Source of the DNA: Acorus gramineus
Lineage: Eukaryota > Streptophyta > Magnoliopsida > Acorales > Acoraceae
Direction of reading: 5' to 3'
DNA length: 64,000 nt
Assembly: GCA_030737835.1 (NCBI GenBank)
Contig: CM060854.1
Span: forward strand, 11,527,272 to 11,591,271
The notes under the pieces were generated by a model. It was not told the origin of the DNA. It saw only the letters and a list, made by a program, of their open reading frames with translations, and did not search any database. Numbering within the stretch: position 1 is the stretch's first letter; each line of letters begins with the position of its first letter. Below, piece after piece: positions 1 to 64,000 of the stretch. A program made the position numbers and the translations under genes.

Positions 1-1220
1 GGTAGTGATCGATCCACACTGCGTGATGACTAAAGGGGAGCCATCTGCAGTATGAATCGTGGGCAGGTGTGAAGGTGCCGGTGAGCATGCAGTGAGGACA
101 GAACTGTCCGGTGTCATGTGATGTGAAGCACCTGAATCAAAAATCCAATGAACAGGAGTACCCAAAGTAGTAGAGAAAGCAGAGGGAGTAGAAGAACCAG
201 GAGGAGGTTGCTGTATGATCAGTTGATCGAGGCTCTCTCGGATACGCCCAAGCTGATCTGTGTATGAAGACGGAGCGTCAGTGGCAACAGCAACAGAAGT
301 ATAGGGAGCAGTGGGGCGGCGCCGACGCTGTCCTCTTCCTTTTGGTGGAAAGCGCTTTTCAGGATGAAGCTTCCAACAGTCGGCGACCGGATGTCCAGTC
401 CTCTTGCAGTGAGTACACAATGTATTCTTTCGAGAGGAGCCGGTGAGTGTCGTAGGAGGAGTAGCTACCAAGACTCCCTCATAAGTGGAAGATGGAGTGG
501 ACTGGCGCAATGCAATGGTGCGAAGACGAGTCTCCTCAGCAACAACCTCAGTGACGGCGGATTCCAGTCGAGGAAGTGGATCCCGATGTATGAGTTGACC
601 GGCCAATGCGGAGAACTCTGGACGAAGAGCCATCAGATACTGATACAACTCACGACGATCACGAAAAACTTCTCGCTCAGCGGGAGTGGCCATCGGTCCA
701 GGCTCAAGCGCACGAAGCTCCCTGAAGTGCGCTCTCATGCGTCCATATAGAGTCTGGGCAGATAGATCACCTTGAGTAGCAGTCTGAGTGTCGATCAAAA
801 GTTGATATTCACGAGCACCGCTTTTCTCTACAAAGCGGTCACAAAGATGAGTCCAAGTGCGGCAGACGACGGAAAACCAGTGAGATCTGCACGGATCGAA
901 CGATCAACAGAGTTGATCAAATAGGAGAATACGCGTCTGTCCCGTGTGCGCCAGGTGATAAATGTCGGGTCTTGATCAGACGGTTGCACAATAGAACCAT
1001 CAATATAACCGACAAGATGACAACGATCGAGAGCGCTCCGTACCGTAATGTGCCAGGGTGACCAATCTTCGGCAGAACTAAGAGGAAAATCGGTCGAGTT
1101 CGGAAGATTGTCCCGAAAATTCTCAAAACATGCCATTTGAGAGAGAGTAGCAGCCTGAGAGAGATCAGAAACCTTCGAAGTTGGTAACGGAAGAGTAGGG
1201 TCGTCGTTGATTTCTGACAT
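1..1220 (-). pseudogene. Copia gag-protease, frameshifted and truncated by window edge
   Basis: Gag begins at 1220 with MSEINDDPTLPLP and reads in one frame to 828. Near 850 a frameshift is needed to continue into sequence reading ...EKSGAREYQLLID and on to a CX2CX4HX4C zinc knuckle (CTHCKRTGHPVADC, about 375-425) followed by WKLHPEKRFPP. Farther left the minus strand reads WIFDSGASHHMT (about 120-160), the catalytic DSGA of a Copia aspartic protease, and continues to the edge. Gag packages the RNA and the protease matures the polyprotein. The frameshift makes this copy non-autonomous unless it is a sequencing artefact. Confidence 0.85.
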
Positions 1221-1339
1221 TGTGCAGAACCACTCGGATAAGGATCAGAAGTAGACGAGGACGTAGAGCATGAAAAATCGAGCAAAATGGACTCCTGGAT
1301 CACCTTAATCGGACTTCCGGAGAGGAAGTTATGACCGAT

Positions 1340-2115
1340 TTAGTGATTTTGAAGTCTCAAGCGGCGCCGGAGGCGGCGGCAGGGCGGCCGGAGGCGGCAG
1401 AGGGCGGCCGGAGGAGCACGACGGCGACCGGAGGTAACCGGAGGAGCCGGAGGCGGCGGAGGGCGGCCGGTGGCGGCGGATTCGGGTGGCGTCCCGGGCA
1501 GGGTTCCCGGATCCGGGTCGGATGCTGGGCCGGGTTCGTGGATCCGGGTCGGATGCTGGGAGCGCCCCGGGTCGGATGCTGGGAGCGCTCGGGTCGGATC
1601 CGGGTCGGACGCGCGAGATGATCCGGACAGCTCGAGACAGGCTGGCACCAGTAGATCCCGGGAAATCCGGGCAGGATCAGCGCGCGGGCGATCCGGGCAG
1701 GGCGATCCGGGCAGATCCGTGTGATCCGGGCAGGGTCAGCGCGCGGGCGATCCGGGCAGGGCGATCTGGGCGATCCGGGCTGGGCGATCCGGGCTATCCG
1801 GGCAGGGCGCAGCAGGGCGCGTGCGGCTGGGCTGGGCACCGGGCAGGGCAGGGCTGGGTGCGGCAGGGCGGCGCCGGCAGCGGCAGGGGCGGCGACGGCA
1901 GCGGCAGGGCGGCGACGGTAGCGGCAGGGGCGGCGACGGCAGCGGCACGACGGTGGCAGCGACGGCAACGGCGACGACAAGGGCACGACGACGACGGCAA
2001 AGGCACGACGGCAACAACGACGGCAAGGGCACGACGGCGACGGCAAGGGCACAACGACGACGACGACAGCAAAGGCACGACGGCAACAGCGACGGCAAAG
2101 GGTGAAGGATTCCAA
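1340..2115. repeat. GC-rich repetitive leader of the Copia element
   Basis: The untranslated leader between primer site and gag is made of degenerate short repeats. About 1500-1830 carries units built on GGATCCGGGC and GGTCGGATGCTGGG; about 1850-2100 carries GGCGACGGCA and GGCACGACG units. Several overlapping reading frames stay open here on both strands because of base composition (Arg/Ala/Gly/Pro-rich translations). I regard none as coding. The leader of the Copia element at 9877-12001 is likewise GC-rich (10080-10530). Confidence 0.8.
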
Positions 2116-2157
2116 AAAAAAAGAAAAAATTAAAAAACTAGGGTTTTTTAATTTCTA

Positions 2158-2169
2158 GCTCTGATACCA
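2158..2169 (-). other. Primer binding site, tRNA-iMet type
   Basis: The minus strand reads TGGTATCAGAGC immediately after the LTR 3' end. This is the standard initiator-methionine tRNA complement used by many plant Copia elements. Confidence 0.9.
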
Positions 2170-2303
2170 TGTTACAAACAGATAATAAAATAATGAAATC
2201 TCTATTTTCCACTTAGGGGTTAGTCCCTTTATATATACAAATGTCTAGGAGTTACACGTGTAATACACTACACACATTATAAGATAACATATATAATCTA
2301 ACA
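2170..2303 (-). repeat. 5' LTR of the left-edge Copia element
   Basis: On the minus strand the LTR starts TGTTAGATTATA and ends TTTGTAACA, giving inverted termini TGTTA...TAACA. It abuts the primer site with no spacer. The mate LTR is outside the window, so its 134-bp length rests on the termini and the primer-site position only. Confidence 0.8.
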
Positions 2304-2989
2304 CTGTCAAATAAAAAAAAGAAAAAAATTATGTCACTTTTCTCTCCTATTAATATTGTTTTTTTAGGAAAAAAGGAAAAAATTTTAGTTGAAGAAAACC
2401 TAGACGGCACACCTCAGCGGCATCTACAAGGTGAGCTTGGTTTATGACCGGTGGGCTAGGAACTTTGATTCTCAAAAGGCAGTGAGAGCAAAGTTGTTTT
2501 AGAAGATGAAGATCCTACTCAAGGTGAAGTTTTTCATGTGGCTTCCACTCCATGAAAGACTCGTCATTAAGGAATATCATGCGAAATGGATGCCATTGGA
2601 GCCGATGGGGAGTGTATGGGGAATTTGAATCTTTGTTTCACTTACTCTCTTGCTATCTTAAAATTGACCTAGTTTATAGATTGGTGAAGAAGCTCACGAA
2701 CAGGGAGCTATCTTTCCGGTCATCATAGGATATTTGGGAAGCGGCATATTGAATGAAGAAAAAGGGGGACAAAAGCAAAGCAAGGAAGGTGATGCTTTCT
2801 ATACTCCCTGCATTTGGGCAATATGGAGATCAGAAAACAAGGTGGTGTATAAAGGTGCAAGTGCAAACTTCTATATTGAAAACCTTGGGAGATGGTGAGA
2901 ACTAGCATCAAAGAGTGAGACATGGAGTTAGTTGGGGTCACTCGCATTCATGTGGGCGAGGATGTTCTACACATCATTGAGTGATTGTG
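2304..2989 (+). pseudogene. LINE reverse-transcriptase C-terminal (zf-RVT) remnant
   Basis: From about 2410 the plus strand gives broken reading frames that resemble the zinc-binding tail of plant non-LTR reverse transcriptases. They include a K-x-K-FFMWL-type stretch near 2520-2545, LHERL near 2550, and a W/HLL block near 2640-2650 (all approximate). Several stops and frameshifts interrupt it. The scrap is split by the solo LTR at 2990-5381 and seems to resume for a short distance after 5387. The first 100 bases after the Copia LTR are AT-rich and unrecognised. Confidence 0.5.
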
Positions 2990-5381
2990 TGTAACGTCTC
3001 TGTATTTTTAGCCTTATATATTTATTTTAAATATATAATGGAAATTTTAATTGAAATTTAATTATTTCATTTTTTTTATTTGGCAGTAGGCCCAAATGGG
3101 TCCAATTTGATTTATAATTATAAAAATTATAAATTAATGTTGAAATATTTATTTTATATTTTTTTGGAGATTTTTATAGTCTCAAGATATTTTGGTTGAA
3201 ATTTGGTGAGATTCGGAGTTCAGGAAATTATGTTTTTAGGATTTTGTGTTAAGTTATTGGGCCCAGGGATCTAGTCGCGAATCCAGAATATCTTTTAATA
3301 GGCTTCAGGGATCTGTTTGTAAATCGGATAGGGATCTGTCTGTAAATCGGATAAGGACCTAGTTGTAAACCCGTAATACTTGAGGGGTCGTTTTGTAATT
3401 TGGTAAAAACCGCACTACAAGGTGATAAATCTTTCTCTATTGATTTTTATTGTTGAGTGTTTCAATTTATTTTTGGTTAGGAGATGATTGTGTCAATCGA
3501 TTATTTGGGGAAGAAGGTTGATGGATTAGGGTTAGGGTTTGATTGATTTTAAATAGATGATGTTTTATTAGATTTCAATGGATCTCGAAGGATTTCTTAA
3601 GATCAAACTAGATTTATTGGTTTTTGGGATTTAAGAGTTATTTTCGGGTTGATTGTATACCTGATCATTAAATCGTGTTTTTGACTATGCTAGAGTAGTT
3701 TCTGGGAAAATTGTATTTCACGAACAGAAATAGGTTTCGAAAAGATCTTTCCAACGAATCAAGAATCGTCTGATTTGGATTTACGGGTAGAAAGTTATGA
3801 TTTTTCAAAGATTTCTATGCAGTTTCCTAGAATTTAAATATTTAGCTCCATGACCAAGTTTGATGAATTTTAGAGATTAAAGAGATCCCAAATAGATGTT
3901 TAATGAGTATAATTTGATTTATGGGTTTTGATGATTTTATTGATCTGGTGACTCAAATTGGATCTTAAATCGATAATTTGGTTTAGTGGGATCAATTAAT
4001 ATTAATTGAATATTATTGTTATTTGGATGTAAATTGATTGGATTGAGTTATTTGGATCATTGGAGTTGTAGTGGAGCCTTAGTGGATCATTGGAGTTGTA
4101 GTGAATTATTTGTCTAAATATTTTATTCGAGGATTGATCGATTATGTGGGCCATATGAATTAAATGGATACTGATTATCCGATCGTTCTGAGTATATGAA
4201 CATTTTAATATTTATTTGGAGTTGGGATTTTTGTTAGGCTTTTAAGGTGAGTTGCGGATTGTATGTCTATTAGGTATGGGCTTTTAGGATTAATGGGCCT
4301 CGTGTTGTTGTAAGTTGTTTGTCAGTTGTTTGAGTCGTGATTGAATGATTTTTTTATTTATTGATTGCATAATTGTTATGCTAGGTTATCCACGTGCGAG
4401 TGTATAGCGTTCATGCACGTGTATTGGTTTGTATTGCGTGGACTGGAGGTGAGTGGATGTCTCTATATTATTTGAAAAGCATCATGTTATTTTATGATTA
4501 TGAAATCTATCTTGTATGAACCATATGAGCATGTTATCATCATATATGTTGATATTTTGGATATATTGTATGCATTGAAAATTATGGGATTTATGAAAAT
4601 TGTTGCATGCTGTATACTTGAAAGAAGTAGTTTTGATTGTGCATGCATCAAATCGTCTAGGTGGCTCAGTCTAGGTGGCTGCGGTCTAAATTTGACCCAA
4701 GTCTAGGTGGCTATGTCTACGTGGCCCGATTTCCAAAGTGAAATCTCTGCGGCTAGGTGTCGTGGAAAGCGGGCATGCGTGTCCGTTGCATTCATTACAT
4801 CATGTAGTTTGAAATCATGAGAAGATTTTTATGACATCATATTTTATTCGAAAGAGAAATGTTATTATATCCTTGAATGTTTTAAATGGCTTCTTTATTA
4901 TAAGCTTTGCTTTATATTACAACAATTGTTCCATAGACACTTTTTAACTGATTATTTTGAAGTATAATATATTATTGGGACACTTGTGTCCATTCACTGA
5001 GCGTGTGGTAGCTCATCCCTCTCTCTTCCCAACCTTTCAGATTAGCTGTTGGTGGTTGTCGATCTCGTTAAGGCGTTGGAGTTTGAAGCTCGTATTTTAT
5101 TTTCGGAGCACTAGACTTGTGTAAAAGGTGTTTGTCATTTCTTGGCATGTAGAGGACCCATATGTATGATAGTGTGGATATATAAATTTAGTTGTTCCCG
5201 ATGTATATTGAATTTGTGTTGGATTTTGGCCTTGACAATATATGTATAATTATGGTGATGTATTCGTATGTTCTCTGGATGAAATATATATATATATATA
5301 GAACTCTGAGATTCAAGGAATTTAGTTAACGCACCCGGATTTCACGCTTCAAAACGGGGCCGTGGATCCGGGGGCGTTACA
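2990..5381 (+). mobile_element. Solo LTR, family B (chromovirus-like), TSD TTGTG
   Basis: The unit starts TGTAACGTCTC and ends GGGGGCGTTACA. It is flanked by a perfect 5-bp duplication TTGTG (2985-2989 and 5382-5386). No internal domain or second LTR is present, so this is a solo LTR of 2392 bp left by LTR-LTR recombination. Near its 3' end it carries the block TTCACTGAGCGTGTGG (about 4995) followed by a pyrimidine tract ending TTTCAG (about 5035-5040). That block is also found in all family-A LTRs of this window, so the two families share a 3' module. A CTAGGTGG-rich repeat lies at 4655-4725, and an (AT)n run at about 5287-5302. Confidence 0.9.
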
Positions 5382-5386
5382 TTGTG

Positions 5387-5954
5387 TCTCTCGTGGGGTA
5401 GGGTAGAGACCTTATCTACCTAGCCCACCTAGATACAATGGGTGTTGGTTGTGTGTCAACCACCCTAGTTGTCATGTACTTCGCTTGTTTTTCGTTCTGT
5501 TTTGTCGGATCTTCTTTTTTTCATCCACATTCAGACATGATCTGTCTTGAATTTACTTTGAAACAAATATGCCCACAATTTCACTCAACAAAGATGTCAA
5601 GGTAAAGTTTGTTAAATGGAACACCAATGTGCATAGGCTGAAACCATGCAAAATGTTTTTACCAAAGAGACCCCATAACCATAATATATAATTTTAATAG
5701 ATTTTGTGGAAGAGCATTAATACACTCAGTTTGTTTTACAATCAATCTTTCAACCACTTATACACTATGATGATGCAATATACACTATAATATACCGCTT
5801 ATATGCTACAATAATGTAGTATACAATGTGATACCTCAATGTATATTGCACTATCGCAATGTATGAAGAATAAAAAATAAAATCATTTTTCTAAGAAAAA
5901 AATACATGTGCATTTCAATGTATACTTCACTCGAATGGGGCTGCACACAGGGCT
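5387..5954. other. AT-rich region, no gene recognised
   Basis: The first 150 bases may be the 3' tail of the LINE scrap interrupted by the upstream solo LTR. From about 5755 to 5870 there is a cluster of short variants of TACAATGTAGTATACAATGTG and CAATGTATATTGCACTAT, a degenerate simple repeat. No convincing reading frame is present. Confidence 0.5.
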
Positions 5955-6197
5955 GGACATCATTTCCATTTGTATAAATATCACATAGAAGAGCATCAAT
6001 TACAAATCAACAAAACATGGTGGATAAGCAAAGAAAAAGTAATGAAAGAAACACATACTACGAAATTGGAGAATGTCAATCGAACTTTGCAACAGTATAC
6101 ATGGGATGGGAAGGTTCCAATACTATATTTCAGTCACATCTTGTAATCTTTGCATGTAGGATTTGTATTATTGTGCCAAACCAAAGATCAGGATTGT
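5955..6197. repeat. Host repeat, copy 1 (left of LINE)
   Basis: This stretch resembles 13975-14200. Shared strings include TGGGATGG, GGTTCCAATA, GATTTGTATTA and AAACACAT, in the same order. The LINE inserted at the end of this copy. An open frame from 6017 is fortuitous: the paralogous stretch does not keep it. Confidence 0.6.
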
Positions 6198-6212
6198 GTC
6201 AAAACGCCAGAA

Positions 6213-7451
6213 TGACTAACCCTGATGATCCGGGAGACTCTGAAAACTCGGGAGAAAAAGTGGCGAGAAGTCTTCCTGCCAAATCGGTTCCGTCAGCACC
6301 AGTCGACCGGGTTCCCACCGATCAAACATCGTCGAGGGATGAAGGGGACGGCTCTATCCCCTCAAGCTGGTCCAAATCTTCACTCCTCTACTCTAGAATG
6401 GGGGAAGAGAGGAGTTGAACCTTCGGGTCCACCATCGACTGATGAAACAACACGGGTGTGACTCTCCCACTTGAAAATAGACAGCAAGAAAAAGGGAAAT
6501 CTGCCCTTACTGGGAAAGGGGGATGCTTCTCACCCCACATAGAAACAACCGAGCTCTGGTCGCGATCAATGCAATGGCCCACCTGCAACTTGGACTCCGG
6601 TTTTGTCCAAGCCAAACCCTACCAGTATTGGTCCTTCAACTAACACAAGTAAGCCAATATACAAGCCCCCTCTAACGGATGCTTCTCGGACCTCAAAAGC
6701 TTGGAATGAGCTATTTACGATACCTTCAGAATCTGCTAAGCATTATTCCTTAGAGTTCAATGAACCTATTCTCGAGGATGGGACCCCCCGAATTTGCATT
6801 GAGGAGGAAGACTGCGAAAGCTCGATGGTCAAGTGAGAGAAGGTGGTTGTGGTCTATGTGATCGGCAAAACTCTGGTCTACACACCATTCCTCTCATTCC
6901 TTAAGAAGCGCTGGAAGGTCAAAGGTGACATTCAGCTTTTCTTAAAAGGGAATGGTTTCTTTATAGTTAATTTTGATCTAGAAGAGGATATGAATAGAGT
7001 GCTAAAGGGAGGTACTTGGACCATGGACAACAGACCTTTGGTCCTCAAGAAATGGTCCACTTCTGTGCGTATGGAACAAGAGAGTCATACCTCTATTCCC
7101 ACATGGGTCAAATTCCCCAATCTTCCCCTTCATTTCTAGACAAAAGAATGCCTGGACAAGATTGCAAGCGTAGTGGGGGTATCTTGGTTTATGGATACTG
7201 CTACACAGCTGGCCACCAAAATTTCATATGTGCGGGTATGTGTATCGGCAAACTCTATGCTTCCAGATTCGGTGGTTATTGAATCAAAGGTTGATGGCAG
7301 AGAGGTCTTTTCCATCATATATGATTGGAAGCCGCATGCATGCTCGTATTGCCATACTTTTGTTCATGATGATGCTCTTTGCTCTAAGAGGCCCATATCG
7401 ATTTCTCCTGCCCCCCAAACAGTCCACTCTCAATGGTTTCTCCACTCGTGA
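6213..7451 (+). pseudogene. LINE ORF1 (DUF4283 / CCHC), broken
   Basis: The start at 6213 (MTNPDDPGDSEN) fits a LINE ORF1 just inside the TSD. Frameshifts and stops occur near 6416, 6470, 6530, 6834 and 7137. The segment 6843-7139 (GDIQLFLKGNGFFIVNF, then GTWTMDNRPLVLKKW) matches the plant DUF4283 RNA-binding region. The segment 7173-7451 ends in a CX2CX4HX4C knuckle (CSYCHTFVHDDALC, about 7342-7383). ORF1 proteins bind LINE RNA and act in ribonucleoprotein assembly. This copy cannot make a complete protein. Confidence 0.8.
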
Positions 7452-7531
7452 GAAGGGAGGCCCATCCCTCAACGCAAATGGTAGACCACCTGGTAACAGC
7501 TCGAAGAAACCTGTGCCAAAGATGCCCTCGG

Positions 7532-8949
7532 TGTAGATAACTCAATTTTGACCGTCCAAAGAATGAAAATTTATCTCAAGCAATATTTTAAATTCAAACA
7601 CATTCAGTCATATAGAAGATTACTCAAAGTCGAATAGATAAGATAATAGAACAAAAGAACAAAATTACTGGAAGGTGGTTACATGAAACTAGCAGCCCCC
7701 CTCTGACGGCTAAATTGGACTAGCCATCAAGCACCTTTTTCTCAAACCTTTGAAAAAACCTGTGGAGAAACCAGATGGTTACTTCTTGAAATGAGCCGTC
7801 TCCCAAAGAAGGCTGACTTCAACCAACCCCACTCAACCGTTTCCCTGAGATAGAACATAAAGTTAGCATTTATTGCTAATGATGGCGGCGGCTTATCCAA
7901 ATCAGTCTGCCCTCACTGACAACTCAAACCCAGTAATCACCCAATTTCACCACCAACCAGAGATGGGACATAAAGTAGAAAATGATGATTGACGGCTAAT
8001 TGAAACCAGCCACCCCCCCCTGCCCCAACAGCTACATTGAAGTAGCCGGTCCCTACCTGGACAGATTTTCACAACAAATATTTAAATTTCTTAGGGCTGA
8101 AATTTGTTTGACCCCACCCAATTCGTTCTATTATTCAATGGGCACTTCAATACCTCTTTTCACCTATAAAAGACGGGGGGGGGGGGGGGGGTGTAGTGGT
8201 GAGCATAGGGGGTGGTGGAAACTTTTTAGATTGAGAGGGGAAGAGTCTTTTGTGAAAAATTTCATTTGGAGAGTGGTGTGTTTAGAAATCAAGAGAGAGA
8301 GAGAGAGGGGTGTTAGAGAAGAAAGTTTAGTTGAGAGGAAAAGGAGACTCTTGAGAGGCCAAAGAGAGAAGAAAGCCAACCCCACCATATTTCAACTTCC
8401 ATACTTATATCCCACTTGTCCATAAATTTAAACTTATCCACCCACCACCCTAACCAAGCAAGCCAAGTCTCATACCCAATTGTTGGTTAGAAGTCCAAGA
8501 ACCCAAGCCAATTTTGCTGAGAATGTGCAGGTGAAGGTGGCTAGTCCAAACCAGCCGACCATCAAGTGACACCTAATTTCCCCATAAACAAGTCGGCTAG
8601 CTCAATCCAACCATCAGACCAAGGTAGTCAGGTTCAAGTAATCGGTGCCCTTTCCCCCCTTTTAGCAGCCTTTTTCAAATTCCTACCAAACAGAAAAGAT
8701 TTTCCGTTTTCACCTTTGTGTGCGACTAGCCATAGCTCAGAGAGGAGAACCCTCAAATTTTCCCAACGAGCGATCAATAGCAAACATCAACTTTTCCTGC
8801 TTTTTGAGAAAGAAAGTGGCAATCACAACAATCTTGTCTTTCTGAGAAGCTATCGGGTGGCTCAGATATGACTCTCTGGATGGTGATCTGACTAGTTGTG
8901 GTACTTATCAGAACCAAGTTTGAAGAACCCCCAAATTTACATACCGACA
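7532..8949 (+). repeat. 5' LTR of the Tat-like Gypsy element
   Basis: It starts TGTAGATAACTC at the point where LINE ORF1 is interrupted and ends ATACCGACA just before the primer-like site. It contains a plausible promoter, CACCTATAAAAGACGG (about 8161-8176), followed by a run of about 16 G residues (8176-8191). Without a second LTR the boundaries are inferred. Confidence 0.65.
8163..8172 (+). promoter_or_regulatory. LTR TATA box
   Basis: CTATAAAAG lies in mid-LTR, directly upstream of a G-run and a purine-rich stretch, where LTR transcription would be expected to begin. Confidence 0.55.
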
Positions 8950-8951
8950 AT

Positions 8952-8969
8952 CTGGCGATCACGATGGGA
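8952..8969 (+). other. Primer binding site of the Tat-like element
   Basis: TGGCGATCACGATGGGAC starts 2 bp after the LTR end. TGGCGA... sites complementary to an arginine tRNA are characteristic of Tat/Ogre-type elements. I matched this from memory of the family and not to a tRNA sequence. Confidence 0.55.
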
Positions 8970-9054
8970 CTTCTCGTGAAAAATGATAAAATGTAATCTT
9001 TTTCTGCATGCCAAGAATTTGATGAAAAGTTGCTCTTTTGAAAAATTATAATTT

Positions 9055-9290
9055 CTACCCCAATTTACCCCAAGTGGCCCCGAGTTGCCCTCCTTTACTG
9101 CTTTCATTTTTAAAGTTGTATCACTCATTTATTCAACCCCCAAGTTGCTCTCATTTACTGCTTTTTTATCACCAACTTATTCCACCCCAAGTTACTCTCA
9201 TTTATCGCTTTCATTTTACTACTTTATCACCCACTTATCCCATCCCCAAGTTGCTCTCATTACTCTTGCTTTCCTGAATCTACCCCTCAT
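9055..9290 (+). repeat. Tandem repeats in the Gypsy leader
   Basis: About four degenerate units of roughly 50-60 bp are built on CCCCAAGTTGCTCTCATTTA and CACTTATTCAACCC. They lie between the primer site and the gag start at about 9289. Confidence 0.7.
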
Positions 9291-9876
9291 GGCAGAGTAT
9301 AAAGATGATAGCACACTCGATGACCAGATGCGCCAAGAGGTCCATAATCAAGAACTTCTAGGTGTGTTAGAGGAGAAAATGAATACAATAAGCTTTCTAT
9401 CAATTGAGAACCTGCTGCATGCCCTGACAAACAACGTCCACCAGACCCAAACATCCTCTTTGAACCAAGGGACCCCTGTTACCCCACAAAATGCCCAATC
9501 AATTACTCCGTCAAGGGCTTATCCAAGTGCTCCTATTTATCTAGTTACCCTAATTATCTAGTTGCTCATACTTATCCACTCACTCCTACTTATTTAGTTA
9601 CTCCCACTTATCCAAATACTCCTACTTATCCAGTCACCCCTATAGCCCTGGTCGCTCCCGTAACCACATAGGTCCTTACCCGATTATATCAAATCCAAGA
9701 CCACTAACTTATCCACCTAGGGCAGAAAGTCTCGATGACACCATCCAGAGAATCATCCCTCAGACAAGCTTGTCCGCCCCCAAGCACATATCCTTACACA
9801 ACCTAGAACAAATCCCTCTGTCAATCTCTCAAAAAATTTTAAAATTCCAAAGTATCGTCGTTATAATGGCCGAAGA

Positions 9877-10009
9877 TGTTAAATGTGTATATATGTGTTA
9901 GGGTTAAGGGTATATTAGTCTTTTCCTCTTTTCCCTTTTTGTACTATAAATATTGGGTATAAACCCTAATAATATTTTGGTTCATTCTCTTTAATTCATG
10001 ATTCTAACA
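9877..10009 (+). repeat. 5' LTR of the small Copia element
   Basis: TGTTAAATGTG...GATTCTAACA, 133 bp. It contains TATA-like TACTATAAATATTGG (about 9942-9956). Confidence 0.92.
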
Positions 10010-10021
10010 TGGTATCAGAGC
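10010..10021 (+). other. Primer binding site, tRNA-iMet type
   Basis: TGGTATCAGAGC abuts the LTR end. Confidence 0.92.
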
Positions 10022-10079
10022 TTAAATCCATTTTTTTTCTTTGATTTTTTGTTGACTTTATTCTCCGTTCGCGAGATCG

Positions 10080-10530
10080 ACGCTCCGCTGTCCATCACCC
10101 CGTTCGTGTCACCGCTGCGCCGCCGCACTTAGATCCACTGCCCCCACACAGCCCCGTTGCTGCCCCACGCAAATCCGCTGCCCCTGCCGCAGCCCTGTGC
10201 AGCCCCACCGCTGCCCCACGCAAATCCGCTGTCCCTGTCACAGCCCTGTCGTTGCCCCGCGCAGATCCGCTGCCCTTGTCACAACTCTGCCGTTGGCCCG
10301 CAGCTGCCCCGCTCAGATCCTCCCTTGTCACAGCACTACCGCTGCCCAGCACCGCCTGAGCAGCCCCGCCACCGCCGTGCGCCCTGCCTTGCTGCGTCGC
10401 ACTGCCGCGTCCAGCGCCCAACCGCACCCAGTCGCATCGTGCCCTGCTGTGTCGCCTTGCCGCGCCCACGATCGCGCCCAATCGCACACAATCACGCCCT
10501 GCCTTCCGCGCCCTGCCGCGTCCGAGAATC
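10080..10530 (+). repeat. GC-rich leader repeats of the small Copia element
   Basis: Degenerate units combine CCGCTGCCC, GCAGCCCTGT and CACGCAAATCCGCTG. Open frames on both strands are compositional. The region parallels the GC-rich leader of the left-edge Copia element. Confidence 0.75.
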
Positions 10531-10599
10531 TTGATGACGAGGTGATTGAGCAGACGAATGAATTGATGATGAGACATTTTCTCCTGTAGCGAAGATGAC

Positions 10600-11847
10600 A
10601 ACTGCTCGCACTTTAATTTTTGTTGCTTCTGTTCGTCAGTGACCCATTTATCAGCTTGATGTCAAGAACGCCTTTCTTCATGGTGATTTATCATAGGAGG
10701 TTTACATGACGACTCCTCCAGGCTTTCCTCATCCATCTGGTCACGTATGACATCTTCGTCGTGCTCTCTATGGTCTCAAGCAGGCTCTTCGAGTTTGGTT
10801 TGCTCGATTCACTGATGCTATTTGTGTGGTTGGGTTTGTTCCAAGTTCTTCTGGTCCATCTTTATTTGTTCACACATCCGGTCTTCATCGTACTATCCTG
10901 CTACTTTATATCGATGACATGATCATCACCGGCGATGATTCTTCTCATATACATTCGGTCAAGCAACATCTTCAGCATCATTTGAGATGAAAGATCTTGG
11001 CAAACTTTGATATTTTCTAGGCTTGGAAGTTGCGTCTGCTCCGCGTGGTTATCTTTTCTCCCAACGCAAGTATACTGCTGACTTGATCGACCATGCATGT
11101 CTAACTGATTATCGCATTTCTCCTACTCCTATTGAACTTCATGCTAAGCTCTGGCCTGACGATGGAGAACCTCTTTCTGATGTTACTCGTTATAGACAGC
11201 TTGTTGGGAGCCTCGTATATCTCACTGTCACTCGTCTTGACATTACCTATGCTGTGCATATTGTCAGTCAATTCGTTGCTGCCCCTCGTACTGTTCATTA
11301 TGCAGCAGTTCTTTAGATTATACACTATTTACGTGGCATCATATCTCGTGCTCTGTTGTTACCGTCTTCTTCTACTCTTAAACTTCACGCTTATATTGAT
11401 GTTAATTGGGTAGGAGATGTCACAGATCGAAAATCCACGACTAGAATCTGTGTGTTTCTTGGTGACTCTCTTATATCTTGAAAGGCTAAGAAACAGGGCA
11501 TTGTTTCTCGTTCGAGTGCTGAGACATAATATCGTGCTATGGCGTCTGCTACTGCTGAGGTTGTTTGGCTTCGGTACCCCCTCTCTGACATGGGTGTCAT
11601 TCTATCTGTGTCTACTCCTTTATATTGTGACAATAAGAGCGCTATTCAGATTGCTAGCAATCCAGTTTTGCATAAATGTACGAAGCACATTGAGATCGAT
11701 TGTCACTTCATCCATCATCATTTTGTTGCAGGCACTATATCACTCCCATATATTCCTTCTTCTCTTCAGTTATCTGACTTTTTCATAAAGTCACATACAC
11801 TTCAGCGGCATGGTTTCTTGCTGAGCAAACTAACTCTCGATATATGA
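10600..11847 (+). pseudogene. Copia reverse transcriptase-RNase H, with stops
   Basis: Reading frames with several stops give the Copia RT: QLDVKNAFLHGDLS (about 10655-10695), ALYGLKQA near 10765, and LLYIDDMIITGDD (10900-10940), which holds the YIDD-type catalytic pair. The thumb follows (RYRQLVGSLVYLTVTRLDITYAV, 11190-11250). RNase H is seen as the DNNSAIQIA-like CDNKSAIQIA (11627-11655) and the KHIEIDCHF block (11690-11712). Stops near 10640, 10696, 10748, 10987, 11314, 11480 and 11528 make it inactive. Confidence 0.88.
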
Positions 11848-11870
11848 TCCACCTTGAGTTTGAGGAGGGG

Positions 11871-12001
11871 TGTTAAATGTGTATATATGTTAGGGTTAAG
11901 GGTATATTAGTTTTTTCCTCTTTTCTCTTTTTGTACTATAAATATTGAGTATAAACCCTAATAAAATTTTGGTTCATTCTCTTCAATTCATGATTCTAAC
12001 A
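11871..12001 (+). repeat. 3' LTR of the small Copia element
   Basis: 131 bp, same termini as 9877-10009. It is preceded by a polypurine tract GAGTTTGAGGAGGGG. Confidence 0.92.
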
Positions 12002-12244
12002 GAGGAGACCTAAATGTCCACCTAACAGCCTTTTATCTAGACTCCCGTCCCTTCTTAGGCAATAAACCTCTCCTTGTGTACCTATTTCAAAAGTCCTTAG
12101 AAGGAGAGGCTATCCAATGGTTTTCTACCTTGCTGGTAGATCACTTATCTAATTTTTCAACCGTGAGCGACAAATTCCTTCCCACTCAAGATCAAGCTCA
12201 TGGATTTGGCCAAGGATCCTTGCCTCAAGGTCTTGGATAAAATC

Positions 12245-13641
12245 GCAGGTTAAATACCCATTGTTCTCAGGTAATTCAGTTTCCATTTGGGAGGACCCTT
12301 GGATCAGTGGAGCCACTCTTTTGGACATATGCCCTGTGGCCCATGTTTATAGAGAAACAACATCAGATTTAAATGTTGCATCCTTAATCTCCAACGGAGT
12401 TTGGTGTAAGCCTAATTGGTGGGATCCGATTTGGGACTCTACATGGGCCAAGATCTGCGAACTAGAGTGTTGAGGCCTGGGGCGCCACACCTTGATCTGG
12501 CCTACTAGTACTAGCAACAATCTCACCTCTTCTAAAGCTTGGGATTTCCTCTGTGATAAGGGAGACGAGCTAAAGTGGACCAAATGGACCAGGAAGAAAT
12601 TCCAACCTCCTAAATTTTCAACTTGCGCACGGCTCGCTTTATAGGGAAAGGCACCTACACTTGAATTGCTTCAAAGCAAGGGTCTTACGAGGGACACTAT
12701 TTGTTCCCTTTGCAAATCTACCTCAGAATCCCTCTCCCACTTCCTCTTGCAATGCTCCTTTTCGGGTTTCCTTTGGGCTACGATCTTAAAAAAAATGGGG
12801 TCAAAATGGGTGAGGCACAACAATCTACATGGATTTGTGGACTAGTTGGACAAATCTTTCCAAGTGGGAACTCCGAGATCCATAATGTTTTCTTTGTGGT
12901 GGTTCTATGGATGATTTGGAAGGAACGCTGCCAATGCAGATTTCGAGCCAAAGAAATTCATAAGCTGGAAGTCCTCCACTTGATCACTCTCATTGTTCAG
13001 CTCAATTTCCAAGGCAAGCACTTGAGAGAGGTGGCCACCCCTGCTGTCCAAAGGCTTGGAATCAGCTGGAGCTTTGCCATCCTGCCAATTGAGAATGCGA
13101 AAATTGAGTTTGCTTGGCGTCCTCCTGATTGGGGCTGGACCAAATCCAACTCTGATGGCTCACTCATTGCTGAAAGGGCGGGCTATGGAGCAATCTTGCG
13201 CAACCAGGATGAAGTGATGCTTGTGGCTGCTGCGGTGCAGGACCAGTCCCTATGCTCGATCAATTTGTTGGAACACAGAGGAATTCTCCAAGGACTAAAG
13301 CTTGCTAAGGACATTGGAATCTCAAAAATTCACATTGAGAGTGACTCTTCCACTGTCATAGCCTGGGTCCAAGGTAAGGGATGTCTCCCCTGGTAGGCAT
13401 TCTATGATAAATATATAATGCAACTTCTTTTAGCAGAATTTGACGAATGGCAAGCTACTCATGTTCCCCGGGAAGGCAACCAAGTTGCAGACCACCTTGC
13501 AGCCTGGCGAGCCACCCCGGGTTTCACTATTATTGCTCCCCATCAAGCATGGCAGAAGTTGAAGGTGCTAATTGCCCAAGATGCCAGTGGGACTACCTAC
13601 CCTCGAGTGCGTCTACAATGACTAACCGGTTGTTTACCTGA
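12245..13641 (+). pseudogene. LINE ORF2 C-terminus: zf-RVT and RNase H
   Basis: From 12261 the frame reads NSVSIWEDPWISGATL, the tryptophan-rich block at the end of plant LINE reverse transcriptases. A frameshifted zinc-binding segment follows (ICSLCKSTSESLSHFLLQC, about 12695-12750). Then comes an RNase H domain at about 13130-13600: SNSDGSL (first Asp), HIESDSST (later Asp), and HVPREGNQVADHLA (the His and AD motif). Stops at 12471, around 12640 and at 13394, plus frameshifts, break it. The 3' UTR (13642-13802) is A-rich. Confidence 0.85.
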
Positions 13642-13817
13642 GTCTGTGTTTATTCCCTCAGGGAGACTCTACTTGGTTAGAAGAGTCAGGCTTCTACTCT
13701 TTTTGATGTACTTACTTTTTGTTAGATGTATCTATGATAGTTTGTAACTACTCCAATATAGCAATGAAAAAAAAAATTTTCTTTTTTACCCACCAAAAAA
13801 ATAAAGATCAGGATTGT

Positions 13818-14280
13818 AATTCAAGCATATCTTACCATTGACTATCACCCATTTAAAGAAGACTATAAAGGAAAAACTGTAATGGCAAGGAGAGTAGGAA
13901 TAACCTGGCATTGTTTTTTATAAAACTGATGCATTGTATATGTTATTCTAAGATTGCATGCCTATACATGTGCATGAGTTTTTTAGCCATGTTTTGTTCT
14001 TATATTATTCAGATATATTTGTAGATCTACAAAATATGGTAGATAGAAAATGCAAAAGTGATGAAGGAAACACATGCTATAAAACTGAAAATTTTAATTA
14101 CACTTGCAATAGTATTTATGGGATGGGATGGTTCCAATATACAAATCATGGCATGTAAGATTTGTATTAGTATAGTAAAAAAAAAAGATTAGGCTTGTAA
14201 TTCGAGCATAATGCACTATTTATTGTCACCCATTTGCAGACTGTGGTTGGGGGGATGGGTGCAATTCCCTTTGTGACATA
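13818..14280. repeat. Host repeat, copy 2 (right of LINE)
   Basis: 13975-14200 aligns by eye with 5955-6197, and the AAAGATTAGGCTTGTAATTCGAGCATA string at about 14184-14210 echoes the LINE target site and its downstream sequence at 13803-13830. Three related copies of that short string are therefore present. No gene is seen here. It lies downstream of the host gene on the minus strand. Confidence 0.6.
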
Positions 14281-14516
14281 AAAATAAATGAATACGCAAC
14301 TATTTACATACCGAGGAGAGAATAAAAGTATTTTCACGGTCACCTTTGCAATTGTGAGGAAGAAGCCTTACGTCTCAAACTCAGACGTGATGCCAATCTT
14401 TTTATCAGGTCTCATAAAAATTCCCTGAAGAAGATAGTGATTGCTCCTCCCTCAATGAATAGCATGTTCTCCACCTCCGATGCATGCATCTAATTCAAAC
14501 CCATGTCTGAAACCAT

Positions 14517-16918
14517 TCACCAATCCTCGAGCCACTCAGAGGAGTCGAGCTCCGATGCATCTCGAGGGGAGGAACTCAAATGTGAGACATCATCCATGTA
14601 TTTCTCCAAGTGTGAGTATATACGGGATGTGATTTCCTCCGGAACCGGGCAGTTGTCCTTTTTTATTCCTTCCCAATCAAACCCACCAAACCAAGCATGG
14701 GTTTTGACAGACTCGGCACCTCCACTACCAAGTCTTGAAGTTTCATCAACTTCAAGTAACTGCAAAAGCGGAGTATAACAAAGTGGATGTCATGATTAAA
14801 TCTCCATAAGTGTGAAGTGAGATTCAGAGTGAGTGTAACCTTGGTCATGAGATCAATGGCGTCGGGGCTTAGTGTTTGGGGAAGAGTTAGCTGTCCTTTG
14901 GCAATCCTTGCAAAAGTTTCCAGTTCACTTTCTCTCCATGATCCGTATGGCATTTCAGCTTGGAGCATGAAATAGATCAAGACTCCCAATGCCCACCTGA
15001 AACAATTTTCAGCATTGTGAGAGCTGAATGATACATAAGTGGATAACGAATTATGAAGGACCTCCATAAATGCTAACTCTAGTGTTTGTCTCCTTCCACC
15101 AATTCAAAAGTAGATGTCAATTCAAATACTTTATAATGTAGATTTAACCATCCAAATCGACTTGCATGAACTACACCACATGTGGGAGACAAAACAATCA
15201 TAGCTTAAAAGGTGATAGAAGTGTCAAGGCAAAAAATGCTTTCAAAGCATCACCTGTGCAGTTTGTTCATTGATGTAGGATTGGAGTGCCACAATCCTCA
15301 AGGGAAATTTTTATGTTCAGAACATTTGGGAAGGGGTTCTAACCTATATTAAAGATTGGGGAGTTTTTTGTGCCAATGCAGAGGAGATTGCGTGGAGGGT
15401 CAAATGGTGATCACAATATAATGAATATATAGGCTTCGACCATGTCTATTCCTTGATTTCTTTCCTTTTCAGTCTTTACTTCATTCGTATTTGATTTATT
15501 GTTAGTTGAATGTAGATTTTTCATCTACTGTCGTGGAGTTGCCAATATTTAAAAAAAAAAAATCTACCCAAATCCACTTCAAGAGGTTATACACCACCAT
15601 TTGTTTGGTCTATCTCCAATAACACACACACAGAGCTCTCAATGATCTTAAACACCATTACCTATTCACAAGGGCAACATAATTACCAGTCAGCGGCGAA
15701 ACCATGGCCTTTTCCTTGGACCACCTCTGGAGCTAATGAGTCTGCCATCCCACATACAGTAAAAGTCCTTTCACTGGTTAACTTCTTCCCAAATCTGAAG
15801 TCTACTATCTACAGTACGTAAAAAAATGATTAGTGAGATTATAAATCAGTGATGATTATGAGTTAATTACATTCTAAATCTAACCTGTAAATGACCTGTC
15901 CGGTCAAGCATCAGGACATCTGCGGATACTCCTCTGTAGAGGACACTATTCTGAAAAAAAAAATTAAAAAATATTTGATATCGTAGACAGGCAAAAAACA
16001 AATTAGATTCTCTTTCTTTCTCCAAAGGAAAATGTTATGCTCTGTACTTTTTGCAGCCCCAACAGATTTTGATTTTTCTTTTTTGGAAGTATATTCTTTG
16101 CTAATGGATTACATTCTTTTATTTAAAAAAAAACAGAAGTATACACTCATAAGAACTAAATGCATATATTTTTATTTTTTCTGTAATATAGTATATACTA
16201 ACATACTGGAGTATATACTGGGTTGAGTGATTTCATATATTGCATTAGTGATGTGGCCACTGTAAATGGAGCTACAAAAAGTACTAAGTGAGAACTGAAA
16301 CTGACCTTGTGTAGTTCTTCCAAGCCAACGATGACCGAAGCGGCACAAAATCGAGCCGACAATTCATCCAGGGGTGTGTGAAGTATTGAAGCCAATGGGC
16401 AAGCAAGGCACGTGTTAAGCAAAATTCCCACATATGCCTGATCCGAACAAGTGCATAGAATTTGCGGAAAACAAGATGATGGGCTCAAACTCTTTATCAG
16501 ATCTCTCTCCTTCATGACCTGTGCATCCTTCCCAAGTTGCCTGATCTTCTTCTTCAAAAATCTTTTCAAACTTAGCATATTTTCTGATGGCCATTTGGGT
16601 GACAGAGCATCCATTAACACGTATTCAAGGCACATAAGATGGATAAAAGTTGATCTAAACTAATATTAAAGCATTTGGTGTCAGCCATGGAGTCTTAGAT
16701 CTTGGTTACATATACATATAGAAGATGAAAACATATCAGAGCATGATTCGAGACAATAAATGACTAGTATATTTTGCAAATCTTGTTTATAATGCATAAT
16801 AAAAAAAAAATTATCGATGGCAGGGCCAACACGTATATCATAAATTCATACCTGAGCCTTTCAACACAACGACGCCCACCTCACTGCAGTCAGTCGCATA
16901 AACACCCATTCTCCATTC
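14517..16918 (-). other. AGC-kinase-like domain with altered catalytic motifs (residues about 764-1073)
   Basis: A PKG-like N-lobe segment carries the likely VAIK lysine in SLKRF (K792) and a helix-C-like LGKDAQVMKERDL. The catalytic-loop position reads LYRGVSADVLML (882-893), where typical AGC kinases have YRDLKPEN, so the catalytic Asp is Gly. The DFG position reads DFRF (903-906). APE is intact (926-928), followed by GFAADWWALGVLIY. The C-terminal tail ends EWLEDW. By sequence it looks like a pseudokinase. I recall a report of kinase activity for a rice homologue, which I have not checked. Confidence 0.8.
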
Positions 16919-19900
16919 CTATATGTCAAATACTTCAGATACCCCACTCACTCTAAACTAAATTTCATTGCAAATATGTTCTACAAACAGCTCCAAAATA
17001 AAATCCATCAATCCATACCAGATCACTGAACTGAATATTAGAAAACTTTTCGACATCATTCTTTGCTACATCCGTAGTGGAAGTCAAAGAATAGCCCTTC
17101 AACCTGGATGTCAATAGAAGAATATGAGATTAAGGGGAAAATGGGAATATTAGTGGATAAAGGATCATTCAATTGTCTAGCATAATGCAGACCAACATAC
17201 TTCTGATCATCCTGTGAGACTTTTGCTAAATGGCCCACTTCAGAGTCAAATTTATCCTTCATAAGGATTAAACATATCACATCACCAACAGCAACAGCAC
17301 TTAAAGATCCAATATGCTCACCAATAAGTGCCCACTCCCCAAAATAGCTTCCCTCTGTCTTCATCTCCGCGTATTCACTATCATTTTGAGTAGGAATATC
17401 AGATGAAAGACTGGAAGCATTGAGATTCCTCCGTAGCTCCACATCATATGTAACTCTAACTTGCCCCTTCTGAACAATATATAATGCAGTGACACACTCA
17501 TCCTGTGAAGTCAACAAATCAAATCAGCAAAATTATTATAGAAAACTCTCCATGGAAATTACATGATACCTAGCACAGAGGGTGTCATGTCCTATACCTT
17601 TTCAATTATTGTCTGTCCATCTGAGAATGAAATTTCCATTAGAGTTTCGGCAATGCGGCTCAGTTGTAAGATGGTCAGCCGCGAAAGCAGCTCTACTGAT
17701 CGGAGCAATTTTAAAGTTGCTAAGTTTGTGAACTCCATCATTAAGCTTCCTCGAAAATCCTCTCTCTTCAAAGACCAGAGTGTTCCATCAGTCACCGCAC
17801 AAACAGATGCCTGGAGGGGTTTATTATACCTGTTTAGAGATGCGTGCAAATGAGTATCTTGATTTAATAGTAAATGAAATGGCGAAATGGATTAAATAAA
17901 AGCTCATATAACTAACATCAGCGCAAGCTCTCCAAAGCAGGAAAAATTTTCAGCTGTATATCGCTGAAGCACCCTGTGGACTTCTTTTCCTTCACCCCCT
18001 TCCTCCTGCCATTTCACATACCTAATCAGTTAATATCAGCCAAAATATGGAATATAAAACTACATCATACATGTTTGACATTTCAGTTATAATAAGCACC
18101 TGTGTGGCAAAGACCTCAAACTCCCCACTGCCAACAACATAAAAGCAATCACCTTCCCCACCCTACACTTCAGTAGGCACCTCTTGTTCATTAGTCACTC
18201 CACAATATTTTATAAAACTTAATAAACAATCCAAAATGGTTGAAAAAAAGGAACCTGTTGCACAACTATATCTCCAGGCTTTACTTCGACTCTTTGCATG
18301 CAATCCAACAGGACATGACATTGAGAATCTGTAAGCCTTCTGAATAAGAAATGATCATGCAAAGCCCTTTGAATGTGTGCCTATGCATCAGGAAAACCAC
18401 CCACTGAATAAACAAGTTACATTCATTAAACAAAACAAATTAACATGTAGCATGAATATTTTCATACTTCTTCTTCCCAGGTCTTCCTATTAGATGAAGA
18501 GGAAGGAACCCATGCATAGCCATTTTCAAGAGAACTCTCAATAGCTCTGACACGTGCTCGTGACAAGTCATGCCTCACACGGTTGTTTTTAGAATTCCAA
18601 CTTAGTGTGGATGGAGATTCAGATCCAACCGCTTCCACAACATGGGGCTCAGGGTCCGGTGCAACAATTCCTGGTTCTTGGACAAAGTCCGTCTGACAGA
18701 AAATTGAACAAGGTTGCTTAAATATAATACCTCATGACCGTGCCATTATCAACAAATTAAAGGTGACGAGTTCCATACATCAGTAAGCCCATTAACATGC
18801 ACAACTATGACTGTAATATCATCGGTACGAGTTTCATACTGAAGCCAAAGCCTGTATGATTCTGCAACAATTGCAGCACAGGCATCACGAGGTTCTTTAA
18901 ATTTCGTAACCTGAAACGACATTCATCAATATAAGATAAATTTAAAGCATAAACAAAGAAAATGAAGTAACCAGAATGAGAACAAGCATAAATAACTGAA
19001 GAAGAATGAGATAGATTATGACTACTTCTGGTGGAAAGAAAAGAGAAAGATCTTTTGCAAGCATTACAGGATGTTAAAGAAAAGCTTCCAGTGAACAACA
19101 ACATGAAGGCTAACCAAGAAGAAAAAACACTAACATCAAAAGAAAAGAAAATATTCTATGTATAAGTCCTTATAAAACCTTCGAACGCAATTCATTCTCT
19201 ATGCTAACCTGACAACAAGAAACAATTCCTTAACATTAAGAAGTACACCATACCTAGATCTTGTTTAATAAAATAATAATGTTGCTATTTTACCGTACAT
19301 TACCGTATAGCCCAATCTATGTTAAATTTAATAAGTTAGATTTCATGAATTTTAATATGGTTGTTAAATAATGAGACTGAACACCAAAGTAATAATAAAC
19401 AGGAATAAATAAATAATGGAAACAAGGAGGTCCATACCATGTCAACCACAGTTTGGCTGGGAAGGAACTCGAACACCCCATCGCTAGCAACGACAAAGAA
19501 AGGATGGTTTGGGGTGAGTTCCAAAACTAAGATCTCCGGATTAGCAACGACTCCGATGGACTCAGCAATTGAATCCCCAATACTCCTCGTAAAAGCTGTA
19601 CCGGGATACATTCCATTTGGTACCCAAAGCCGCGGGGGGTCACCATCTTCACCTTCTTCGGCACCCCAACACTGCACGTCCGGATTCTTTAGTCCTTCTA
19701 TCTGATCCAATGTGAGGACCCTTGCTCCACAAAGCTTTACTCTCTCGAGCTCATCAGAGCGAAAAGGAGTTTGATCAATCGAGAGATCAACCGCTACAAT
19801 TTTTGAACCCTGTTTCTCTGCAATCACAGCCCTCGAATCACCAGCATTAGCTACAATGATGGTCCTTCCACGAACCAAAACCGTTATTGCCGTGGTACCA

Positions 19901-20472
19901 CTCATGGAATCATCCAATATATCAGAATGCAATTGGGAGTTTGTTGCCAAAAATGATGCATGGCAAGCCTCGACAGCATCAGTGTGGAACTTACTATTCC
20001 TAAGCAAATTCTCGCATATTTTTCTCTTCGCAAACTGTGAACACTGAGCCCCAAGTTCCCCATGCCCATCAAACACTCCAAAAAAATGATCATCGGGGTT
20101 TGTTCCAAATGGCGTGTGTATGCAAAAGCTATCTTGATTCGCTTTATCCAAAGCCTCCGGATAATACCCTCTTTGGGAGAGATAAGAGTACTTCAATTCA
20201 TAATTTCCTGATGGAACTCTCACCGTACGAGACCCCTCTGGTGGAAGAAATTGTGACGACACCCTTGAAAGCCGATTGATACCCACATCAGAGTCACGAG
20301 CTGTGCTCAATTCGGGCAAACCATCTCCATTTTCTCCAGCTTGGTCTTCCGAAGAGGAGGAAGAAAAAGAACCACTCCTGGCTGCTTTAACATTCTCATT
20401 TTTTCTAAAACTGGACTTTTTATTGGAATGAGGCGCCTGCCCAATACAATCCCTTGAATACAAACAACCCAT
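14517..20472 (-). CDS. PP2C / cyclic-nucleotide-binding / kinase-like fusion protein, 15 coding exons
   Basis: Coding exons on the minus strand are 20472-19438, 18910-18779, 18692-18468, 18380-18255, 18162-18100, 18005-17917, 17829-17598, 17502-17201, 17103-17019, 16918-16852, 16583-16306, 15950-15885, 15808-15687, 14996-14840 and 14759-14517. Every junction is GT-AG, phases close, and the product is 1073 residues. The start at 20472 was chosen over the in-frame ATG at 20538 because it gives MGCLYSR, an N-myristoylation and palmitoylation signal that is conserved at the N-terminus of this plant family. The order and near-complete length match Arabidopsis At2g20050 (about 1094 residues, from memory). 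The protein should be a membrane-tethered regulator combining a Ser/Thr phosphatase with a PKG-like module. No frameshift or stop was found, so the gene looks functional. Confidence 0.95.
15230..15562 (+). mobile_element. 5'-truncated LINE tail in a gene intron (candidate)
   Basis: Within the intron between exons 13 and 14 the plus strand reads a short LINE-end-like stretch (about 15330-15410) and then a run of 12 A residues at about 15549-15560. Weakly similar flanks (CATCCAAATCGACTTGCATGAAC near 15150 and CCAAATCCACTTCAAGAGG near 15566) may be a decayed TSD. The insertion is antisense to the gene. Confidence 0.4.
17019..18380 (-). other. Two cyclic-nucleotide-binding modules (residues about 465-763)
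   Basis: Module A has FGELALMYNKPLQASV (551-566) and module B has FGEWALIGEHIGSLSA (688-703). These align with the phosphate-binding cassette FGELAL-x-PR-x-A of PKA/PKG. The Arg that contacts the cyclic phosphate is replaced in both cassettes (PLQAS and HIGSLS). Either binding is weak or non-classical, or another residue does the job. The modules span exons 4-9. Confidence 0.85.
18779..20232 (-). other. PP2C phosphatase domain (residues about 81-389)
   Basis: The metal-binding PP2C motifs are all present: NQDSF (residues 112-116), GVFDGHGE (132-139), GTTA (192-195), ANAGDSRAV (208-216), TRSIGD (295-300), VASDGVFEF (328-336) and RTDDIT (373-378). The Asp residues that coordinate the two metals (DGHG, SDG and DDIT) are intact, so phosphatase activity is expected. 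Most of the domain is in exon 1; the last 44 residues are in exon 2. Confidence 0.93.
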
Positions 20473-20570
20473 CACTCGTAAAACCCGTACAACACAAGCA
20501 CATATCCCCGAAGCACATGAAATTTCATCGGTATCCACTTCGCCAACTTCTGATTGATGAAGAGAATCGA

Positions 20571-21440
20571 CCTTGAAATAATTTCAGCCTAACAGGTCAT
20601 AAACATTTCAAACAGAATAAGAACATAAATCCAAAACAGATACTAGTTTAAACAATAAAATTACACTAATCACTTTTTTTATGAATCAAATTGTGTTTTA
20701 CCAAAAAAAAAAAATCAAATTATTTCCATTCCATTATGGTTCACTTATACATGGGCTTGAAAAAGAAAACCCAATTCCCAGTCCAGGCAGATATATCACC
20801 AAAAACCATCTTTTATGCATTAAAGAAAACAAACCCATTGAATTCCAATCCACCAAACAATCTCCATGATTAAGAGAATTGAATTTCAAGCTTCAGTTTC
20901 CAAAGAACAATCCAAAAAAAAGATCATTAGATATCACTGTATAACAGATTAACAGTTTCTTCAAATACACAATCTTTCATCAACCAATTCAATTCAACAA
21001 CACAACAAAACAATACCCAGATCCCAATTTCACATAAAAAGCAGAAGAATCTTCACCACCAACACAAAAACCAAGAACCCAATATCAAAACTAAAGAGAC
21101 CCAATAAAGTACATTCAGAAGAGATGCAGAGAAGAGAAGAAACCACTCATTCATTATGAGTTACTGGGGTATCTTCAAAAACCAATCTTTCATCAATCAA
21201 TTCAATTCAACAACACAACAAAACAAAACCCAGATCCCAATTTCACATAAAAAAACAAACAAAAAATATCCGCCAAATCCACTCAAAAACCTCACAAAAC
21301 AACAGAAAAACAAGAACCCAATATAGCCCCAACAAAGTATATTCAGAAGAGATGCAGAGAGAGGGGAAGAACAACCACTTACACTTCATTAAAAAGGGAG
21401 ATACAAAGACTGGAAAAGTGGAATCTTTTCGACTTCGGTG
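20571..21440 (-). other. 5' UTR with a leader intron
   Basis: A strong donor, AATGAAGT|GTAAGTGG (exon end 21383), and an acceptor, TTATTTCAAG|GTCGATTC (exon start 20571), suggest an 812-bp intron upstream of the coding exon. Transcription probably begins near 21430-21480. The exact start site and the acceptor choice are inference; transcript data would settle them. Confidence 0.55.
20971..21382. repeat. Tandem duplication (~213 bp) in the 5' UTR intron
   Basis: Copy 1 is about 20971-21183 and copy 2 about 21184-21382. Both begin AATCTTTCATCAA and run through CAATTCAATTCAACAACACA, CCCAGATCCCAATTTCACAT, AAGAACCCAATAT and TTCAGAAGAGATGCAGAGA in the same order. The repeat ends at the intron donor, so copy 1 may retain a decayed donor-like site. 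Confidence 0.85.
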
Positions 21441-21837
21441 ACTCCTAAATATAGAATTTTTTTTGAGTGGCGGGGGAGACTTTGGATATCATTCTATAGA
21501 GAAGAAGACGACACCAACTAAGAAAACACTATTCAAAAAAAAATTCTTCTTTTTATGGACACTGAAATGGTTGTCAATGGTTGTCTGCCATTCAATCATT
21601 CATAAAGCTGATCCATCACTAAACATTGGAGTTTTTATTTTATTTATATATATATATATATATATATTATTTATTTATATTTGGTTTCAAGGCCCTGTAA
21701 AGGCATAAGCTCCCCCACAAATTTGATGGATAAACACAATATTTTTTTGGTGCAATGGATAACCCCAGTTTTGGATAGAAAGCCACCCCCACGAGTTATT
21801 ATACCAACACTGCTTACTAAAATAAAATAAAATTAAT
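21441..21837. other. Gene promoter region / spacer with (TA)n
   Basis: This is the sequence between the probable transcription start of the PP2C-kinase gene and the Copia insertion. It holds a (TA)n microsatellite at about 21646-21667. No other gene is seen. The Copia LTR therefore sits about 400 bp upstream of the gene. Confidence 0.6.
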
Positions 21838-22154
21838 TGTTATAAACTAAATAGAATATGATAAAATAGAATATGATATATAATAGTATATAAACAAAGC
21901 ACACAAGTATATAGAGAAGAGAAGTAGAGAGAGATTCTTATTCACTATTTGTTGGTTGGTCATAGAATATAAGCCAATGCCCTTCTATTTATAGGGTACC
22001 AAAGGTTGAGAGTTACAAGCTAAAGAGATAAAGGGGTAGTTAATGGGGTGATTAAGATAGGAGGGTTATGGAGTTGAATAAGGGGGTTATGGAGTTGAAG
22101 AGTGGGAGAGGTTATGGGTTAGAGAAGTGGTGGTTATCCACCATATTCACAACA
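21838..22154 (-). repeat. 3' LTR of the gag-less Copia element
   Basis: 317 bp with termini TGTTATAAAC...CACAACA on the plus strand. The minus strand contains CCCTATAAATAG, a good TATA box (rc of about 21984-21995). It has a 36-bp-scale extra segment (GTTGAATAAGGGGGTTATGGA, about 22073-22096) relative to the other LTR. The purine tract CCAAGGGGGAG (rc of 22155-22165) abuts it. Confidence 0.92.
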
Positions 22155-22186
22155 CTCCCCCTTGGATGACCACCACGCTAAGAAAA

Positions 22187-22353
22187 TTGCCTCATTAAAA
22201 CCTTGTTTGGAAAACCCAATGGGGAAAAATCAAAGCGAAGGAAAAAGAGTACAATGTAACTTAATCGTATAATAGTGTATGCGTTTGACACTACCTCATT
22301 AAAACCTTGCCAGGAAAACCCAATGAGACAAAACCTAGGCGAAAGAAAAAGAG
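22187..22353 (-). repeat. Direct repeat in the Copia 3' untranslated region
   Basis: Two units of about 65 bp (22187-22250 and 22292-22353) share CCTCATTAAAACCTTG, GGAAAACCCAATG and GGAAAAAGAGTAC-like strings. Confidence 0.75.
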
Positions 22354-22487
22354 TACAGTTCGCAAAATGTCATAAAAAATTACTCCCCCTCATAAGTACA
22401 AGATTTCAAGAATTTTGGTCGCAAACTCGTCGCATCCCGATTTCATACACCAGCTTCTTGAATATTGATATCGACAATTTCATGTCT

Positions 22488-24042
22488 CTACTGGAGCTCA
22501 TGAGTGTAAAAGAATTTTGGAGGAATATGCTTCGTTCTATCACCCTTGATATATCCCCCTTTTATTTGAGCAATGCATGCTGCATTGTCTTCATATATAG
22601 TTGTTGGAACATCTGTAATGAGAGATAGTCCGCATGCAATACGAATATGATGAACCAAAGACCTTATCCACACGCATTCCCGGCTTGCTTCGTGGAGTGC
22701 AAGAATCTCAGAGTGGTTAGAAGACGTGGCGACCAAAGTCTGTTTCGTAGATCGCCAAGAGATTGCTGTGCCACCGCAAGTGAATACATAGCCTGTTTGT
22801 GAGCGAGCCTTGTGAGGATTGAAAGATATCCTGAATCTGCATAACCCTTTAGTTGTGCACCATAATTGGAATCCTTTGCATAGAATAGACCCATGTCTGA
22901 TGTTCCACGAAGATAACGAAAAATGTGCTTCACACCATTCCAATGCCTTCGAGTTGGTGCAGAGCTAAATCTGGCCAATAAATTAACTGAAAATGCAATG
23001 TCAGGTCTAGTGCATTGGGCCAAATATAATAAGGCGCCAATTGCACTAAGATATGATACTTCAGGACCAAGAAGATTTTCAGTATCTTCTTTTGGACGAA
23101 AAGGGTCTTTCTTTGGGTCAAGTAACCTTACTACCATTGGAGTACTTAATGGATGACATTTGTCCATATTAAAACGCTTCAGGATTTTTTTTCAACATAT
23201 GTTGTTTGATGAACAAGTATCCCATTTGAACTTTGCTCAATTTGCAAGCCGAGACAGTATCTTGTTTTTCCAAGATCTTTCATTTCAAACTCCTTTTCAG
23301 ATATTCGGAAGCCTTTTTGAGCTCTTCAGGAGTCCCAATTAGATTAATATCATCAACATATACTGCAATAATGGTAAATCCGAGTTCCGTTTTCTTAATA
23401 AATACACAGGGGCATATTGGATCATTGACATATCCTTCTTTTATTAAGTACTCACTAAGACGGTTATACCACATTCGTCCAGATTGCTTTAATCCATACA
23501 AGGATAGTCTTAGCTTGATTGAGTACATGTTTCGTGGTTTTGCTTCAGGCAATTTTAGTCTTCAGGAACTTTCATATAAATGTCGGTATCTAATTTTCCA
23601 TATAAATATGCAGTAACCACATCCATTAGCTGCATGTCAAGTCCTTCTGAGACTACAAGACTAATTAAATACCGAAATGTGATTGTGTCCATCACAGGAG
23701 AATATGTCTCTTCAAAATCTATCCCAGGTCTCTGCAGGAAACCTGTGCCACAAGACGAGCTTTGTATCTAACAATCTCGTTTCTTTCATTTCTTTTTCTC
23801 GCAAACACCCATTTACATCCTACTGGTTTAACACCTTCAGGGGTTAGGACTACTGGTCCAAATACTTGGTGTTTTGCAAGTGAATCCAATTCTGTTTGAA
23901 TAGCAGCTTTCCATTGTGGCCAACAATTTTTTCGTCTGCATTCAACCACTGAACGTGGTTCTAAATCATTATCTGAAATGATTTCTGTAGCTACTGCAAA
24001 TGAGAATATATCATCAACAAGCACTTGCTTTCGATCCCACAA
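22488..24042 (-). pseudogene. Copia reverse transcriptase-RNase H, several frames
   Basis: RT begins in the 24042-23719 frame (KWVFARKRNERNEIVRYKARLVAQ). It continues in 23552-23280 with LSLYGLKQSGRMWYNRL and AVYVDDINLIG, the YVDD catalytic motif. The 23167-22664 frame has SYLSAIGALLYLAQCTRPDIAF. RNase H lies in the 22943-22488 frame, ending YEDNAACIAQIKGGYIKGDRTKHI. Frame changes near 23710, 23570, 23170 and 22800 mean it is not translatable as one protein. Confidence 0.88.
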
Positions 24043-24062
24043 TATTTGTGAATTTGCATAAT

Positions 24063-24596
24063 TTATGAAATTTCTTCATTTCCATGTACTTGTTCTTCAT
24101 GCACGGGCGTCACTTCAGGGACGTCAGTCTCTTCGGGGACTTGTGTCACTTCAGAGGCTTCTTCCTCTGTAGGAGTTATTATTGTGGGTCTTTCAAGTGT
24201 TTCATACTCTTCTAGAGAATTATTCTTCATTGTTTTTCTCCTTCGGGGAGCTGAATCTTTTGAGCCTATAGGTCTTCCACGCTTCAGGTGTGTTTTTGTT
24301 GATTCATTAGCCGGCATATTAACAGTTTTTCCTATTGGAACATTAATTCGAGCTGGAGTATTAGCAGCTGGAATATGTGATTTCATCACTTTTGCTGCAT
24401 CATTGAATGCATCTGGCAATTGATGCGCAATTCTTTGAAGATGGGTGATTCTTTGCACTTCAGTTTCACATTGATTAGTGCGAGGATCAAGATGAGACAA
24501 AGATGGAGTTTGCCATGTAAGTTCACGTCGTTCTTCTGGCGACGGATTTTCTCCCCCTAACGACGGGAATATTGTCTCATCAAAATGACAATCCAC
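24063..24596 (-). pseudogene. Copia integrase-RT linker, copy proximal to RT
   Basis: The frame from 24596 reads MDCHFDETIFPSLGG, then RELTWQTPSLSHLDPRTNQCE, HIPAANTPARINVP and KRGRPIGSKDSAPRRRK. This is the basic, low-complexity linker that lies between integrase and reverse transcriptase in many plant Copia elements. It is not an enzyme by itself. Confidence 0.75.
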
Positions 24597-24715
24597 AAAT
24601 CGAGCGGTAAAAACATCCCTGTCAATGGTTCAAGATATCTTATAATAGAAGGAGAATCTACTTTGTATGATAAATATGTCATCGATGATCATTTATTTGC
24701 GATTCCACATTTCTC

Positions 24716-25156
24716 TTATATGCATATAAATATAGAGATCTTAATATTATTAGGTACCTTTTCCTCTTCAAGAGTTTGTGTAGTCACTTCTGGAACTCGT
24801 TTCTCTTCATGGACATTATACTCTTCTAGAGTTTTAGAGAAAGTGGATCTATTGTTCATAATCTCTTCTGGAACATTATGTATAACTTCTTCTGGAGCAT
24901 TATTAGAGCATGATTTTACATTTGATCTCCACTTCTGGGGAGCTGAATTTTTTTTTTTTGAACCTATAGGTCTATCACGCATCTGGCGTGCATTAGGAAT
25001 TTGATTTTCACGTTGAGCGGTACGTGAGTCTAGATAAGACAGAGTGGATGTATTCCACGATAATTCTCGTTGTTCTTCAGGAACAGATCGTACTTCAGGT
25101 ACGTTCTTCCCTCCCCCTAACGGCGGGAATATTGTCTCATTAAAATGGAAATCCAC
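24716..25156 (-). pseudogene. Copia integrase-RT linker, second diverged copy
   Basis: The frame from 25156 reads MDFHFNETIFPPLGGGKN, then RELSWNTSTLSYLDSRTAQRE and RPIGSKKKNSAP. It is clearly homologous to the copy at 24596-24063, in the same orientation, but diverged at many positions, so the element carries the linker twice in tandem. Confidence 0.75.
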
Positions 25157-25159
25157 AAA

Positions 25160-26975
25160 TCATGCGGTAAAAACTATCATCGAGCAAAAGAATCTTCTAG
25201 TTCTTTAGTATATGCCCAAATGAATAGTTCAACGCATCATCGTGTACCATGGATATCCGAGACGGTCATGTCAAATCATAAAGATCATAGAACTTCTAGT
25301 TTATATGAGTAAATATGGATATTTATAATAACCCTTAGGAGAGAGCATAAAGCTTTTCTAATGTATGCTTCTGGCATGAGACATTATTAATGCATAGATA
25401 CTCCATAATTTTAAAATGGCATATGTTGAGATAGGTATCTTCAGTAGACTTCTTCTGGATCTACATGAATACAATGCATCGTTGATACAAAATTTTGTAT
25501 CTCTTGATAACATGATATCTGCCCTTCTGGAGCCTTCGACCAAGTTTATAATACCAAAAATAATATTATCATTTGCATTAATTAATGTTAAACTCAAAAA
25601 ATAAGATAAATATGAAAGTGCATTTCATATAATAAAAAAAATAAAGACGTAAATATAAAATTGACAAATATCTAATCATATATCAAGTACATGACCAATA
25701 AAGAGTTTAAGCGTACTTCAGGTATGCAACCAATTTAAAGATTTGGACGTACTTCAGGTACGTGACCAAAATTATGTTATGAAATACCAAATAGATGACT
25801 AATTTTCCTTTGCATTTTAGGGGTTTGTTATGCAACTTTTGCCTTGCTTTAGTTTAATAGCAAATCACTTCTAGTGATTTGAGATATTTTACAAACTTTA
25901 TGATTGTTGTGCTTTCTCAACTATATAAATCATGATCTCATCATTCATGACCACAACTTCCATGGCGAACATAAAATAAAATGCATTTACTTCGGGTAAT
26001 GATGCATTTACATGATATTTTAAAAAAATCGTTGTTCGGCAACGAGAATATATAAAATTAATGCTCTCAATATTGCTACAACTGGAGCATATTTGAGGCA
26101 TAATGGCCGGTGGACCTTTGTCAATGAGGTATTAATCTTTAAATCCTCTTCATTATGATGGTGAAATCTAATCATAATTTACATGTTCCTGCTGGGATAC
26201 ATGGATCTTTTTTTTTTATTTGGTCCTTCAAGGACCCAAAAAATATATCATATAACTTTTGTTTGGTCCTACAGGAACACGAGCAATCATGATTTTTGTA
26301 TAGTCTTTCAGGGATAGAACAAAATAAAATTTTACATGATCCTTCAAAGATTCATATAATCATAATTTTTGTACAGTCCTTCAGGGATAAAATAAAATAA
26401 AATTTGTATGATCCTTCATGGATACAATATAATCATAGTCCTTCAGGGACATTTTTAATCATATCTTTTACATGATTCTTCAGGGATCCATGTAATAACA
26501 TTTTTTGTCTGATCCTGCAGGGACACAAGACTTTGTAATATCAAAATAAATCACTCATAAGTAAATAAACCTTGAATTTAAGATGTAAAAATAAACTTGT
26601 TACAACATATAAATTTAGTGTCATTTATACATAGATTTACCTCAACTCCTTGTAAACAACAAATAGAGCTTCAAATAGGGCTAGAAGAAATAAGAAAGAA
26701 ATGTGTACAAATGTCACCATATAAATATTGTTTTGGTGTGATCAATACTTTTAATAATAATATATAATATATATACAAAGAACATATTTATCATTGTGGA
26801 AAATATTATTCCACAACAGATAAACTATATACAAACAATAATATAAAACAAATGCATATATAAATTAAATAATCGGTGCATCTTGCATTATACTTGTGTT
26901 GCTAACCGACTTGGTTAAAAGTTTGCAACAACATTTTTGAATAATATCTTCAAGATGAAGTCTTTAAATTAAATC
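25160..26975 (-). other. AT-rich interior of Copia, no coding sequence seen
   Basis: I found no gag, protease or integrase motifs on either strand. Two short repeats around GTACTTCAGGTA occur at 25706-25765. From about 26210 to 26530 there is a tandem array of roughly 35-40-bp units built on CCTTCAGGGA and ATAATCATAATTTTTGTA. The rest is unrecognised. Confidence 0.6.
26210..26530. repeat. Minisatellite inside Copia, about 8 units
   Basis: Units contain GTCCTTCAGGGATA or GATCCTTCA-like strings spaced by ATAAAATTTT and ATAATCATA spacers. Confidence 0.7.
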
Positions 26976-26980
26976 TAATA

Positions 26981-29649
26981 TGTTATATATGTGTCACTTT
27001 TATCCTTCTGGTCACCATTGGAGCATTTTGGCAGTTTTTCAACTTTTTCTTTTTTCGATCGGAACCGCTAAAATTTTGGACTTTTAGCTATCATCCTGAG
27101 CTTGAGGACTCCGATTGAAAATCTAACTGCATATTATGTGTCCTGGTGCCATTTCAAGCCACTCACAAAAATTTCATCGAATTCCGGTAACGTTTCAAAA
27201 TTTTGCAGTTCCAAATCGTATCCGGGTTTTGACCAAGCAAAAAGTCATTGGGAGACTTGACTTGGTCAATGTTAACCCTTGACTTGGTCAATTGGGTTTG
27301 TTTTCTAGTGTGGTTGGGTTGACTAAGGTCAAAGCTCACTTAAACCTAACTAAACCTAGCTAAACCTAATTAAGTGAGTGTGAGTGGTATGTGTGTGTGT
27401 GTGTGGTGTGTGTGTGTGGCTTTAAGTGAAGTCCACGCCCACACTTGTGCCCTCCCTATTCATCTTCTTCTCCATCTCTCTCAAGCTCTCTCATCTTCTC
27501 TTTAATTCCCACTTTTGATCTAGTAGGAGTGCTTGAACAAGAAGAAACCCTAGAAGGAGAAAAGTTTGGTAAGGACCCGATCTATCTTCCTATGGTCTTG
27601 GATCTTCATTCCCCTTATGTAACCTCCTCTCTTACCTCCTTTTCTCCTCTGTTTTAAGCCCCTTTTAGGCTGAGAAGAGGGCTTGGTGGTGGTGGTCTTG
27701 GTGGTGGCAAATCGGTGCGCGAAGAGCACCCGAATTCCTCCCCTTCCCTTCTTCTCTTTGGGTAAGCTTTCCTCCTCCCTTTTTCTTGTGTAGATGCTTG
27801 TTTAGGGTTGCATATGGGTATGCATGGCATGCATGGTGGTTGGGGGTGCTGTTGGGGGCTGTTGGCGGTGTGGGAGTGGCTCGGGCGTGCATGCGGGGTC
27901 ATCCGCGCGCGTGCGAGCGAACCTGCGTGCGCAGGTAAGCGCAGGTAGGCGCAGGCGCGCAGTCGGGCGCGTTGGCGGGCGTGCGCGCGTACGCGCGGGC
28001 TGTACGTGCGGGCGTGCGAGCGGGTGTTGCGCAGGGGGGCGCAGTGCGCGCGGGGGTACTGCGCTGGGGCGCAGTGCGTGCGGGTGTGCGCGCGAGGTGC
28101 TGCGCTGGGGCGCAGTGCGCGCGGGTGCACCCGGGGCTGGACGCGGTGCGCGCGGGCGCGAGCGTGCGCGCGCGCGGCAGCGTGTCTGGGCGCGCATGCG
28201 TGCGCACCCGTGCGTGTGCGTGCGGGTGGCCGTGCGCATGGCTGCCCAGGGGTGCGGAGTGTGTCGGGGCACTCGGGCTCGCGTGCGTACGGGCCGTATG
28301 CATGCTTGTCTGAGTGTTGGGTATTTTTATCGTATTTCTTGAGCATTTGTGTATTTTACTCACCATTTTGGTTTCCCATGTCTTGCAGATCTTGACGAGC
28401 GGTCACGTGACGACCTGGGTATTGGTGAGTGGGACAACCCAACCCAGTTGGGAGGCGTTCGATGCACGTAGGCGTGCATTGCCCTCCCCTGGGGCCCATA
28501 ATTGCATATTAGATAGTATTAATTGTAAACTATGCATGCATGATTATTATGTAGTATCCATGCCACCCTAGGCCTTGCATGTTAGGGATATGCACCCTTA
28601 TGATATGTGTAAAGGCCCAAGCATCCTGATACCATGTTTTCATGCTAGGGAAGCCTCGACCTACGCATGCGTCCCATTTAGTTTAATTTATTTAAATCAA
28701 ATGCGAGTTTTGTAATTAGCATGCCTTAGAGAATATTATAACCTTGTGGTTATAATATATGCTTCCCCGCATCTTAGTTATGCGCCCTGGAGGAATTCTG
28801 AAGAATTCATGACATTTGTAGAGTTGAGATCGGTGTCGGCAGATCCAAGTGGATCGTATCCGTGTGGGTAGGCTGTTTCTCTTCCCTTCGTTGGATCCGT
28901 GTAGGGACTCCTCAGCGTTAGACAGGCCGTCCTGACAGAGGGCTCCCATCAGTAGGCACCTCCTGATTTGGTTTCGGACTGTGCTGAATCGTGGGAGTAG
29001 ACCAGGCGAGCTACGGTGTGGAGGAGAGGCTATCGGTGGACCAAGGGTGATTAACAGCCTAGTCAGTCCCAAAAGACCATGTCACCAGTTTGAGGGTGAG
29101 GGTGTAGTGGGTTGGCGATGAGCGACCCACTGGATTGTGTAGTTATTGCCACTTAGAGGCTATAAATGATTTGAGGTTAATATGAATTGTGATGCATGGG
29201 TTGTGCTATTCACTGAGCGTGTGGCTCACCCTCGCATATATTTTTCTCCAGTGATATCTGAGTCGGATCAGCAGGAGGAGCTCCCCGAGGCACGTCAACA
29301 GTAGCGGAGCAGCGTCACGTTCTTCGTGTGAGAGGCCATTCAGCATCCCCCTTTTGCTTGTATGTATTGTATTCCGTGCTTGAGCACGCGTTTGTATTAT
29401 ATTTGGATGTCGTGTATATATTGGCTCTCACAGGACAGTTGATTATGTATCGAGTCTGTAATATGTCTTTGAATTACAGACTCAGTCTTTTAGCTTCCGC
29501 TATTTGTGTACATATTATGTCAGCCTCTTTGTTGTCTGTGTTGTCATTGTTGATATTGTTTTGGAGTATATTATCGACCTCTTGTATAGACTGCTGATAT
29601 CATATATACCATTGCCGCGTCCCGGGGACGGCCGCCCTGGGGCGTGACA
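26981..29649 (+). mobile_element. Solo LTR, family A, TSD TAATA
   Basis: It starts TGTTATATATGTGTCAC and ends CTGGGGCGTGACA, with TAATA at 26976-26980 and 29650-29654. Length is 2669 bp. Predicted layout: exon 1 ending at about 27760 (TTTGG|GTAAGC), intron 1 27761-28388, 36-nt microexon 28389-28424, intron 2 28425-29251, then exon 3. Intron 1 is very GC-rich (27890-28260). A (GT)n run lies at about 27390-27420. It interrupts the Copia element. Confidence 0.93.
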
Positions 29650-29654
29650 TAATA

Positions 29655-30035
29655 TATGTATTCAGAGGATAAATAAATTGACATCAATAAAAAAAACATG
29701 TGACTGATGTTCTTGAGCTGCATCAATTTATTTATTAATCAATAGACTTGTATAATGGGATATTCACAATGACTATGATGGTGTAAATATCAAATATATA
29801 CAAATATAATGAAATGATTACATCATACTCATCAAATAAGAAAACAAAGAGAGAAATAGTGATGAGATAAGATCAAAATGAAAAATAGTTAGCATGCATG
29901 AGTGACACCTATATGAGACACATATATAATTCCGTTTATATTGAACCAGTCCCTGCACACATCACCAAAAAAATATAAACCATTGAGTCGAATCATTCTC
30001 TCCGATTTTGTGTGGGCTTGAAAACCAAAAGCTTA
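29655..30035 (-). other. Copia leader, right of the nested solo LTR
   Basis: AT-rich untranslated sequence between the Copia primer site and the point of solo-LTR insertion. No feature recognised. Confidence 0.6.
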
Positions 30036-30050
30036 TTCGTGCTGATAACG
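30036..30050 (-). other. Primer binding site (TTATCAGCACGA type)
   Basis: The minus strand reads CGTTATCAGCACGAA next to the LTR, a primer site seen in a subset of plant Copia elements. Confidence 0.75.
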
Positions 30051-30331
30051 TGTTGTAAACTAAATAGAATATGATATATAATAGTATATAAACAAAGCAC
30101 ACAAGTATATAGAGAAGAGAAGTAGAGAGAGATTCTTATTCATTATTTGTTGGTTGGTAATAGAATACAAGCCAATACCCTTCTATTTATAGGGTACCAA
30201 AGGTTGAGAGTTACAAGCTAAAGAGGTGAAGGGGTAGTTAGTGGGGTGATTAAGATAGGAGGGTTATGGAGATAAAGACTGGGGGAGGTTATGGGTTAGA
30301 GAAGTGGTGGTTATCCACCATATTCACAACA
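30051..30331 (-). repeat. 5' LTR of the gag-less Copia element
   Basis: 281 bp, near-identical to 21838-22154 apart from two indels. The primer site lies at 30036-30050. Confidence 0.92.
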
Positions 30332-30995
30332 TTAATTAATTTGTTACATTGTATTTCATATTTAACCCACCCCATTATTACACCAAACCCACCCGGACAT
30401 TACCTACCCCTAAACATCCCCCACAAATTTATTTCCCACCCCAAAAATAGTCTTATTTTAGTTTCTGTTTGACATAGACGATGTATTTTGTGTTTAATAT
30501 GATTCGACATGAAGCATATCTTTTGAGAATAAAAAATCTTAGTCTCATCCTGGTTCCCATTCGACATAAACTCTGTTTTCTATGTTTTGGTTTGACATGG
30601 AGCATATCTATCAAAAATCATAAAGCTTAGTTATATTCTGGTTCTTGTTCAACATAAACAATGTCTTTCTGTGTTTAATGTGGTTCAACATGGATTATGT
30701 CGAATGGGGACCAGAAGGTTGTGCTTCAATTTCTAATGTGCAATCAACGCAATTATTGTCGACAAACTGATACCAGGTAGACTCTCACATTAGCAACATG
30801 GACTTACTTTTATGACATAGTATTAAAACATTTGATGCAATCACCAACAAATGATTTTCTGTGGGACAAGGGCAAACAAGCCAGGATAACCTACCAACTT
30901 GACAGTAAGGTCAGCCATGAAAGGTCCCTCCGTCATCAAAAAAAAATCCACCAATAAATGATTAACAACTGATCGACAATATTCGATTAAAAAGC
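30332..30995. repeat. Intergenic spacer with ~98-bp degenerate repeats
   Basis: About 30455-30720 holds three units with the order GTTTGACATAGACGATGT / TGTGTTTAATATG / TCGACATGAAGCATATC and variants (GGTTTGACATGGAGCATATC, TTCAACATAAACAATGTC). No gene is seen. The spacer ends at the TSD of the family-B LTR. Confidence 0.65.
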
Positions 30996-31062
30996 ATTTT
31001 TGTAACAACTGTGACTTTTATGTCTTAATTAACTGCTTTTGTGATGTGTCTAGTATTCCAAA

Positions 31063-34000
31063 TGTTACGCCCCGGAGCGGCCGTCCCCGGATCGTAGCAA
31101 TATATATAAATATCAGGTGATCAATACAAGAGGTCAATAATGACTCTAAGAGATACATCGATGATCCAACATATGACGTATCTGGTTTAACAAAGCAATA
31201 ATAATAGATAGCTTATCAGAAAGTGTGGAAGCGTAAAATGACATAAATCTATAATTCAAAGTAACATTACAGATCCAATTAATACAATTATTGTCCTATG
31301 AGGGCCAAGTCTAGTCAAAACCGACTAAAAATAATGACATGTGCCCCAAGCACGAATATCATAACATACAGGTAAGAGGAATGCTGACGGTCTCATGCTC
31401 GCAGAACCAAAAAATCGAACGCTGCAACAACTGCTAGAATCTCACCTCGTGGGGCTCCTCCTTCAAGATCAACTCAGCCCCAGGTAGAGGAACAACACAC
31501 GAGGGGTACTGAGCTACAAGCTTAGTGAATGGTAAAAATCTAAGCACCACATCTATATCACATCAATAGTACAATAACAGTTCAACCAAGACATGGAATA
31601 AAATCCAAAGATAGAAACAATCACGCAAAGACGTGCCCTCACTATACCCTCACCCTTGCCCATAGGGATGACAAGAGACTTTTGGAAGAAATCAATACGC
31701 TAACGCCTACATCATCCGGTAGCCCTCTTTCTGGCGGCCTTCCAACATCATGGCGGCACCACGCAAGACAGCTTCAACGCACGATGATGTGTAAAAGAAA
31801 CGCTCCACACTCACAATATGACCCTTATGAATCCTCCACCATCGGTTAACCATTACCGATACGCTATCGAATTCTCGTGAATTCCCATAAAGTTGCATCC
31901 CTCGGATGCGGGAAGATTAACTATATTTACAGCTGAATAATGTCCTAGCATGATCCCAAAGGAAGGTCCTATACGCGCCTATTACTGATAGGCAAGGTTT
32001 ATTATTCAAATATTTAGTTTTAATATTTCATAATATATCAAAGCTAATCATGGAACCATACAAACTTAATGATAAATAGCATACCACATATTTAACTAAT
32101 CATGGAGCAAATTCAATATACGAATCTCCTATGGCATACCATATTCAATGATATTAAATACATAAGATACAATATCATGCTAGCATTAGATGTATAAAAA
32201 TATGGTTATTTATGCATGTATTATGGTGGACAAACAAGTAATGGGTGCGATATAAATTGTCTACGCAAAATACAAATTATAAATATATATAGTATGCGTT
32301 ATCTAACATGGTAAGTTATAATCCTAATAATATGTCCATTATATGGATACTGTCACGCCCGAGGCGTCCCCGAGACGTGGCAATAATAATAGTAATATCA
32401 GCTATCAATACCTGAGGTCAATAAGGACACCAATAACAATATACAAGGTGGCAAAGCAAGATAATGATAACTGATTGAAAAGCGAAAGCATAATATATAA
32501 CAATGTCTGTAAATCAAAAACATTATTACAAACCCGAATACACAATCAATGTCTTGTGGAAGTCAAGTCTAGTCCAAAGAAAATACAACCTGTGCCACAT
32601 GCACGATTTACAAAGCATAAAATGACTCTAGGAATGCTGACAGCCTCGCACACGCCACCTGCCGGCAGAACGGTCGACGCCCATAAGACCACGCCACAGG
32701 AAGCTCCAGCTCCACGCCCAACACTGCCCCTGAAAAGAAACAGTATGCGAGGGGTGAGCTACAAGCTCAGTGAGTGGCTGGAAACCAATCACCATTCTAC
32801 AGTTCAATACATAATCAATTTCCTTTTTCCAAGGAAAAACATGGGTAGAAACCCAAAGATCACTGGGTCACGCGGCGGCGCGACCAACCTCACCCCCACC
32901 CTCACTCCCGTAGGGAGTCTTTTGGGACTTAAGGGGAGAGACCATACTGTCGATCGAAGAGACCCGGATTTACTGGTCTCGGGACCATGCCGTCGGTCGA
33001 AGAGACCCGGATTTACTGGTCCACTCAACACTACTGGATCATCTACATCTAGATAATCGCCCATCGATGTCCTTCAACATCCATCACGAGACCGGACCCA
33101 ACATCTATGGGAACGGTCGAACAACGAATGGGTCACGAGGCGACGCGTCTTCGCCTCATCCACACCCTCACTCTTGGAAGGAGGAAACTTGGGACTTTGG
33201 GAGAGACTTAGACTGCTCTACACCCCTGGTCCACCGGTAGCCTCTCCCCGCTCCGTAGCTTACCTGGTATACTCCCACTATTCAGCACAGTCCGAAACAC
33301 ATCAGGAGGTGCCTACTGATGGGAGCCCTCTGTCAGGACAGCCTGTCTAACGCCGGGGATGTCACTACTCGGATCCAACGAAGGGGAGAACGATTCCACG
33401 CTCGCGACATCATTCAATAACCCTCTCCCGGGTAGTATCTACAACCCGATCTCCTCAACTCACTCTCGATACTCGCTCAACGAGATATCACGGACATGCA
33501 TAACAACAACCAACACACTCATATTAACCTCAAAGTAGTCATAGTCCCCAAACGGGAGTAACTACACAAGTTAGAGGGTCGTAACATCGCCGATCCACCC
33601 CACGCTCACCCTTTAGGGGTGTCATGGGTCTTTTCAGACTAGGCCGCTCTCCACCCCTGGTCCACCCGGTAGTCTCTCCTCCACTCCGTAGCTTGCCTGG
33701 TATACTCCCACGATCAGCACTGTCCGAACACATCGGAGGTACCTACAGATGGGAGCCCTCTGTCAGGACAGCCTGTCTAACGCTGGGGAGTCCCTACATC
33801 GGATCCAACCAAAAGGAGAAGACAGCCTACTCACGCGCGTACGATCCTGTTGGATCCGTCGACAACGATTTCTAACACTACTAATGTCATGAATTCTCAA
33901 GAATTCCTCCAGGGCGCATAACTAAGATGCGGGGAAACCTATATTATAACCACAAGGTTATAATATTCTCTAAGGCATGCTTACAACAATATAATCACAT

Positions 34001-37000
34001 AATCCCATCTTGATTTAAATAAATTAAACTAAATGGGAACATGCATAGGTCGGGGCTTTCCAATCAAAAGGACATGGTGACTAAACATGCATAGGCCGCT
34101 ATACATGATATAAGGGTGCATATCCCTAGCATACAAAGTCTAAGGTGGCATGGATATATCATATTAATCATGCATGCATAGCTTTTACATATTAGTTAGG
34201 GGGCCCCATCGATGCGCGACGCGCGTCTATGCGGGTCGAGCGCATCCCTAGAGAGGGGGGGGGGAGATTGGAATCAAACCACTCACCTTACGACCCGGGA
34301 CCTCGCGCATCCCATCCGACGAGATCTGCAAGGTAGGGGCATCCAACTGGTGAGAAACAACACAATTTACACATAGAAATCATTAGAAATACCCAATACT
34401 CGGACAAGCATGCATACGGGCTCGCACGCATGCGAGCACACACGTACGCACGCGAGTCCGAGTGCCCCGACACCTACCCGAACACTTGGGCAGCCACACG
34501 CATGGCCCCCCGCACGCGCACGCACCCACCCCAGCACCATCGGCGCACTGCGCGTCCAGCCCACGCGCCCTCGCGCAGCACCCCGCGCACGCCCCAGCAC
34601 GCGCACGCACGCGCGCGCGCGCACGCGCCCGCCCAGGTCCCCTGCCCGCGCGCGCGCACGCCCGGCGCACCCCGCTCGCGCCACGCTCGCGCGCACCCCC
34701 GCTCGCACCCCCGCTCGCACCGCCTGACTCTCGCCTACACCCGCGCGCGCGTCTGCTCACGCGCGCAGACTGCGCCCAGCGCGCGCCCAGCCCATCCTAA
34801 CCTCTTTTTAACCCTTCCCAACCCCTCACACACACCCTAACCCATCTACCTAGCATGCATGACTTTCCCACAACCCCTTAAGCCATAAAAACCAAGAAAA
34901 GAAGGGGGGGGTGCTCACCTTGGAGGGGGAACAAAAGGGGGAGGTTCGGGGGCCCTCGACGCACCCGCGACCACCTCAACCGCCACCACCACCACCACCA
35001 CCACCTCAGCCCTCCTCAGCCCTCCGATGGCTGCAAATCGGGGGGGGGGGGGAAGATCATGAGAAAGGGAGCTTGAGAGAGAGGGGAACAAACAACAACA
35101 ACCAAACCAGCCTTCTCTTCCTTCTCCACCATCTCCTTCTCTTCCTCTTTGAGGCATAACAACAAACACTTGGTGGGGCTTTGGAAAAAGAAAAGAGAGG
35201 GCAAGAAAGCTAGGCGTGGACATTTGGGAGGGGAGAGAGAGAGGAAGATATTTATGCACAAATATCTTAAGGAGAAAAGACCTAGTCGCCCTTTGACCAG
35301 AAATTCTGCGCATGCTTCACTGGAACAGCCATAACTTCCTCAATATAGCTCCGAATTGCACAATTCCAAGTCCGTTGGAAATCCAAGAGGATTATCTACA
35401 ACTTTCATGTTTATGCCAAGATCAAATAATCCCTCTAGCTAATCCGAAATTAGAGCTAAACATCAAGCAGGGCTGCTGCCAGAATTTCCCTCCCCGGGTA
35501 TACTTGGAAAATACCCATAACTTTTACTACAAGAATCCAGTTGATCTAATTCCACTTCTGAACGAAAGCTAACTCAAAACTGGACATCTCATAGTAAACT
35601 CATATTTAAACCTCTTCATCTTGGATTTTAACAAAATCAAATCCAAATACATAACTTCTAGGAAAAATTATGTAGCCAAATTTTAAATCAGAGCGCTCCA
35701 AATGACACAGGCACAACAGATACTACATAACTACGACGCTCTTAGAATACATGGAGCACGACTACGTGTATTACGCGCTTCCTAAGTGGGTGGATTGAAC
35801 CACTCACCGTTACCCGGATCATCGCGAGTTCTGTCAACGAAAGCTACAAAACACAACCAATGATGCTCAATTAAAATATGAAGTCTCCTGACACACATAC
35901 AAACCAACTTCATGAAGAAAATAACTCTTGATGGTTCTCACATCATGCATAATGACTCTTTCACACACAATCATGCAAAACTGGTACATCTACTACAACC
36001 AGCCATAAACATTAATCTCCACAACACCAAATACACATCCAATAATTCTATAATAAATCATACACATTCTATGATATGTTGGCATCATAATATGTGCAGA
36101 CATCATAACCTGATTTAACCTCTACGTTCCCGAAATAAAATATTTCAGATATTGGTCATTTCCCGTGCGAATCTGGATAGTCCACGCAAATCAGATGATA
36201 ACTTACAACACAGATAATATTATGACACCAAATTTCATATATAACATCTAGACATATGGATGATCATATCATATGAAGATACAATCCTGAAGATATGTCT
36301 CTAAGTACTAGTTTTACAGAAATCTGCTTTACTATAACACAAAACTTCCAACAATAAGAAAAGGGTAAAACACATACAACAGCACCTATGCATCCTTGCT
36401 GACCACCCAAAGCACTAGATAACAACACTCATAATTCATTGAAGCATAAACACAAACACTTATATGACACAAAGGGGAAACAAACATACCATGAGAAGAA
36501 GAGGGGAAAAGGATGCACACAAGGGATTCCACCACCACCACAAGCAATCAATCCATCACACATGCATAGCCATAACCACCACTAGATCAACACCCTCACA
36601 TAAGCCAAAACAAACAATGAGGTTAAAAGAATGCCATGGAAAAGAAGAGGGAGGTGGGGGAAATACAAGGTTCACACACACTCACCATCCTTTTCACTCT
36701 TCCTTCATTTCCTTCTCTTCATCTTCATTTGCACCACCAAAATCACACACAAAAGGGGGCTGACCTAGAGAGAATGAGACGGGGAGAGAGAGAGAGAGAG
36801 AAATTAAACTCAATTTAGGGTTTGGAGAGTGTGAGACGGGGGCAAAAGATATACAAATGAGTTTGGTGTAATGAGGTAAAGAGGGGGTATACTTAGACTT
36901 ACACTCACCTCTAATAGAGACATTATGAACAAAGGGTTGGAGAATGGGGTGATACTTGCCTAGAGTCACCACCCACCCAATCAAAGAACCAACCAAAACC

Positions 37001-37199
37001 CAGTAACAGCTAAACACGGATACCATTTGGAACTGTATAATTTTTTAAAAAATGTCAGAACGCGATAAAAATTTACAGGTAAGTCAAAGCAGATACTAGG
37101 ATCACCGATATGCGGTTATATTTTTAAATTGAGCGCCTGAACTCTAAAAATAAATAAAAACATGATATTTAATCACTCAAAAGTGACACAAACATAACA
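31063..37199 (-). mobile_element. Solo LTR, diverged family A, TSD CCAAA
   Basis: On the plus strand it starts TGTTACGCCCCGG and ends GACACAAACATAACA. CCAAA occurs at 31058-31062 and 37200-37204. After removing the inserted solo LTR its length is about 2.76 kb. On the minus strand a 36-nt microexon (35843-35808) lies between TTTTGTAG and GTGAGTGG; its translation includes VDRTRDDPGN, close to the other copies. The 5' third is unlike other family-A LTRs here. Confidence 0.85.
32351..35718 (-). mobile_element. Solo LTR, family A subtype, TSD GATAC
   Basis: On the plus strand it starts TGTCACGCCCGAGG and ends ACACAGGCACAACA. GATAC occurs at 32346-32350 and 35719-35723, and it splits the older solo LTR. 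Length is 3368 bp. Minus-strand splice layout: donor after 34919 (CTCCAAG|GTGAGC), intron 1 34918-34326, microexon of 39 nt (34325-34287), intron 2 34286-32730. Intron 1 includes a GC-rich stretch (34400-34790). Intron 2 carries two copies of the TCGTTGGATCC...CTCCTGATTTGG-type module. Confidence 0.9.
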
Positions 37200-37204
37200 C
37201 CAAA

Positions 37205-38178
37205 TTTCTGATAATTTGACATGGTTGGAATCCTTGTTTTGTTGGCTTTCCAACGCTCTTTATGGATCGTGAATCGGGTGTGTATCGATCATGTTATGGA
37301 TCAAACCGTGTTAGGGTGTTGGGCAGAGATTTTGGGACAGCTCATGGAGAGCCGTCGAGTTTGTGATGGCTCGAGGGAGAGCCGTCGATTTCTTATGAAG
37401 GGCTCAATAAGAGCCGTCGATCTGGAGCACTTTTGAATTCAAAATTTCAGTTTCTTTTTAGAAAGAACCAATGCACTATTTCACATTTAATGTGATTTGA
37501 TGGTGTTGTATTTTTGTCCCCATGTGTGTGAGGTTTATTAACCTCTCTTTTTCCTTCTCCTTTACATTGAAACCCTAAAACCCTAAAGTCAATCTCCTTC
37601 TTCTCTCTTGTTTGGAACCATTGTTGAGGAGCTCAGGAAGAGAGTTCAAACAAGGATTTTTGGTGAGTTTTGAAGAGCTTTTGGATGAAAAAGGTCCCCT
37701 TTAGAAGTTCCTTTTATATGATCTCGTTTTAAGGTTTTTCAAACAAAAGAATAGGTTTTCTTCTTGGTTTTTGAAAGTCTTTATATGATTTCGGGTCTTG
37801 TATTATACCAATGATTTGTCAATGCTTTTGTGATGTTTTGACAAGTTTTTGATGATGATATTGAGTCTCAATGCATATATTGAAGTTTATGATTTCTTAG
37901 GTTTTCTTGTTGGATTTTTCTCATAATCTCAATGGGATTTAGATGATTTCGGATTTAATGTTATAGCAATGATATTTTAAGGCTTTTAAAATGGTTTGTA
38001 AGTCTTTCATGTAAAAATAAATATGTTCATGTATATACCATGTTTAGGTTAGTCTGTTTAAGGGAGAAATCATGTTATTATGATATTTAAACCTTGTTTT
38101 GACCCTTATATGCATAGATCCAAACCTATGATTATATTTTATGATTTTTGGAGTTTAAACGTAGATCCATATTAGTTA
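37205..38178 (+). repeat. Left-interior fragment of the family-B LTR
   Basis: A non-coding stretch between the TSD of the preceding LTR and the truncation point of the outer family-A element. It contains ACCCTAAAACCCTAAAG (about 37570) and a donor-like TTTTTG|GTGAGTTT (about 37660). Assignment to family B rests on position between the ATTTT-flanked termini and on weak similarity to 3400-4000. Confidence 0.5.
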
Positions 38179-39842
38179 TCTGTGCGCCCGGGGCGGGTGG
38201 CCGTGCGTACAGCTGCCCGGGGGTTCGGGAGTGAGCCGGGGTGCTCGGACTCGCGGGCGTACAGGCCGTATGTACGTTTGTCCGAGTGTTGTGTATTTTA
38301 ATGTATTTTTGGATCTATTTGTGTATTTTACTCACCGAGTTTGACTACCCTGTCTTGCAGATCTTGCCAAACGGTAAGGCGACGACCCGGTTATCGGTGA
38401 GTGGGACAACCCAACCCAGTAGGGAGGCGCTACATGCACTTGGGCGTGTACGTCCTCCCCTGGGGCACCGTAGTTTAATATTAACTTGTGTAATATGTAA
38501 TCCATGCAAGCATGATTAATATGTAGTATGCATGCTACCCTAGACTTTGTATGTTAGGGACTTGCACCCTTAGGATATGTGTAAGAGCCATGCATCCTGT
38601 CACCCTGTTCTCATGCTAGGAAGCCTCGACCTATGCATGTGTCCTACTAGTTTGATTTATTAAATTAAATGCGAACTATAGTATATTAGTATGCCTTGGG
38701 GAATATTAAGGAGGCCTTGAGAGGTCAACATTGAGACCCGGGCTAGGGTACTCCGTGTTCCTTGTTTGGTTGGCGGGATGTCCTATATCGGGACCTCAGG
38801 TTGCCCTCCCAAGGTTTCTTTTCCTCGTTATGTTGATATATATTTTCCCGCATCTTGGTTATGCGCCCTAGAGGAATTCTGAAGAATTCATGACATTAGA
38901 GTTGTTGAGATGTGTTGTCGGCGGATCCGAGTGGATCATATGCGTATGGAGAGGCTGTTCTGTTCCCTTCGTTGGATCCGTGTAGAGACTGCCCAGCGTT
39001 AGAAAGGTCGTCGCGTGAGAGGGCTCCCATCAGTAGGCACCTCCTGATTTGGGACGGACAGTGCTGAATGTGGGAGTGGCCAAACGACCTACGGAGTGGA
39101 GGAGAGACTATCGGTGGACCAAGGGTGACCAACAGCCTAGTTAGTCCCAATATCCTATGTCACCTATTGAGGGGTGAGGGTGTGGTGGGTCGGCGATGTA
39201 GCGACCCACTGGATTTGTGTAGTTAAGGGTGATTAGCAGCTTAGTCAGTACCAATATCCTATATCACCATATTGAGGGGTGAGGGTGAGGGTGTGGTGGG
39301 TCAGTGATGTAGCGACCCACTGGATTGTGTATTTCCTGCCACTTTGAGGCTTAATTATTTATTTGTGGTTAATATAAACTGTGATGCATGGGTTGTGCTG
39401 TTCACTGAGCCTGTGGCTCACCCCTCGCATAATTTTTCTCCAGTTATCACTGAGTTGGACTTGAAGGAGGAGCTCTCCGAGAGACTTCATCAGTAGCGGA
39501 GCAGCGCCACGTCCCGCGAGTGTTAGAGGCCATCAGCATCCTTCCTTTTGTTTGTATGTATATATTTCCGTGCTTGGGCACCGTTTGTATATTATTTGGA
39601 TGTATGTGTGTATATTGGCTCTCACAGGACAGTTGATTATGTATCGAGTCTGTAGTATGTTTTTGAATTACAGACTCAGTGTTTTAGCTTCCGCTATCTG
39701 TGTATATATCATGTCAGCCTTGCTTTCGTCTGTGTTGTCATTTTAGTTATTGTTTAGAGTATTTTATTGATCTCCTCTATAGACTGCTGATATCATGTAT
39801 ACACTTGCCGCGTCCCGGGGACGACCGCCCTGGGGCGTGACA
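38179..39842 (+). repeat. 5' LTR of the outer chromovirus, 5'-truncated
   Basis: Homology to the 3' LTR begins abruptly at CTGTGCGCCCG (38179, equivalent to 57769 in the GC-rich intron 1) and runs to GGCGTGACA. Microexon 38361-38396 and intron 2 38397-39443 are recognisable. Confidence 0.9.
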
Positions 39843-39847
39843 AAAGT

Positions 39848-39860
39848 TGGTATCAGAGCC
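39848..39860 (+). other. Primer binding site of the outer element
   Basis: TGGTATCAGAGCC starts 5 bp after the LTR end. Confidence 0.9.
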
Positions 39861-39962
39861 TGGTCCTGTCAGAGCCAATTGTCTTCTTTTTCGTAGAGAT
39901 GAGTCCTAGGATTTCTATATGAGTATTCTGATCCTAGTGTCTGGTTTTCTTAGGTTGCTGAT

Positions 39963-42900
39963 ATGCCTCCTCACAGAGGACGGCGCGGACGTGGTCCCTC
40001 TCTACCTTTGGAGGTTTTCGGACCTACCAGAGGCGAGGATGCTACTGGAGAGTCCTCAGCCGTGAGGCCAGGATCGGCGCAGGAGCCTCCTGCCTGGGAG
40101 CGCGCGTTCGCGTGGATAGCGGATTTGGTGGAGACTCAGACCAGGGCATTGGAGGCCCAGACGAGAGTATTGGCTGAGCAGGCTAGAGAGATTCAGGAGC
40201 TGAGGGCGGCCCGTGATGCAGTTCCACAGGTCCCCTTGGTGGCAGATCTGTCTGTGGTACCCGATGTACCCCAGTCCCCGTGGTGGTTCCGGTGGTGAGA
40301 GTTCAGGATCCCCAGGAGAGGGAGGTGGGGCTAGAGGCTGCAGCGCGAGTGTAGCAGAGCAGCCTCACTGCCTTTCTGAAGCTCCACCCTCCCGAGTTCT
40401 ATGGCCAGACGACGGATCCCCTTGCCCCAGAGCGTTGGTTGATGGAGGTGGATGCGATCTTCTCGACCATGCTTTGCACCGACCGCCAGCGAGTCTCCCT
40501 GGCCACTTTTATGCTGAAGGGTAGCGCCGCCGACTGGTGGGCTACCCGATCAGTGGATATCCCCGAGGGAGTGGAGCAGCTTACATGGGCGGGATTCCAG
40601 AGGTATTTCTTGGAGGAGTACTTCCCGTTCTTGACGTGCTAGATAGTGATGCAGGAGTTTGAGCAGCTGACGCAGGGCTCTATGTCTGTCGCTGACTACT
40701 CCACGCGCTTCACGAGGCTGTCCAGATTCGCTCCAGCCTTGGTGATGGACGAGGAGACGAGGTGCCGTCGTTTTGAGCTTGGTCTCAGCAGCGCCATTCG
40801 GGTGCATGTCACCTCCCAGGCATTCACGAGGTACTCTGACTTGGTGTCTCGGGCGAAGACAGTCGAGCGAGACCTCGGGATCCTCGTGAGGGTTTCGACC
40901 CCTTCTGCAGACCAGAGGCCTCCCAGGAGCCAGGACCAGGGACAACGCAAGAAGAAGAGGCCCCGCTTTGATCAGTTAGCGGCTGCCTCTCCTCCAGCAG
41001 ATGTGGTGCCAGCGCGAGGTCCAGCACCCATCGCGGCAGTGCCAGTCCAGTCCAGGCGACCGGAGACGCGGCGCTGTTACCACTGTCAGCGCATCGGGCA
41101 TATCTTGTATAATTGCCCCGATGCTGGCCGACCCCGCGTGCTGCCTCCGCAGCAGCAGCAGCAGTTACAGCAGCAGCAGTTCCAGCAGCAGCCTCAGCGC
41201 CAGCAGCAGCAGCAGCCTCAGCGCCAGCCGCAGCAGCAGCCTCAACGTCAGCAGCAGCAGCCACAGGGTGGCCGTGTTGACCAGAGGAGGCAGCTGTTAT
41301 ATATGTGTCACTTTTAGCCTGCTGGTAACCGTTGGAGCGTTCTAGCAGTTTTTCATTTTTTTTTTGTTTTCGATCGGTACCGCTAATTTTTGGACTGTTA
41401 GCTATCGTCCTGAGTTAGAGGACTCTGATTGGAAATCTAACTGCATATTTGGTGTCCTGGTGCCATTTTAGGCCTCTCACGAAAATTTCATCGAATTCCA
41501 GTAACGTTTCCAAAATTTCACAGTTTCGGGGCGTATCTGGGTTTTTAAGTGACCCGGCTATATAAGGTGGGTGAGAAAATATCTTGGGCACTATTCATCA
41601 TCCCTACCATTTGGATTTTCTCTCTCCCCTCTCTCCGTTTCTCACTTTTGAGCCCCCTAGACCCCTCAAACCTAAAAACCTAAAGCATAGGAAGTGTATA
41701 TCGGGTCCCGATCTACACCCCGGTGCTTTCAAATCCCGATTCCGGCGAGATTAGCCCCTCCGTCCCCCCCCTCTTCTCCTCTGTTTTGGGCTGTTTCGAA
41801 GGCTGAGTGAGATCCGGGCGGTGGAAGCCTTTGGGGAAAGGTTTCGGCGCGTGGAGAGCAACCGGATTTCCTTTCCTCCCCTTGATCTTGACGGACGGTC
41901 GCGCGACGACCCGGTTTCTGATGAGTGGGACAATCCAACCCAGTAGAGAGGCGTTATACGCACTTGGGCGTATACCGGCCTCTCCTGGGGCACCATGGAT
42001 TTATATTAACCTACTGTAATGTGTATTCCATGCGAGCATGATTTAAATGTAGAATGCATGCTACCCTAGACTTTGCATGTTAGGGACTTGCACCCCTAGG
42101 ATATGTGTATGAGCCATGCATCATGTCCCCCTGTTCTCATGCTAGGAAGCCTTGGCCTATGCATGTGTCCTACTAGTTTATTTATTAAATTAAATGCTAG
42201 TGTATGACAAACTGCATGCCTTAGATAATATTATAGGGAGGAGCCTTGCGAGGTCAACACTGAGACCTGGGTTAGGGTACTCCGTGTTCCTTGTTTGGTT
42301 GTCGGGGTGTCCTGTATCGGGAACTCACGATGCCCTCCCAAGGTTTCTTGTCCCAATAATATTATAAGAAATGTTATACCAAATTATATGATTATTAGCA
42401 TATTTAGTGAATATTATAGGGGAGGGGCCTCGCGAGGACAGCGGTGAGACCCGGGCTAGGGTACTCCGTGTTCCTTGTTTGGTTGTCAGGGTGTCCTATA
42501 TCGGGAACTCACGCTGCCCTCCCAAGTTTCTTTCCCCCAGTAATATTCCACCCTTGCTAATTATTGTACATGTTCCTCGCATATGGGTTATGCGCCTTGG
42601 ATGAATTCTGAGGAATTCAGGACATTAGAATTGTAGAGATGCGTTGTCGGCGGATCCGAGTGGATCATATGCGTATGGATAGGCTGTTCTGTCCCCTTCG
42701 TTGGATCCGGTAGAGGCTGCCCCAGCGTTAGAAAGGCCGTCTCCTCCCGATATTTGTGACGGACTGTGCTGAAGTTGTGGGGGTGATAGCCCAGCGGCCT
42801 ACGGAGTGGAGGAGAGACTATCGGTGGACCAAGGGTGACCAACAGCCTAGTCAGGCCCAAAATCCTATGTCACCCGTGGAAGGGTGAGGGTGAGGGTGTA

Positions 42901-43690
42901 GTGGGTTGGCGATGAGCGACCCATTGGAGTTGTGATTGGATGGTTATCAATCCCAAAATCCTATGTCACCCATTGAAGGGTGAGGGTGAGGGTGTAGTGG
43001 GTTGGCGAGTGAGCGACCCACTAGTTTGAGTATTTGTTACCATTTTGTGGTTGTTAATAAGAGATTGTGGATTATTAAGATTTGGATAGTGGTCAATATT
43101 GTCTGTGATGCATGGGTTGTGCCGTTCACTGAGCGTGTGGCTCACCCCTCGCATATTTTTTTCCCAGTTGCCACTGAGCCTGAGCTGGAGCCGGAGCAGC
43201 AGTTGGAGCTTTCCGAGGGATTCCTTCAGTAGCGGAGCAGCGCCACGTTCCGCGAGTGCCAGAGACTATCAGCATCCCTTCTTGACTGTATGTATTTTAT
43301 TTCCGTGCTTGGCACGCGTCTGTGTATATTCAGTTGTATTGGTGTATATTGGCTCTCACAGGACAGATGATTGAGTATCGAGTCTGTAGTATGTTTATTT
43401 ACAGATTCAGTCTTTTGCTTCCGCATTTGGTGTATATATCATGTCAGCCTCTTTGTTGTCTGTGTGTCATTCTGGTTGTTTGTGTATGATATATTATTGA
43501 CCTCCTGTGTAGATTCTGATATTATATATACACTTGCCGCGTCCCGGTGACGGCCGCCCTGGGGCGTGACAGCAGCTAGCGCAGCCGGCGAGGCGTGCCC
43601 CTGCTCCTCAGCCACAGTTTGTTCAGGGCCGAGTGGCAGCGCTTTCGGCAGAGGAGGCTCAGGCATCAGGCAGCGTGGTCCGAGGTATTG
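39963..43690 (+). pseudogene. Chromovirus gag, broken and split by a solo LTR
   Basis: It starts MPPHRGRRGRGP at 39963. A frameshift occurs near 40290, TAG stops lie at 40352 and 40640, and the frame is then open to 41294. Core motifs are FLKLHPPEF, DPLAPERWL and ATFMLKGSAADWW (about 40370-40540), a CX2CX4HX4C knuckle CYHCQRIGHILYNC (about 41075-41115), and a Gln-rich tail. After the solo LTR and its TSD GCAGC, reading resumes at 43572 with [16 protein letters not shown]. The intact nested gag (48649-50031) shows both TAGs to be CAG codons originally. Confidence 0.9.
41295..43571 (+). mobile_element. Solo LTR, family A, intron-1-less, TSD GCAGC
   Basis: It starts TGTTATATATGTGTCAC and ends GGGGCGTGACA; GCAGC lies at 41290-41294 and 43572-43576. 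Length is 2277 bp, about 0.75 kb shorter than its relatives. CTATATAAGG at about 41568 is a good TATA box. Exon 1 ends CCTCCCCTTG (41884) and is joined directly to the microexon (41885-41920), with no intron 1. Intron 2 is present (41921-43167), but its donor is ATGAGT instead of GTGAGT. Two copies of a CGCGAGGACAGCG...CCGTGTTCCTTG module lie at about 42230-42345 and 42420-42540. Confidence 0.93.
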
Positions 43691-45440
43691 TTCAGATCTC
43701 CCAGCTCCCTGCATATGTGTTGTTTGATTCCGGAGCCACACACTCGTTCGTGTCTCCCGCTTTTGCGAGACGGACGGGCGTGGTGTCCGCCCCTTTGGAT
43801 GCTATCTTGGAGATATCATTGCCCGTGGGAGACCGTATTCTCCTCCGTTCTGTGTACCGAGGGTGTACGGTGGTGGTTGCGGAGCATGAGTTTCCGGTGG
43901 AGTTGGTGGAGCTCGCGATGACGGACTTTGATGCCATCCTGGGAATGGATTGGCTTGCAGCTAGTCACGCCAGCATCGACTGTTTTGCCAAGTCGGTGTC
44001 TTTCCACCTTCCGGGTCGGAGGTCTTTCCAGTTCGTGGGCGATCGTGACGTAGCCCCTTTGGGGTTCGTGTTGTCCATGCAGGCGTGGAGACTCCTTCAA
44101 GGAGGATGCGAGGGCTTTCTAGCATATATTGCTCAGGAGGATGCACCGCTACAGGCAGATATTAGTCAAACTCTGGTCATGGCAGAGTATCCTGAGGTTT
44201 TCCCCGATGATCTTCCGGGATTACCGTCGGATCGCGCGATCGAGTTTGAGATCAATCTGGTTCCGGGGACTGAGCCGATTTCAAGAGCTCCGTACCGGAT
44301 GGCCCCTGCAGAGCTGAGGGTGCTCAAGGAGCAGTTGGAGGAGTTGCTGGAGAAGGGCTTCGCACGTCCGAGTGTTTCTCCGTGGGGAGCCCCTGTTCTG
44401 TTTGTCCGGAAGAAGGACGGTTCGCTGCGGCTTTGTATCGATTACAGGCAGCTGAACAAGCGGACAGTGAAGAACAAGTACCCCTTGTCGTGGATCGACG
44501 ATCTGTTTGACCAGCTCCAGGGAGAGCTTGTCTTTTCCAAGATCGATCTCTGTTTGGGGTACTATCAGCTGAAGATCCGGGAGTCAGACATTCCGAAGAC
44601 GGCTTTTCGCACCCGATATGGGCACTACGAGTTCAGAGTACTGCCGTTCGGGTTGACGAATGCGCCGGCGGCCTTCATGGATCTGATGAACTGGGTGTTT
44701 CGGCCCTTCCTCGACTCCTTTGTGGTAGTATTCATCGATGACATATTGGTGTACTCGAGGAGTCTTGAGGAGCACGCTCACCATCTTCGCACTGTCTTGG
44801 AGACTTTGGCCAGACATTAGTTGTTCGCCAAGTTCAGCAAGTGCGAGTTCTGGTTGGAGCGTATGGCCTTTCTGGGCCATGTGATTTCCAGTGAGGGCAT
44901 ATCTGTGGACCTAGAGAAGACGCTTGCCGTGTCGAATTGGCGTCGACCGTTGAACCCCACAGAGATTCGGAGCTTCCTGGGCTTGGCGGGTTATTACAGG
45001 AGGTTTGTCGAGGGTTTCTCAAAGATAGCCGTTCCTCTTACCCGCCTCACTCGGAAGGATGTCCGGTTCGAGTGGTCCCCGTCCTGCGAGGAGAGCTTCC
45101 AGGAGTTGAAGCGAAGGCTCACCTCAGCGCCAGTTCTTACCCTTCCGTCTGGGAGTGGTGGGTTCGCAGTTTACACCGATGCATCGCAGTTGGGTGTGGG
45201 TTGCGTCCTGATGCAGCACGGTAAGGTTGTGGCTTACGCGTCGCGTCAGTTGAAGCCCCATGAGCAGAATTACCCCACCCACGACCTTGAGTTGGCAGCG
45301 ATCATCTTTGCGCTGAAGATGTGGAGGCATTACCTCTATGGAGAGGAGTTCGAGCTCTTTACCGATCATAAGAGCTTGACATATCTGCAGTCCCAGCCGG
45401 AGCTCAACATGCGTCAGAGACGTTGGGTCGAGTTCCTGAC
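43633..45440 (+). pseudogene. Chromovirus protease-RT-RNase H, one internal stop
   Basis: Aspartic protease: [14 protein letters not shown] (43717-43758). Reverse transcriptase: [20 protein letters not shown] (44383-44442), [13 protein letters not shown] (44533-44571), [12 protein letters not shown] and [11 protein letters not shown] (44728-44757; FIDD catalytic pair). TAG at 44818 interrupts before [11 protein letters not shown]. RNase H: YTDAS (45172-45186), DLELAAI (45286) and [10 protein letters not shown] (45358-45387) carry the acidic residues. The frame is then cut at WVEFLT by the nested element at 45441. Apart from the single stop this segment is intact. Confidence 0.92.
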
Positions 45441-46029
45441 TGTTATATATGTGTCACTTTTAACCTGTTGGTAACCGTTAGAGCGCCCTGGCAGTTTTAA
45501 AAATTTTTAGGGTTTTTGGTCGGAACCGCATAATTTCAGACTGTTAGCTATCGTCTGAGTTAGAGGACTCCGATTGGAAATCTAACTGCATATTTGGTGT
45601 CCTGGTGCCATTTCTGACCTCCCACGAAAATTTCATCGAATTCTGGCATCGTTTGCAAAAATTTCGCAGTTCCGGGGCGTATCCGGGTTTTTAAGTCGCG
45701 CTCTACTTAAAAGAAATCAAAAATCACCTCGTCACTATTCATCATCCCTCCCGACGTGATTTCCTCTCTCCTCTCCTCCGATTTTCTTCCGTTTGAGCCC
45801 CCTACACCCCTCAAAATCAAAAACCTAAAGCACGGGAAGTGTAGATCGGGTCCCGATCTACGCTCCGGTGTCTTCAAATCCGAATTCCGACGACTTTAGC
45901 CTCCCCGACCTCCCCTCTCTCTCCTCTGTTTTGGCCCATTTTGGTGGTGGAGCTAGATCGGGGCGTGAGAAGGCTTTTGGGAAGGGTTTCGACGCGTGGA
46001 GAGCGTCCGGACTTCGCTCCCTCCCCTCG

Positions 46030-46780
46030 GTAAGCCTTCTTTCCCTCCTTTTTCTTGTTTAGATGAATGCTAGGGAGGGGTTTTTGTGTTTGGGGGTGGT
46101 CGGCGGCTGTGGGGGTCGTCGGAGGGCGGTCGGGGGTGGTTGGAAGGTGGTTTGGGTGGTCTCGGGCAGTGGTGGTGGCGCTCGGGCTGCGGCAGGTCGT
46201 CCGGGCCAAGCAGCAGCAGCAGCAGCCCCGGGCGGCGCCAGGTCGGGTGCGCGCGGGCAGGCGCGCGTGCGTGCGCGGGCGCGCGGCGTGCGCGCGAGGG
46301 CGCGCGGGCCTGGTGCAGGGCGCCGGTGCTGGGCGAGCAGAGGCGGGTGCTGGGCGGCTGGCGCGCGTGGAGCAGGTCGCGCGGGCGCGCGAGGTGGCGA
46401 TGCGCGGAGGCCGCGGCGAGAGGCCGCGGTGGTGCGCGCGAAGCGCGGCGAGGTGCGCGAGGCGTGCGAGGTCCGTGCGAGGTGCGCGCGAGGTGCGGTG
46501 AGGTGGCGGAGGTGCGCGCGGGGTGTGCGCGAGGCGGGGCACTGCGTGCGGGGGCGCGCGGGGTGCTCGCGGACCGGCGCGAGGCGTGCGGGGCCCGCGG
46601 TGGCGCGTCCGGGCGGTGGCCGACCGTGCGGGTGGTTGCCGGGGGCCGTGCGGGTGGTTGCCGAGGCCGCGGGTAGTTGTTGGGGAAGTGTTGGATGCTT
46701 GTTGTGGGTTTAGGGGTGTTTATTTATGTATTTAATGATAATTGTGGATTAATACTTACCAAATAATACCTGTCTTGCAG
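46030..46780 (+). other. Predicted LTR intron 1 (GC-rich)
   Basis: Donor CG|GTAAGC and acceptor TTGCAG are conserved across copies. It is absent from the LTR at 41295-43571, exactly at these boundaries. Lengths elsewhere range from about 0.6 to 0.96 kb. Confidence 0.7.
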
Positions 46781-46816
46781 ATCTCGACAGACGGTCGCGC
46801 GTCGACCCAGATACTG
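46781..46816 (+). other. Predicted 36-nt microexon of the family-A LTR (type example)
   Basis: It is bounded by CTTGCAG and GTGAGTGGG. Equivalent blocks are at 28389-28424, 38361-38396, 41885-41920, 52998-53033 and 57929-57964 (plus) and 35808-35843 and 61516-61551 (minus), all 36 nt; 34287-34325 (minus) is 39 nt. The shared core is GACGGTCGCGCGACGACC with variants. Confidence 0.7.
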
Positions 46817-48125
46817 GTGAGTGGGACAATCCAACCCAGTCGAGAGGTGTTATACGCACTTGGGCGTATACCGACCTCTCCTGGGGCGTCTTGGATGAAT
46901 ATTAACCTGCAATAATATGTATCCATGATTGTATAATTTATGTGTAGAATGCATGCTTCCCTAGTCTTTGCATGTTAGGGACTTGCCCCTTAGGATATGC
47001 ATATGAGCCTTGCAGCATGTCCCCTGTTTACATGCTAGGAAACCCGGCCTATGCATGTGTCCTACTAGTTTTATTTTTAAATTAAATACTAGTATCTGTT
47101 GAATTGCATGTTATAGTGATTATTTTAGGGGAGGGGCCTTGCGAGGACAGCGGTGAGACCCGGGTTAGGGTACACCGTGTTCCTTGTTTGGTTGTCGGAG
47201 CGTCCTATAACGGGAACTCACGCTGCCCTCCCGAGTTGCTTTCCCCCAAGAATATTTCACCATGTTATAACCTTATGCATGTTCCCCGCATCGTAGTTAT
47301 GCGCCCTGGTGGGTTCTGAGGAATTCAGAACGTTAGAGTTGTATGTTTGGTATGATTATTAGCATGAGTAGTGAATATTATAGGGGAGGGACCTTGCGAG
47401 GACAGCGGTGAGACCCGTGTTAGGGTACTCCGTGTTCCTTGTTTGGTTGTCGGGGTACCCTGTATCGGGAACTCACGCCGCCCTCCCGAGTTTCTTTCCC
47501 CCAGTGGTATTCCAACACTGCTTTTGATTGTACTGTTTCCCCGCATCTTGGTTATGCGCGCTGGAGGAACTCTGAAGAGTTCATGACATTTGAGTTGGAG
47601 AGATGCGTTGTCGGCGGATCCGAGTGGATCATATGCGTATGGATTAGGCTGTTCTGTTCCCTGCGTTGGATCCGGTAGAGACTACCCCCAACGTTAGACA
47701 GGGCCTTCCTGACAGAGGGCTCCCATCAGTAGGCACCTCCTGATTTGGTGACGGACTGTGCTGAATGTGGGAGTAGACCAGGCGGCCTACGGAGTGGAGG
47801 GAGAGACTATCGGTGGACCAAGGGTGACCAACAGCCTAGTCAGTCCCAAAATCCTATGTCACCCATTGATGGGTGAGGGTGTAGTGGGTTGGCGATGAGC
47901 GACCTACTGGTTTGTGAATAGATGATTATCAGTCCCAAAATCCTATGTCACCCATGGATGGGTGAGGGTGAGGGTGTGGTGGTTCGGCGAAGTACGAACC
48001 ACTGGATATTGTTATGTATTGATGGCTGGATAAAATAATGGAATATTGGTAAATATTGTCTGTGATGCATGGGTTGTGCTGTTCACTGAGCGTGTGGCTC
48101 ACCCCTCGCATATGTTTTTCCCCAG
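46817..48125 (+). other. Predicted LTR intron 2
   Basis: Donor GTGAGTGGGAC and acceptor TTTCCCCAG. Just before the acceptor is the most conserved LTR block, TTCACTGAGCGTGTGGCTCA, which could hold the branch point. Confidence 0.6.
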
Positions 48126-48533
48126 TTGTCACTGAGCCTGAGCTGGAGCCGGAGCAGCAGTTGGAGCTTTCCGAGGGATTCCTTCAGTAGCGGAGCAGCG
48201 CTACGTCCGCGAGTGCCAGAGGCTATCAGCATCCCTTTCCTTGGCTGTATGTATTGTATTTTCGTGCTGAGCACGTTTGTATATGTTCAGTTATATATTT
48301 GTGTATATTGGCTCTCACAGGACGTATGATTGTGTATCGAGTCTGTAGAATGTTTATTTACAGACTCAGTCTTTTGCTTCCGCATTAGGTGTATATATCA
48401 TGTCAGCTTCTTGTCGTTGTGTGTCATTCTGGTTATTGTGTATGATATATATTGTTGACCTCCTGTGTAGTTCTGATATTTTATATACACTTGCCGCGTC
48501 CCGGGGACGGCCGCCCTGGGGCGTGACAAAAGT

Positions 48534-48546
48534 TGGTATCAGAGCC
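48534..48546 (+). other. Primer binding site of the gag-only element
   Basis: TGGTATCAGAGCC, 5 bp after the LTR. Confidence 0.92.
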
Positions 48547-48648
48547 TGGTCCTGTCAGAGCCAATTGTCTTCCTTTGCATAGAGATGAGTCCTAGGATTT
48601 CGATATGAGTATTCTGATCCTAGTGTCTGGTTTTCTTAGGGTGCTGAT

Positions 48649-50031
48649 ATGCCTCCTCGCAGAGGACGGCGCGGACGAGGTCCCTCTCGGTCTTTGGAGG
48701 TTTCCGGACCTACCAGAGACGAGGATGCTACCGGAGAGCCCTTGACGCAGGAGCCACCTGCTTGGGAGCGTGCTTTCGCTCGGTTGGCTGATTTGGTGGA
48801 GACACAGACGCGGATGATAGCAGAGCAGGCTAGAGAGATTCAGGAGCTGAGGGCGACTCGCGAGGCAGTTCCGCAGGTCCCCTTAGTAGCAGATCCGCCT
48901 GTGGTACCCGATGTACCCCCAGTCCCAGTGGCAGTTCCGGCAGTTGGAGTTGAGGATCCCCTGCAGAGGGAGGAGGAGCTAGAGGCGGCAGCGCAGGTGC
49001 AGCAGAGCGGCCTCAACGCCTTTCTGAAGCTCCATCCTCCCGAGTTTCATGGGCAGTCGGCAGATCCTCTTGCGCCAGAGCGTTGGTTGAGGGAGGTGGA
49101 TGTGATCTTCGCGGCCATGCTTTGCACCGATCGCCAGCGAGTCGCCTTGGCCACCTTCATGCTGAAGGGTGACGCCGCCGAGTGGTGGGCTACCCGAGTG
49201 GTGGACATTCCAGAGGGAGTGGAGCAGCTTTCTTGGGCGGGATTCCGGAGGTTTCTGGATGAGTACTTTCCGTTCTCGACGCGACAGCTAGTGGAGCGGG
49301 AGTTCGAGCAGCTGACTCAGGGCACCATGTCCGTCGCTGACTACTCTGCGCGCTTCACGAGTCTGTCCAGATTTGCTCCAGCCTTGGTGACGGATGAGGT
49401 CACGAGGTGCCGGCGATTCGAGCTGGGTCTCAGCAGCGCTATCCGGGTGCATGTCACTGCCCACGCTTTCACGAGGTACTCCGACGTAGTGTCTCGGGCG
49501 AAGACCGTCGAGAGAGACCTCGGGATTCAAGTGCGGGCTCCGACCCCTTCTTCAGATCAGGGTCCTTCCGGGAGTCGGGACCAGGGGCAGCGCAAGAGGA
49601 AGAGGCCCCGCTTCGAGCAGTCAGCGGCTGCCTCTCCTCCAGCAGATGCGGTGCCAGTATGGGATCCGGCGCCCATTGCAGCAGTGCCCATCCAGTCCTG
49701 GCAGCCGGAGAAGCGGCGCTGTTTTCATTGTCAGCGCATCGGGCATATCAGATACAATTGCCCAGATGCTGGCCGACCCCGAGTGCCACCTCAGCAGCCG
49801 CCGTTCTTGCAGCAGCAGCCTCAGCGCCAGCAGCAGCCAGTGCAGCCGGCGAGGCGTGCTCCTGTTCCTCAGCCGCGGTTGGTGCAGGGCAGAGTTGCAG
49901 CGCTTACGGCCGAGGAGGCGCAGCCTTCGGGTGTCATGGTTCGAGGTATCATCTTGTGTTCCCAGCTTTCTAGTATAAGGATAGTTGTGTGTGTAATTGG
50001 TGGTTATTATGCAAGTGTGTGGGGTATCTAG
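48649..50031 (+). CDS. Chromovirus Gag, intact frame, C-terminus read into foreign sequence
   Basis: A 460-residue frame starts MPPRRGRRGRGPSRSLEV. It has an N-terminal helical, Glu/Arg-rich segment (residues about 30-75), the gag core with FLKLHPPEFHGQ and ATFMLKGDAAEWWATR (about 125-185), SVADYSARFTSLSRFAP (about 228-244), and a CX2CX4HX4C knuckle CFHCQRIGHIRYNC (about 363-376). A Pro/Gln-rich linker follows. From about 49965 the frame leaves element sequence and ends 20-odd residues later, losing the protease. Gag would form the particle and package RNA. The closest relative in the window is the broken gag at 39963. Confidence 0.9.
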   Translation: MPPRRGRRGRGPSRSLEVSGPTRDEDATGEPLTQEPPAWERAFARLADLVETQTRMIAEQAREIQELRATREAVPQVPLVADPPVVPDVPPVPVAVPAVGVEDPLQREEELEAAAQVQQSGLNAFLKLHPPEFHGQSADPLAPERWLREVDVIFAAMLCTDRQRVALATFMLKGDAAEWWATRVVDIPEGVEQLSWAGFRRFLDEYFPFSTRQLVEREFEQLTQGTMSVADYSARFTSLSRFAPALVTDEVTRCRRFELGLSSAIRVHVTAHAFTRYSDVVSRAKTVERDLGIQVRAPTPSSDQGPSGSRDQGQRKRKRPRFEQSAAASPPADAVPVWDPAPIAAVPIQSWQPEKRRCFHCQRIGHIRYNCPDAGRPRVPPQQPPFLQQQPQRQQQPVQPARRAPVPQPRLVQGRVAALTAEEAQPSGVMVRGIILCSQLSSIRIVVCVIGGYYASVWGI

Positions 50032-51040
50032 ATGAGTGAGTATCAAGAGTGGTTGTTGGGTTAAGGAAGCTGGGTTTTAGCTGTCCTGGCAGTGAATTCC
50101 CATCAGTAGGTACCGCCGATGCAGTCGGAGGGGTACTGAATTTGGGAGTATGCTAGGTAGGGGCTACCCGGTAAGAGGTTATTGAATGGTGTCGCGAGCG
50201 TGGAATCGCTCTCCCCTTCGTTGGATCCGCGTAGTACAGCCCCGGCGTTAGACAGGCTCCCGGTCAGAGGACCAGGCGAGCTACGGAGCGGGGAGAGGCT
50301 ACCGGTGGACCAGGGGTAGAGAGCAGTCTAAGTCTCTCCCAAAGTCCCAAAATGTCTCCTTTCGGGAGTGAGGGTGTGGATGAGGCGAAGACGGGTCGCT
50401 CGTGACCAAATGGTTTATTCGACCATTCCCGATGATGTTGGGTTCGGTCCTGTAATGGATGATGACGCGAGTATGGTGTCGTTCTCCCCTTCGTTGGACC
50501 CGAGTAGGGACTCCTCAGCGTTAGAGAGGCCTTCCTGACAGAGGGCTCCCCTCAGTAGGCACCTCCTGATTTGGTTTCGGACTGTGCTGAATTGTGGGAG
50601 CGGACCAGGCGGCCTACGGTGTGGAGGAGAGGCTACCGGTGGACCAGGGGTAGAGAACAGTCTAAGTCTCTCCCAAAGTCCCAATATGTCTCCTGATGGG
50701 AGTGAGGGTGTGGATGAGACAAAGACGCGTCGCCTCGTGACTCGGTCGTGGTTCGACCGTTCCCATAGAGGTTGGGTCCGGTCTTGAGATGGATGTTGAA
50801 GGATATCGGTGGATGATTATCTAGATGTAGATGATCCGGTGAGGTTGGTAATGTTCTTTAATAATGATGTCTTCTTCTAGTGTTCCTTTCTGGATTAAGG
50901 GGCCTTGTGAGGTCGGCGTTGAAACCCGGACTAGGATACTTCGTGTTCCTTGTTTGGTTGTCGGGGTATCCTATATCGGGATTTCATGCTGCTTTCCCGA
51001 GGTTCTTTTCCCAGTCAAGGGATACCTTAGAAGCATCAGC
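49965..51040 (+). repeat. LTR-intron-derived patch inside the gag-only element
   Basis: 49975-50840 matches by eye the reverse complement of about 33030-33520 (GTCGCGAGCG, CGACCGTTCCCATAGA, GGATGTTGAAGGA, GATTATCTAGATGTAGATGA), i.e. intron 2 of the LTR subtype at 32351-35718, with one module duplicated. 50890-51010 carries the CGTGTTCCTTGTTTGGTTGTCGGGG module. No gene. Confidence 0.8.
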
Positions 51041-51645
51041 TGGTGATGGATCAGGTGTGAGTTTTGGTTGGAGGTTAAGGCCTTTTGGGCTGAGTGGTTT
51101 CTGGGAAGGATATCTGTGGACCCGGGTAAGACGCTTGCTATGTCGAATTGGCGTAGACCGTCGAGCCCCGCATGGATTCGGAGCTTCCGGAGTTTGGCGA
51201 GTTATTGCAGGAAGTTTGACGAGGATTCTCGAAGATAGCTGTTCCTCTTAACCGCCTTACTCGGAGGGATATCCGGTTCGAGTGGTCCCCTTCTTGCGAG
51301 GAGAGCTTCCTGGAGTTTACTCGGAGGCTCACCTTAGCGCCAATTCTTACCTCTCCGTCTTGGAGTGGTGGGTTCGCAGTGGGTAAGGGTGTGTCCGCGA
51401 TCCTGCTCACGTCATCCCGTTCGAGCCGTTCGTCTCTGAGCCGGACAGTCATTCGTGGAGCAGTAGATTGTGATCATGGACCGCCGCGTGAGGAGGCTCT
51501 GCACCAAGACCGTCCAGTTGGTCGAGGTGCGATGGCAGCACCGTTCCGGTGTTAAGGACACTTGGGAGCTCATGGAGGCCAGGTTCGACGCGTATCCGCA
51601 TCTTTCCCCTCCTAGATGTTTTTGGCGAATTTTGGGGACAAAATT
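51040..51645 (+). pseudogene. Chromovirus pol remnants in the gag-only element
   Basis: 51045-51385 corresponds to 44840-45180 of the outer element (end of RT to start of RNase H), with frameshifts. At about 51385 it jumps to the integrase C-terminus (AHVIPFE-like [11 protein letters not shown] equivalent) and then the chromodomain-like WQHRSGVKDTWELMEA (51529-51576), ending just before the purine tract. About 2.5 kb of pol is missing between the two scraps. Confidence 0.88.
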
Positions 51646-51662
51646 TCCTAAGGGGGGAATAA

Positions 51663-54600
51663 TGTTATATATGTGTCACTTTTAACCTGTTGGTAACCGT
51701 TAGAGCGCCCTGGCGGTTTTTAAAATTTTTAGGGTTTTTGATCGGAACCGCATAATTTCAGACTGTTAGCTATCGTCTGAGCTAGAGGACTCCGATTGGA
51801 AATCTGACTGCATATTTGGTGTCCTGGTGCCATTTCTGACCTCCCACGAAAATTTCATTGAATTCCGGCATCGTTTGCAAAAATTTTCCAGTTCCGGGGC
51901 GTATCCGGGTTTTTAAGTCGCGCTCTACTTAAAAGAAATCAAAAATCACCTCGTCACTATTCATCGTCTCTCCCGACGTGATTTCTCTCTCCCTCCTCCG
52001 TTTTTCTTCCGTTCAAGCCCCCTAGACCCCTCGAAATCGAAAACCCAAAGCACGGGAAGTGTAGATCGGGTCCCGATCTACACACCGGTGTCTTCAAATC
52101 CGAATTCCGACGACTTTAGCCTCCCCGACCTCCCCTCTCTCTCCTCTGTTTTGGCCCATATTGGTGGTGGAGCTAGATCGGGGCGTGAGAAGGCTTTTGG
52201 GAAGGGTTTCGGCGCGTGGAGAGCGTCCGGACTTCGCTCCCTCCCCTCGGTAAGCCTTCTTTCCCTCCTTTTTCTTGCTTAGATGAATGGTAGGGAGGGG
52301 TTTTTGTGTTTGGGGGTGGTCGGAGGCTGTGGGGGTCGTCGGAGGGCGGTCGGGGGTGGTTGGAAGGTGGTTTGGGTGGTCTCGGGCAGTGGTGGTGGCG
52401 CTCGGGCTGCGGCAGGTCGTCCGGGCCAAGCAGCAGCAGCAGCAGCAGCCCCGGGCGGCGCCAGGTCGGGTGCGCGCGGGCAGGCGCGCGTGCGTGCGCG
52501 GGCGCGCGGCGTGCGCGCGAGGGCGCGCGGGCCTGGTGCAGGGCGCCGGTGCTGGGCGAGCAGAGGCGGGTGCTGGGCGGCTGGCGCGCGTGGAGCAGGT
52601 CGCGCGGGCGCGCGAGGTGGCGAGCGCGGAGGCGCGGCGAGAGGCGCGGTGGTGCGCGCGAGCGCGGCGAGGTGCGCGAGGCGTGCGAGGCCGTGCGAGG
52701 TGCGCGCGAGGTGCGGCGAGGTGGCGGAGGTGCGCGCGGGGTGCGCGCGAGGCGGGGCGCTGCGTGCGGGGGCGCGCGGGGTGCTCGCGGACCGGCGCGA
52801 GGCGTGCGGGGCCCGCGGTGGCGCGTCCGGGCGGTGGCCGACCGTGCGGGTGGTTGCCGGGGGCCGTGCGGGTGGTTGCCGAGGCCGCGGGTAGTTGTTG
52901 GGGAAGTGTTGGATGCTTGTTGTGGGTTTAGGGGTGTTTATTATGTATTTAATGATAATTGTGGATTAATACTTACCAAATAATACCTGTCTTGCAGATC
53001 TCGACAGACGGTCGCGCGTCGACCCAGATACTGGTGAGTGGGACAATCCACCCAGTCGAGAGGTGTTATACGCACTTGGGCGTATACCGACCTCTCCTGG
53101 GGCGTCTTGGATGAATATTAACCTGCAATAATATGTATCCATGATTGTATAATTTATGTGTAGAATGCATGCTTCCCTAGTCTTTGCATGTTAGGGACTT
53201 GCCCCTTAGGATATGCATATGAGCCTTGCAGCATGTCCCCTGTTTACATGCTAGGAAACCCGGCCTATGCATGTGTCCTACTAGTTTTATTTTTAAATTA
53301 AATACTAGTATCTGTTGAATTGCATGTTATAGTGATTATTTTAGGGGAGGGGCCTTGCGAGGACAGCGGTGAGACCCGGGTTAGGGTACACCGTGTTCCT
53401 TGTTTGGTTGTCGGAGCGTCCTATAACGGGAACTCACGCTGCCCTCCCGAGTTGCTTTCCCCCAAGAATATTTCACTATGATATAACCTTATGCATGTTC
53501 CCCGCATCGTAGTTATGCGCCCTGGTGGGTTCTGAGGAATTCAGAACGTTAGAGTTGTATGTTTGGTATGATTATTAGCATGAGTAGTGAATATTATAGG
53601 GGAGGGACCTTGCGAGGACAGCGGTGAGACCCGTGTTAGGGTACTCCGTGTTCCTTGTTTGGTTGTCGGGGTACCCTGTATCGGGAACTCACGCCGCCCT
53701 CCCGAGTTTCTTTCCCCCAGTGATATTCAACACTGCTTTTGATTGTACTGTTTCCCCGCATCTTGGTTATGCGCGCTGGAGGAACTCTGAAGAGTTCATG
53801 ACATTTGAGTTGGAGAGATGCGTTGTCGGCGGATCCGAGTGGATCATATGCGTATGGATTAGGCTGTTCTGTTCCCTGCGTTGGATCCGGTAGAGACTAC
53901 CCCCAACGTTAGACAGGGCCTTCCTGACAGAGGGCTCCCATCAGTAGGCACCTCCTGATTTGGTGACGGACTGTGCTGAATGTGGGAGTAGACCAGGCGG
54001 CCTACGGAGTGGAGGGAGAGACTATCGGTGGACTAAGGGTGACCAACAGCCTAGTCAGTCCCAAAATCCTATGTCACCCATTGATGGGTGAGGGTGAGGG
54101 TGTAGTGGGTTGGCGATGAGCGACCTACTGGTTTCGTGAATAGATGATTATCAGTCCCAAAATCCTATGTCACCCATGGATGGGTGAGGGTGAGGGTGTG
54201 GTGGTTCGGCGAAGTACGAACCACTGGATATTGTTATGTATTGATGGCTGGATAAAATAATGGAATATTGGTAAATATTGTCTGTGATGCGTGGGTTGTG
54301 CTGTTCACTGAGCGTGTGGCTCACCCCTCGCACATGTTTTTCCCCAGTGGTCACTGAGCCTGAGCTGGAGCCGGAGCAGCAGTTGGAGCTTTCCGAGGGA
54401 TTTCTTCAGTAGCGGAGCAGCGCTACGTCCGCGAGTACCAGAGGCTATCAGCATCCCTTTCCTTGGCTGTATGTATTGTATTTTCGTGCTGAGCACGTTT
54501 GTATATGTTCAGTTATATATTTGTGTATATTGGCTCTCACAGGACGTATGATTGTGCATCGAGTCTGTAGAATGTTTATTCACAGATTCAGTCTTTTGCT

Positions 54601-54752
54601 TCCGCATTAGGTGTATATATCATGTCAGCTTCTTGTCGTTGTGTGTCATTCTGTTTATTGTGTATGATATATATTGTTGACCTCCTGTGTAGGTTTCTGA
54701 TATGATATATACATTTGCCGCGTCCCGGGGTTGGCCGCCCTGGGGCGTGACA
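51663..54752 (+). repeat. 3' LTR of the gag-only element
   Basis: Near-identical to 45441-48528. Intron 1 52250-52997, microexon 52998-53033, intron 2 53034-54347. Preceded by the purine tract AAGGGGGGAATAA (51649-51661). Confidence 0.95.
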
Positions 54753-56264
54753 CTGACGGACTATGTCGTTGCAGATGCTCTCAGTAGGCAGCCCTTGGGC
54801 ATGGCCGCCCATATGGCTGTCCGTCGTTGGAGGCTTCTGGAGGAGGCCGCTTGCTGGATCAGTGTTTGAGAGACTCCTGCGGGTGGCTTTTTGGCCAGGC
54901 TAGTGGTGCAGCCAGTCCTTCTCGACGATATCCGCACGGCTCAGGCTCAGGATCCGGATTTTATAGTCCTCTCTGAAGGCGTCACCCAGGGCGAGCGTCC
55001 TGACTGCCAGATTCACGCGGACGGGATCCTGCGATTCAGAGGCCGAGTGTGCATTCCCGACGACGCAGAGCTGAAGCAGAAGATTCTGGACGAGGCCCAT
55101 CGTTCGAGGTACACAGTGCATCCTGGTGGCACGAAGATGTACAGGGGCCTTCGTCGTGGCTACTGGTGGCGCGGGATGAAGACGGATATTGCCCGTTTCG
55201 TTGCCCGATGCTTAGTATGCCAGCAGGTGAAGTCGGAGCATCAGCGCCCTGCGGGGAAGCTGCAGTCCATTGAGATCCCTCAGTGGAAGTGGGAGCAGAT
55301 CACCATGGACTTCATCTCGGGTTTGCCGAGGTCACGTTCGGGTCGCGATGCCATCTGGGTGATCGTCGACCGGCTGACGAAGTCTGCTCATTTCCTCCCC
55401 ATCCGACTCACCGATTCTCTAGACACCCTGGCGCAGTTGTTCGTCTCAGAGATTGTTCGTCTCCATGGCACTCCCGTCAGCATCATTTTCGATCGAGACG
55501 CGCATTTTACTTCGAGGTTCTGGCGTAGCCTCCAGCACGCCCTTGGTACGAACCTCCATTTCAGTACAGCGTTTCATCCGCAGACGGACGGCCAGTCAGA
55601 GAGGACGATCCAGACCTTGGAGGATATGCTGCGAGCCTGTGTTCTCGATTTTGGAGGCAGTTGGGAGAGGCACCTTCCGTTGGTGGAGTTTGCCTACAAC
55701 AACAGCTACCACTCGAGTATCCGGATGGCTCCTTATGAGGCGCTCTATGGCCGCAGCTGCAGGTCCCCCATGTGTTGGGACGAGGTCGGAGAGTTCCAGT
55801 TGGAGGGACCAGAGATCATTCACCAGACCTCAGAGATGGTGAAGACGATTCGCGAGCGTATCCGAGTCGCTCAGAGTCGTCAGAAGAGCTACGCCGACCG
55901 TCGTCGCCGTGAGCTCGTCTTCGAGGTTGGTGATCATGTCTTCCTGAAGGTGTCCCCGATGAAGGGCATCTTCCGTTTCGGTGTGCGGGGCAAGCTGAGT
56001 CCGCGTTTCATTGGGCCGTTCCTCATCCTCGAGCGAGTTGGGGAGGTGGCCTATCGCATAGCTCTGCCCCCACAGTTGGCTCAGGCCCATGACGTCTTCC
56101 ATGTCTCGCAGCTGAGGCACTATGTCCACGATCCTGCTCACGTCATCCCGTTCGAGCCGCTCGTCTTCGAGCCGGACTTGTCATTCGTCGAGCAGCCGAT
56201 TGAGATCTTGGACCGCCGCGAGAAGAGGCTCCGCACCAAGACCGTCCAGCTGGTCAAGGTGTGA
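54753..56264 (+). pseudogene. Chromovirus integrase, with chromodomain cut by a stop
   Basis: It resumes after the TSD with a shortened TDYVVADALSRQ (an expected stretch before VVADALSR is missing), then a TGA at 54867. Integrase HHCC zinc region: [15 protein letters not shown] (about 55099-55143) and CLVCQQVK (55210-55233). The DDE core is [20 protein letters not shown] and the E of [11 protein letters not shown]. The C-terminal [10 protein letters not shown] and YRIALPP blocks are present. TGA at 56262 precedes WQHRSGAEATWELEDAM, a chromodomain-like tail that would direct insertion to heterochromatin. The nested remnant at 51527 has CGA at that codon. Confidence 0.92.
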
Positions 56265-56384
56265 TGGCAGCACCGTTCCGGTGCCGAGGCCACTTGGGAG
56301 CTCGAGGACGCCATGCGTGACGCGTATCCGCATCTTTTCCCTTCTTAGATGTTCTTGTATTTATTTTGAGGACAAAATTTCCTA

Positions 56385-56396
56385 AGGGGGGGAGAA
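56385..56396 (+). other. Polypurine tract of the outer element
   Basis: AGGGGGGGAGAA abuts the 3' LTR. Confidence 0.85.
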
Positions 56397-59300
56397 TGTT
56401 ATATATGTGTCACTTTTTAGCCTTCTGGTAACCATTAGAACATTCTGGTAGTTTTTCAGTTTTTTTTGTTTTTCGATCGGAACCGCTAAAATTTTGGACT
56501 GTTAGCTATCATCCTGAGTTTGAGGACTCCGATTGAAAATCTAACTGCATATTATGTGTCCTGGTGCCATTCCAAGCCACTCTGGAAAATTTCATCGAAT
56601 TCCGGTAACGTTTTAGAATTTCACAGTTTCGAAGCGTATCCGGGTTTTGACCGAGCGAAAAGTCATTGGGAGACTTGACTTGGTCAAAGTGGGCCCATGA
56701 CTTGGTCAACCCCCTTTTGTTTTCTAGTGTGGATGGGTTGACCTAAGTCAAATTGCACTTAAACCCCCCTAATCCTAGCCTAAACCTAATTAGGGCTAAT
56801 CTAATTAGGGGTGTGAGTGTGTGTGGAGTGGGAGTGAGGATAAATAAATCCCACGACTTCAAACCCCTCACTATTCATCATCTTCTCCAATTTTTCTCTC
56901 TCTCTCCCTCTCTTTAAAACCTCCATGTGACCTAGTTCAAGTGGTCAAAACCAAAAACCCTAAGAAGAGAAAGGTTAGATCTTGTCCCGATCTATCTACC
57001 GGTGGTCTCGGATTCGAGTTCCCACGTGTGTGACCCCCTCTAACGCCCTCTTTTCTCCTCTGATTTCAGCATCTTTGAGGGCTGAAGGAGATCTTGGTGG
57101 TGGTGGTCCTTGAGGAGGTGTTTCGGTGCGCGAAGAGCAACCGATCTTCCCTTCCTTCCTTTCCTTCCTTGGGTGAGGTTTCTTTCCTTCCTTTTCTTGT
57201 TTAGATGCATGTTAGGAGGGTGTTTTTGGGGATGTATGGCTGTTGGTGGCGGTTGGTGGTGGTTGGAGGCCATGGGTGGCCGTCGGGGAGGTGGGAAGGT
57301 GTCTCGGGTAGGCTGGCAGCGCAGGGAGGAAGGGCAGGCAGGCTGGCAGGCGCAGGGCAGGGCGCTGTCGGGCATGCTGGCAGGGCACGCGCGCGTGCGC
57401 GCGGGCGTGCGCGCGGGCGTGCGCTCGGGTGGAGCAGGAGGGTGCGGGTGCTGCGCGCTGGGCGCCGTGCGAGGGCGTGCGTGCGGAGCGCTGCGCAGAG
57501 GCGCAGTGCGTGCCATGCGCAGGGGGCCGCGTGCGGGTGCTGCGCGCAGGGCGCCGTGCGGGGGCGTGCGCGTGCGTGCGAAGTGCTGCGCAGAGGCGCA
57601 GGCGTGCCGTGCGCGCGCGGTGAGGCGAGCCAGTGGTGCGCGCGGGGTGCGCGCGGGGTGAGGCGTTGGGGTGCAGGGCATGCGCGGTGCACCCGGGGGG
57701 CTCGACAGAGTGTCCGGGTGTGCGGGCAGGGGGCTCGGCAGTGCACTGGGCGCGCGGGCCGGGGCTCGGCTGTGCGCCCGAGGTGGGTGGCCGTGCGTAC
57801 GGCTGCCCAGGGGTTCGGGAGTGAGTCGGGGTGCTCGGACTCGCGGGCGTACAGGCCGTATGTACGCTTGTCCGAGTGTTGTGTATTTTAATGTATTTTT
57901 GTGGTATTTGTGTTACCCTGTCTTGCAGACCTTGACGGACGATCGCGCGACGACTTAGTTATCGGTGAGTGGGACAACCCAACCCAGTAGGGAGGCGCTA
58001 CATGCACTTGGGCGTGTACGTCCTCCCCTGGGGCACCATGGTTTAATATTAACTTGTTTAATATGTAATCTATGCAAGCATGATTAATATGTAGTATGCA
58101 TGCTACCCTAGACTTTGTATGTTAGGGACTTGCACCCTTAGGATATGTGTAAGAGCCATGCATCCTGTCACCCTGTTCTCATGCTAGGAAGCCTCGACCT
58201 ATGCATGTGTCCTACTAGTTTGATTTATTAAATTAAATGCGAACTATAGTATATTAGTATGCCTTGGGGAATATTAAGGGGGCCTTGCGAGGTCAACATT
58301 GAGACCCGGGCTAGGGTACTCCGTGTTCCTTGTTTGGTTGTCGGGATGTCCTATATCGGGACCTCAGGTTGCCCTCCCAAGGTTTCTTTTCCTCATTATT
58401 ATCTTATATATTTCCCGCATCTTGGTTATGCGCCCTGGAGAAATTCTGAAGAATTCAAGACATTAGAGTTGTTGAGATGTGTTGTCGGCGGATCCGAGTG
58501 GATCATATGCGTATGGATAGGCTGTTCTGTTCCCTTCGTTGGATCCGTTTAGAGACTGCCCCAGCGTTAGAAAGGCCGCCCCGTGAGAGGGCTCCCATCA
58601 GTAGGCACCTCCTGATTTGGGACGGACTGTGCTGAATGTGGGAGTGGCCAAGCGGCCTACGGAGTGGAGGAGAGACTATCGGTGGACCAAGGGTGACCAA
58701 CAGCCTAGTCAGTCCCAATATCCTATGTCACCTATTGAGGGGTGAGGGTGAGGGTGTGGTGGGTCGGCGATGTAGCGACCCACTGGATTTGTGTAGTTAA
58801 GGGTGATTAGCAGCTTAGTCAGTCCCAATATCCTATGTCACCATATTGAGGGGTGAGGGTGAGGGTGTGGTGGGTCAGCGATGTAGCGACCCACTGGATT
58901 GTGTATTTCCTGCCACTTTGAGGCTTAATTATTTATTTGTGGTTAATATAAACTGTGATGCATGGGTTGTGCTGTTCACTGAGCCTGTGGCTCACCCCTC
59001 GCATATATATTTTTCCACAGTTATCACTGAGTCGGACCAGAAGGAGGAGCTCCCCGAGAGACTTCATCAGTAGCGGAGCAGCGCCACGTCCCGCGAGTAT
59101 TAGAGGCCATCAGCATCCTTCCTTTGATTGTATGTATTATATTTCCGTGCTTGGGCACCGTTTGTATATTATTTGGATGTATGTGTGCATATTGGCTCTC
59201 ACAGGACAGTTGATTATGTATCGAGTCTGTAGTATGTTTTTGAATTACAGACTCAGTCTTTTAGCTTCCGCTATCTGTGTATATATCATGTCAGCGTTGC

Positions 59301-59419
59301 TTTCGTCTGTGTTGTCATTTTAGTTGTTGTTTAGAGTATTTTATTGATCTCCTGTATAGACTGCTGATATCATGTATACACTTGCCGCGTCCCGGGGACG
59401 GCCGGCCTGGGGCGTGACA
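56397..59419 (+). repeat. 3' LTR of the outer chromovirus
   Basis: 3023 bp, TGTTATATATG...GGGGCGTGACA. Splice layout: exon 1 ends at about 57172 (CTTGG|GTGAGG), intron 1 57173-57928, microexon 57929-57964, intron 2 57965-59020 (acceptor TTTTTCCACAG), exon 3 from 59021. Its exon 2-3 frame includes LDGRSRDDLVIVITESDQKE. The GC-rich part of intron 1 is 57360-57790. Confidence 0.93.
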
Positions 59420-59871
59420 GGTCTAGTCTCCTATATAGTTTTGAAAGATTTTATCGACATGTCATCATGTTTTAATTGCTATTTTATGTATAAAACTCGA
59501 GCATGTCATATTATATAGGCTGATGCCTTATTACGTATTTGTGTTGAAAATATTAAATTTTGAATCTATCACATGCATATGTGTTTGAAATGTAAAATTT
59601 GTGGTTGATCATGCATGCATCGCATCGCCTAGGTGGTGTAGCCGGGTTGGCTCAGTATAGATGACTATGGTTCAGAATGAACCTAAGTCTAGGTGACTCC
59701 GTGTAGGTGACATGTCTAGGTGACACGATTTCCAAAGCGAAATCCTTATGGCTAAGTGCCATAGAATACGGGCGCGTGTGTCCATTGCATTCATATGCAT
59801 CATGTATTTTTACAGGATTTGATGAGACCATGCATCCTGAAATGAGAATTTTATTAAGTTCTGGTTATTAG
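59420..59871 (+). repeat. Family-B LTR fragment between insertions
   Basis: 59590-59830 aligns with 4610-4830 of the intact family-B solo LTR, sharing GCATGCATCG/ATCAAATC, GTCTAGGTG repeats, CGATTTCCAAAG and TCCATTGCATTCAT strings. Confidence 0.8.
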
Positions 59872-62800
59872 TGTCACGCCCCAGGGCGGCCAACCCCGGG
59901 TCGCGGCAAGTGTATATATCATATCAGAAACCTACACAGGAGGTCAAATATATATACTCTAAACCACAAATAAAATGACAACACATATCAAACAGGGCTG
60001 ACATAATATATACACAATATAGCGGAAGCTAAAACTGAGTCTGTGATCCAAAACATATTACAGACTCGATACACAATCATACGTCCTGTGAGAGCCAATA
60101 TACATGGAAACAACTGAATATATACCAACACGTGCCAAGCACGGAAATAAAATACATACAGCCAAGGAAAGGGATGCTGACAGCCTCTGGTACTCGCGGA
60201 CGTAGCGCTGCTCCGCTACTGAAGAAATCCCTCGGAAAGCTCCAACTGCTGCTCCGGCTCTAGCTCAGGCTCAGTGGCAACTGGGGAAAAACATATGCGA
60301 GGGGTGAGCCACACGCTCAGTGAACAGCACAACCCACGCATCACAGACATATTTACCAATATTCCATTATTTTATCCAGCCATCAATACATAACATAAAC
60401 CAGTGGTTCGTACTTCGCCGAACCACCACACCCTCACCCTCACCCATCTATGGGTGACATAGGCTATTGGGACTGAAAATCATCTATTCACAAATCCAGT
60501 AGGTCGCTCATCGCCAACCCACTACACCCTCACCCTCACCCTACCACGGGTGACATAGGATTTTGGGACTGACTAGGCTGTTGGTCACCCTTGGTCCACC
60601 GATAGTCTCTCCCTCCACTCCGTAGGCCGCCTGGTCTACTCCCACATTCAGCACAGTCCGTAACCAAATCAGGAGGTAATGGGAGCCCTCTGTCAGGAAG
60701 GCCCTGTCTAACGCTGGGGGTGCCTCTACCGAATCCAACGCAGGGAACAGAACAGCCTATCCATACGCATATGATCCACTCGGATCCGCCAACTACATAT
60801 CATTACAACTCAAATGTCATGAATTCCTCTGAATTCAACCAGGTGCATCATCAAGATGCGGGAACACGTACAAAAATCAGTAAGGCTGGAATATCATTGG
60901 GGGAAAGAAACTCGGAAGGGCGGCGTGAGTTCCCGTTATAGGATACCCCGACAACCAAACAAGGAACACGGAGTACCCTAACCCGGGTCTCACCGCTGTC
61001 CTTGCAAGGCCCCTCCCCTATAATATCTACCAACTATACTAATAATTATACCAATCATACAATCATTACATATAATATTATTGGGACTAGAACCTTGGGA
61101 GGGCAGCCCGAGGTCCCGATACAGGACATCCCGACAACCAAACAAGGAACACGGAGCACCCTAACACGGGTCTCAGCGTTGACCTCGCAAGGCTCCTCCC
61201 TATAATATTATCCTAAGGCATGCGATCTAACAGATACCAGCATTTAATTTAATAATTAAACTAGTAGGACGCATGCATAGGCCGGGGTTTCCTAGCATGA
61301 AAACCAGGGGACATGCTGCATGGCTCATACGCATATCCTAAGGGTGCAAGTCCCTAACATAAAAGCCTATGGTAGCATGCATTCTACACATCATTCACAC
61401 AAGCATGGATTACATATTATTTGCAGGTAATATTTATCCATGTCGCCCCAGGAGAGGTCGGTATACGTCCAAGTGCGTATAACACCTCTCTACTAGGTTG
61501 GATTGTCCCACTCACCAGAATCGGGGTCGTCGCGCGACCGCCCGTCGAGATCTGCAAGACAGGGTATTATTTGGTAAGTATAAATCCACAAATATTATTA
61601 AATACATAAACCCACAATTAAACTCCCAACACTCAGGCAAACGTGCATACGACCCGCACGCACGCTAGCCTGAGCACTCCGACAACCACCCGCACGGCCG
61701 GCCACCACCCGCACGGCCACCCGACCGCCCGGACGCGCCGTCGCGCCTCAGCCCGCGCACTCCGCGCACCGCCCGGGGCTCCGCGCGTCCACCGAGCCCA
61801 GCCGCGGCAGCCCGCACGCGCCCCGCACGCCGTGCGCTGGCCCGCGAGCACCCCGCACGCCCCCGCGCGCGGCGCCTCACCCCCGCGCACACCATCCCTG
61901 CCTTGCCGCGCCCCGCGCACGCCTCGCGCGCGCCTCCTCGCCCCGCGCGCACCCCGCGCGCACCTCCGCCGCTCCGCCGCGCACGCCTAGCACCTCGGCC
62001 ACCACCTCGCGCACGCCTAGCACCTCGCGCGCACCTCGCACGCACCTCGCCTGCCCCGCTGCGCCTCGCACGCACCTCCGAGTGCACGCCCGCGCGCACG
62101 CCCAGCCGGCCCAGCACCTCGCGCACCAGCTCCTCGCGCTCGCTGCCCCTGCCTGAGGCCCCCAGCACGTCTGCACGACCGGCACAGCACGCCTGCACGA
62201 CCAGCACAGCACGCCGCCCGCGCGCGCCAGCTTGCACGCCGCGCGCACGCGCGCCCGCGAACGCACGCGCGCATGACCGCGCGCGCCCAGCCTGCGCGCT
62301 GCTGCTGCTCTGCCTGCTGCCCAAGAACACCCCCCACCAGCCCGAGACCACCCCCTGCTGCCCGAGACCACCCAAACCACCACCCACCGACCTCCGACCA
62401 CCTCCACCGCCCCCCGAAGGCTATCCACAGCCGCCGACCACCCCTCATACACAGATTCACCCTCCTAGCATACATCTATGCAAGAAAAGTGAAGAAATAG
62501 GGCTTACCGAGGGGAGGGAGCGAAGTCCGGACGCTCTCCGTGCGCCGAAACCTTTCCCAAAGGCCTTCTCACGCCCTGATCTATCACGGCCCTCGATTTG
62601 GCTCGAAACAGAGGAGAGAGAGGGGAGGTCGGGGAGGCTAGAGTCGTCGGAATCGGGATTTGAAGGCACCGGGGAGTAGATCGGGACCCGATCTACACTT
62701 CCCGTGCTTTAGGTTTTCGATTTTGAGGGGTCTAGGGGGCTTGAAAGGAAGAAAAACGGAGAGGGGAGAGAGAGATCTCGACGAGGAAGACAATGAATAG

Positions 62801-63095
62801 TAATTAGATATTTTTTTGATTCCTTTTAAGTAGAGCGCGACTTAAAAACCCGGATACGCCCCGGAACTGCGAAATTTTTGCAAACGATGCCAGAATTCGA
62901 TGAAATTTTCATGAGAGGTCTAAAATGGCGCCAGGACACCAAATATGCAGTCAGATTTCCAATCGGAGTCCTCTAGCTCAGACGATAGCTAACAGTCTGA
63001 AATTATGCGGTTCCGATCGAAAAACCCTAAAAATTTTAAAACTGCCAGGACGCTCTAACGGTTACCAGCAGGCTAAAAGTGACACAAGTATAACA
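59872..63095 (-). mobile_element. Solo LTR, family A, TSD ATTAG
   Basis: On the plus strand it starts TGTCACGCCCCAGGGCGG and ends GACACAAGTATAACA. ATTAG flanks it (59867-59871 and 63096-63100). Length is 3224 bp. Minus-strand layout: exon 1 ends at 62508 (CCCCTCG|GTAAGCC), intron 1 62507-61552 (GC-rich, 61630-62310), microexon 61551-61516, intron 2 61515-60281, exon 3 from 60280. Its exon 2-3 frame reads LDGRSRDDPDSVATEPELE. Confidence 0.93.
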
Positions 63096-63100
63096 ATTAG

Positions 63101-63611
63101 AATATCATTTTATTGAATTTGCACATATCATTTTATTGTATAGTACGAATTGTTTCTTACGATATCTTATTAAAGATTATTATTTTGGGATATACTGTAT
63201 TATTGGGACCTAAAGGTTCGTTCACTGAGCGCGTGGTAGCTCACCCTCTTTTCCCAACCATTCAGAGTAGTCGTTGGTGATCGTCGTTCTTGGTGTTGTT
63301 GGTGGTCAAGGCTCGTGTTATTTATCTTCCGTTGCATTAGGTGGTTGAATAAACATTTCCTTTGGCATGTAGTTCCTTAATCGCTTTCAGTAAAAACAGA
63401 TAGTTATTGTGTTAAAACTGTTATGTGTGTATTTCATTCGCGTTTAGGATGAATTATGATTAGATCCTGGATATGATTTTATCGTTCAATATGATTATTA
63501 AATAAATCTTTCTTTTTAAAAAAAAAATTATGACCTGTGTTTTATCGAGAATTTAAGGTAACGGACTGTATTCGAGCTTCAAAATGAAGTCTTCGGTACG
63601 GGGGCGTTACA
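63101..63611 (+). repeat. Family-B LTR 3' fragment
   Basis: Aligns with 4890-5381, including TTCACTGAGCGCGTGGTAGCTCA-like sequence (about 63221), CCCAACCATTCAG (acceptor-like) and the terminal GGGGGCGTTACA. Confidence 0.85.
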
Positions 63612-63616
63612 ATTTT

Positions 63617-64000
63617 TCATACTCAATCAACCAAATGTCTATTTTAATAAACAATGATTGTTCGAAAAACATGTGTATCCACTCATCAATCAATGATTGT
63701 CATTGAATCAAGAAAGACCAATAAAAATGGGTAATTCATACTCAGTAAACCGATGATCCTCATTCATTGAATTAAAATGATTAAATGCATTTCCATTACA
63801 CTACATCAACCCATGATTGTTTTTTGAACAAAAATGTCCAATAGCCATGTGTGATTCATTCCATACCATCCTACAATTCTCATAAGTTCAATCAAACAGA
63901 GATCAACGATCATGTGTTTTCCAAATGACATCAACCAATGAATCTAATTGAATCAAGAATGTCCAATAAACATGTGTATTTCATACTTTACCAATAAATG
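63617..64000. repeat. Degenerate ~60-bp minisatellite at the right edge
   Basis: About six units carry the order ATGTCCAATAAACATGTG / TATTCATAC / AATCAACCAATGATTG / CATTGAATCAAGA with many changes. The array runs to the window end. Confidence 0.7.

Follow-up and report, generated by a model that had tools for sequence, protein, structure and literature searches.

Repeated exact absence of a predicted leader intron from LTRs of a Ty3/gypsy retrotransposon in Acorus gramineus, very probably through reverse transcription of spliced RNA

In a 64,000-nucleotide stretch of the Acorus gramineus genome (the window), one solo LTR lacks a segment that its relatives carry, which raises the question of whether the segment was spliced out of an RNA that was then copied back into DNA. 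The initial annotation had proposed such a reverse-transcribed splicing event. It placed the solo LTR correctly at 41295-43571: a single LTR without an internal region has GCAGC on both sides, a 5-base match that is somewhat less telling because the flank is CAG-rich. At 41884/41885 the end of exon 1, CCTCCCCTTG, runs directly into the microexon start ATCTTGACGG, also as annotated. A GT...CAG segment of 593-956 bp, here called intron 1, occupies this point in six relatives within the window (Table 1).

The open reading frames of the window, taken across nested elements, matched Retrotrans_gag, RVP_2 with RVT_1, RT_RNaseH, and Integrase_H2C2 with SH3_Tf2-1, giving the Ty3/gypsy order of gag, protease, reverse transcriptase, RNase H, and integrase. 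We suspect that the element is a chromovirus, Tekay/Del-like. The vast majority of chromoviruses have a chromodomain at the integrase end (PMC6317226). Our search of the integrase ORF for this domain gave no match at an E-value of 0.001. One frame just upstream of the 3' LTR resembles a chromodomain by eye.

Table 1. Features of the solo LTR and of its relatives in the window (positions are those of the window)
Feature	Position	Strand	Basis
Target site duplication (TSD), left copy, GCAGC	41290..41294	+	sequence
Solo LTR without intron 1 (TGTTAT...GTGACA), 2277 bp	41295..43571	+	sequence
TATA box TATATAAG	41559..41566	+	sequence; transcription start presumably ~30 bp downstream
Exon 1 (predicted), start approximate, few ATG across copies	41590..41884	+	copy comparison
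Exon 1/exon 2 junction, exact, intron 1 absent	41884..41885	+	sequence and copy comparison
Exon 2 (predicted), microexon of 36 nt	41885..41920	+	copy comparison
Intron 2 (predicted), kept in the solo LTR; donor ATGAGT here	41921..43167	+	copy comparison
Hairpin unit, strongly folding, two tandem copies within intron 2	42227..42547 (42227-42363, 42410-42547)	+	
Exon 3 (predicted), without ATG in the solo LTR	43168..43287	+	copy comparison
Intron 3 (predicted), beginning only; donor GTATGTATTT	43288..43571	+	copy comparison
TSD, right copy, GCAGC	43572..43576	+	sequence
Intron 1, 751 bp, in intron-bearing LTR 45441-48528	46030..46780	+	
Reference full-length element: AAAGT, then primer-binding site (PBS) TGGTATCAGAGCC; predicted intron 3 acceptor TCTTAG ends 48639; gag ATG 48649	48529..48651	+	
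Intron 1, 748 bp, in LTR 51663-54752, same element as LTR 45441-48528	52250..52997	+	
Intron 1, 756 bp, in type-2 LTR 56397-59419; exon 1 end TTGG, donor GTGAGG	57173..57928	+	
Intron 1, 627 bp, in type-2 LTR 26981-29649	27762..28388	+	
Intron 1, 956 bp, in LTR 63095-59872; sister is intronless L023	61552..62507	-	
Intron 1, 593 bp, in third-family LTR; donor GTGAGC, acceptor TTGCAG; relative is intronless L055	34326..34918	-	

Intron 1 has the make-up of a spliceosomal GT-AG intron, with kept ends and a variable interior. Across copies it measures 0.6-0.97 kb, starts with GTAAGC, GTGAGG, GTAAGG, or GTGAGC, and ends with TTGCAG (TTACAG in L033; such labels denote the individual genome loci compared). 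When 11 intron-bearing copies were compared in pairs, identity averaged 0.92 and 0.91 at the intron ends, 0.92 in exon 2, and 0.64 in the intron interior. Large parts of the LTR beyond intron 1 are conserved at least as well as the splice ends (about 0.6-1.0 in 30-bp windows). With a GC content of 67-72%, intron 1 differs from the U-rich introns of plants (PMC3735527). A gene inside intron 1 was considered and rejected, as its two long open frames had no Pfam match and the length differences between copies are not multiples of three. An Rfam search gave no match at the gathering thresholds. A discrete segment missing in some copies could also be a precisely excising DNA transposon, but a segment with splice-site ends and a joined site without target duplication make this extremely unlikely.

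The absence of intron 1 is exact and is not confined to this locus. The 20-base junction was found 57 times in the genome at no more than three mismatches (9 of them exact) versus 10 times for the reversed pattern, so the matches are beyond chance. A similarity search gave 40 scored places, of which 27 were joined at the junction and 13 retained the acceptor, a proportion that is not a genome frequency since the query itself was intronless. In 11 of the 13 the donor was also seen; exon 1 was not found for L031 and for the plus strand of L041. None of the 40 had an imprecise deletion of intron 1. The search for further intronless copies that the initial annotation had suggested thus yielded these 27, 11 LTRs from 17 further regions, which complete a comparison set of 38, and additionally L055, a member of a third family with its own exact loss of intron 1.

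All 38 junctions lie at the predicted splice sites (26 CTTG|ATCT, 10 TTGG|ATCT, one CTTG|ATCC, and one CTCG|ATCT), so the base-exact agreement with donor and acceptor noted for the solo LTR holds throughout the set. The donor lies one base later in the three type-2 intron-bearing copies that were read (TTGG|GTGAGG, TTGG|GTAAGG, and TTTGG|GTAAGC), and the endpoint of the intronless type-2 copies is shifted by one base in the same way (TTGG|ATC in 10/10). Among 66 exon-2 starts from the window and the fetched loci, 39 were joined, 27 followed CAG, and none was of another kind, in a test that tolerates one base of slack. Variable endpoints, which would have spoken against splicing, were thus not seen, with the qualification that this exactness is partly selected, the copies having been found largely through similarity to the joined junction. 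Chance DNA deletions in separate copies, for example by microhomology, might have used CTTG, which precedes intron 1 and recurs close to its end and within exon 2. However, a CTTG-CTTG product would keep CAG or drop ATCTTG, which occurs in none of the 66 exon-2 starts or 38 junctions, and we regard such an origin as exceedingly improbable.

The intron-1 segment is homologous between types 1 and 2 (67.7% over 563 bp, E 2e-21), types 2 and 3 (68.7% over 482 bp, E 7e-33), and types 1 and 3 (65.5% over 264 bp, E 8e-8). Since it is shared by three LTR families, its presence is ancestral; the opposite polarity, named in the initial annotation as a finding that would overturn its reading, does not hold. 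An intron gain, in which the segment was inserted later into an ancestrally intronless LTR, would suit the many intronless copies and trees that alone have no direction, but it is opposed by this homology, by a joined form without duplicated target, and by intron-bearing copies all through the tree, and is very improbable.

The initial annotation had proposed an LTR tree to see whether intronless copies form one clade. They do not, and the state arose repeatedly (tree tests, p 2e-9 to 8e-49). A single intronless clade was rejected with p 2.2e-9 and 2.2e-44, and junction-proximal trees of at most 330 bp on each side rejected it as well (p 7.5e-49 and 7.1e-44). Intron-bearing copies are scattered throughout the tree, and sister pairs with and without intron 1 were found at 100/100 (41295 with L034, L023 with 63095(-)) and 100/99 (L013 with L036, L015 with L039). 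As the trees were midpoint-rooted, they give by themselves no direction of change. Repeated loss of intron 1, with at least five separate losses, fits best, the count being uncertain because the LTRs are mosaic. Which copy is nearest to 41295 depends on the position along the LTR; over the first 150 bp, and over much of the final 900 bp, it is an intronless one.

This mosaicism leaves room for one or a few losses through spliced RNA, followed by spread between lineages via template switching or gene conversion. Intermolecular strand transfer has been shown by mini-Tnt1 (PMC2923131), and L010, L012, L014, and L015 have intronless neighbours in common around the junction. On the other hand, the sequence near the junction itself rejects one clade, and type 2 has its own extra junction base. 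L023 is closer to an intron-bearing LTR than to the best intronless copy on both the exon-1 side (89.2% versus 79.9%) and the exon-2 side (94.7% versus 92.0%), and 41295 combines an exon-1 tail GATTTCCTTTCC and an exon-2 tail GGTTTCTG that, in one alignment, are otherwise present only in intron-bearing copies. Spread in place of many independent losses is therefore unlikely, though the least unlikely of the alternatives.

Intron 1 was absent from every LTR seen in L012, L018, L019, L028/L029, and L021/L025, all with matching outer TSDs; for L021/L025 three LTRs were seen, with 5.2 kb of the interior left out. Both LTRs of L047, outside the TSD-matched set, likewise lack it. The initial annotation had expected this of full-length elements, and the five TSD-matched elements show that the loss is inherited; as an argument against chance deletion, the finding speaks for inheritance and not for the first cause. 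LTR pair identity was 97.5-98.7% in the three intronless full-length elements measured and 98.5% in the intron-bearing pair of the window.

Taken with the exact junctions and the ancestral segment, this favours the annotated reading: 41295 and the other intronless LTRs very probably arose, on several occasions, when RNA that had lost intron 1 by splicing was reverse transcribed. An RNA spliced at intron 1 and still containing the PBS would have been packaged and reverse transcribed. With R at its presumed place, minus-strand strong-stop DNA would be made on the 5' end of this RNA, where R-U5 is already spliced; because R-U5 of each new LTR would come from that end, both LTRs would lack intron 1 exactly and pass this state on. 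Such copying would have happened several times, 41295 being one product, whose element may later have been reduced to a solo LTR by LTR-LTR recombination.

Copy comparison predicts a leader split by three introns, in the order exon 1, intron 1, 36-nt exon 2, intron 2 (roughly 1.2 kb, predicted acceptor CCCCAG), and exon 3 within the LTR, the third intron (predicted donor site ACT|GTATGT) holding the PBS. Intron 3 would extend from U5 past the LTR end and the PBS, which presumably matches initiator tRNA-Met, and stop 9 nt short of the gag ATG. ATG counts were compared with the range from five permutations. Exon 1 had 5 (permuted 58-209; 41 copies) and exon 3 had 1 (40-120; 37/40 copies), versus 117 in intron 1 (52-197) and 1405 in intron 2 (756-1043). 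This argument for a leader is weaker than it appears, as ATG is scarce in U3 too (52 seen versus 174 expected by base composition in the 250 bp at the LTR start, outside the leader) and exon 2 has no clear avoidance (8 versus 2-51; present in 8/60 copies).

The initial annotation took the ATGAGT donor of 41295 to fit the retention of intron 2. This did not hold up: the donor is GTGAGT in 36/38 intronless copies, so ATGAGT is not the reason for retention. A genome search for exon 2 joined to exon 3, made with one pattern, returned 26 matches, each with 2-3 mismatches and none reading as exon 3; by eye, 23 continue into the beginning of intron 2 or a close variant, and three (C1 at 18790971, C8, and C63) into sequence resembling deeper intron 2. 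The absence of intron-2-less copies counts against our explanation in so far as random partial splicing would not predict it.

A tentative extension, to which we give slightly less than an even chance, is that leader splicing separates messenger from genome. A fully spliced leader would measure about 460 nt, be nearly free of ATG, and lack the PBS, which would bar such RNA from being copied. Intron 3 would have to stay in genomic RNA, as seemingly would intron 2, whose tandem hairpins are perhaps a packaging or dimerisation signal; with modest covariation (1978/2007 cells pair, compensatory changes in 2/32 pairs), such a role is only a suggestion. Intron 1 would be dispensable and its splicing written back into the LTR. 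The LTRs of one genome would in that case be an archive of packaged splice forms. If the explanation by spliced RNA is right, the R-U5 splicing state is heritable via both LTRs and every exact loss marks a spliced RNA that went through packaging and copying, a natural and repeated counterpart of the assay in which intron loss serves as proof of reverse transcription. Repeated loss of intron 1, set against no loss found for intron 2, would give a testable map of what the genomic-RNA leader needs. With the PBS in an intron, the element would have a simple means of excluding messenger RNA from replication, which bears on the partition of retroelement RNA between translation and packaging.

Retroviruses offer one comparison. 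HTLV-1 and BLV have a splice donor in R, and SIVmac/HIV-2 a leader intron; as in the Acorus element, the donor lies upstream of the PBS in R-U5, so spliced RNA can be PBS-free. We know of no report of spliced R-U5 fixed in new proviruses, whereas in the Acorus element it appears to have been fixed repeatedly. Murine SDARTs arise when a spliced viral RNA enters particles and its reverse transcript integrates, but an internal part is removed and the LTR is unchanged, unlike the Acorus loss, which lies in the LTR. Partly narrow queries of titles and abstract openings of open-licence papers found none that deals with introns in LTRs or with the loss of such introns. Among plant LTR retrotransposons, naturally spliced RNA beside unspliced RNA is described for BARE1, Ogre, CRR, and Bagy-2, and separate RNA pools for translation and replication for BARE (PMC3735527). 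The splicing described there affects coding regions or the stretches between them, or yields env RNA, and the part of that source available to us states none in an LTR (PMC3735527), in contrast to Acorus. A further likeness is to mini-Tnt1, tested in tobacco with an artificial intron: its RNA was spliced before reverse transcription to give new copies without the intron, and template switching between RNAs was inferred (PMC2923131). The Acorus element would likewise yield intron-free copies from spliced RNA; the mini-Tnt1 intron was engineered and internal (PMC2923131), whereas that of Acorus is natural and lies in the LTR, and its loss is inherited and recurrent.

The solo LTR at 41295 has exon 1 running without a gap into the 36-nt exon 2, while six other LTRs in the window carry 593-956 bp at the same point (predicted intron 1), starting with GTAAGC, GTGAGG or GTGAGC and ending with TTGCAG. 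Ty3/gypsy elements are nested in one another here, and their domains include gag, protease, reverse transcriptase, RNase H and integrase. The solo LTR is located between the gag and protease-reverse transcriptase stretches of its host element. The two LTRs that seem to belong to this host element are 94.2% identical over 1674 aligned positions.

Features discussed in the text (window positions unless a contig is named)
Feature	Position	Strand	Remarks
ORF with protein phosphatase 2C domain	19336-20583	minus	probably a host gene
36-nt stretch	35808-35843	minus	flanked by TTTTGTAG and GTGAGTGG
Nested elements	38180-59419		a host element contains the solo LTR and the full element
Truncated LTR	ends 39842		seems to be a host-element LTR
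Solo LTR without intron 1	41295-43571		TSD GCAGC
Exon 1/exon 2 junction	41884/41885		in the solo LTR
Intron-2 tandem units	42227-42363, 42410-42547		137-138 bp
Full element	45441-54752		TSD CTGAC
Long open frames in intron 1	46063-46713, 61669-62679	both
LTR	56397-59419		seems to be a host-element LTR
L021/L025, possible LTR array	C54, 727000-745200		outer TSD AGACT; 5.2 kb between the loci outside the fetched DNA

Further copies were sought in the 398.6 Mb genome, window included, with a 181-bp query spanning the joined junction. Of 3440 candidates, 40 were scored: 26 matched through the junction, 13 retained the intron-1 acceptor (the donor being visible too in 11 of these), and the remaining one, L042, was joined but belongs to another exon-1 class. 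A 20-base junction pattern with at most three mismatches gave 57 genome matches, compared with 10 for the reversed control. Eleven of 17 additional regions at such matches contained intronless LTRs (L043-L050 and L053-L055, two in L047); in the remaining six (L051, L052, L056-L059) the match was something other than the exon 1/exon 2 junction. The comparison set comprised 38 intronless LTRs, with L055 held separate; both searches are biased to joined copies and these counts are no genome frequencies. At L011, an intronless LTR and an LTR that retains the acceptor face each other head to head, resembling a palindromic joint.

All 38 intronless junctions fall at the predicted splice sites, which is partly a product of the search method; the exon-1 class is an independent check on their precision. 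Exon 1 and donor read CTTG/GTAAGC in class 1 (CTCG in some copies), and in class 2 the exon end is shifted by +1 base (TTGG/GTGAGG, TTGG/GTAAGG and TTTGG/GTAAGC in the three copies read). The corresponding intronless junctions are CTTG/ATC or CTCG/ATC in class 1 and TTGG/ATC in the 10 copies of class 2. The third-family LTR, located on the window's minus strand, reads CCAAG/GTGAGC...CTTGCAG/ATCTCG, and its relative L055, with 89% identity to the third-family window LTR over 104 bp before the junction and 77% over 147 bp after it, is joined as CCTTG/ATCTTG. A deletion from one nearby CTTG repeat to another could also have removed intron 1, but this would leave CAG or take out ATCTTG, and neither product was found among 66 script-placed exon-2 starts in the window and fetched loci. 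With one base of slack tolerated, 39 of these were joined, 27 followed CAG and none was of another kind; the 39 are probably the 38 plus one LTR counted in L028 and again in L029. Among these copies the endpoints are constant, in line with the exact donor-to-acceptor loss claimed in the initial annotation.

In the replication cycle of LTR elements, the 5' end of the RNA is the template for R-U5 in both new LTRs. If only intron 1 had been spliced out, the RNA would retain the primer-binding site (PBS), and its reverse transcription would yield exactly the LTRs found. As had been predicted, full-length elements lacking intron 1 in both LTRs exist: L012 (TSD ACCAT), L018 (TTATG), L019 (AGATT), L028/L029 (TTTCT) and, judged by its two LTRs, L047. 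All three LTRs seen in L021/L025 are likewise intronless, in an arrangement that suggests an LTR-internal-LTR array. The three intronless pairs measured are 97.8% (L012), 98.7% (L018) and 97.5% (L028/L029) identical, similar to the 98.5% of an intron-bearing pair in the window; therefore, the intronless elements replicated about as recently as the intron-bearing one. The shared loss shows inheritance and not the origin of the first loss, on which the junction boundaries bear. On contig C59, L027 (a solo LTR) and L028/L029 (a full element) have the TSD TTTCT and the right flank in common and apparently share one insertion site; a segmental duplication may have captured the formation of a solo LTR.

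Intron 1 is homologous between types 1 and 2 (67.7% over 563 bp, E 2e-21), 2 and 3 (68.7% over 482 bp, E 7e-33) and 1 and 3 (65.5% over 264 bp, E 8e-8). Its presence is therefore the older state, and the intronless state is not ancestral. Intronless copies do not form one clade, a possibility raised initially and rejected by every tree tested: exon 1 plus U3 (41 rows) requires at least 7 state changes, exon 2 with all LTR sequence after it (40 rows) at least 10, and up to 330 bp on the exon-1 and exon-2 sides of the junction 9 (55 of 60 rows) and 11 (59 of 60 rows). A careful tree built on the 3' part has starred branches that compel at least 9, and in it intronless copies are sisters of intron-bearing ones in the pairs 41295/L034, L023/63095(-), L013/L036 and L015/L039. 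These changes do not equal losses because the LTRs are mosaics. L015 is closest to L039 across part of the 3' half, but to the intronless L014 at the junction; the closest copy to L023 is intron-bearing in all windows tested except the first 150 bp. For 41295, an intron-bearing copy is clearly nearest on the exon-2 side of the junction (98.0 vs 94.0) and barely so on the exon-1 side (92.9 vs 92.1), while intronless copies are nearest in the first 150 bp (97.3 vs 96.0) and the greater part of the final 900 bp (98.0 vs 95.9, then 98.4 vs 98.2). Its exon-1 tail and its exon-2 tail are found elsewhere in the alignment in intron-bearing copies only. We infer at least five separate losses, in the class-2 group, L055, L023, 41295 and the main class-1 group, with L009 a likely sixth.

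Downstream of exon 2, GTGAGT follows directly in 56 of 60 rows; of the other four, one is a shifted and one a cut-off reading. Exon 3 is preceded by a pyrimidine-rich ...CAG, and in 37 of 40 copies it extends as far as GTATGTAT. Five bases past the LTR, eight of nine aligned elements have TGGTATCAGAGCC, which we take to be the PBS for initiator tRNA-Met, and the remaining one a variant. The acceptor CTGGTTTTCTTAG lies between LTR end and gag in all nine; two or three ATGs precede it after the LTR end, and the first ATG past it, 9 nt downstream, opens the gag frame. We read this as a three-intron leader, whose full splicing would give gag a clean start and take out the PBS; introns 2 and 3 are predicted from sequence signals only. 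ATG counts, not independent since the copies are related, were 5 in the final 280 bp of exon 1 (58-209 for the five permutations of ATG), 1 in exon 3 (40-120), 117 in intron 1 (52-197) and 1405 in intron 2 (756-1043), with no clear avoidance in exon 2 (8 vs 2-51). The first 250 bp of the LTR (U3) are poor in ATG as well (52 seen, 174 expected from base composition), which counts against an ATG-based reading of the leader. For a plant intron, intron 1 is unusual in its GC content of 67-72% and its long open frames on either strand; the two frames tested had no Pfam match. The 36-nt stretch on the minus strand looks like exon 2 of one more LTR family, older and with its leader organised in the same way.

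The mutated donor of 41295, ATGAGT, had been seen as fitting its retention of intron 2, with the reservation that the change could be later. However, 36 of the 38 intronless copies carry GTGAGT, and the mutation therefore explains nothing. One genome pattern search for a direct exon 2/exon 3 junction gave no such copy among 26 matches. Each of the tandem intron-2 units forms one long, strongly folding hairpin (z -4.6 and -3.1); in 64 distinct units, 98.6% of the cells are paired, with compensatory changes in only 2 of 32 pairs. Our guess is that intron 2 is kept for a packaging or dimerisation signal, or for a poly(A) site, within it.

In titles and abstract openings, our literature search found no work on introns inside LTRs or their loss, and the available portions of two Acorus genome papers do not mention introns in LTRs (PMC10282084, PMC10281966). 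RNAs of BARE, Ogre, CRR and Bagy-2 are spliced, but at other places, according to the excerpt available (PMC3735527). A close likeness is to mini-Tnt1 in tobacco (PMC2923131): in the accessible part of that report, the RNA loses an intron ahead of reverse transcription, and switching from one RNA template to another was inferred. Such switching would also fit the mosaic LTRs of A. gramineus; the intron was artificial in mini-Tnt1, whereas here it is intron 1 within the LTR.
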